From: Candidatus Omnitrophota bacterium
GTDB lineage: Bacteria > Omnitrophota > Gorgyraeia > 2-01-FULL-45-10
Direction: 5' to 3'
Length of the DNA stretch: 39,837 nucleotides
NCBI GenBank assembly: GCA_016935115.1
Contig: JAFGRN010000021.1
Location: 1-39,837 of the forward strand
Part shown: positions 1-39,837 of the stretch, in pieces
Layout: each line of letters begins with the position of its first letter
Position numbering within the stretch: the stretch's first letter is position 1
Program-made: the position numbers and the translations under genes
Notes under the pieces: generated by a model
Told to the model about the DNA's origin: nothing
The model's database searches: none
Seen by the model: the letters and a program-made list of their open reading frames with translations, nothing else

Positions 1-2
1 CG

Positions 3-53
3 CTAAAATTTCGATGGTAAAGCCTGTATCGCCTATAGGTATCGAAATTTTAG
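3..53. repeat. Perfect 13-bp inverted repeat (ctaaaatttcgat / atcgaaattttag) with 25-nt spacer
   Basis: Read directly: 3-15 is the exact reverse complement of 41-53. Confidence 0.85.
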
Positions 54-111
54 AGATTCGCTCCAGCAAGGTGCCAAAAGTTCTGCCGCCTTAAGTAACA
101 AAAGAAACCCC

Positions 112-405
112 ATGCGATATTTTTGCTTTAGAGAGAGTGGCGGGTATCTTTCGGCATGCAGGGAAAGTGTTACCTTGCGATCCACCTGGAGCGACTGTAG
201 TGAAAATGCGATACCTTGGGGCGATATACCAGGACAAGGAAACTGCTCAATAGTTTATGTGTATGCAGGTTCATTGGCCATCGCATTTTCACCACAGCCC
301 CGCCATGGCGGGGCGGCAAGCGGAAGGTGGGCGCAAGGTAACATACTTCACCCCCTATGCCGAAAGATACCCGGTGCGAACGAGGGATATTTTCAGTGCG
401 AACTA
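112..405. repeat. Long imperfect inverted repeat (two ~120-nt arms) with an embedded 18-bp palindrome at 297-314
   Basis: Complementary blocks: 141-157 with 356-372, 169-179 with 332-342, 182-187 with 325-330, 195-212 with 280-297 (one G:U/mismatch). Palindrome gccccgccatggcggggc at 297-314. Confidence 0.85.
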
Positions 406-495
406 TAACGAGGATTATGGCTTATAGGAATGGGGTGTCCCTAAATGGACCGTCCCCTTAGGACTCGGACTGAAGACCAAAAAATCCCGACGCTT

Positions 496-1620
496 CTACA
501 GCAGCGTGCTGGAAACAGTATCGCAGAAGAGGAATCCTTTGCGTTTTAGCTGGATTCCTGATGAGGTGTTATTCTCTTTTTTATACCTTATGAGGCCTTT
601 TTCGAGGAGACCGGGAATAGCTCTCTTCTCAAGCTCCTGAAGGTCATAATCGGTCTTTTCTTTGAACCACGCGAAGTCGATACCGTCCCTCGTCCTGATC
701 TTGACGGCGGCAGTCTCCTTCGCCCGCCTCTCAGGAGAGAGCTTCTCGCTCGAATCCGCGAGCACCTGGCCCTTATCGAATCGCCTGACATACTCCTCCA
801 CGCCCGCGACATTGCGCGACCGGACGCCGCCTACATACGACACAGCCGACGCTCCGAGGCCGATATACGGATTATTCTCCCAGTAACTTAAATTATGTTT
901 GCATTCGAAGCCCTCGCGGGCAAAATTTGATATTTCATACTGCTTGAATCCGCGGAGCGACAGGATATCTATGGCCGTTTCATACATGGCGGCCGCAATA
1001 TCATCATCGAGCGGAGTAATGCTCTTATTCTGGAGGGCTTTAAATAGTGGCGTATCTTTTTCATAGGTAAGCGCGTAGCAGGAGACGTGCTGTACCGGCA
1101 GTTTCACCGCCTGGTCCAGCTCATTCTTCCATCGATCCTGCTTTTCATCCCACACTCCGAATATGAGATCTATGCTGATATTGGAGAATCCTCTCTTCGA
1201 GGCCAGGATCACCGACTCGGCGGCCTTTCGCGCGTTATGGATCCTGCCCAGCCTCTTTAACTTCGTATCCTCCAGCGATTGGACGCCGATACTGAGGCGA
1301 TTGACGCCGTAGCCCAGAAGAAGTTTTATCCGCTCGTCATCTAGGCTCTCCGGATTGGCCTCGACGGTAAATTCGGCTCCGGCGCGGAGTTTCGGACTCA
1401 ATGCTTTCAGAAGCCGCGCTAAAAGCTCCGGCGCAAGCGCGCTCGGAGTACCGCCTCCGATATATACCGTAGAAAAATCCTCTTCAATCGCCTCTATCTG
1501 CCGCATAATCACATCTATATATGAAGCGGCAGCCCTGGGTTCATAGATCACGCTGAAGAAATCGCAGTAGAGGCACTTGCGCCTGCAGAAAGGTATGTGT
1601 ATGTAGAGAGAAATGCTCAT
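496..1620 (-). CDS. hemW: HemW-like radical SAM protein (coproporphyrinogen III oxidase-like, heme chaperone)
   Basis: 374 aa; N-terminus SLYIHIPFCRRKCLYCDFFS carries the radical SAM CxxxCxxC; YIGGGTPSAL, SIGVQSLEDTKLKRLGRIH and YEISNFAREGFECKHNLSYWENNPYIGLGASAVSY are HemW hallmarks. Confidence 0.93.
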   Translation of the reverse strand: MSISLYIHIPFCRRKCLYCDFFSVIYEPRAAASYIDVIMRQIEAIEEDFSTVYIGGGTPSALAPELLARLLKALSPKLRAGAEFTVEANPESLDDERIKLLLGYGVNRLSIGVQSLEDTKLKRLGRIHNARKAAESVILASKRGFSNISIDLIFGVWDEKQDRWKNELDQAVKLPVQHVSCYALTYEKDTPLFKALQNKSITPLDDDIAAAMYETAIDILSLRGFKQYEISNFAREGFECKHNLSYWENNPYIGLGASAVSYVGGVRSRNVAGVEEYVRRFDKGQVLADSSEKLSPERRAKETAAVKIRTRDGIDFAWFKEKTDYDLQELEKRAIPGLLEKGLIRYKKENNTSSGIQLKRKGFLFCDTVSSTLL

Positions 1621-1637
1621 TGGTTCCTGTAAATAAA

Positions 1638-1661
1638 GGGGGCGCCGTTTTCAGCGCCCCC
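1638..1661 (-). terminator. Intrinsic terminator, possibly bidirectional
   Basis: GGGGGCGC / 8-nt loop / GCGCCCCC; minus strand is followed by TTTATTT, plus strand by TTTTTT. Lies between the 1689-2363 CDS and hemW. Confidence 0.6.
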
Positions 1662-1688
1662 TTTTTTAATTAACCTGTTATATCAGGA

Positions 1689-2363
1689 TTATTTATTCGC
1701 CTTATTGATCACGTCCTGCATGAACTTGGCGGCAATATCTTTACAGCCAAGGCCGAAAGCGATCGCTATCGCCAGGCCTATGGATATCAGTATGATGTTC
1801 ACCGCGAGCACCAGAAGAGCGGTCGCCACCTTAAGCTGCTCTATGGCGATTATTACCGTGAATACCACAAGCACTATCTGCGCGATCTGTCCGAGCAGCT
1901 TGGCCGTCTTAATACCGGCATTAGCGGCTGCGGTACGTATGATCGTGGCGACAAAATTCGCCAGGAACGAGCCCAGGATAAGAACGAATACCGCCGCAAG
2001 TATATTCGGCACGTATTCCGCAAACCTGGATATAAGATCCGATGCCATCTTGAGATTAAGCGCATCCAGCGTAGTGGCTATCGCTACGAGGATAATGAGC
2101 CAGTAGACTATACCGCCGATAAGCTCGGAGAGGGATAATCTTACATCACCCTGCGCCAGCACATTGGCAATACCGGCTTTTTCGCTCGCCATGTCCAGGC
2201 GGACAGCCTTTAGGACTCTCACCACAATAGCTTCGATAAGCTTGGCCAGCAGCCAACCTACTACCAGTATGACGATAGCTCCCACTATGGCCGGGATATA
2301 ACTCCATATCTTAATGGCCATGGCTTTAATGGGATCCATCACCACCACATTCAAACTCTCCAT
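1689..2363 (-). CDS. MscS-like conserved TM-helix repeat protein, lacking a visible MscS beta domain
   Basis: 224 aa, nearly all hydrophobic; IVGAIVILVVGWLLAKLIEAIVVRVLKAVRLD is typical of the conserved TM helix family. GGGAGGTG ribosome binding site upstream. Confidence 0.7.
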   Translation of the reverse strand: MESLNVVVMDPIKAMAIKIWSYIPAIVGAIVILVVGWLLAKLIEAIVVRVLKAVRLDMASEKAGIANVLAQGDVRLSLSELIGGIVYWLIILVAIATTLDALNLKMASDLISRFAEYVPNILAAVFVLILGSFLANFVATIIRTAAANAGIKTAKLLGQIAQIVLVVFTVIIAIEQLKVATALLVLAVNIILISIGLAIAIAFGLGCKDIAAKFMQDVINKANK

Positions 2364-2491
2364 GCAGCACCTCCCTTTTTATCCCGGTTTAATCCTCTAT
2401 ATTATGATCTATGTGAGGATAAAAACCAGGGTATTGGTAATATTCTACCATATAATCCCATTTTTGCAAGGGGTGGGCAAACTTTTTATCC

Positions 2492-4822
2492 TTAACCGCA
2501 CTTTGAGTAGCCGCATGAATTACAGACCATGCAACCTTCAACATGCCATAGGGCGCTTCCGCAATCCGGGCAGACCCCAACTATATCGCCTTTCTTGCCG
2601 TTGCCGGATTTCCTGGCGCCGGCGGATGGCGATGCCTGGTCTTCTATGGCTACTTTGGTCTTTTCGAGGACACTTACCAGGCCCTTGGCTTTCTCGGCGC
2701 CGCGCAGCCTTCGCTCGAGCACACGCGCGATAGCGTCGGAACACGAGAATATCCTGCCGCCCTTTTCCCAGCTGGGCGACGGGCAGCGTATACCGCGAAT
2801 CTGCTCTATGATAGCTGTAGCCTCTATCCCGCTGCGCAGAGCGAGCGATACGAGCCTCCCCAGCGCCTCGAGCTGGCTCATGGCGCATCCGCCGGCCTTG
2901 CCCATCGACATGAAGACCTCAAAAGGCAGGCCTTTTTCGTCCACATTGATGGTGACATAGAGATTACCGCAACCAGTGGCTATCTTTGTAGTAGTGCCAA
3001 CAGTGACATTCGGGCGCGGCCTTGGTATGATCTTTACCGGCACAGCCTCTTTCAGCTCCGCATCTTCCTTAACAGCGCCTTTCTCATCGGAAGGCTTGCT
3101 CAATACCTGCTCGGCCCTGGAATTATCGCGGTAGATTGTAACGCCCTTGCATCCGGTTTCGTAAGCAAGCATATATATCTTGCGGACATCTTCAGTGGTG
3201 GCCTCCTGCGGAAGATTGACCGTCTTCGAAACCGCGTTATTCGTATATTTCTGGAATGCCGCCTGCATCTTTATGTGCCAATCGGCCGATATATCATGCG
3301 CTGTCACAAAGAGCTTCTGTACATCCTCCGGCACCTCAGGTATCCCGTGAGCGCTGCCTTTCTGCGCTATCAGGTTCATCAATTCGGGCTTATAGAAGTC
3401 TCCCTTTTCGGCTACTTCCCTGAAGTAAGGATGGACCTCCACCATCTTCACATTATCCATGATATTTCTGATATACGAGATGGCGAATATCGGCTCTATG
3501 CCGCTGGAACAGTTGGCGATAATAGAAATCGTTCCGGTCGGAGCTATTGTAGTGAGCGTGGCATTCCTTAACGGTTTCGCGCCTTTCGTATTATAAATGC
3601 TTCCCTTATAATTGGGGAATGCCCCTCTCTCCCTTGCCAGTTCCTGGCTCGCGGCTTTAGCGCGTTCGAACACAAACTTCATCAATTTTTCCGCAAGTTG
3701 TATCGCGTCCCCGGAATTGTAACTGACCCCCAGCATAAACAGCATATCGGCAAAACCCATGACTCCGAGCCCGATCTTACGATTCGACTTCGTCGTCTCA
3801 TCTATCCTTTTAAGGGGATAGGCATTCATATCTATCACATTGTCAAGAAAGTGAACCGCTTTCTCCACTGTATCGCCGAGCTTGTTCCAGTCTATGGATC
3901 CCGCATTCACCATGTTGGCGAGATTTATTGAGCCGAGGTTACAGCTCTCATACGGCAGAAGCGGCTGCTCGCCGCAGGGATTCGTAGATTCTATCTGGCC
4001 GGCTTTCGGGGTAGGATTATCGCGGTTCATCCTGTCGATAAATATTATACCGGGCTCGCCGTTCTTCCATGCCATCTTTATTATAAGGTCCCATACCTCT
4101 TTGGCATTATATTTTCCAACGGGTTTCTTCGTTCGCGGGTCTATAAGGTCGTATTCTTCATTTTTTAGCGCTTTGTTAATGAAGTCTTCGGTAACGGCAA
4201 CGGAGATATTGAAATTAGTGATCTCTTTATCATTCTCCTTGCAGGTGATAAACTCGAGGATATCCGGATGGTCCACCCTCAGGATGCCCATATTGGCGCC
4301 GCGTCGGGTGCCGCCCTGTTTCACGGCCTGGGTAGCCGCGTTGAAGACCTTCATAAAGGAGACCGGGCCGCTCGATATTCCGCCCGTAGATCTTACCGGA
4401 AAGTTCTTGCCCCGCAGACGCGAAAAACTGAAACCTGTGCCGCCACCCGATTTATGTATGAGTGCCGTATCCTTTATCGTCTCGAATATCGACTCCATTG
4501 AATCGTCTATTGACAGGACAAAACAAGCGGATAACTGCTGGAGTTCGCGCCCCGCATTCATCAATGTGGGAGAATTGGGCAAAAAGTCGAGATTTGCCAT
4601 CATTCCAAAAAACTCGCTTTCCGTCTTTGCAATGTCCTGGGCCGAGGCTCCGTATTTCGCGTCAGCCGACGCTATGTTCTTAGCTACCCGCCTGAAGAGG
4701 TCCTCCGGAGTCTCCAGCGGCTTTCCGTCATCATCTTTTTTAAGGTACCTTTTTTCGAGAACTTTCATCGCGTTCTCGGACAACTTCACGTTCGCTCCCG
4801 ATCTCTTTGCCATCTCTTCCAT
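2492..4822 (-). CDS. nrdJ: Vitamin B12-dependent (class II) ribonucleoside-diphosphate reductase
   Basis: 776 aa; NSPTLMNAGRELQQLSACFVLSIDDSMESIFETIKDTALIHKSGGGTGFSFSRLR, ESTNPCGEQPLLPYESCNLGSINL, and C-terminal zinc-binding CPDCGSALWHVEGCMVCNSCGYSKCG. Confidence 0.95.
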   Translation of the reverse strand: MEEMAKRSGANVKLSENAMKVLEKRYLKKDDDGKPLETPEDLFRRVAKNIASADAKYGASAQDIAKTESEFFGMMANLDFLPNSPTLMNAGRELQQLSACFVLSIDDSMESIFETIKDTALIHKSGGGTGFSFSRLRGKNFPVRSTGGISSGPVSFMKVFNAATQAVKQGGTRRGANMGILRVDHPDILEFITCKENDKEITNFNISVAVTEDFINKALKNEEYDLIDPRTKKPVGKYNAKEVWDLIIKMAWKNGEPGIIFIDRMNRDNPTPKAGQIESTNPCGEQPLLPYESCNLGSINLANMVNAGSIDWNKLGDTVEKAVHFLDNVIDMNAYPLKRIDETTKSNRKIGLGVMGFADMLFMLGVSYNSGDAIQLAEKLMKFVFERAKAASQELARERGAFPNYKGSIYNTKGAKPLRNATLTTIAPTGTISIIANCSSGIEPIFAISYIRNIMDNVKMVEVHPYFREVAEKGDFYKPELMNLIAQKGSAHGIPEVPEDVQKLFVTAHDISADWHIKMQAAFQKYTNNAVSKTVNLPQEATTEDVRKIYMLAYETGCKGVTIYRDNSRAEQVLSKPSDEKGAVKEDAELKEAVPVKIIPRPRPNVTVGTTTKIATGCGNLYVTINVDEKGLPFEVFMSMGKAGGCAMSQLEALGRLVSLALRSGIEATAIIEQIRGIRCPSPSWEKGGRIFSCSDAIARVLERRLRGAEKAKGLVSVLEKTKVAIEDQASPSAGARKSGNGKKGDIVGVCPDCGSALWHVEGCMVCNSCGYSKCG

Positions 4823-4899
4823 TTCCCTCCCGAGTTCATGACCTTATTTAAAAAAACCGTTAGGATGTTAACACGGGCATTAGTGGAAGTCAAGAAAAA

Positions 4900-4915
4900 A
4901 CACTACAAATTGTGT
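4900..4915. promoter_or_regulatory. Putative NrdR box 1 (acactacaaattgtgt)
   Basis: Palindromic 16-mer close to the NrdR consensus acacwatatwtwgtgt, 78 bp upstream of the nrdJ start. Confidence 0.65.
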
Positions 4916-4930
4916 AAATAAAATTTATGA

Positions 4931-4946
4931 ACGCTATTAGTAGTGT
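4931..4946. promoter_or_regulatory. Putative NrdR box 2 (acgctattagtagtgt)
   Basis: Second consensus-like 16-mer exactly 31 bp from box 1, a spacing near three helical turns. Confidence 0.6.
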
Positions 4947-5004
4947 TTTCCGTCGGAGATACTATCTGCGGTTATTGCTGTTAACGGCGGGCGCCGATAA
5001 CTTT

Positions 5005-5208
5005 TTATTTCTTCTCTTCTCTCTTTGCCGCGGCCTCATCTTTTATTTCGCTCAGTGCCGCTATCACGGATATCGCGCCGGCGAATATCATAATCGCGGG
5101 AATCATGCCTTTAAGGAGGATGACAAAATCGGACCACCAGTTCAGAAGTCCCACGATACCGGCCAGCATCACGATCGATCCAGCGACCACGCCTGCGTAT
5201 CTTCCCAT
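5005..5208 (-). CDS. Small two-TM membrane protein of unknown function
   Basis: 67 aa with two hydrophobic segments and a charged tail (EIKDEAAAKREEKK); GGGAGGAG ribosome binding site. Confidence 0.65.
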   Translation of the reverse strand: MGRYAGVVAGSIVMLAGIVGLLNWWSDFVILLKGMIPAIMIFAGAISVIAALSEIKDEAAAKREEKK

Positions 5209-5278
5209 GCACTCCTCCCGGATTTATGTTGAAAGTATAACACAGAACCCGGCCCGCGGCAAGTTTATTTGGTAATAC

Positions 5279-7144
5279 TCACCGCATCCACGGCACCTGC
5301 ATCCTGTTGATTGCCGTCTTTTTCAGTTCATCCATGCCAGGACCGCACAAATCCGCCGCTTTCTCATAACACTTTTTTGCCATAACGCGGTCCTTTAGCT
5401 TGAATACATATACATCACCCATGCGAATATAAGCGATCGCTACGGCCTCCGGTGAGCGGGTGATCATCCCGATCTTCTTATATATAGAAATGGCTTTCTC
5501 CGGATCACCCGTAACGCTGTACACGGTGGCAAGATTAATATAACCGTCGACATAGAACGGGTCGAGCTTCAGGGCCAGTTCAAACCGCTCTCTGGCGTCA
5601 TCATACCTCTTTAAGTTCGCATATGCCACTCCGAGGGAACTAAGGGCTTCGAGATTGTGAGGCCTTATCTTAAGGGCATCCGTGAGAATCCTCACGGCAT
5701 CCTCATTCCTTCCCAGCTGCAGATAACAGAATCCCAGGATGCTTTTCGGCGCGAAGAAGCTGTCGGACAGCGTTATTGACTTCTCGAGCGGTTTTATCGC
5801 CTCTTCGTAACGTTCCTGCGTCGAATATGCCACGCCCAGCGACATAAGCGCCCACGGATTGAGCGGATCTATCCTGAGCATCGATTCCGACAATGCCTCC
5901 GACGACTTCCAATCCTCATTACGCGCCATGGTCCTCGCGGAATAAAACAGTATAAGCATCGCCGCCAGGATGACGGAGGCCCTCCTGAATAGGACGCCCC
6001 GCCGCGGCGCATGCACCTGGGCGATCCTCTCCAGCAGGATAGCGACAAGGATATAGAAGCCCACGGACGGCAGGTACAGGAACCTCTCCGCCATAAGGGC
6101 CCTGAGCGGCACTATGTTCGATACAGGCAGGAGCGTTATAAAGAATATGCATATGGCGAAGGAGACGCGCCTGGATATCCTGAAGACAAAAGGCACCGCG
6201 GCCATAACGGCAATAAGAAAAAATATAGACAGCAATACTTTTGTTATTGTTATGGAATCGTATATCGTCGTTACGTAAAATGCGCATAGTTTGAAAGGAG
6301 CTATCAATAATTTGACATAATCCGCCATGACCACCGTCATGGTGAGAAATGTATGGTATGGGCTTCCTCCCCACCATCCTATCTGGCTTATCCTGTTTAT
6401 GACCAGGAATCTTATGATCACGAATAGCGCGGCCATCAGAAAATACGGAGCCAGCCTGGTCAACCTGCTCTTTATACTCTCCTTGCCGCCAAAATGAATA
6501 TCGTAAGCTAAAAGAAGTAGCGGCAGGCTGACAGCCATCTCTTTCGAGAAGAGCGCGGCAAAAAAGAACGCGAGCGAAAGCGCGGGAAGCGCCTTCCCGG
6601 TTTTACCGGAATTCAACGCATACGTTATGAATGCCAGAAGATAAAACAACAGGAACAGGATGCTTGAACGGCCGGATATCCACGAGACGACCTCTGTCTG
6701 CACCGGATGGCATACAAAGAATGCGCTTGCGAGAAACGCAACGAAGATATTGCCCAATATCAGCCGTAAAAGGATAAATAGCAGAATGGCATTTAATGCA
6801 TGGAGGAGAACATTTTCGAGATGATAACCGAATGTATTGAGCCGCCACAGATGATAATCGACCGCGTAAGATGCCGCGGTCACCGGCCGGTAGACATCAT
6901 GAGACAGTTCCGCGAAGGCTACAGCGGTCGGGCTGACAAAGAATGACGGTATGTTTGCAAGGCTCTTGATGTGGATATTCTTAACTATAAAATATCCATC
7001 ATCTGATATGAAACTTCCGCCGAGAGAATTGGAATAGATTATTACGGCAAGAAAGAAGAGGCAAATCCCGGCCTTTATTGTCCCAATCCCGCCCAGCGGC
7101 GGGGTGCGGAGCGCCTCTTTATCGGCTATCCAGGAATTCAGCAT
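5279..7144 (-). CDS. TMTC-like polytopic membrane protein with C-terminal TPR repeats (putative O-glycosyltransferase)
   Basis: 621 aa; N-terminal multi-TM region with SFISDDGYFIVKN and RPVTAASYAVDYHLWRLNTFGYHLENVLLHALNAILLF, then TPR units such as NPWALMSLGVAYSTQERYEEAIKPLEKSI. Confidence 0.75.
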   Translation of the reverse strand: MLNSWIADKEALRTPPLGGIGTIKAGICLFFLAVIIYSNSLGGSFISDDGYFIVKNIHIKSLANIPSFFVSPTAVAFAELSHDVYRPVTAASYAVDYHLWRLNTFGYHLENVLLHALNAILLFILLRLILGNIFVAFLASAFFVCHPVQTEVVSWISGRSSILFLLFYLLAFITYALNSGKTGKALPALSLAFFFAALFSKEMAVSLPLLLLAYDIHFGGKESIKSRLTRLAPYFLMAALFVIIRFLVINRISQIGWWGGSPYHTFLTMTVVMADYVKLLIAPFKLCAFYVTTIYDSITITKVLLSIFFLIAVMAAVPFVFRISRRVSFAICIFFITLLPVSNIVPLRALMAERFLYLPSVGFYILVAILLERIAQVHAPRRGVLFRRASVILAAMLILFYSARTMARNEDWKSSEALSESMLRIDPLNPWALMSLGVAYSTQERYEEAIKPLEKSITLSDSFFAPKSILGFCYLQLGRNEDAVRILTDALKIRPHNLEALSSLGVAYANLKRYDDARERFELALKLDPFYVDGYINLATVYSVTGDPEKAISIYKKIGMITRSPEAVAIAYIRMGDVYVFKLKDRVMAKKCYEKAADLCGPGMDELKKTAINRMQVPWMR

Positions 7145-7976
7145 AACTTATAAGACCTATGTGTTTTTCATCCGCACGTTTTTTTACCCGCCGGCTCGTC
7201 AGGGCAAACAGCTCTTCCTCGCAATTTTTATGAAAGGTATACTTCTCCACCACTTCGGGCCCGATGAACCCGGGATGGCATACAAGTTCTGTGGTTCCTT
7301 CATTAAGGTTATCGATGATATTGAGCAGAACTTTCTCCGTAATGGCACCAGAATCGAGAAACCCCAGAAAGTGGCCTGGCGAGATCTTCCCCGAAGCCCC
7401 GATCATGCGGCCTGTCCTGCCTTCGAAATACGAAAGAACTGCGCGCTTGTATAATGTCCTGAATCCGGCTCTCCTGTAAGAGCGGTCGGCATGAGGATAC
7501 CTTACTGCCGAGATGCCGCGCTCCTTCGCGAGTTTGAGCAGGACTCCAAGAAGCGCCGGGATCATGTGTATATGTTCATGCGTAGAAAGGTTGGTAACCC
7601 TGATGCCTGTAGCTATAGCCTTATCCAGCTGCGCCCTCCATTCAAGATATACCTCATCGAGGCTTATTCCGCCTGAGATAAATCTCAGGATAAATCGGGC
7701 GTGCCCTTTATGGAAATTGCCGGCGGCATCCGTGAGGGAACGCACGCCGGAAGGGGATGATACGCATCTCGTTTCCGTGAGCGCGAGATGCGCTCCCGCC
7801 TCATCCAGCCCGATGTCCCGCGCGAGTCTCAACGCATCGTCAAACGCCTCTCCGCTCGGAAGGAAATTGACAGAGGTTACAATACCTTCTTCGAGGGAGC
7901 GTACTATCCCCTCGTTAACGCTCTTCGTCAGTCCGAAGTCGTCGGCGGCTACTATCAGCTGTTTCATCACATCCAT
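7119..7976 (-). CDS. YdjC/ChbG/HpnK-family carbohydrate deacetylase
   Basis: 285 aa; KQLIVAADDFGLTKSVNEGIVRSLEEGIVTSVNFLPSG and NLSTHEHIHMIPALLGVLLKLAKERGI are family motifs. Confidence 0.88.
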   Translation of the reverse strand: MDVMKQLIVAADDFGLTKSVNEGIVRSLEEGIVTSVNFLPSGEAFDDALRLARDIGLDEAGAHLALTETRCVSSPSGVRSLTDAAGNFHKGHARFILRFISGGISLDEVYLEWRAQLDKAIATGIRVTNLSTHEHIHMIPALLGVLLKLAKERGISAVRYPHADRSYRRAGFRTLYKRAVLSYFEGRTGRMIGASGKISPGHFLGFLDSGAITEKVLLNIIDNLNEGTTELVCHPGFIGPEVVEKYTFHKNCEEELFALTSRRVKKRADEKHIGLISYAEFLDSR

Positions 7977-8665
7977 TTTGTTAATCTGTACGCGAACATG
8001 TCCAGAAAGGTGCGAAAAATTACGCTTGGGCGCGATATGGTAGATGAGCCCCTGGATCGCTGTTCAAATACCAGGCCGTACTGTTTTATGGAAAATCCCC
8101 GCCTGACGGCCTCGGCGAATATCTCAACGTCTATAAACGGACTCATCGACCGGAGCCTGAGGCCTTCCAGCACCTCTCTCTTGTAGATTTTCAGGCCCGA
8201 ATTTATATCCTTCAGATGAAGGCCGAATAGAAACTGGACCAGAAAATTATATACCTTCGACATTACCACGCGTTTTGGGTTCGCGTCCTTTATTCCCAGG
8301 CTGTAAGCGGTCACTATATCCGCGCCGTCAAGCAGCCGGATCGCGTTACATATATCTTCTTCCCTGGCGGGAAAATCCGAGTCTGTATATACCACGACAT
8401 CTTTTGTGGAAGCCATCAGGCCCGCGTTGAGCGCGCCGCCAAATTTCGTATTGACACCCAGCCTGATCAGTTTTACATGGCGGTCCTTCAGGGTGATCCG
8501 CTCGACTATATCAGCGCTGCCGTCGGTAGAGGCATCGTCGGCGATCATGATCTCGTAGTCGGCGGAGATCTCTCCGGCGAGAACACCCGCGCGGCGGATC
8601 GTCTCGGCAATGTTCTCGGCCTCGTTGAACATGGGAAATACGAACGACACGCTCTTCGGGTTCAT
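7967..8665 (-). CDS. Glycosyltransferase family 2 (polyprenyl-phosphate sugar synthase-like)
   Basis: 232 aa; VSFVFPMFNEAENIAETI, IADDASTDGS, VVYTDSDF, KDINSGLKIYKREVL. Confidence 0.88.
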   Translation of the reverse strand: MNPKSVSFVFPMFNEAENIAETIRRAGVLAGEISADYEIMIADDASTDGSADIVERITLKDRHVKLIRLGVNTKFGGALNAGLMASTKDVVVYTDSDFPAREEDICNAIRLLDGADIVTAYSLGIKDANPKRVVMSKVYNFLVQFLFGLHLKDINSGLKIYKREVLEGLRLRSMSPFIDVEIFAEAVRRGFSIKQYGLVFEQRSRGSSTISRPSVIFRTFLDMFAYRLTKWM

Positions 8666-8668
8666 CTC

Positions 8669-10336
8669 TTAAGGCCTCTCCCTTTTCAGAATATACTCAC
8701 CGCCGGAAGGCATTCTGTTCGTAACGATGGCGCGCTTTCCGATCTTATATACCATATACGAAGGCTCGACATAATCCTTGTTGATCACAGGGTCGTATAG
8801 CTGTTTATGGTTCTTCTCTTTCATGACGGCCCATACCCTCTCTTTCGATCCCAAGAGCTGCACCATGTGATGGTGCCTGTCTATATCCGCCGGGAATATG
8901 CCGGTATAATAGGCAAGCCCCGCCAGATGATTGCTCTCGCAGCCGAGCTTTTCTCCCGGTTTCATATAGACGATAAGTTTTTCGGCGATCTCTTTGCTTG
9001 TTTCGTAGCGTTCGATGTCGGGCAGGAGGAATACGCTTACTGGATACAGGAAGAGTATCATGGCATATGCTATAAGCATGAATGCCGCGATAAATTTTCC
9101 GGCCCGGAACGCCGCCAAAGACAGAATCGCGCCGAATGCTATGAATAATCCGGAAATAATGACTCCGCGCGTTATCGACGGAAAATCGGCCTTGGCGTAT
9201 GCCGCGCCGCCGATCCATCCGAAGAGCATTATGAATATCAGGAGGTAGAACGAAATCCTGACGCCTTTCGCCACAGAGGTTGAAGTCCCGCCGCCGGCAA
9301 AGTCCGCCAGTAGGACACCCGCTATAACCGCAAGCGAAATAAAGCACGGGAATATGTAGGTCGGGAGCTTCGTGCTGGAGATAGTAAAGAAGCCGAATAT
9401 GACCGCGAACCAGGCGAGGAGGAATATCGGCCCTGCTTTGCCCTCCCCGGATCCGCCGCGGCGCCGGGACCGAATCTTCCGGAATATGTGCCAGAATCCG
9501 ACGGGCAGGAAGACGCTCCACGGGAACATCCCGCCGAACATTACGGGAATATTGTAATAAAACTGCGATCCTATCTTATGCTCCGACACGAGGAACCGGT
9601 TAACATTATGGAAACCGAAAAATCCGTCGATAAAAGCCTTGCCGTGCAATTTATAGATCGCCGCGTACCAGGGCGCCGCTACCGCGATAAATATGAGCGC
9701 CGACTGCCACCACGGAACCCTTTTTAGCGCCTTCAGGTCTCCGGCCAGTAAAAGCGACAGGATCGCCGCGAAACCGAAGAGCGCCGGGTAAATTGGCCCC
9801 TTTGTAAGCGTAACGAGAGCTATCGTCAGCGATGACAGGAGGTAAAAATACCCCTTCTTTTTGATGTAGCCGCAAAGGAAGAACAGCGCGGAAAGCAGCA
9901 GCAGGACAAATAAAACCATATCGGTGATGCAGGCTCTCGACAGTATGACGTACTCGATATTGGTCGCGAGAATAAGCGCGGAAAGAAAGCCGGCGGTCCT
10001 GTTAAACAGCAGGCTTCCGAGAAAAAAGACAGCTATCACGCCAATAGTGCCGAAAATGGCCGACGGCAGGCGCGCCGAGAACTCGTTTACCCCGAAGGCC
10101 TTAAACGACGCTTCGACAAGCCAGTAGAAGAGTATCGGCTTCTCGAACTGTGGCTTGCCGTAAAGGTACGGCGTTATCCACTCGTTCCTGAGCGTCATCT
10201 CCTTTGCGGTCTGGGCATAGAATGTCTCATCGGGATCCGTCAGGGCGAGCTTGCCCAACTGGAAGAAGAAGATGTACCCGCAGAGAAGCACAAGGGCGGT
10301 AACTACAATGGTGGTATTCTTAAGAAGCTTTTCCAT
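8669..10336 (-). CDS. ArnT-like GT39/PMT-family membrane glycosyltransferase
   Basis: 555 aa polytopic; LALTDPDETFYAQTAKEMTLRNEWITPYLYGKPQFEKPILFYWLVEASFKAFG is the ArnT/PMT signature. Confidence 0.88.
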   Translation of the reverse strand: MEKLLKNTTIVVTALVLLCGYIFFFQLGKLALTDPDETFYAQTAKEMTLRNEWITPYLYGKPQFEKPILFYWLVEASFKAFGVNEFSARLPSAIFGTIGVIAVFFLGSLLFNRTAGFLSALILATNIEYVILSRACITDMVLFVLLLLSALFFLCGYIKKKGYFYLLSSLTIALVTLTKGPIYPALFGFAAILSLLLAGDLKALKRVPWWQSALIFIAVAAPWYAAIYKLHGKAFIDGFFGFHNVNRFLVSEHKIGSQFYYNIPVMFGGMFPWSVFLPVGFWHIFRKIRSRRRGGSGEGKAGPIFLLAWFAVIFGFFTISSTKLPTYIFPCFISLAVIAGVLLADFAGGGTSTSVAKGVRISFYLLIFIMLFGWIGGAAYAKADFPSITRGVIISGLFIAFGAILSLAAFRAGKFIAAFMLIAYAMILFLYPVSVFLLPDIERYETSKEIAEKLIVYMKPGEKLGCESNHLAGLAYYTGIFPADIDRHHHMVQLLGSKERVWAVMKEKNHKQLYDPVINKDYVEPSYMVYKIGKRAIVTNRMPSGGEYILKRERP

Positions 10337-10419
10337 ATAATTTACATAAGATTACTATAAAAGGCAGGTCGCGTCAACCCAAAACCCCTATATCCAGTCC
10401 GCCCTTGTATCCTAAGGGG

Positions 10420-10475
10420 ACAGGTCTGAAGCTAAAAATGGGGACGGGTCTGAAGCTAATTTTGAAAACGTCCCT
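10420..10475. repeat. Short tandem unit ggggac(a/g)ggtctgaagctaa(a/t)
   Basis: Two adjacent near-identical units: ggggacaggtctgaagctaaaaat and ggggacgggtctgaagctaatttt. Confidence 0.7.
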
Positions 10476-10498
10476 GAGTCCTCTATATACTGCATGCT

Positions 10499-10563
10499 AA
10501 AAAGAGCGAGCGACCTTTCCGAGTGGAAATTCCTCGCAGGGGAATTTCCACGTCCCCGCGAAG
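10499..10563 (-). repeat. Dispersed hairpin repeat, copy 1 (minus-strand orientation)
   Basis: Contains perfect 11-bp stem gtggaaattcc/ggaatttccac (10523-10551). Reverse complement aligns along its length to 39503-39567. Confidence 0.85.
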
Positions 10564-10607
10564 TACCCGGGCCACAGGGCAGAGCTGGAGGATATTTTTG
10601 CGCCTGA

Positions 10608-11636
10608 TTATTTCTGCAGTGATTCGGAGAGTTCGCGAAGGACCTCAAAGACCCTGCGGGCGACGGGCTCATCGAGCGAGCCGACTCCGCAGCTTGGAGT
10701 GACTATTGAGGATACTCTATCCGCGGGGATGCCCTTTTCCGACAGCATCTTCATGCCTTCGGAGAATTTCCTGACTAGCGATGCGGCGGACTCCTTCGCT
10801 ATGGCGTCGGAAGCTGTCGGCACTATCCCCCACGCGATTGTCGAACCTCTTTCGAGGAATTTCTTGATATCCGGGCCGTACAACAAGAACTCTTTCGTGA
10901 AAGCATAGGAATCGAAGTTCAATATATCCAGATCCCTCTTCAAAAGCAGCGGCCAGTCCGTATTGCCGCAGCAATGTAGCCCGGCGATTGCCCCCTCTTC
11001 CTTAATCGCCGCAATGACTTCATCGAGCTTGGCGAATGCGTCGTCAATATCGATATTCACGTAACTCGAGCCTATCGATACGAGGTACGGCTCGTCGATG
11101 AATATTATAACCGACGGAAAAAGCTTCTTCAGCTCACGCGCCTGCCATCTTACTTTCATGCAGAGGACCTTGGTAAGAACCTCGAACGTATCCTTATCAT
11201 ACATTATAGACCGCTTATTTTCGTTGGTGACCGTGAGCGCGAAACTGATGGGGCCGGTCGTATGCCCTTTTACGCATTTGATATTTCCCGCCGAGCCGTT
11301 GAAGCGTTCCATGAAGGCATATAACCCTTCCGCGTGGCTCCTGGAGATCTTAAAATACTCGATGTCATTTTCGAGATACCTGGTATAGGCGCCTTCGAGC
11401 TCGGCCGCGGCCCTGGCAGTATCTATGTGGATGGTCTTCTTTGAATCATTTACGACAAGCCCCGGCAGGCCTTCCGAATACTGGACATACATGCTCTCTT
11501 TGAACGACCTGCGGGGAAGCTGCGGCCAGAACGGGATCGTCTTCAGGTTATCGAATACGGCGGACAGCGCCGCAGCGGTATCGTGGAACGGAAGGCTGCC
11601 TATGCCCGTAGCGTCATAAGTGAACTTCATCTTCAT
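10608..11636 (-). CDS. Core-MetE-like / UroD-superfamily methyltransferase (cobalamin-independent methionine synthase C-terminal-like)
   Basis: Start set at the ATG overlapping the HtpX stop (TAATG) with GGAGGG ribosome binding site. TGIGSLPFHD, FIDEPYL, zinc ligand motifs GLHCCGNTDW and TPSCGVGSL; no MetE N-terminal half. Confidence 0.78.
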   Translation of the reverse strand: MKMKFTYDATGIGSLPFHDTAAALSAVFDNLKTIPFWPQLPRRSFKESMYVQYSEGLPGLVVNDSKKTIHIDTARAAAELEGAYTRYLENDIEYFKISRSHAEGLYAFMERFNGSAGNIKCVKGHTTGPISFALTVTNENKRSIMYDKDTFEVLTKVLCMKVRWQARELKKLFPSVIIFIDEPYLVSIGSSYVNIDIDDAFAKLDEVIAAIKEEGAIAGLHCCGNTDWPLLLKRDLDILNFDSYAFTKEFLLYGPDIKKFLERGSTIAWGIVPTASDAIAKESAASLVRKFSEGMKMLSEKGIPADRVSSIVTPSCGVGSLDEPVARRVFEVLRELSESLQK

Positions 11637-12595
11637 TAAACCCTCCAATTGCTCAGGCGTTTTATGCGTTTCAGCATGTTGGGGTGAGTACTCATCAGTT
11701 CCATGCACTTATCGCCGAGGCTTAGGCGAACCTCTTTGCCCTGCAGCGCGAGCATCTCAGAGTCGGATATGGTCCCGCTTTTGTCAAGATCGAGTTCGCG
11801 CAGGTCCTTCAGCTCCCTGACAGACCGCGACGGATCGTTGGCAAAAAAAGCCTTCATGCCTTCCACGTCTTTTATCGCTTCTTTGGGCATCCTCGCCGAT
11901 CCATAGACTAACTTATAGAGGGCCGAGGCCAAATCCGCCGGACGATTACCGAGATCGACCGACCCTTTATCCGCGAAATATTCCCTTATCCTTGAGGCGT
12001 ATAATACAAGAAGATTGGTTAAAAAATAAAATGCGAATGCCATGAGTCCTATTAACGCCGTATTTGCGCCGGAGGACCTGCCGCGCCTGTTAAAAAAGAG
12101 GAACTGCCAGGCTATTCTATACAGGATCATTGGTATCACCGAAAGCAGCGTAATCGTCAATACATCCCTGTTCTTGATATGGCTCATCTCGTGGCCCAGA
12201 ACAGCCTTAAGCTCATTCTCATCCAGAAGGTTCATTATACCGGATGTAACACAGATCCTGCCATCCTTTATCGACCTTCCGAATGCAAAAGCATTGGGCA
12301 CGGAAACTTGCGCAATACCTATCTTCGGCACAGTAATTCCGGCTTTCGCCGCCAGTTCTTTTATCATGCGGTGCAGCTGGGGATACTCATTATCACCGAC
12401 ATATTTTACGCGCATCGACCACTCGACTATCTTCGGCCCTATCATATACTGTATAAGCATCATAACGAGGGCGGCGATTAAGTAAAAACTGAAATTGCTA
12501 ACGCCAAGATACGACCCTATCATTGCTATGACCGCGTAAATTATCGCGAATAATAGCGCCGTAAGCAGCATCATCCTTAAACGCAGATAAAACAT
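11636..12595 (-). CDS. htpX: HtpX-like M48 membrane zinc metalloprotease with an EF-hand-like loop
   Basis: 319 aa; AVLGHEMSHIKNRD (HExxH), ASRIREYFADKGSVDLG, STHPNMLKRIKRL; EF-hand-like DLDKSGTISDSE. Confidence 0.9.
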   Translation of the reverse strand: MFYLRLRMMLLTALLFAIIYAVIAMIGSYLGVSNFSFYLIAALVMMLIQYMIGPKIVEWSMRVKYVGDNEYPQLHRMIKELAAKAGITVPKIGIAQVSVPNAFAFGRSIKDGRICVTSGIMNLLDENELKAVLGHEMSHIKNRDVLTITLLSVIPMILYRIAWQFLFFNRRGRSSGANTALIGLMAFAFYFLTNLLVLYASRIREYFADKGSVDLGNRPADLASALYKLVYGSARMPKEAIKDVEGMKAFFANDPSRSVRELKDLRELDLDKSGTISDSEMLALQGKEVRLSLGDKCMELMSTHPNMLKRIKRLSNWRV

Positions 12596-12651
12596 ATGGC
12601 ATCCTCTCTTTTACGCTTATAAAATTACCCCAAACCCCCATAACACCATTA

Positions 12652-12679
12652 ACTGTCAACTGTCAACCGTTAACTACCG
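12652..12679. repeat. Degenerate 7-nt tandem repeat (aactgtc aactgtc aaccgtt aactacc)
   Basis: Read directly in the gap between htpX and the ROK gene. Confidence 0.6.
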
Positions 12680-12684
12680 TCTAT

Positions 12685-13914
12685 CTAAGCCTGTATAAAC
12701 ACTTCCCTTGCCGCAAGGGCGGCGGCACCCAGTACGACGGCATTATCTCCGAGCGAACTCGGCACTATCCTGGCGGCATTTACCGGCTCCTCGAACGCAA
12801 ACTTCCTGACAGCCGCTTTCAGGGAATCGAGAAATATGTCTCCTGCCCTTTCCAGCCCGCCGCCTATGATGACGACTCCGGGATTGAAGAAGTTGATAAA
12901 ATAAGAGACCCTGACACCCAGGTTTCTGCCGGCTATCCGGACTATCTCCGCGGCAACCTTATCGCCCTTCTTCGCCGAGTCGATAACATTATCCATTGTT
13001 ATCGACTCCGCTTTACCTTTGGCCATCCCCAGGATTTCGGTGGCGACATTCTTCGCTATTGCCTTTTTGGCCTCGGCAACAACTCCCAGGTCGACTCCCC
13101 ACGGCCTCAGGAAAACAAATTCCTTCTGGTAGGACTTCTCATCCGCCTGCGGCGCCTCGAATACTATCTGGGTTTCTCCCGCGCAGCCGCTGGAACCTAT
13201 ATATACCTCCCCGTGCACTATCATGCCGCATCCCACGTCCGAATAGATGTACAGAAGATTCTCGGCATCCGCGGCGGGATTCAATGTCTTTTCGCCGAAG
13301 GCTCCGCATGAAGCGTCATTGCCTATAAATACCGGAATATTAAATTTCTGCCCTATCGCCGCCGTGACTTTAGGCAGGCTGACTTTAGTCCTGCCTCTAG
13401 CCGGGTCCGTATCACGGATCGTTCCCGAATAATAATCCACTATGCCCGAGACACCCATGCCTATACATCTGATATTCTTGCGGTCCACCTTCGACTTGTC
13501 GATAACATCGTTTATAACCGTAACTGCCGTGGGGATCACTTCCTCCATATTAACGGCGGGTCGCGGGACCTTTACCTGCGCCAGCGGTTTCACTTTAAGG
13601 TCCGATATGATGGCGGTGATCATGTCGGGGCCGACATCCACACCCACCACATAACCGCTCCTGGCATTAAGCTCGAGAAGCTCCGGGCGCCTGCCGCCCG
13701 AAGATATATCAAGGCCCACCTCGAGCACCATCTTCTTCTCGATATAATAATCGAGGTAATTAGTGACCGTTACTATATTGTATCCGAGCGTGCGGGATAT
13801 TTCGGCTTTGGATATGGGGCTGCGCCTGCGGATGATCTCAAGGATTGCAAGGTTCTTGCGCTCCCTATCCTGCAAAATATGGTATGTGAACATGCCTTCC
13901 GATCTTACAGCCAT
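12685..13914 (-). CDS. ROK-family regulator (NagC/XylR/Mlc-like) with N-terminal HTH
   Basis: 409 aa; NLAILEIIRRRSPISKAEISRTLGYNIVTVTNYLDYYIEKKMVLEVG (wHTH), VVGVDVGPDMITAIISDL, GNDASCGAFGE, NPGVVIIGGGL. Confidence 0.88.
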   Translation of the reverse strand: MAVRSEGMFTYHILQDRERKNLAILEIIRRRSPISKAEISRTLGYNIVTVTNYLDYYIEKKMVLEVGLDISSGGRRPELLELNARSGYVVGVDVGPDMITAIISDLKVKPLAQVKVPRPAVNMEEVIPTAVTVINDVIDKSKVDRKNIRCIGMGVSGIVDYYSGTIRDTDPARGRTKVSLPKVTAAIGQKFNIPVFIGNDASCGAFGEKTLNPAADAENLLYIYSDVGCGMIVHGEVYIGSSGCAGETQIVFEAPQADEKSYQKEFVFLRPWGVDLGVVAEAKKAIAKNVATEILGMAKGKAESITMDNVIDSAKKGDKVAAEIVRIAGRNLGVRVSYFINFFNPGVVIIGGGLERAGDIFLDSLKAAVRKFAFEEPVNAARIVPSSLGDNAVVLGAAALAAREVFIQA

Positions 13915-14681
13915 CTCGATCTTCTCGCTTTCGATACATATATGTCTTTCAGGAAGATGGCGGCTCCGGAACTATTGCCGACCGTAAGGCTGCCGAATTC
14001 AAATCTGATCGTTACTATGTTGACAAGGTCCACCGCTTTCTTTACAGGCCTGAAATTGACTTTGTAAAGCTGCCATTCATCGGTAAGCTTCGTGGACAGG
14101 TCATGCTCCATCCTGTAGGTCCTATGGTCAAGATCTTCTATCACTATGCCGAGACATTCTCCGCCGGACATCCCACGCGCCACAAATTTCAAGTCGAGCT
14201 TGCTTAAATCTATAGGCTCTTTTAAGTTAATGGTAAAATTTCCCCAACCACTGCCCCTGGAATTGGAGAGAAGGACGCAATCATCAGCTGTCCTCGATCC
14301 GGCTTTTGCGTCACCGGTAAACCTGGTATCTTTAATTATGTCATTGTTGGAAGTTATGCCTTTTATCAGAAAGACGCCCTTCTCCTTCCTATTATCAAAA
14401 TCTATCCTGCCTCCTTCGATCATTATCGAAGGCATCTCGCCCAATACCCGAATCTTGATATCAAATGTTATCTTTGTAAAAAAGGCTACGAGAGCCAGTA
14501 TCGAAGCGACGATAGCTACGGACCAGGCGAGCCTCTGGGTATTTTTCTTCCTGATATATGCTTTCTCCGACGTCCTGAGATAAGTGCGCGCTATCTCGTC
14601 GTTAAGGGCGGACTGAAGGCTCCTCGAGCCCGGTATCTTCTTCTTTTTTATTTCCCTGCTATCGCTTGTCATAGTTGGCAT
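13905..14681 (-). CDS. Membrane-anchored protein with a CIA30/jelly-roll-like carbohydrate-binding domain
   Basis: 258 aa; one TM (LAWSVAIVASILALVAFFTKITFDI), then a beta-rich domain ending GAAIFLKDIYVSKARRSRW, resembling YIDDI endings of sibling proteins in the locus. Confidence 0.5.
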   Translation of the reverse strand: MPTMTSDSREIKKKKIPGSRSLQSALNDEIARTYLRTSEKAYIRKKNTQRLAWSVAIVASILALVAFFTKITFDIKIRVLGEMPSIMIEGGRIDFDNRKEKGVFLIKGITSNNDIIKDTRFTGDAKAGSRTADDCVLLSNSRGSGWGNFTINLKEPIDLSKLDLKFVARGMSGGECLGIVIEDLDHRTYRMEHDLSTKLTDEWQLYKVNFRPVKKAVDLVNIVTIRFEFGSLTVGNSSGAAIFLKDIYVSKARRSRWL

Positions 14682-14698
14682 AATAATCCGGTTTGCGG

Positions 14699-15583
14699 CT
14701 ATCCTTTCATCCCTGTAAGTTTTATACCTTCGACAAAGAACCTCTGGTTAAAGAGAAAGACTATAATAACGGGAACCATCGTTATAAGCGAACCCGCCAT
14801 AAGCAGCCCCCAATCCGGCTGCGCGTACTGGTAAAGCTCCTGGAAATACGCCAGGCCCACCGGCAGGGTCCTCTTCTCTATGGAGTTGGTAACCAGAAGC
14901 GGCCACATGAAGCTCACCCAGTTACCGAGCGAGACAAATATCGTAAGCGTCGCGAGCGCGGTGTGCGAAAGCGGCATTATTACCCGCCAGAATATGCCCC
15001 AGAGGCTGCATCCGTCGATCTTGGCGGCGTCTTCCAGGTCCCGTGGTATCGTCATGAAAAATTGCCTCAGCAGGAAGGTGCCGTATGCGGAGAATATCGC
15101 CGGTATTATCAGGGCCTTATACGTATCGATCCAGCCGAATGAGCGCATGAGCGCGAATACCGGTATCATCGTGACTGAGCCGGGTATCATCATGGTAGCC
15201 AGATAAGCAAAGAATATCTTATCGCGGCCGGGAAATCTCAGGCGGGCAAAAGCATACGCCGCGCTGGCGCTCGTTATAACCTGTCCGAAAGTAACGCATA
15301 CCACTACGAAGATGCTGTTCAGGTAGAAACGGGCAAAGGGCACCACCTTCCAGACATCAATATAATTTTTCCAATAGATGGGATCAGGCAGCCATTTGAC
15401 TTCGGTTATATTAAAAATAAATACTGAAGCATATGACTTCAAAGACGTTGAGAGCATCCAGAGAAACGGAAGTATCATCGTCACGCCGCCTATCACAAGA
15501 AGAGTATATATGGCGCATTTTTTTAATATGCTTCGCGTCCTCTTGCCCATTCCCTTCCTGACTTCATCCGCCGCGTATTCCAC
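14699..15583 (-). CDS. ABC sugar transporter permease, MalG type
   Basis: 294 aa; LPFLWMLSTSLKS, EAA-loop-like DLEDAAKIDGCSLWGIFWRVIMPLSHTALATL. Confidence 0.92.
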   Translation of the reverse strand: MEYAADEVRKGMGKRTRSILKKCAIYTLLVIGGVTMILPFLWMLSTSLKSYASVFIFNITEVKWLPDPIYWKNYIDVWKVVPFARFYLNSIFVVVCVTFGQVITSASAAYAFARLRFPGRDKIFFAYLATMMIPGSVTMIPVFALMRSFGWIDTYKALIIPAIFSAYGTFLLRQFFMTIPRDLEDAAKIDGCSLWGIFWRVIMPLSHTALATLTIFVSLGNWVSFMWPLLVTNSIEKRTLPVGLAYFQELYQYAQPDWGLLMAGSLITMVPVIIVFLFNQRFFVEGIKLTGMKG

Positions 15584-15604
15584 AAAACTCTCCCGTTAAA
15601 AATA

Positions 15605-16546
15605 TCAATAATGCGAATACTGTACCAGCTTCCCGCCGAATCTCCAGTTAAATACGGTTGCCGTAAAGACTATGACAAATACGAACCATGCTATGGCCGC
15701 GGCATATCCGACATGCTGCCAGCTATAAAGATGATTATATATGAGATACTCCAGAGTCGTGGTCGACCTGTCCGGCCCTCCACCGGTCATTATATAGGCC
15801 TGCATGAAGCCTCCCTGAAAGCCGCCGATTACTGCCATGACGAATACGAAGAAGGTAGTGGGGCTTATCATGGGCCATGTAATATTCCAGAACTTGTTCC
15901 AGCTGCTCGCGCCGTCCATATCCGCCGCCTCGTAAAGTTCGCGGGGCACTCCCTGCAGGGCGGCCATGAAGAGTATCATGTTATATCCGCCGAGCATTAT
16001 CCATAGCCCCATAAGCATGAGCGAGGGTTTGGCCCAGGCTACTGAAGTAAGCCACGGTATCCTTTTAAGCGGAAGTGACAGAAGATCCCCGGCCCCGATG
16101 ATCATATTGTTGACCAGGCCAAAATCATAGTTATATATCCATGCCCATAGGAGGCATATAGCCACACCATTCGTTATCGTGGGAAGAAAGAAAACGGCTC
16201 TGAAAAAATTGATCAACCGTACCTTTTGGTTCATGATAAGCGCAAGCGCGAGAGAAGCCATTATCTCAACGGGGATTATCAGCATAAGAAATAAAGTATT
16301 GCCCACGCACTTCCAGAAGAGAGGGTCATTCGCGGTAAAGATGCCTGATTCCGTATGAAAACCGAGAAGGTCAATGAAGTTTTTAATCCCTATGAATTTG
16401 GCCGGGGAAAGCATATCCCATCTCACAAAACTCAATACAAGCGAAAGGGCAACAGGAACAAGGGTAAATATAAGAAATCCTATAAGATTCGGCAACAGAA
16501 AGAGATATCCCGCGATAGCCTCTTTTTCAGATCCCTTTATATCCAC
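15605..16546 (-). CDS. ABC sugar transporter permease, MalF type
   Basis: 313 aa; YLFLLPNLIGFLIFTLVPVALSLVLSF, PRELYEAADMDGASSWNKFWNITWPMISPTTFF. Confidence 0.92.
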   Translation of the reverse strand: MDIKGSEKEAIAGYLFLLPNLIGFLIFTLVPVALSLVLSFVRWDMLSPAKFIGIKNFIDLLGFHTESGIFTANDPLFWKCVGNTLFLMLIIPVEIMASLALALIMNQKVRLINFFRAVFFLPTITNGVAICLLWAWIYNYDFGLVNNMIIGAGDLLSLPLKRIPWLTSVAWAKPSLMLMGLWIMLGGYNMILFMAALQGVPRELYEAADMDGASSWNKFWNITWPMISPTTFFVFVMAVIGGFQGGFMQAYIMTGGGPDRSTTTLEYLIYNHLYSWQHVGYAAAIAWFVFVIVFTATVFNWRFGGKLVQYSHY

Positions 16547-16639
16547 TTAAGATTATCCTATTTTATCCTTGCGGCAAGTCCAGGGTTTTACAATGTGTAT
16601 AATAATAAGGCAAAAAAATATAGGTTAATAATAGCATAT

Positions 16640-18706
16640 TTATTCAAAAAAATCTTCAATTTTAAGCAGTTCTTCCGCATTCTTTGCAATCGGGTCATTA
16701 TGAAACCTCTTGCGGATCGCGCCGTCATTCAAGTAATTGTTAAGCGCTATAAAACTCATCGCCTGGTCAAGGCATAGATAGGCAGTAGCTGCCTTGCCTG
16801 TTGCGACAGTTATGGCATCATAAAATCCGTATTCACCGTAACATTCATACTTATCAAGCATCACCCTGAGATTCTCTATACTCTCTTTAGGCGTAAATTC
16901 GAGCGCAAGAAACGAAGCGTGAGGCGTAATAACACCATCTTTATATCCTTTTGTTCCGAGTACTTTTACTCCGTATTCCGAATACCCTCCCTCCGGCACG
17001 CTGGATGGAGACATGCCGAATGCCGGATATTTTAATTTTTCCAGGGCATACTTAACCTGTATTATCGCATGCGCCCGGTCATTCGCTCCAAGCCCTTTAG
17101 GGGCGAGAGATTTCTCTTCCATTATAAGCGTAGGCATCAATGCCTCGAACATGCTTCCTCCCCAGCTCGGCACAAACTTCGTGCCTTCATACTCATAGTA
17201 ACCGCCAAAGAACTTAAAACCGAGGCATGTCTTCTCTTTCCTGTCTATCGGCATCTGGGTCTGCCAATCCCACGAAGCGGGAAACGTGCGCGCCATCGCG
17301 AACCAATGCTCCTTGGGCACATCGCCCTTACCTATAGCAATATAACTTGCCGCCCTGGGCTCTGTATACAAAACACCATACTGATATTCGGAATAGTAAT
17401 TGATGTTGGTATAGTAGCCATGATACATATGCCCTTCTACCGGATCATAAAATAAAGAGAAGTCCATGGGGCCAAGCAGCTTGTCGCACTTCTGTCCCAA
17501 CTCTTCAGGAAACGCATTCTTCGCGACAATGATCCCGGCGGCAAGCCATCCGCTGTCGACAAATGATATAAAATTGCTCGTCCTCTGAAATATTGTCACA
17601 TCATAATAATTGTAAGGAAACCCTTTGTACTTCTCCAGGATATCAATCGAGTCAAGCGTAGCATCCATGCGCCTGACAGCATCCTCTCTGGTAATAAAAC
17701 CCAGATCATACGCCGAGACTACACACATAAGATATACGCCTATATTAGTTATATTGGTATAATCTCCGACGCGTGTCTCTTTCGATATAGTGCATGCCTC
17801 TCCGAACCGGATATTATCGATCGGAAGGGCATATTCCATATCCACCAGTTTGTCAAAATACTTCCAGGTATCCCTGGCCAGTTCCATCAGAAACTCACGG
17901 TCATCTTCTGGAAATATCTTCTTCACAAAAACTTCCTTCGGAAAGCCGTGCAGCCTGGCGGCGAGAAATCTGGCGAACTCCTCAGGGTTGGATTCTTTAT
18001 CGGTCTTCTTCTTCCTGTGAGGGACTATGTCAGTTATCTTTGGCCCGGGCATCCATGTCTTGATAAACGCGAAATCATCGAAATAGAGGGTGCCTGCCGA
18101 ATTATCGACGCGTTTTTTTTCGAAACTTATTACGAACTCCTTCAGATCATGCCAATCAAGTATGCCATTCATTACCGGAAGCGGTATGGAGATCTTCTGC
18201 CACTTTCCGGTGACACCTTTCACGACATAGCTGGCCTGTATGGATTCGTCTTTCCCATCGGCATCCTTCTGGGTCTTTTTGAATTCTATCTTAAAGAGAG
18301 TGGTAAAGCCCGATTTTTCATCGCCCTTTACCCAAAATTCAAAATGATCGTACGATGACGCGTCGAGATTACCAAGCGGTATCCAGAAACCGTTGGCAGA
18401 ATCGGGTGGTGATTTTACGTTGTATTCCAGCTTAAGAGCCGCGCCGCTGTCACCGCGACGGGTCACCTTGTCGATAGCCGCGGCGATTGATTGGCCCATA
18501 TCATCGGGATATTTCTCCCATGTTCCACATTCGCCGCCGAAATTATTTACCAGCTCTCCTTTGCTGAAATCGGCAATGGTTTCCGTGGGAATTCCCTGAG
18601 GAATACCGCGATTATTAGCCAGGCCGTCTTTTACCGAACATCCGGCGCCGGCGAGCATAGCCAACACCAGGACGGCGTATAATAGTACGGCTCTCTGTAT
18701 CTTCAC
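16640..18706 (-). CDS. Lipoprotein with N-terminal CIA30-like domain and glucoamylase-fold (PF10091/GH144-like) domain
   Basis: 688 aa; lipobox LAGAGC; GFWIPLGNLDASSYDHFEFWVKGDEKSGFTTLFKIEFKK; PF10091-like FVPSWGGSMFEALMP, GGYSEYGVKVLGTKGYKDGVITPHASFLALEF, YGEYGFYDAI. Confidence 0.8.
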   Translation of the reverse strand: MKIQRAVLLYAVLVLAMLAGAGCSVKDGLANNRGIPQGIPTETIADFSKGELVNNFGGECGTWEKYPDDMGQSIAAAIDKVTRRGDSGAALKLEYNVKSPPDSANGFWIPLGNLDASSYDHFEFWVKGDEKSGFTTLFKIEFKKTQKDADGKDESIQASYVVKGVTGKWQKISIPLPVMNGILDWHDLKEFVISFEKKRVDNSAGTLYFDDFAFIKTWMPGPKITDIVPHRKKKTDKESNPEEFARFLAARLHGFPKEVFVKKIFPEDDREFLMELARDTWKYFDKLVDMEYALPIDNIRFGEACTISKETRVGDYTNITNIGVYLMCVVSAYDLGFITREDAVRRMDATLDSIDILEKYKGFPYNYYDVTIFQRTSNFISFVDSGWLAAGIIVAKNAFPEELGQKCDKLLGPMDFSLFYDPVEGHMYHGYYTNINYYSEYQYGVLYTEPRAASYIAIGKGDVPKEHWFAMARTFPASWDWQTQMPIDRKEKTCLGFKFFGGYYEYEGTKFVPSWGGSMFEALMPTLIMEEKSLAPKGLGANDRAHAIIQVKYALEKLKYPAFGMSPSSVPEGGYSEYGVKVLGTKGYKDGVITPHASFLALEFTPKESIENLRVMLDKYECYGEYGFYDAITVATGKAATAYLCLDQAMSFIALNNYLNDGAIRKRFHNDPIAKNAEELLKIEDFFE

Positions 18707-18727
18707 AATAACTCCCTGACCTGTCCA

Positions 18728-18778
18728 GTCATTGCGAGGAGGCTACAACCTCACTCTTGCCGACGCGGCAATCTATTT
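18728..18778. repeat. GTCATTGCGAGGAG repeat, copy A (truncated)
   Basis: gtcattgcgaggaggctacaacctcactcttgccgacgcggcaatctattt; shares gtcattgc(g/a)aggaggc, acctcactcttgccgacg and gcaatctat with copy C. Confidence 0.85.
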
Positions 18779-21700
18779 CTTGAACGGACTCTTACTCAGA
18801 TCTCTCTCGACACTGAGGATTTTTATAGAGCCTCTCGGCTTCTTAAGGTCGGCGGGCAAAATCATCTTATTGCCGGCCAGAGAGGCTCCTACTATGCCTT
18901 CCATCGCCTGTCGCAGCATCCATCCGGCAGCGCCGGTATACCCATGCCAGATCATTCTGCCCGGCTCAAAGTTGGTCAGAACATCCGCGGCCTGTTTATT
19001 GGGCTGTCCTCCATAAATCTCGATCTCTCCGGCACTCATGTGGGCGAGTGGCGATATCTTTGACCATAGTCTATAGGCGACCAAACGGTATTCATCCGCC
19101 TTGGTCCGCTTGCCTTGTTTCTCAAATTCTTCGGCAAGAATACGCGCCGCCCTCACGAGCCACTGCACACCATGGCAATACATGCCGTTCTCACGTACAC
19201 CTTCCGGATATTTACTGCTGCGGCCAAGGTAGGGTTTTGTATCTTCCCTTAGAGCCGGCCATCCCAGAAGTATGGCATTATCTTTTTCAAGGATCTTAAG
19301 TGCCGTATCGAATATAACAGACCCTCGCTCGAAGTTGATCCCGGATATAACAGCCCATGACGCGGTCAGGGCGTCTATCTCCCAGACTCCGCTGCCGGCT
19401 ATCCCTATCTCTGTACCATCATCATGTATGGCACGCAGGTATCTGTCGTTTCGCCACGTCTTCTCTATGGCATCCTTCAAAGCATTCATTCTTTTCGCGT
19501 AATAGTCCCTGCGCGCGGCGCCGTCTTTTTTCTCTATGATGCCCAGCATCTCTTTCAATATATAGTAGAGGAAAAATCCCAGCCAGACGCTCTCGCCGCG
19601 GCCTTCAGAACCTATCTCGTCGAGCCCGTCATTCCAGTCTCCTGTCTGAATAAGAGGCAGGCCATTTTTGCCCATGCGGTCGTTAAGAAGAAGATCTATG
19701 GACCTCATACAATGCCGGTATACAGTATCCGACCTTGTTGTCCTGTGATATAGATGCCCCCATCCCTGCTTATTCTTCGGAAGCTTCGCAAACGGGAACT
19801 CCGACTCCATGTAAGGCGTCATCACATCCAGGATGGAGTAATCGCCAGTGATTCTTACATATTCAGCCACCCCCCATGACAACCATACAGGGTTATCAGA
19901 GGCATGCGAGCGGCATGAGAACGCGGCCCGCCCGTCTGTGAGGGTGAAAAACCAGTGGAATACATCCCCCTCCACGAACTGCTGGGAGGCAGCCAGTATG
20001 ACCTGCTTGCGGGCAAGCGCCGGGTCGACCCATGCCATGTTGATCGTATCCTGCAGCTGATCCCTGAAGCCGTAAGCGCCGCTTGTCTGGTAAAATCCCC
20101 GGCGAGCCCAGATCCTCTCAGCCAGAGCCTGATACTTTAGCCAGTTCTGGTAACGGTCAAACTCAGGCTGGTCCGTACGTACCTTTACCGTATCCATCAG
20201 GCCAAGCCACCACTTGCGCGTCTCTTTCAAAGACTCTTCGGCCCTGGTGACATCCCTGTACTTATTTATGATCCCGACGGCTTTCTTTTTATCGTCAGCC
20301 TGTCCGAGAATTATCACTATTTTGTTTTCGCCATGCGCTGGAATATCCATCGTTCCCAACATACCTGCTATCTGGGCCGTATCGGTAAGCTGCGCCGCAT
20401 CAGGCATCGCTTTCTCTACCATGTATGGCCGCGCCGGGCCGCGGCCGAGCCCAAAAAATCGTCCGCGGCGTGTTTCCGTGCCCTCTGCCAGTATCGACAT
20501 TGAGACAAATGCGGGCCCTGAGCGGAATATATTACGCGGATTCTCATAGAACAACGCGTTCAAATTCTTGCAATAACGCCCTCCCAGCGGGCCCGATCTC
20601 TCGGGCATGAAACCCAGCACCATCTGGAAATACGGGGCCACTCTCATCTGTCTTGGATAGTCGGCATTATTAACTACCTTTAATATATATACTCCTGTCG
20701 TATCTTCCGGAGGAACGAATACGGTCAATTCTGTTGAAACGGTACCCTTCGTCATCCGGAATATGGCGCTGCCATCCACGCTAAATTCAGATTCATATTT
20801 TGCGGATTTGTCATTGAGCGGATGGAATGTGGGAGAATACCACTCATCCCGGGAACTGTCATAGAGATAGATCGCTTCCGATGGTATTTCTCTGGTCACC
20901 GTGTCGGCCCAGTCCGGCGTAAGACGGTTCTGCTGCGAATTGCCGTTGCATGATGTATGGAGTCCGCGGTTAGTGACCATCACCGAATGTATCGAGTTTG
21001 ATACCGCATGGTCGATAGGACGCGGCGTATACGGAGTATGCACTATGAGGCTGTTGCCGTCCTTTGAAAATGTTGAGTAAGGCTTGGATGTACCGGCAGG
21101 GATTTCGCCATGGCCGATTAGAAGCGGGCGCTTCTTCTTCTCCGGAGCAGGTGTAGTGGGCGCCTTAGGCTTCAGGTGCTTCTTTACAAGGTCGAGAGCC
21201 TTTTCTTTATTCTTGGCAAAGCCTATCATGAGACGCACCTTAACGGATCCGCCTGCTGCTACAGGAGTATCTATCAGCAGACTGCCTATCGGGTCAAAAG
21301 TAGGATAGCCGGCAGTATCTATGGGGGGCAGGAAGTCCAGATTCTCCAATATCCGTGGCGACCAGATGCTCCTGGCGCGCCCGATAAAGTCCACCCGGGC
21401 GCTCTGAAATCCCTCGGCAGGCGCATCAGATGCGAGGATACCCATAGACTTGGTCGCCTTCTGCCATGAAAGTACAGTATTGAGGCCTCTCACATATTCC
21501 ATCTCCGGATAAAGCCTTGAGTACTGTGTATGGAACCTGTCATGTATGCCGCCATTCAATACCCATTCCAGATATGGAACTATCTTTAACCGGCGCTGCT
21601 TGCCAGACAGGTCCTCAAGTGTTATCTCCCATATCTCGGCCGTAGAATCCTGGTCGGGAAGGAGTATCTCTATGGTGGTCCTGACATCATTGGCCGCGTT

Positions 21701-24700
21701 CATTACCTTGATAGAATCGTCAGATCTCTTAACATACGAAGGCGCAAATTTCTCTGTCGGGAAGTTGCCTATTACCGGCCATGCGCGCGCTGCGCCTGCC
21801 GGAGGTTCGGCCGCGTCAACTACAAAGAGTATCCTGCCGCACGGGTCGATCGTATCATATGAGCGCCTCGTAACATCCGCTTCTTTGGCTATAACTTCGC
21901 TATAGGCGTCGCTATTCTCCTTCATCGTGATTTTATACTCCCTATTAGAGAGTTCATAACTCGCTATGCGGCGCCTGCGGGCGCGCCTGCCAAAAGCGCG
22001 AAGGCCGAATGATATGGCCGTACACGCAATTATTGCCGCGGCAATAACCGCCAAGAGCCAGATGACCGGCAGCGACTGTATCATGCCGGCCAGCCCCTTA
22101 TCCGCCGACGCATTCTGTATTGCCTGCGATGTGTTCCATACCTGTTCCCATTCTTTGCCGCGCGGGATATAAAATGGGATAAGAAGCGGCGCCCATGTAG
22201 TGAAACGCTTGACGCCTTCCGGTATGTACCGCTGGGCCGAAGCGGAGCCTATGAAACGGCCTATCCTCTCGTCGAGCGCATCCATTCCGATAAAACTGAG
22301 GTTAACCAAAGAAGCCACGCGCAGTCCCATGTGATCCATCCATATCAGAACGCGGAACCAGTCAAATGCAAGGATCCATATAAAGACCTGCATGCTCCAG
22401 GCTCTAAAACCCTCCGGAGTCATCGTTATATTGTTAAATATGGCAAATACCGTACGGATAGCGCCGTCCTGGTTATACCATGTCGGATCCGGCATCATTC
22501 GCAGGAATGTGAATATGATAGGCGACATCCAGAGGCCCCATCGGAGAACATATATCATGTGCTCAACTAGTTGGGCAAAACCTGCTCTCGAAAAGAAGAA
22601 TTTTATCGGCGTCGTATCCTTCTCGAAGAAAGACTGCAAAAACACCTTGTTTATCGCGAAGAGCCATGCCGCTATCGACCAGTTTATTACCCCGGCTAAA
22701 GATTCGGTGAATAGGAGCTTTACCCCGCCTGTGTAACTGCCCAGGTCTATGCGGCCCCACTTATTAACGAACGGATAGGTAATATAATCGGTAGCGGAAA
22801 GCCCGGAGCTTACATATAGCTTGAATTTCTCTATTACTACCGGTACCTGCCGCGAATCGAGATAGAATGCCAGAGCCGAGCCTACAAACGCTCCCAGGCA
22901 TGAGTCAACAAAGTAGAGCCTCCACGACTGGATCTTGCCGCGTTTCTGAATGGCATATATGACATCCCTTAGGAAACTTATGCCGCCAGAAGCGATAACG
23001 CCCATGCATAATCCGAATAGAATCCGGTCAGGCATCCCGTTTTTAAACATGTTGCAGGTGATCATTATGGCAAAGGCCAGGCCGGCTATTGCGCCCCTGG
23101 CGCACAGGGTCAGATCCTTATAGCTGTACTGCAGGCGCTCGAAGAACCTTATACTGCCGTCAAAACTCTCTATTATGGTCTTAAAGAACGGAAAGAGCGC
23201 CGCGCCGAGAAGTATACCCATTAAGATCGGTATGGCGCACATCACTTTCTGAGATACAGGAGCTGTAAGGGTCATGCTGAACACATAAAGTATGGCTACG
23301 AGAATACCGCTGTAGGCCATCCCTTTCTTTGTGCCTGCATTCACATGCTTCGCAATCGTCTCGGTGGACGGCGCGATCTTCTTTCCGGCATCCAGAAGCG
23401 CACCGGTAATAAGATAAACCTCGCCCCAGAGCCCGGCGAACGAAAGCATAGAAGTCAGAATACTCGACAGAGCCCTGAACCCCGCCGGCAGCTTGGCGAT
23501 AAATACGTTCGAACCGAAATTAGCAATGACCGGAGCCACAACCACTCCCAGCGATACCAGGAACATGTAGAGATGCGCCTTCCATCCCTTTATAACCCTG
23601 TCCTTTGTCGCCAGGCTTATGGCATTCATGGTGATCTCATTAAATACGATCATCACTATAGCGCGGCCTATCAATTCCACTATGTCGGGCCAGTAGACGC
23701 TCATGCCGAGCGTTAAACCATTGCCGAGCGCCCTCAGGGCCGCCACATTCTCCAAGAGAAGCAGCCAGTTAAACAGAAACGGCGCGCCCGCAATGATCAC
23801 TCCGGATATGGCGCTTATATGTTTATCCGAAGAAGCGAGTGATCTGGCGTTCGCGGCATGGTATACGACAAAGGCAAGAGCGGCTATGGTATTGCTGAAG
23901 GTAAGCATCTGTACCCATGATGAAGGAGGCTGCAGAAGTCCCATCCCGCTGGAGGCCGCCGCAAGCATCCCCGAGATTACCACATTCCAAAAGATTTCGG
24001 ACACCGTAAGATGCGCGCCGGTGATATTAAACTTCAGGAGCTCAGGTATCGCCACCCCGATGATTGCCACGCACAGAAAACCAAAAGTAAGCCCTGTTTC
24101 GAGCGGATTCATCGCTCCCGATGAATGGATATATAGCGCCGCGCCTATTATCGCAACAGCGACAATACCATATAGCAGGTCTCTGGGTAATTTTATTCCC
24201 GGAATCTTCGCGGAAAACTTACCGAGTAGAGCGGCAATTAACGCTAATATGATACCTAAGAAAAGAACAAGTCCTGCCTTAACGGCCGGCATATATTTCT
24301 GCAGGGGGCTGAGCTTATAAAAATTGAGGTCAAAATAGAGAGCCCCCTCAAGACGTTTATTGCTGTCCATAGGGCTTACCACAAACACGACTTCGGTGAG
24401 CTTACCTATCCTCTCCCAGTCAACCGATGCCTGTACATAACTCCATTCCGGACCGAGCCTCATAGGCACTGCCTGCACAGCCCTGTCCCCCTTCACTTCG
24501 AGCTTAACCGTAACTTCCTTCAATTCCACAGCGCTCTGAGGTTTGACACCCGCCCTTACTGCGTCAACCATGCCGGCCTGGAACTTTGAGGGATAATTCT
24601 TGGTCCAAAGACCTACTATCGCGCCCGGGAATATAGTATAGTCAAACTTCAGGACCTCTTTACCCGCTGACTCTTCCATCTCCGAATTCACGCCGGCTAT

Positions 24701-24985
24701 AGCGGGCCCCATATTGAACATGCCGTTCTCTTCTGCTTCCAGAATACTGAATCCGGTAGGGTCATCTATTATCTTACCGCGTTCTACGGCAGCGAAGGAG
24801 GAAGCGATCAGCATTGCCATAAATATAACCGTCATTGCGAGGAGACCGACATGTCCCGAGCGAAGCCGAGGGAAGGCCGACGCGGCAATCTTGCCTTTAG
24901 ATTGCTTCAAGCGCTTCGCGCTTTCGCAATGACGAGGATGGATTTTATCCCGCAGCAAGCGCAATGACAAAACAGAACTTCTCAT
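18773..24985 (-). CDS. Giant polytopic membrane protein with C-terminal GH94 (NdvB/cyclic glucan synthase C-terminal-like) module
   Basis: 2070 aa. Leader plus beta-rich N-terminal domain (~24310-24790), many TM helices (~22000-24300), R-rich RAFGRRARRRR, two GH94-type beta-sandwich regions, then QTSGAYGFRDQLQDTINMAWVDP, LIQTGDWNDGLDEIG, GVRENGMYCHGVQW, MIWHGYTGAAGWMLRQAMEGIVG. CAGGAG ribosome binding site before the 24985 ATG. Confidence 0.85.
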   Translation of the reverse strand: MRSSVLSLRLLRDKIHPRHCESAKRLKQSKGKIAASAFPRLRSGHVGLLAMTVIFMAMLIASSFAAVERGKIIDDPTGFSILEAEENGMFNMGPAIAGVNSEMEESAGKEVLKFDYTIFPGAIVGLWTKNYPSKFQAGMVDAVRAGVKPQSAVELKEVTVKLEVKGDRAVQAVPMRLGPEWSYVQASVDWERIGKLTEVVFVVSPMDSNKRLEGALYFDLNFYKLSPLQKYMPAVKAGLVLFLGIILALIAALLGKFSAKIPGIKLPRDLLYGIVAVAIIGAALYIHSSGAMNPLETGLTFGFLCVAIIGVAIPELLKFNITGAHLTVSEIFWNVVISGMLAAASSGMGLLQPPSSWVQMLTFSNTIAALAFVVYHAANARSLASSDKHISAISGVIIAGAPFLFNWLLLLENVAALRALGNGLTLGMSVYWPDIVELIGRAIVMIVFNEITMNAISLATKDRVIKGWKAHLYMFLVSLGVVVAPVIANFGSNVFIAKLPAGFRALSSILTSMLSFAGLWGEVYLITGALLDAGKKIAPSTETIAKHVNAGTKKGMAYSGILVAILYVFSMTLTAPVSQKVMCAIPILMGILLGAALFPFFKTIIESFDGSIRFFERLQYSYKDLTLCARGAIAGLAFAIMITCNMFKNGMPDRILFGLCMGVIASGGISFLRDVIYAIQKRGKIQSWRLYFVDSCLGAFVGSALAFYLDSRQVPVVIEKFKLYVSSGLSATDYITYPFVNKWGRIDLGSYTGGVKLLFTESLAGVINWSIAAWLFAINKVFLQSFFEKDTTPIKFFFSRAGFAQLVEHMIYVLRWGLWMSPIIFTFLRMMPDPTWYNQDGAIRTVFAIFNNITMTPEGFRAWSMQVFIWILAFDWFRVLIWMDHMGLRVASLVNLSFIGMDALDERIGRFIGSASAQRYIPEGVKRFTTWAPLLIPFYIPRGKEWEQVWNTSQAIQNASADKGLAGMIQSLPVIWLLAVIAAAIIACTAISFGLRAFGRRARRRRIASYELSNREYKITMKENSDAYSEVIAKEADVTRRSYDTIDPCGRILFVVDAAEPPAGAARAWPVIGNFPTEKFAPSYVKRSDDSIKVMNAANDVRTTIEILLPDQDSTAEIWEITLEDLSGKQRRLKIVPYLEWVLNGGIHDRFHTQYSRLYPEMEYVRGLNTVLSWQKATKSMGILASDAPAEGFQSARVDFIGRARSIWSPRILENLDFLPPIDTAGYPTFDPIGSLLIDTPVAAGGSVKVRLMIGFAKNKEKALDLVKKHLKPKAPTTPAPEKKKRPLLIGHGEIPAGTSKPYSTFSKDGNSLIVHTPYTPRPIDHAVSNSIHSVMVTNRGLHTSCNGNSQQNRLTPDWADTVTREIPSEAIYLYDSSRDEWYSPTFHPLNDKSAKYESEFSVDGSAIFRMTKGTVSTELTVFVPPEDTTGVYILKVVNNADYPRQMRVAPYFQMVLGFMPERSGPLGGRYCKNLNALFYENPRNIFRSGPAFVSMSILAEGTETRRGRFFGLGRGPARPYMVEKAMPDAAQLTDTAQIAGMLGTMDIPAHGENKIVIILGQADDKKKAVGIINKYRDVTRAEESLKETRKWWLGLMDTVKVRTDQPEFDRYQNWLKYQALAERIWARRGFYQTSGAYGFRDQLQDTINMAWVDPALARKQVILAASQQFVEGDVFHWFFTLTDGRAAFSCRSHASDNPVWLSWGVAEYVRITGDYSILDVMTPYMESEFPFAKLPKNKQGWGHLYHRTTRSDTVYRHCMRSIDLLLNDRMGKNGLPLIQTGDWNDGLDEIGSEGRGESVWLGFFLYYILKEMLGIIEKKDGAARRDYYAKRMNALKDAIEKTWRNDRYLRAIHDDGTEIGIAGSGVWEIDALTASWAVISGINFERGSVIFDTALKILEKDNAILLGWPALREDTKPYLGRSSKYPEGVRENGMYCHGVQWLVRAARILAEEFEKQGKRTKADEYRLVAYRLWSKISPLAHMSAGEIEIYGGQPNKQAADVLTNFEPGRMIWHGYTGAAGWMLRQAMEGIVGASLAGNKMILPADLKKPRGSIKILSVERDLSKSPFKK
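24831..24933. repeat. GTCATTGCGAGGAG repeat, copy B, inside the 5' end of the giant GH94 ORF
   Basis: Starts gtcattgcgaggag, ends tcgcaatgac (inverted ends), internal gccgacgcggcaatc...tttagattgc. Another gcaatgac lies at 24961-24968. Confidence 0.85.
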
Positions 24986-25015
24986 AATAATAACTCCTGT
25001 ATTTATTTAGGATTA

Positions 25016-26806
25016 CTATTTCACTATGATCGTAATGTTTACGTCTTTCTGGATATCTTTCCTGACGCCTTTATTCGGAACGCGTACCAGCCCGAAATCA
25101 TCAACCTTAACCGACATCTTATAAACACCGGGCTCATTCGGTGCCTGCCAGGTCTTTGTCTCGGACTCATTATCATCGGTAAACTTTCCGTCTTCACTGG
25201 CCCAGTGCAGGAAAAGGAGATCTTTCTCCGTTTCTTCCCGCAGCATCTTGGGAAGCCTTGAGGGGTCTTCTTTATCCAGCTGGTATTCATTAAACCTGTC
25301 TTCATCGACAATGCCCTGAAGAGCCATCTGCAATTTCGCACCCTTGGGGGCCTCAATTGTAATAGTTCCGTCATCGGCAGTGGTCATCGGAGCCAGTTCC
25401 GACCCGATAGTTACAGTTACCTTAACATCTGTAGGCTGATATACATCCCATACTTTATACGTTTCGGTCGAATCACTTCCAAAGGTCGGGGCAGCATCAT
25501 TATCCTTAATATTCTTTATGTCATCGCGGATCATCTTGGAGGTATGCGCATACATGCTGTTGGGCTCTATCTTCTTCAGTTCATCTTCGGCCGTTTCATA
25601 ATTCTTGGCTGTATAATAAAGCATGGCTATAAGAACGCGCACATAGTCTCCCGCTCCCTGCCTGTAGTATTTGCTCATCAGCCCCCTGAGGTTCTCGATC
25701 GCTTTATCGCGCGGCAGGTTCTCATAATAGACCTTTGCGAGCATCTCAAATGCCTTATCGAACCAGACGCTGTTTTTATACTTCTCAAGAAAGCCTTCCA
25801 GCTGCGATATGGACCTGACATGATCTTTCATATTATAGTAGGTCATCGCCAGTTTATAGCTGCCGTAATCCGACGGCGGCAGGTCACCATACTTTTCTAT
25901 ATATGATTCATAATACTTCCTGGCATCCTTAAATTTTCCCGCATCATAATATTTCTCGCCGATCTCCATCACCTTGGCGGCCATCTCCTCTTTATTATAA
26001 TATGCGGGCGCGGCGGCGATATACTGCTCATAAAGCGCGGATGCTTCTTTCATGCTGTTCTGTAAAAAATGGTGGTCGGCTGATTTCATAATCTCATCTA
26101 CGACTTCCTGCGCTTCTTTCGGATCGACCTTTGAAGCATAGAGCAACCTGATCTTTATAGCCTGCTTATCAAGCCCCATATCGTTAAGGTCTTCTGAGAC
26201 CCTGGCAAGCTCTTCCCTGCAGATCTTCCGGTCATCATTATATTTGGAGATCTGGAGGGCAACGGCATCGAGCATGGCATCCGCTTTCTGGGGCTGCAGT
26301 TTCTCCCTGAATACTATAAATTTTAATACATTATTATCTATCACAAGGCTCTTGGATTGTGTCATGGCAGGAACTTTATCAAGGTGTTCTATTGCCTCGG
26401 CAAAGTACTTATCGTTTACCGACATATAGAGCCTGCCGGCTTCTATCTCATTACTCTTGGACAGACATGAAAGCTGGTCCAACCGGGCTTTCGCTATGGC
26501 ATAATTAAGATAGTCTTTATTATTAAATTCCGGCTTCTGCAAAGCGGCATTGCCTTCGGCAACAAACTTGTCATAATTTTCGAAGGCGCAACAGTCCGAG
26601 AAGGAATCGGCTATGAGTTTACGCAGAGCGGCGTCCTCCCTAAGGCCATCAATCTGCGAAATAATACTGTTAAATTTAGCTGGAGGAGAAACCCTTTTCT
26701 CGGCCCCTGTGACCGAAGCTTCTTCCGCCTGCGTAAACGCGGCAGCGGAATACGCTAAAAATATACAAACCAGAATCGCGGCCAATATCGTTTTCTGTCT
26801 ATCCAT
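25016..26806 (-). CDS. Secreted TPR-repeat protein with C-terminal Ig/PKD-like domain
   Basis: 596 aa; signal peptide AAILVCIFLAYSAAAFTQA; TPR-like units (EKYYDAGKFKDARKYYESYIEKYG); C-terminal WASEDGKFTDDNESETKTWQAPNEPGVYKMSVKVDD. Confidence 0.7.
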   Translation of the reverse strand: MDRQKTILAAILVCIFLAYSAAAFTQAEEASVTGAEKRVSPPAKFNSIISQIDGLREDAALRKLIADSFSDCCAFENYDKFVAEGNAALQKPEFNNKDYLNYAIAKARLDQLSCLSKSNEIEAGRLYMSVNDKYFAEAIEHLDKVPAMTQSKSLVIDNNVLKFIVFREKLQPQKADAMLDAVALQISKYNDDRKICREELARVSEDLNDMGLDKQAIKIRLLYASKVDPKEAQEVVDEIMKSADHHFLQNSMKEASALYEQYIAAAPAYYNKEEMAAKVMEIGEKYYDAGKFKDARKYYESYIEKYGDLPPSDYGSYKLAMTYYNMKDHVRSISQLEGFLEKYKNSVWFDKAFEMLAKVYYENLPRDKAIENLRGLMSKYYRQGAGDYVRVLIAMLYYTAKNYETAEDELKKIEPNSMYAHTSKMIRDDIKNIKDNDAAPTFGSDSTETYKVWDVYQPTDVKVTVTIGSELAPMTTADDGTITIEAPKGAKLQMALQGIVDEDRFNEYQLDKEDPSRLPKMLREETEKDLLFLHWASEDGKFTDDNESETKTWQAPNEPGVYKMSVKVDDFGLVRVPNKGVRKDIQKDVNITIIVK

Positions 26807-26812
26807 AATATA

Positions 26813-29080
26813 TCACCCTTTCTTATTGGTGAAGCCCGCTTTTATCAAAGCGTCTCTTATATGCCTGTTACTCATGAAATTTTTCCATATAAATCCCGTA
26901 CGAAAATTCTCAACAGGTATCAATATCATCCCCACGCCTATGCCATAGTAAGTATTGGCATACCAGCTAAGGTCGCGATTGAAAGAATCCTTGAGCCCGT
27001 ACTGGCCCCAGAGCCGGGGATATGTCACATACATGTATTTCAGCGCGGAGATGGAAAGATACGGCGTAAAGACTATTGATCCCGCCGGTCCGGTCGGAGA
27101 TACTGTGCCGTCATACTGCGGCTCTCCGCTGCCCATAGGAGGAACGCCGAAGTGCATGATATATCCGCCGGGCCGCGCCATGGATGTTATGCCCCAGCTG
27201 TTCGGGCCGTAACCCTTGAATTTATCGGAATTATCGATGCAGAACTGCCTGTTGGCCAGCGTGGCATTGGTAGAGTTTTCAAACCAGTCGACTCCCTTGC
27301 CGTCAACTAAATCGCGAAGGTCGAACCACAGATGGGCATATTGATATGAAAAAAGCGCGCCGTGCCATGTATAGATGAACGGCTTGCCGTTCTCGTAAGG
27401 GCCGGATTGCCTGTTCCAGGCGTAAAATACCTTGGGATCTACGGGATGCGTCGGGGAGCCTATCGCGAGAAGGCAGACAAGTATCGTCTCGTCCGTGTAA
27501 AAATCCCAGTATGACTCGAGGAATCCCCTCTCGGGGGACCAGCCCATGGAAAAATTATTAAACCATGGCCCTGGCTCCTGCTCCAGGAACTTTTCCCACT
27601 CAACGGCCCTATATATCTCCTCGGCTTTTTGCTTCACTTCTCCGCTGAAATACTCTCCGGCAGTTAGGGCGCCGCAGACGAGTATAGCAGTATCAACCGT
27701 GGATATTTCGCTCTTTCCGGCGCGTTTTGCCGTATGTTTATTGAGAAAATGATAGAAGAATCCAAAGCGTCCCTCGGCCAAAGATTCTTCCTCGCCGGCG
27801 CGAGGAAGGAATGTATTGAGCGCCAGAAGCGCCCTACGCCTTGCCTCAGCCTTGTCCAGCCAGCCTCTCTCAGTCCCTATACACAATGCGGCAAGACCTA
27901 ACCCGGTTGCCGCTATGCTGGCATCACCACCACCGGAGGTATCGGCAAAGAGGCCTGTCTCGGCATCCTGATGGTCATTGAAAAAATCGAATGCTTTCCT
28001 CTCTATCAGATTCAGAAATTCATCATCGGTTATCGGCTGAACACCGCAATCAATAAGTATCTCCGTGGCTTTATCATCGCCCCATATATTTGTGGCAACG
28101 GCCCTGACCTGGTAACTTAAAAGTTCTCTCGTATTATCAGGTTCCCAGTTTATCTTATGGACAGTCCCTTCCACATCGTAATCTGCGCCTATGGTCCTCC
28201 AGCTGTTACCGCGATCTACGGAGTATTCGAATCTGACACTCTCGAGGGAAGGATTCTGATAAAAACTCTCTGTTGTTATTTCGAGTATATTATCGCCTTT
28301 AAATGCGGGACAATGTTTGGCGTCGATGCCGTTAACCTTGAAAGATTCTTCATCCGGCGCTTTCAGGTCCTTGCCGTCCTCCCCCGCGGAAGAGAGAACC
28401 GACTCCGGCCTGTTCCCGAACATTATGTCATCTATATAGACTACGCTCTTCTTATTGCCGGCCTTGTTCTCGAATACAATAACCAGTTCCGACATCTTAG
28501 ACCAGTCCGTTATCTTGCTAAAAACCTTGAGCGGTATGACAACCTTACTCCATTCCTTGCTGACTATCCCGCCCCTGATATATGCGTTCACATAAACGTA
28601 GCTGTTAATATCCTGGCCATATGTAAAGATACCGTCGCCATTAACATCCTGGTGCAGTTCTACCTTGATATCGCTTATCTCCTGCGAACCCTTAATCCAA
28701 AAAGACAGGTAGTTATAATCTTTCAGGTCGAGTGATTCCGTAGAACCGCTCTTCCCCGGCACTTCTTTACCCAGCTTTATCCAATAAAATGTAAACTCTC
28801 CCAGCCTTTCCACATCATAATCGAGTGTTACCGCATAGCCGGTATTGCCTTTTACATAGCCTTCATCCTGTATCACTGCTGCATAGAGCGTTCCGGGCTT
28901 GTTTTCATCACCGCCTGAAAGGCCGCCGAGATTTGTGTATAGAGAACCTTCGTTATAATTCGCCAATGATATCGGCTTGATGAATTTAATGGGCTTCTGC
29001 GGAAGGTCCTGGGTAAAACCGGTATTACATATAGAGGTAGTGCAGATTATAAAAAAAATTGCGGCAAATGCTCTTCTCAT
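26813..29080 (-). CDS. Secreted glucoamylase-fold (PF10091-like) protein with N-terminal CIA30-like domain
   Basis: Start moved to MRRAFAAIFFIICTTSICNTGFTQ (signal peptide, AAGGA upstream). DYNYLSFWIKGSQEISDIKVELHQDVNGDGIFTYGQD; catalytic-fold region NATLANRQFCIDNSDKFKGYGPNSWGITSMARPGGYIMHFGVPP. Confidence 0.8.
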   Translation of the reverse strand: MRRAFAAIFFIICTTSICNTGFTQDLPQKPIKFIKPISLANYNEGSLYTNLGGLSGGDENKPGTLYAAVIQDEGYVKGNTGYAVTLDYDVERLGEFTFYWIKLGKEVPGKSGSTESLDLKDYNYLSFWIKGSQEISDIKVELHQDVNGDGIFTYGQDINSYVYVNAYIRGGIVSKEWSKVVIPLKVFSKITDWSKMSELVIVFENKAGNKKSVVYIDDIMFGNRPESVLSSAGEDGKDLKAPDEESFKVNGIDAKHCPAFKGDNILEITTESFYQNPSLESVRFEYSVDRGNSWRTIGADYDVEGTVHKINWEPDNTRELLSYQVRAVATNIWGDDKATEILIDCGVQPITDDEFLNLIERKAFDFFNDHQDAETGLFADTSGGGDASIAATGLGLAALCIGTERGWLDKAEARRRALLALNTFLPRAGEEESLAEGRFGFFYHFLNKHTAKRAGKSEISTVDTAILVCGALTAGEYFSGEVKQKAEEIYRAVEWEKFLEQEPGPWFNNFSMGWSPERGFLESYWDFYTDETILVCLLAIGSPTHPVDPKVFYAWNRQSGPYENGKPFIYTWHGALFSYQYAHLWFDLRDLVDGKGVDWFENSTNATLANRQFCIDNSDKFKGYGPNSWGITSMARPGGYIMHFGVPPMGSGEPQYDGTVSPTGPAGSIVFTPYLSISALKYMYVTYPRLWGQYGLKDSFNRDLSWYANTYYGIGVGMILIPVENFRTGFIWKNFMSNRHIRDALIKAGFTNKKG

Positions 29081-29143
29081 GGCCGGAATCCTTATTCGGA
29101 CGGGATGGGCGCAAATCAATGCGCCCATCCGTCCATACTGATC

Positions 29144-29758
29144 TTATTTATTCTTTGTGAATCTGATATCGTCGATGTAAATAACGCCCTTCTTATTGGA
29201 CGCTATCCTGTCTTCGAAAACGATGACAAGTTCCGACAGGTTGGAGAAATCGGTTATCCCTTTGAAATCCTTAAGAGGAATAACGATATCCTGCCATGCA
29301 TCGGTGATATTTGTGACATAATAGCGGCCGACCTGTTTCGACGCGTTCTTCAGTTCAACCTTGAAGACGGTCGTATAACCGATCTTGCCGTCACCCTTCA
29401 CCCACAGGGCCAGGTTATCATAGCTGGATGCATCAAAATTCTGCAAGAACATCCAGAAACCATTATAAGCGGGATTCTTCGAATCTACCGAATAATCGAG
29501 CTTCATTGCGAAGCCGGTAGTACCGCGCCTGTTGACGGTATCGAAAGATTCACTGCATCCCTGGGTAAAATCGGTGGGATCCTTGCTCCACGCTCCGAAG
29601 TCACCGCCGATATTATTCGGCTTTTCTCCGGTATTGAAATCGGCGATCAGAAACTCATTGCCGGCAGCAGCCTTCACATCAGCCGCGCCGGAAACGCCGG
29701 CCATTACAACCATCGCCATGGCCACAAACATCACGGCAAAGAACATTCTCTTCACCAT
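29144..29758 (-). CDS. Small secreted CIA30-like putative glycan-binding protein
   Basis: 204 aa; signal peptide MVKRMFFAVMFVAMAMVVMAGVSGA; GFWMFLQNFDASSYDNLALWVKGDGKIGYTTVFKVELKN, VIYIDDIRFTK. Strong GGAGGAAGTT ribosome binding site. Confidence 0.75.
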   Translation of the reverse strand: MVKRMFFAVMFVAMAMVVMAGVSGAADVKAAAGNEFLIADFNTGEKPNNIGGDFGAWSKDPTDFTQGCSESFDTVNRRGTTGFAMKLDYSVDSKNPAYNGFWMFLQNFDASSYDNLALWVKGDGKIGYTTVFKVELKNASKQVGRYYVTNITDAWQDIVIPLKDFKGITDFSNLSELVIVFEDRIASNKKGVIYIDDIRFTKNK

Positions 29759-29842
29759 AACTTCCTCCTTTCATTTTTTCTACCCGGAGTATACTATATT
29801 CGCGATTAAAATGCGGTTAGAAGAAGATTAAATATTTCTAAT

Positions 29843-31309
29843 CTACAATATTGGAAGGAGAACGGTAAAAGTGGTGCCGCGGGACGGGGCGCTATCTACC
29901 TTTATGGCGCCGCTATGGGAATCTATTACTGACTTTACTATGCTCAGGCCCAGGCCAAAACCCTGCTCCGTCCTGGACTTATCAATCCTGTAAAATCGGT
30001 CGAATATATGGTCTGCCTGGTCTTTCGACATGCCTATTCCATTATCCGTAATGGTAACACTTGCTGATCCGGAGGTCCTGCCTATGGTTATCGTAACCCT
30101 GCCGCCGGAACCGGTATATTTTATCGCATTGTCGAGAAGATTCACAAATAATTGTTTCAACTGCTGTTCATCGCCTTTTATCGTCATGCCGGCATTTTGC
30201 ACCAGGCTCAATTCCACATTTTTGGCCTCGGCCAGCTTCTTTACCCTGTTAACCGTACCCTGCACCAGCAGATTAAGGTCTATTTCGCGCCTTTCCTGTA
30301 TTATCTTTCTCGCCTCTATACTCGCGAGCATAAGCAGGTTATCTGCAAGATGTATTATCTTATTAACCTCTTCAAGGCTGGATTTAAGGATCGTCTCATA
30401 CTCTTCCTGCGAACGCATCTTCTTTAAGACCACCTCAAATTCGCCTTTAAGTATGGTGAGCGGCGTCTTGAGATCGTGTGAAAGATCCTCAAACAGGCGG
30501 CGCTGGGAAGTAAAAGCATAATCAAGCCGCGCCAGCATGTCATTGAACGTATCGGCAAGCCTGTCGATCTCGTCCCGGGTGCCGGGAAGCTTAAGCTTGA
30601 GTTTCATATTTTCCGCGGTAATAGTATGTATCGTGCTGATGATGGTATTGACGGGGCGAAGCGTCATCGTAGCCAGAAGCGTACCCATTATGCCTGTAAG
30701 CAGCACTGTGACCGGAAATAGGATAACTATGGCGAGCCTGAGGGTATCGAGCGTGGTCTGTATTGAAGTTAGCGGGCTCGCTACCTGGACAACATATTCG
30801 ACCTGATTATTTTGTATGGCCGGAGTTACAAATATCCTGAACTTTATTACCTTCGTCGTGGGAAATGATGGCGAAAGCGTGCTGAAGAGGCTTTTTCCGT
30901 CGAGCACGGTCATAAAGCTCTCTTCGGATATACTTGCTATCCCCTGCGTATTTTTTGACGATGCGACGACTGTGCCATTTGGGTCATATATCTGGACAAT
31001 AATATCGAGAAGCTTCGGGTCTTTGGACTTTTCCTGTACCCATCTCTGGGCTATCGTGGCAAAATTAATACTACCCTGGGATTCATCGATCCTCGCCCCG
31101 TACCGATTCGGGCCGAGCCTCTCCGCTTCCCAGTATGTGCCTATGGCATGTACTATGCCCTCTGCCTTGGAACGCAGGAGGGTATCCATATTCTCATGAA
31201 GGCTACGTCCCACATAATGGAAGAGAACGGCGCTGAATATGGAGAGTGTCAACGCAAGGATCGCCATGTAGGCAATGGTCATCTTGAAGCGTATGGATTT
31301 GTAGAACAT
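29843..31309 (-). CDS. Membrane sensor histidine kinase (HAMP, HisKA, HATPase)
   Basis: 488 aa; two TMs, HAMP-like RPVNTIISTIHTITAENMKLKLKLPGTRDEIDRLADTFNDM, H-box LFEDLSHDLKTPLTILKGE, DNGIGMSKDQADHIFDRFYR, FGLGLSIVKSVI. Confidence 0.95.
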   Translation of the reverse strand: MFYKSIRFKMTIAYMAILALTLSIFSAVLFHYVGRSLHENMDTLLRSKAEGIVHAIGTYWEAERLGPNRYGARIDESQGSINFATIAQRWVQEKSKDPKLLDIIVQIYDPNGTVVASSKNTQGIASISEESFMTVLDGKSLFSTLSPSFPTTKVIKFRIFVTPAIQNNQVEYVVQVASPLTSIQTTLDTLRLAIVILFPVTVLLTGIMGTLLATMTLRPVNTIISTIHTITAENMKLKLKLPGTRDEIDRLADTFNDMLARLDYAFTSQRRLFEDLSHDLKTPLTILKGEFEVVLKKMRSQEEYETILKSSLEEVNKIIHLADNLLMLASIEARKIIQERREIDLNLLVQGTVNRVKKLAEAKNVELSLVQNAGMTIKGDEQQLKQLFVNLLDNAIKYTGSGGRVTITIGRTSGSASVTITDNGIGMSKDQADHIFDRFYRIDKSRTEQGFGLGLSIVKSVIDSHSGAIKVDSAPSRGTTFTVLLPIL

Positions 31310-31340
31310 GCGACTCTCCAGCTATGTGATAACAGACGCT

Positions 31341-31429
31341 GTCATTGCAAGGAGGCCGAAACCTCACTCTTGCCGACGAAGCAATCTATGCTTTAGATTG
31401 CTTCGCTCATTTCATTCGCTCGCAATGAC
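31341..31429. repeat. GTCATTGCGAGGAG repeat, copy C, with inner gcaatcta/tagattgc stem
   Basis: gtcattgcaaggaggcc...cgcaatgac; lies between the histidine kinase and response regulator genes. Confidence 0.88.
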
Positions 31430-31435
31430 AACATT

Positions 31436-32107
31436 TTACTCTTCCTTCAGTACATATCCCCTGCCGCGTACGGTGTGGATAAGCTTAACTTTAGACTCAA
31501 AATCTATCTTATTGCGCAGGTAATTTATATAAACATCTATGACGTTCGTAAACGTGTCAAAATCTATGTCCCAGACATGCTCGGATATCATGGTGCGGGT
31601 TACTATGGCGCCTTCATTACGCATGAGGTATTCGAGAAGAGAATATTCTTTTGTGGTCAATTCTATCTCTTTGCCCGCGCGCGTAACCTTATGCGTCGGA
31701 AGATCAATCTCGAGATCCGCCACCTTAAGCTTGGTCGGCGCTTTCGCGTCCTTCTTCCTTAATATAGCGCGTATCCTGGCCAGAAGCTCCTCAAAAGCGA
31801 AAGGTTTCGTAAGATAATCATCGGCTCCCGCGTCCAGGCCCTTTACCTTGTCTTTTACGGTATCCTTCGCGGTCAACATGATCACAGGCGCTATTACTTT
31901 CTCTTCTTTGAGTTTTTTGCAAAGCTTGAGCCCGTCTATCTTGGGTATCATAAGGTCAAGCAGGATCAGGTCATAGTCATTGGTCTTTGCCATAAATAGG
32001 CCCTGCTCGCCGTCATAAGCCACATCGGCGGCATAGCCTTCTTCTTTAAGGCCGCGCCTTATGAAATCCGCTATCTTCTTTTCGTCTTCTACTATAAGTA
32101 TCCTCAT
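31436..32107 (-). CDS. OmpR/PhoB-family response regulator
   Basis: 223 aa; MRILIVEDEKKIADFIRRGLKEEGY, LILLDLMIPKIDG, wHTH EYSLLEYLMRNEGAIVTRTMISEHVW, VRGRGYVLKEE. Confidence 0.95.
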   Translation of the reverse strand: MRILIVEDEKKIADFIRRGLKEEGYAADVAYDGEQGLFMAKTNDYDLILLDLMIPKIDGLKLCKKLKEEKVIAPVIMLTAKDTVKDKVKGLDAGADDYLTKPFAFEELLARIRAILRKKDAKAPTKLKVADLEIDLPTHKVTRAGKEIELTTKEYSLLEYLMRNEGAIVTRTMISEHVWDIDFDTFTNVIDVYINYLRNKIDFESKVKLIHTVRGRGYVLKEE

Positions 32108-34479
32108 TATCCCATCACAACCTTTACTTTATGCATCCTATTATCACCCGGATCCTTTATAATTGGTAACTTTATCTTCTTGCCATCCAGGTAAATATCT
32201 TTAACGCCTTTCTGCACATGATCGGGGTTATCCACCTCTATAATATATTCAGCCGAACCGTAACGCCTCTTCATTGTAAATCCGTTCCAGCGGCGCGGAA
32301 TACACGGGTCTATCAATAGCCCCTCATATGTGGGCCTCACCCCCAGGATCCAGTTGGTCGATACCCTGTAAAGCCATGCGCCTGAACCGGTATACCATGT
32401 CCAGGCTCCGCAACCATAGTCGGCTGACTGAGGGCCATTAGTATTGCCGGACGTGACATAGGGCTCTGCCTTATATAGATCCGGATCCATTCCTCTTTTA
32501 GGCGGTGAAAAACTCGAATACATCTTATAAGCGATGTCGCCCCTGCCCAGACAGCACTCGGCAAGCACCGCCCAGCAGGCTGAGTGGGTATAGACGGCTC
32601 CATTCTCCCTGACGCCCGCGGCATATCTGGTAATATAGCCGATATTCTCGTCGGGAACGGTAAATCCTGGCGCGATGAGCAGCGGCCCGTACGGGCCGCA
32701 CAGGCGCTTCTCTACCGACTCCATAGATTTAATTTTTCTTTCCGGCGTCGAAACGTCATTGATAATGCCCCAGGACTGCGTCATAAGATAGATCTTGCCC
32801 TCTTTGCATTTCTTCGAGCCGACCAATTTACCGTCATCCCTCGTCGCGGCTATGTACCATTCGCTATCCCAGCCGTATTTATTTATCGCTTTCTTTAACT
32901 CTGCCGCTCTAGCTATGTATCTCTTCGCGCGGGGCCTGTCTTTCTTACGTTCAACTATAGGCGCAAACCTGAGCAAAATCCCGTAAAGGAACTGGCCGAG
33001 CCATATCGATTCTCCTTTCCAGTTCGTCCCTATCATATTAAAACCGTCGTTCCAGTCGCCGGCGCCGATGAGCGGCAATCCGCGCCTGGACCAGCGCGAT
33101 AGGACTTTATCGATCGCCCGTAAGCAGTGCTGGTAGACGGTCCCTGTACCGCCGTCAAGATACGACACCTTTATATCGAGAATCTTAAAATCTTTAGTCT
33201 CTTCCAGATAACTTAAGAGTATGTAGGCCAGCCACAGCAGGTTATCTGTCATATCGGTGATGGCGCCGAATGTGGAGAGCTGATGCCACCAATGATGCAC
33301 AGTACCGTCTTTGAACTGGTGAGCGGCATTCATGAGGATCTGTTTTTTGCAGAGCTCGGGAGCTATGGGCAGGAATACCTGGCTGTCCTGCAGCTGGTCC
33401 CTGAATCCATAGCCGCCCGAAGATTGGTAATAGGCGCTCTTGGCCCAGATCCTGCCGGAAATGGCCTGGTATTTCAGCCATGTATTCGTCATGAAGTTGA
33501 AAGCGTCGTCCGGAGTCCTGACTTCCATGCCGGACAGGAGATCGTTCCAGAATTTTTTTGTCTTCTCAAGCGACCTGTCCGTCTCCGCGACACTATGGTA
33601 TTTCCTTATCCAGCCCTCGGCTTTTTTGCTATCGCCGTAATAACCTATGGTGTAGACGAGCGTCTTCTCCTGGCCGGGCTTAAGGTCCACATCATTATGC
33701 AAGCTGGATATGGAATCATACCAGTCTCCGACGGTATTTGTAAGCTTCCCGTTTTTAACTGCTAAAGGATCCCGCAGGTTCCCGTACATCCCAAGAAAAC
33801 GTTCTTTATCACCCTCGAATGAAACGGGCTTTTCGCTGACACTATTAAAACCGCTTATCGGATAGTCGAAAGATCCCGACGAGATATATTTAGGGACGAG
33901 TTGTTTGCGTTTCGCGGCATAGAGCGTATTTGTGATTTTATTGAACCGGGTACCGATGAATGTCTTCTGAAATTCGCGGTGAGTGTCATCGGAATTACCG
34001 AGGCACCATTCGAAATAGGTAAATAAGCTTATCCTTCTGGCGGAGTTTCCCTCATTCTTCAGCGTAACTTTCCAGACTTCGAGATTTTCCTTGGGGGGAA
34101 TAAATACAGTGGCGGAAGATCTGATGCCACGGAACTTCGATGTAAATGTGGTATAACCTATGCCATGGCGCACTTCATAAAGGTCAAATTTGGCGCAAAC
34201 GGGTTTCCATGTAAGAGACCAGGCTTCGCCGGAATCCCTGTCTTTTATGAATATATACCTGCCCCATTCATCTTTGATTAGATCCTGCATCCAGCGGGTA
34301 ATCCGGGCAAGGTTGGAATTCCCCCACCAGCTCGACCCGCCGCCGGTCTGGGAGATGGTCATGCCGTAATCGCTGTTAGATATTATATTTATCCATGGCC
34401 GCGGGGTATCCGGCCTCGTGATGACGTACTCTTTACCGTCGTCGGTGAAGTACCCGTATTTGGTGCGGAACTTTGCCAT
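32107..34479 (-). CDS. GH94-family glycoside phosphorylase-like protein (specificity unknown)
   Basis: 790 aa, no signal peptide; YGYFTDDGKEYVITRPDTPRPWINIISNSDYGMTISQTGGGSSWW, YYQSSGGYGFRDQLQD, LIGAGDWNDGFNMIG, GVRENGAVYTHSACW, WTWYTGSGAWLYRV. Stop overlaps response regulator start as TAATG. Confidence 0.9.
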   Translation of the reverse strand: MAKFRTKYGYFTDDGKEYVITRPDTPRPWINIISNSDYGMTISQTGGGSSWWGNSNLARITRWMQDLIKDEWGRYIFIKDRDSGEAWSLTWKPVCAKFDLYEVRHGIGYTTFTSKFRGIRSSATVFIPPKENLEVWKVTLKNEGNSARRISLFTYFEWCLGNSDDTHREFQKTFIGTRFNKITNTLYAAKRKQLVPKYISSGSFDYPISGFNSVSEKPVSFEGDKERFLGMYGNLRDPLAVKNGKLTNTVGDWYDSISSLHNDVDLKPGQEKTLVYTIGYYGDSKKAEGWIRKYHSVAETDRSLEKTKKFWNDLLSGMEVRTPDDAFNFMTNTWLKYQAISGRIWAKSAYYQSSGGYGFRDQLQDSQVFLPIAPELCKKQILMNAAHQFKDGTVHHWWHQLSTFGAITDMTDNLLWLAYILLSYLEETKDFKILDIKVSYLDGGTGTVYQHCLRAIDKVLSRWSRRGLPLIGAGDWNDGFNMIGTNWKGESIWLGQFLYGILLRFAPIVERKKDRPRAKRYIARAAELKKAINKYGWDSEWYIAATRDDGKLVGSKKCKEGKIYLMTQSWGIINDVSTPERKIKSMESVEKRLCGPYGPLLIAPGFTVPDENIGYITRYAAGVRENGAVYTHSACWAVLAECCLGRGDIAYKMYSSFSPPKRGMDPDLYKAEPYVTSGNTNGPQSADYGCGAWTWYTGSGAWLYRVSTNWILGVRPTYEGLLIDPCIPRRWNGFTMKRRYGSAEYIIEVDNPDHVQKGVKDIYLDGKKIKLPIIKDPGDNRMHKVKVVMG

Positions 34480-34498
34480 CTCTTTCGCGGTCCTTCCG

Positions 34499-35815
34499 CT
34501 ACTGCCTCTTAAGGAGATTATTCACCTTGTTGATAAACGCGGCGACCGCGGCCCATGCTGTCTTCTTATTGCTGAACAACAGGTCAAGCTCGGGGATTAT
34601 ATACATCTCCTTCGCTTCCCTCCAGGCAGGAGAGAACGGGTCATATATAACATACTTCATCGCGCGATCGAGCATCTTCTTATTATAAGGCACCTTGCCG
34701 TCATCAGCCCAGTACTTTGACATTGCTATCGACATCATCGCGGGTTGAGCAAGCCCTGTCTCGGCGAGCTTCATCTGGGCATTCTTCCCGGAAAGCGCTT
34801 TCACGACTTCGAACGCCTCTTTCGGATATTTCGTCTCTTTTAATACGCAGTAACCCGAACCGCCTGTACCGAAACCGCGCTTGCCGGAAGGGCCTTTTGG
34901 GAACATCACCACATCCCATTCAAAGTCCTGTATCTTACGCAGGCCGGGCGTTTCCCAGATGCCGGAAGAGAACATGGCAAGCCTGCCCGTCATAAACATG
35001 CCCTGTACTCCCATAGCAAGATTTGTCATGGTAGTGGCGGAAGGCTGGACCTTATGCTTATTTATGAGGTCCGAATAGAACTGCAGGCCTTCTACGGAAT
35101 TTTTGGTATTTAAAATACATTCCGTGGGATTCTTCACATTATCGACAAGGCTGCCGCCGAAAGCATAGACAAAGTTCATCCAGGCCCAGGCATAAAAACC
35201 GTACTGGGTAACGCGCCCATCCTTATCGGACTTTGTCAGCTTCTGGGCTTTTTCCAGCATATCATTAATATCCCATTCATCAGTCGGATATGGGATCTTC
35301 GCTTCATCGAACATCTTTTTATTATAATAGACACATGCAAATGGCGCGGTGTCGCGCGGCACAGCATACAGCTTGCCGTCAACAGTAAAGCGGTCTATGA
35401 TCTGCGGATAAAAATCTTTAAGGTTAAATTCCGGATCCGCCGTAACATACGGTGTAAGGTCGAGAAGGACATTCTTAGACTGGAATGTCACAAAGAGGTC
35501 TACTTCGGTGCATATGATATCGGGGGCGGATCTTCCCGCTATACGGGTTAGGAGTTTATCTACATAACCGCGGTAAGGAGTATGCTCCAGTTTTACCAGT
35601 ATATCCGGATGGGACTTCTTCCATTCATCGATTATTCCGGCGATTATATTGACTTCGTCTGGAGCGCCCCAAAATGCTACTTTGATCTCCGTTGGCAACC
35701 CGTTATTGGGAAAGGCTTTCTGCGCTTCGGATTGGCCGGGCGCGCATCCGGCAGCATACAATGATAAAAAAAGAAAAAATGTTAAAAATATCGCGGAGGC
35801 CCTGCCGGACTTCAT
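34499..35815 (-). CDS. ABC sugar transporter extracellular solute-binding lipoprotein
   Basis: 438 aa; lipobox LYAAGC; KVAFWGAPDEVNIIAGIIDEWKKSHPDILVKLEHTPYRGYVDKLLTRIAGRSAPDII, GKLYAVPRDTAPFACVYYNKKMFDEA. Confidence 0.93.
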   Translation of the reverse strand: MKSGRASAIFLTFFLFLSLYAAGCAPGQSEAQKAFPNNGLPTEIKVAFWGAPDEVNIIAGIIDEWKKSHPDILVKLEHTPYRGYVDKLLTRIAGRSAPDIICTEVDLFVTFQSKNVLLDLTPYVTADPEFNLKDFYPQIIDRFTVDGKLYAVPRDTAPFACVYYNKKMFDEAKIPYPTDEWDINDMLEKAQKLTKSDKDGRVTQYGFYAWAWMNFVYAFGGSLVDNVKNPTECILNTKNSVEGLQFYSDLINKHKVQPSATTMTNLAMGVQGMFMTGRLAMFSSGIWETPGLRKIQDFEWDVVMFPKGPSGKRGFGTGGSGYCVLKETKYPKEAFEVVKALSGKNAQMKLAETGLAQPAMMSIAMSKYWADDGKVPYNKKMLDRAMKYVIYDPFSPAWREAKEMYIIPELDLLFSNKKTAWAAVAAFINKVNNLLKRQ

Positions 35816-35831
35816 TTATCCTCCCTTTATC

Positions 35832-37304
35832 CTACATGAAGAAGTAACACTTGAAATAGATCGTCGAGAGGAAATCATCGATATTGTAGAATCCGTTCCC
35901 TCTCCACCCCACGTCCACCCTGATTATTCCTGGAGCGTAATACTCCAGGCCCGCCAGTATCCCGATATTGTCGAAACTGCACATATCGACTCCGACGGAG
36001 AGATCGGCTCCGGCCTGAACCCAAAGTTTGTCATATATCCTCGCCTGGGCCCTGTTCTCCCATACGATAGCTTTAGCAGTGACATCAAATGGTGCCGGCC
36101 AGGGCGCAACAAAACCAGCGGGGACAACCCACATAGCATTATCTATTGAGCGTGTATGGTCATACAGGTACTTCAGCATTGTATATGCGCTTAAGTTCTT
36201 ACTGAAATCATGTCCTACCCTTGCCCATATCTCATATTTTTCGAAAGTATTACTGGAAGGCGAATATATATCCAGGGAGTAGCTAAAACGTCCTGTATAG
36301 CTTGTCTTCATATCTTTCGACTTCATCCTGAGCTCACCCGCTATGAGGTAGTGGTCCGGCTCACTAGCCCACATGCATCTATCATGCTCACCTTTAAAAT
36401 ATTCTCCCTGAGCGAATAATTCGAGTCTGGGATTCGGAGATAGCGACTGATTTACATAGTATGTGCACCTGAACTCATCGCCTGATGTAAAGTCCCATCT
36501 GTCGTCCAATTCCTTGACATTTATGGTCGAATACCTGAAGCCGACGTTGGACGTGTATAGCCAGTCTATCGGCTCCATCTTTGCCATAGTTATGATCAGT
36601 ATATCATTCTGCAGCCATCTTGAAACTTTGCTATCAGGAAATTTCGGATCATATTCATTATATACATCGCGGTAATCGAGAGTATACTTTATCTGTCCCT
36701 TTATGAGGCTGGAGGACTCTTTCGGGTCACTTATCGTAACCTCTGTGCCGTAAGCCCTGACGAAGAGCGGCTTGACAAGGCTTCTGTAAGAACACGGCTC
36801 AAAATCGATCTCTCTCCAGTTAGGATTTATATCGCTGTAGATATGCCGCATCTCCTTGAACATTATCATATAAGAGTCGACCGGCTTCGGTTCCTGGTAT
36901 ATCTCCACTCTCTGGCCGAATCCTACCGCGGGGCTCGGCAGTATCTTTGGCGGGATCTTTACACCGGCAAACTGTTCATAGGCTACTTCGACGCCTATCC
37001 TGTTAGGATCTATCTTTTTGAGCTGATATATCTGCTCGGGAACTTCTATCGCCGGAAGCGCCAATTTCGGATCATTGGGATTATCCAGTGTAATCTCTTC
37101 CTTGGAATACGGCGCCGGGGCGGATGAAACGCCTGAAGCTTGATCAGAAGCAGGCAGGGTACCGGAATCCTCTGCTGCTGACACATTTGATGCGGCCGAT
37201 TGAGGAGTGTTCTGGGCAATAGCAAAATTAGTTACGATAAAGGCATGGAATAGTGGAATCGCGAAAATAACAATGAATATACGCACTTTCCGGGCTCTTG
37301 GCAT
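35832..37304 (-). CDS. Putative outer-membrane beta-barrel protein
   Basis: Start at MPRARKVRIF, with GGAGG ribosome binding site. Signal-like N-terminus, Ser/Ala/Pro-rich linker, then alternating-residue strands (RLELFAQGEYFKG, TSYTGRFSYSLDIY) to the C-terminal aromatic FKCYFFM. Confidence 0.55.
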   Translation of the reverse strand: MPRARKVRIFIVIFAIPLFHAFIVTNFAIAQNTPQSAASNVSAAEDSGTLPASDQASGVSSAPAPYSKEEITLDNPNDPKLALPAIEVPEQIYQLKKIDPNRIGVEVAYEQFAGVKIPPKILPSPAVGFGQRVEIYQEPKPVDSYMIMFKEMRHIYSDINPNWREIDFEPCSYRSLVKPLFVRAYGTEVTISDPKESSSLIKGQIKYTLDYRDVYNEYDPKFPDSKVSRWLQNDILIITMAKMEPIDWLYTSNVGFRYSTINVKELDDRWDFTSGDEFRCTYYVNQSLSPNPRLELFAQGEYFKGEHDRCMWASEPDHYLIAGELRMKSKDMKTSYTGRFSYSLDIYSPSSNTFEKYEIWARVGHDFSKNLSAYTMLKYLYDHTRSIDNAMWVVPAGFVAPWPAPFDVTAKAIVWENRAQARIYDKLWVQAGADLSVGVDMCSFDNIGILAGLEYYAPGIIRVDVGWRGNGFYNIDDFLSTIYFKCYFFM

Positions 37305-37349
37305 TATCTCCTCCAATATTTTAAGTCTGCTTTATTTTATAAAGAAAGA

Positions 37350-37395
37350 ATTGGTTATATTATAACAATATTATCATAAGGAAGGTTTTTGTCAA
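37350..37395 (-). promoter_or_regulatory. Possible sigma70-type promoter before the outer-membrane protein gene
   Basis: Minus strand TTGACA (37390-37395) followed by AT-rich TGATAATATTGTTATAATAT; -10 choice and spacing ambiguous. Confidence 0.35.
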
Positions 37396-38654
37396 GGCTG
37401 TTTTTGAATAGCCGGCTTTTCTCTTGTCATACATAGGTCTATCCATCTATTTACAAATTCTATGCCCATGAATTTCTCCCATATAAGCCCGGAGCGATAG
37501 TTCTCGATCATAAGAAGGCTTGCCCCTAAACTTATTCCAAGATGTTCATCTGCCCACCACTTCCTGTCCAGATTAAAAGCATCTTTAAATCCATACCTGC
37601 CGTACAAAAAACTCCCATAATTCTCGTAAAGGTATTTCAGGCCTTTCAGCGACTCCTGCCAATCAAAAACAAACGAACTCGCCATGCCGCACGGTGCTAT
37701 GGTACCATCATTTAGGGCTTCACCAGGTTTTGCGCCGTAACTTTTATATCCATCGGGGCCTATGCAGGCGGTAAGGCCCCATGAATTTTCCCCGTAAGTA
37801 CTATATACGGAGGATTCATCGATACAAAATTGGCGGTTAGCTTTCGTGGCATTCACGGAGTTTTCAAAATAATTTATATCACCGTCATATATATTACGGA
37901 AATCTATCCATACGTGTGAATATTGATAGGTGAATAGGCTGCCTGTGGAGCAGTATACCAACTTATAGTCCTTATAAGTACCGACGGGACGCTTCCATGC
38001 CAACCATGCCTCTTTAGATATGGGATATGTGGGCGATCCTATAGCCAGCGCATAAAGTATTATTGCTTCATTGTATGAATCCCAATAATACCATAGGAAT
38101 CCGGATTCCGGTTTCCACCCCATACACATAACAGGTCTTCCATTCATCATCCAGGGCCACTCTACGCGCCTATATAATTCCTGCGCGATTGAGTCAATTT
38201 CAGTGCCTTTAAAGTATTCGCCGGCAAAGAGGGCGCCTGCTAAAAAGAGTGCTGTATCTATGGATGATAGCTCGGAACTCCATGTGCGGGAACCTGTACG
38301 CATATCAAGGAAGTGATAGAAAAAACCGTGTTCATTAGGAACATTGTCGCGGAAAGTTTTAAGCGTTTTTAACACGCGTTCATAAGCTTTATCGTAATCG
38401 ATCCAACCGCGCGAGTTACCGATACACATGGCGGCAAGACCGAAACCTACTGCCGCCACACTGCATGGCGCGCCCGGACGCGAACTGTCCTTTATTAGCC
38501 CGTTCCTGGGATTTGCCTCTTCGGCAAAGTACAGGATGCTGTCATATTCTATCTTATCCAGAAATTCTTCGTCGGATGCCTTCATTTCCTGTATTGGTAG
38601 TGCCATCAGCATAAGTGCAAATGAAAGCGTCAGGCAGGTTATTCGGTTCTTCAT
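37392..38654 (-). CDS. Secreted glucoamylase-fold (PF10091-like) protein
   Basis: 420 aa; signal peptide; paralogous to 26813-29080: NSVNATKANRQFCIDESSVYSTYGENSWGLTACIGPDGYKSYGAKP, YGFKDAFNLDRKWWADEHLGISLGASLLMIENYRSGLIWEKFM. Confidence 0.82.
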   Translation of the reverse strand: MKNRITCLTLSFALMLMALPIQEMKASDEEFLDKIEYDSILYFAEEANPRNGLIKDSSRPGAPCSVAAVGFGLAAMCIGNSRGWIDYDKAYERVLKTLKTFRDNVPNEHGFFYHFLDMRTGSRTWSSELSSIDTALFLAGALFAGEYFKGTEIDSIAQELYRRVEWPWMMNGRPVMCMGWKPESGFLWYYWDSYNEAIILYALAIGSPTYPISKEAWLAWKRPVGTYKDYKLVYCSTGSLFTYQYSHVWIDFRNIYDGDINYFENSVNATKANRQFCIDESSVYSTYGENSWGLTACIGPDGYKSYGAKPGEALNDGTIAPCGMASSFVFDWQESLKGLKYLYENYGSFLYGRYGFKDAFNLDRKWWADEHLGISLGASLLMIENYRSGLIWEKFMGIEFVNRWIDLCMTREKPAIQKQP

Positions 38655-39331
38655 GTCTTATACTTTAGAAGTACCCCGTCTATCTCCTTCACCAGCTTTC
38701 TCATCTTATCACAGTCCTCTGCGCTTATCAACCCCTCGGCTTCATTTATCCTTTTTACAAGAGCTGAATCGGCCGCTTTTATCCTGGCAAAATCTGCCTG
38801 GAGGGAATCGACCATATTCTCCAGCATAATTGCCGTCTCTTTCATCTCATCACCTTTCCGAACCCTGAAGCTTACGGAAAGATCGCCGTCACGGATAGCC
38901 TCAGCGGAACGCTCTATCCTGTACATCGGTCCGGCTATTTTGTGTGAAATGAATATCCCTGCTATAAATATCAAAGCGGCAAGTATGATCAGTTTCGGCA
39001 GAAGTGAACGGTTCACCGCTTTGAGTGCGCCGCGCAGAGATCCTTTTTGCTGGGCACTTAATAGCTCTGCCTCCCTGAATATCTTATCAAGGCGATAGTC
39101 GCCTTTTTTATACCTGGCGTCTTCATATGCGGCGATCCGCTGGGCATTCTCCAGATTCTGCGACATTCTGAAGACCGAGAAATTCTCGATTATGGAACCC
39201 CACATCCCGAAATATACCCCCATCCCCGTAGCGACCATAACGATCAACAGCACGCTGACTATTATGGCCGTATATTTAAGCTGGAAACGTTTCTTAATGA
39301 AGTAATTTCTCCTGGCCGGCATCTTTGGCAT
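38651..39331 (-). CDS. HAMP-domain membrane protein without visible output domain
   Basis: Start at MPKMPARRNYFIKKRF, with GGGGGAG ribosome binding site. Two TMs, HKIAGPMYRIERSAEAIRDGDLSVSFRVRKGDEMKE. ATGA overlap with the next gene. Confidence 0.75.
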   Translation of the reverse strand: MPKMPARRNYFIKKRFQLKYTAIIVSVLLIVMVATGMGVYFGMWGSIIENFSVFRMSQNLENAQRIAAYEDARYKKGDYRLDKIFREAELLSAQQKGSLRGALKAVNRSLLPKLIILAALIFIAGIFISHKIAGPMYRIERSAEAIRDGDLSVSFRVRKGDEMKETAIMLENMVDSLQADFARIKAADSALVKRINEAEGLISAEDCDKMRKLVKEIDGVLLKYKT

Positions 39332-39466
39332 GTTCTCCCCCTTATTATCCCCTGCTTGACTCAAGATAATAATCTCGAGCTTTAGCGAGAGATCTTATTA
39401 TTTGTGCTATCAGTATACCACGCCGGAGCCGGATGGCAAACGGGATTTTTCGGGGGCAAAAATATC

Positions 39467-39645
39467 CCTTACTCCGTAAGGGTCTACCTCTTGGGGGTTG
39501 TGCTTCGCAGGGACGCGAAAATTCCCCTGCGAGAAATTTTCGCTCGGAAGGTTCGCTCGCTCTTTTTGCCAGAAGGTATGCAAGGGCAAAAAACCATGCC
39601 CGCTCGCGAACTTCGACGCCCTGCTTAAGCACGAACCCCCAAGAG
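39467..39645. repeat. Large folded inverted-repeat element containing dispersed hairpin copy 2
   Basis: 39488-39506 cctcttgggggttgtgctt pairs with 39626-39645 aagcacgaacccccaagagg (1-nt bulge); apex stem tttttgcc/ggcaaaaa (39563-39570 / 39585-39592); flanking hairpin cccttac/gtaaggg. Confidence 0.8.
39503..39567 (+). repeat. Dispersed hairpin repeat, copy 2
   Basis: cttcgcagggacgcgaaaattcccctgcgagaaattttcgctcggaaggttcgctcgctcttttt; stem gcgaaaatt/aattttcgc at 39515-39523 / 39535-39543. Confidence 0.85.
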
Positions 39646-39782
39646 GTATCCACTGATCGCGTTACCTATATGATATTTTTGCCCTCTATAGGGAGCCATG
39701 ATCCGAAGTTATAGGGAGCACATTGAAAATATTAGGTCTTTTGTGAAGAGAAAAAGGGTTAAAAAGAACCGAGGATGTTTGA

Positions 39783-39799
39783 GGCCGCCTCCGGCGGCC
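39783..39799. repeat. Perfect 7-bp hairpin ggccgcc-tcc-ggcggcc
   Basis: Read directly near the window end. Confidence 0.75.
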
Positions 39800-39837
39800 G
39801 AGTTCCGCAGGTTCCCCTTTTTATCCTGAACAAAAGA

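Follow-up and report, generated by a model that had tools for sequence, protein, structure and literature searches.

Among described systems, the cyclic glucan synthases (CGS; GT84–GH189–GH94) come closest to the protein considered here; the soluble domains of Cgs are all cytoplasmic (PMC10901819), and residue D2528 of the Agrobacterium enzyme is named in PMC11842490. Further points of comparison are the soluble 1,2-β-oligoglucan phosphorylases (SOGP; Listeria Lin1839, LpSOGP), cellobiose phosphorylase (GH94) and the OpgG/OpgH proteins of periplasmic glucan synthesis. In the window (the whole 39,837-nucleotide stretch analysed, from a Candidatus Omnitrophota bacterium), a giant ORF of 2070 aa at 18773..24985 (−), whose strand, coordinates and length were verified exactly, encodes in order a signal peptide, an extracellular-type β domain, ~18 TM helices, two supersandwiches and a GH94 catalytic domain; fused orthologues are known. 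With CGS it has in common the order supersandwich 1–supersandwich 2–GH94, at ~33% identity, and the catalytic Asp, but it lacks GT84, an NTD and the Rossmann-like insert that separates GP1 from GP2, carries an N-terminal extracellular domain that CGS does not have, and has ~18 TM helices against six, with no detectable homology between them; moreover, the cyclase domain that lies inside CGS is found here on a separate, neighbouring lipoprotein. The architecture is new: no membrane GH94 fusion and, as the first-pass annotation had supposed, no characterized homologue with the same architecture was found in the literature that could be searched.

By homology, the two supersandwiches and GH94 domain are a phosphorylase module of the CGS type, in agreement with the Cgs/NdvB-like module recognized at first reading. 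Pfam finds the GH94 supersandwich in two stretches (E 2e-57). Supersandwich 1 (21176..21964 (−), residues 1008–1270) is GP1-like (hhalign to CGS GP1, Prob 99.8, E 2e-30), supersandwich 2 (20246..21079 (−), residues 1303–1580) is GP2-like (PF06165 and alignment to Agrobacterium Cgs), and the catalytic domain occupies 18887..20212 (−) (residues 1592–2033; PF17167, E 2e-65). GP1 of Agrobacterium Cgs aligns to ~1012–1270 and GP2–3 to residues 1303–2047 (E 3e-110), making CGS the nearest solved relative; cellobiose phosphorylase, which has the catalytic fold and motifs in common, is soluble, with one supersandwich, and shows weaker similarity (E 2e-34). The general-acid Asp1786 in GDWNDG (19628..19630 (−)) aligns with D2528 of Agrobacterium Cgs and is invariant in 74 of 74 aligned GH94 domains, across which GDWNDG, GFRDQLQD, VRENG..H and YTG are all kept, leaving the active site intact; these motifs include residues assigned to the phosphate site in this family. 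PF17167 and the supersandwich, together with the general-acid Asp and the phosphate-site motifs, thus place the protein within GH94. SOGP_N and SOGP_2nd, the domains of the SOGP subfamily, are absent from it in Pfam searches (both are present in a neighbouring gene at one locus, L104), and SOGP is not among its PDB sequence matches; SOGP proteins differ in being soluble and in their N-terminal domains (SOGP_N), although the expected reaction is the same. In a GH94 tree, 63 TM-fused domains are monophyletic (support 1.0), as are the CGS domains (0.99). Since all catalytic motifs are intact, β-1,2-glucan and phosphate should yield glucose-1-phosphate.

The N-terminal half, its leader aside, consists as first described of a β-rich domain and a long run of TM helices, with no GT84. 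The polytopic membrane domain (21971..24301 (−), residues 229–1005) gave a confident AlphaFold model (pLDDT 88.7, pTM 0.85), and has no homology to anything known: no match was obtained for it in Pfam (where residues 1–1000 are blank), in NCBIfam (where the whole 2070-aa protein is), or in the PDB by sequence or by fold. Foldseek with the TM-only model returned nothing below E 0.09 (TM-scores < 0.2), which disposes of a known transporter or GT-C fold. A hidden GT84 or GT2 domain is ruled out by Pfam, profile comparison and motif search: HMMs locate GH94 in the C-terminal half and neither GT84 nor GH189 in the N-terminal half, where QxxRW, DxD and [TE]ED strings are also absent, and a 55-sequence TM-domain profile did not match eight cyclic glucan synthases in hhalign, the sole match (38 columns, Prob 0.1) to the CGS TM region being discounted.

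These results bear directly on the idea that the membrane domain itself builds or modifies glucan, for example as a lipid-linked-sugar glycosyltransferase or transglycosylase, with GH94 only setting chain length, as it does in CGS, so that the whole would be a synthase dispensing with GT84. Invariant polar and charged residues do occur within the membrane domain as well as in its loops on the periplasmic side; the C-terminal module and the adjacent cyclase-like gene amount to CGS parts minus GT84; and neither CGS nor OpgG turned up in the genome of the window or in the three relatives from its genus. However, no glycosyltransferase fold or motif emerged from sequence or fold searches, Sinimarinibacterium and Desulfopila have a genuine CGS as well, which argues against a simple CGS substitute, and the setting in the window looks catabolic (ABC importer, secreted glucanase-type proteins). 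We consider such a synthase unlikely.

Of the leader claimed at first reading, the hydrophobic core of the signal peptide, VIFMAMLIASSFAA, is apparent from the sequence at residues 53–66 (24788..24829 (−)). The first 52 residues form no normal leader, since a 105-bp dispersed repeat (24830..24934 (−), residues ~17–52), bounded by cgtcattgcga and tcgcaatgacg, is inserted there in frame; it has 25 matches within its own genome and is missing from the same-genus orthologues, and orthologues carry ordinary signal peptides. The following extracellular-type β domain (24302..24787 (−), residues 67–228) has no Pfam match, occurs in one to four copies in relatives and is sometimes encoded by a separate upstream gene; kinship with the CBM11-like proteins of the locus is unsupported (profile comparison, Prob 1.6). 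Its location outside, as initially proposed, is supported, and it would face the periplasm.

The GH94 module likely faces the cytoplasm, to judge from the conserved positive cluster RAFGRRARRRR that follows the last TM helix (21968..22000 (−); net charge +3.5 to +5.1 in all four groups examined). In these groups the charge of the loops alternates consistently between TM1 and TM17 and becomes strongly positive past TM18, and the segment before the last helix is net negative. The cytoplasmic placement made in the first-pass annotation is favoured by charge and opposed by plain helix parity: the ~18 long helices of the AlphaFold model, counted from an outside N-terminus, would leave GH94 on the outer side if the conserved segment 923–943 does not cross as well, as a half-helix. 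Given this count and partner enzymes that are either lipoproteins of the periplasm or OpgG, GH94 might be periplasmic, the TM domain acting merely as anchor or sensor and the module binding or trimming periplasmic glucan, perhaps as a scaffold. We regard this as doubtful and quite improbable, given the charge distribution about the last helix, the loss that would befall glucose-1-phosphate made by a periplasmic phosphorylase, the cytoplasmic location of every Cgs soluble domain (PMC10901819) and the N-terminus of the split SOGP of Lentisphaera marina, which by inspection has no signal-like stretch.

The fusion, first read as a one-off, belongs to an ancient and widespread family. ORFs of 1,640–2,500 aa with the order TM–supersandwich–supersandwich–GH94 occur in Omnitrophota, Planctomycetes, Verrucomicrobia, Lentisphaerae, Desulfobacterota, Proteobacteria and further groups, on dozens of independent contigs and also on annotated plasmids, and the TM and GH94 halves diverge in step (Spearman rho 0.93 over 52 loci). 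At some loci the halves lie in separate frames (L049, L086; G048 in L044), as might be expected had a soluble-type GH94 catabolic enzyme been joined by accident, or by misassembly, to an unrelated membrane protein; the conserved fused order, its recurrence in dozens of independent contigs and the co-divergence of the halves refute this extremely improbable reading and exclude chance or artefact. One 26,995-aa open frame with a TM domain (G104) is an artefact of a masked run of 8,000 N. In Lentisphaera marina a TM protein without GH94 stands beside a separate 1,2-β-oligoglucan phosphorylase (SOGP_N, 8e-67), an SOGP homologue thus standing in for the GH94 half.

Immediately downstream of the giant ORF, a lipoprotein gene (16640..18706 (−)) encodes a CBM11-like and a CGS cyclase domain (hhalign, Prob 100, E 1e-51; best PDB match the TiCGS domain 8wy1, E 3e-43). 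It keeps the clan general acid as E449 (14/14); of the TiCGS catalytic pair, E1356 and E1442, the second aligns to Pro/Ser, so the partner is GH189-like and not a GH189 member. Upstream lies a secreted TPR protein (25016..26806 (−)), conserved in that position in genus and family. The window also encodes two secreted PF10091 (glucoamylase/GH144-type) proteins (26813..29128 (−) and 37392..38654 (−)) and a soluble second GH94 protein of 790 aa (32107..34479 (−); PF17167, E 7e-109), rejected as nearest relative of the giant's GH94 (31% identity, about as far as CGS). An ABC sugar-binding lipoprotein (34499..35815 (−); PF01547) and two ABC sugar permeases (14699..16546 (−), at 14699–15583 and 15605–16546; PF00528) are encoded there too; this importer could make a second transport route needless, which counts against translocation by the giant protein.

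In Planctomycetes, Verrucomicrobia and Desulfopila, the downstream gene encodes a GH-S-clan lipoprotein homologous to the β-1,2-glucanase EeSGL1, and OpgG, itself linked to a β-1,2-glucan backbone though unrelated to the 2070-aa protein and absent from the window genome, adjoins the TM–GH94 gene in Desulfobacterota and Lentisphaerae. Seven loci have OpgG as a neighbour, some with OpgH too; no gene with an evident glucan link adjoins the alphaproteobacterial members. These neighbours narrow the glucan substrate first proposed to β-1,2-glucan. Phosphorylase identity and this substrate are well supported at sequence level, the predicted linkage resting on neighbours and CGS similarity and not on subsite residues.

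Taken together, the family probably handles β-1,2-glucan at the inner membrane. We favour, at roughly even odds (about 0.5), an inner-membrane β-1,2-glucan phosphorylase with cytoplasmic GH94 and a periplasmic glucan-processing partner, the TM domain probably passing glucan between them. A periplasmic enzyme encoded next door would cut or transfer β-1,2-glucan (here the GH189-like lipoprotein, in other phyla OpgG or the GH-S-clan lipoprotein), the membrane domain, whose predicted periplasmic loops and helices carry conserved polar/aromatic motifs, would most likely bind chain ends or pass them across the membrane, and the cytoplasmic module would split them with phosphate to glucose-1-phosphate. 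We infer translocation in this scheme; a bolder version, in which the TM domain is a new membrane fold moving an intact β-glucan chain through the inner membrane, with processive phosphorolysis drawing the chain in from the cytoplasmic side or reverse phosphorolysis driving it outwards, is a tentative possibility on the improbable side; if true, a phosphorylase, and neither ATP nor a nucleotide-sugar polymerase, would power glucan translocation. Given the ABC sugar importer, the net role at this locus is probably β-1,2-glucan uptake and phosphorolysis; in other phyla, where the gene lies near OpgG/OpgH, it more likely serves to trim or recycle periplasmic glucans that the cell itself has made.

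Finally, a conserved membrane domain of ~780 residues, with no family name and no detectable structural relative, is spread over many phyla, and its hosts in culture (Methylocapsa acidiphila, Paludisphaera, Desulfopila, Lentisphaera, Sinimarinibacterium) open the family to testing. The fusion suggests β-1,2-glucan import, trimming or recycling without a nucleotide-driven step, and makes the family a candidate for the unexplained turnover of osmoregulated periplasmic glucans.

The analyses presented here establish that the open reading frame at 18773-24985 (minus strand), called from sequence in the first-pass annotation, is genuine and complete (2070 residues), and that its C-terminal half is a GH94 module of the CGS type in which the active-site motifs are intact. 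By Pfam, the GH94 catalytic domain occupies residues 1592-2033, with GH94 supersandwich domains ahead of it, and residues 1-1000 have no match. Against solved structures the best match is Agrobacterium Cgs (E 3e-110), with residues 1012-1270 aligning to GP1 and 1303-2047 to GP2-GP3, which bears out the likeness to CGS proposed earlier; cellobiose phosphorylase is far weaker (E 2e-34). Residue D1786 corresponds to the catalytic Asp of Cgs, D2528, and is unchanged in all 74 aligned GH94 domains, across which the remaining GH94 motifs are also conserved. In contrast to Cgs, the giant protein lacks the 166-residue Rossmann-like insert between GP1 and GP2 (PMC10901819). We reject the giant protein as a CGS, since GT84 and an in-chain cyclase were both searched for and are absent from it, and as a mere CGS substitute, since both Sinimarinibacterium and Desulfopila encode a full-length CGS besides the giant-type protein. 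Methylocapsa, by contrast, lacks a CGS and carries three genes of the opgG family.

No glycosyltransferase signature was detected in the N-terminal half, and the search for GT84 there upheld its suspected absence. This half begins with a signal peptide, followed by a beta-rich domain of some 160 residues and then by a series of about 18 long helices. The first 52 residues are atypical: they contain a dispersed 105-bp repeat with inverted-repeat ends (24830-24934), which lies in frame past the start codon region and ahead of the signal peptide core, adds about 35 residues and is absent from same-genus orthologues. Similar stretches occur at about 25 genome sites, and the in-frame repeat recalls the protein-coding palindromic elements of Rickettsia. 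Relatives have between one and four copies of the beta domain, for which no link to a CBM family could be made; in a few contigs it is a separate gene immediately upstream.

The TM domain (residues 229-1005) is without a solved relative in the PDB, which is not to say a new fold in the absolute sense. Neither Pfam nor NCBIfam gave a family at cut-off for any of 55 members, the domain profile matched no PDB chain, and the AlphaFold and Foldseek comparison suggested earlier yielded a confident model (pLDDT 88.7, pTM 0.85) with nothing below E 0.09 in the PDB. The invariant residues are concentrated in two places, the predicted periplasmic loops (WYNQDG, KWG) and the last helices (RWGLW, WMDHMGLR, TWAPLLIPFYLP), a pattern that would fit a translocation path and an active site alike. 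Diverged copies of the domain, more glycine/alanine-rich and with no GH94 detected, occur in other Omnitrophota (loci L143, L144, L146, L147 and L148) within open frames of 1,474 to 25,048 aa; giant proteins of Omnitrophota are described as of unknown function (PMC10066038).

The GH94 module probably faces the cytoplasm, as it does in Cgs; we put this at roughly three in four. Loop charges from TM1 to TM17 alternate according to the positive-inside rule with the N-terminal domain outside in four separate taxonomic groups. Each group shows a net charge of +3.5 to +5.1 in the segment after the last helix, and residues 944-975, ahead of that helix, are net negative; together these features argue for the orientation first proposed. 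The helix count taken alone points the other way: for GH94 not to lie outside, the membrane would also have to be crossed by segment 923-943, which is conserved and is helical over one half and extended over the other.

The TM-GH94 proteins are a conserved, unnamed family, and the fusion is an old, widespread unit. All three same-genus relatives carry it at full length (N-terminal half 67-70% identical), and a scan of public genomes found 109 relatives, in Omnitrophota, Auribacterota, Elusimicrobia, Verrucomicrobia, Lentisphaerae, Desulfobacterota, Acidobacteria, Planctomycetes (Aquisphaera, Paludisphaera; 'hypothetical protein' in RefSeq) and Proteobacteria (Methylocapsa acidiphila, Sinimarinibacterium). 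Of 285 Omnitrophota genomes sampled, 41 have a match, in a few cases a remote one. Nearly all intact relatives have TM domain, GP1, GP2 and GH94 in a single ORF; across 52 loci, pairwise identity in the TM half correlates with that in the GH94 half at 0.93, and in a GH94 tree whose root rests on three outgroup sequences only, TM-fused domains form one clade (support 1.0) separate from CGS (0.99). In Isosphaeraceae (L129, L132) large plasmids (pPALBO1, pOJF2_1) carry the giant gene paired with its glucanase-clan partner as a unit of two, both annotated 'hypothetical protein'.

The fused family is genetically linked to periplasmic beta-1,2-glucan enzymes; the partner differs between phyla and the beta-1,2-glucan theme is constant. 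In seven Desulfobacterota/Lentisphaerae-type loci opgG adjoins or lies near the giant gene, in some together with what we take, by eye and from blastp between loci, to be opgH. The opgG family includes beta-1,2-glucanases (PMC10514313). In Planctomycetes, Verrucomicrobia and Desulfopila the giant gene is followed by one for a secreted protein of 700 aa, which in several members is a lipoprotein. The profile of this protein matches the beta-1,2-glucanase EeSGL1 (8xuj, E 2e-8; PMC12102758) and has a weaker match to the CGS cyclase. Partial MdoG-family matches were seen within open frames of 3015 and 2714 aa in two Omnitrophota (L125, G007:C163; L126, G029:C72).

The Lentisphaera marina cluster (L104, 6143-16670) is a natural split form of the system: a homologue of 1,2-beta-oligoglucan phosphorylase (SOGP) with no visible signal peptide, a TM protein that ends after supersandwich 1 and has no GH94, a GH-S-clan protein and a PF10091 protein lie in a row. 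The downstream gene overlaps the stop of the TM protein, which excludes a frameshift as the cause of its shortness. No other single case argues as well for the two halves of the fusion acting jointly on beta-1,2-glucan.

In the window, gene order at the giant locus is conserved through genus and family, and the neighbourhood identifies beta-1,2-glucan as the putative glucan of the giant protein. Directly downstream (16640-18706) lies a lipoprotein gene whose catalytic domain is the nearest to the CGS cyclase within the locus (hhalign Prob 100, E 1e-51; best PDB match the TiCGS cyclization domain 8wy1, 3e-43). It keeps the general acid of the clan (E449, 14 of 14) and the second GH189 Glu is not conserved, so that it is possibly a hydrolase. 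The locus also encodes two more secreted PF10091 proteins, a sugar-binding protein (SBP), two ABC permeases, beside which a protein of 258 aa that has a single TM and no match in Pfam (13905-14681) is kept across genus and family, and a second, soluble GH94 of 790 aa (32107-34479). No counterpart of the latter was detected in the interval separating the SBP gene from the regulator gene in the three same-genus relatives, which retain the giant gene.

Finally, considering that neither CGS nor OpgG was found in the window genome (82% complete) or its near relatives, the system there most probably consumes beta-1,2-glucan of another origin, or has an unrecognised way of making it. The family joins a large, unclassified membrane domain to a CGS-type GH94 in association with periplasmic beta-1,2-glucan enzymes, and we infer a cytoplasmic GH94 module that would receive glucan bound or passed on by the membrane domain.
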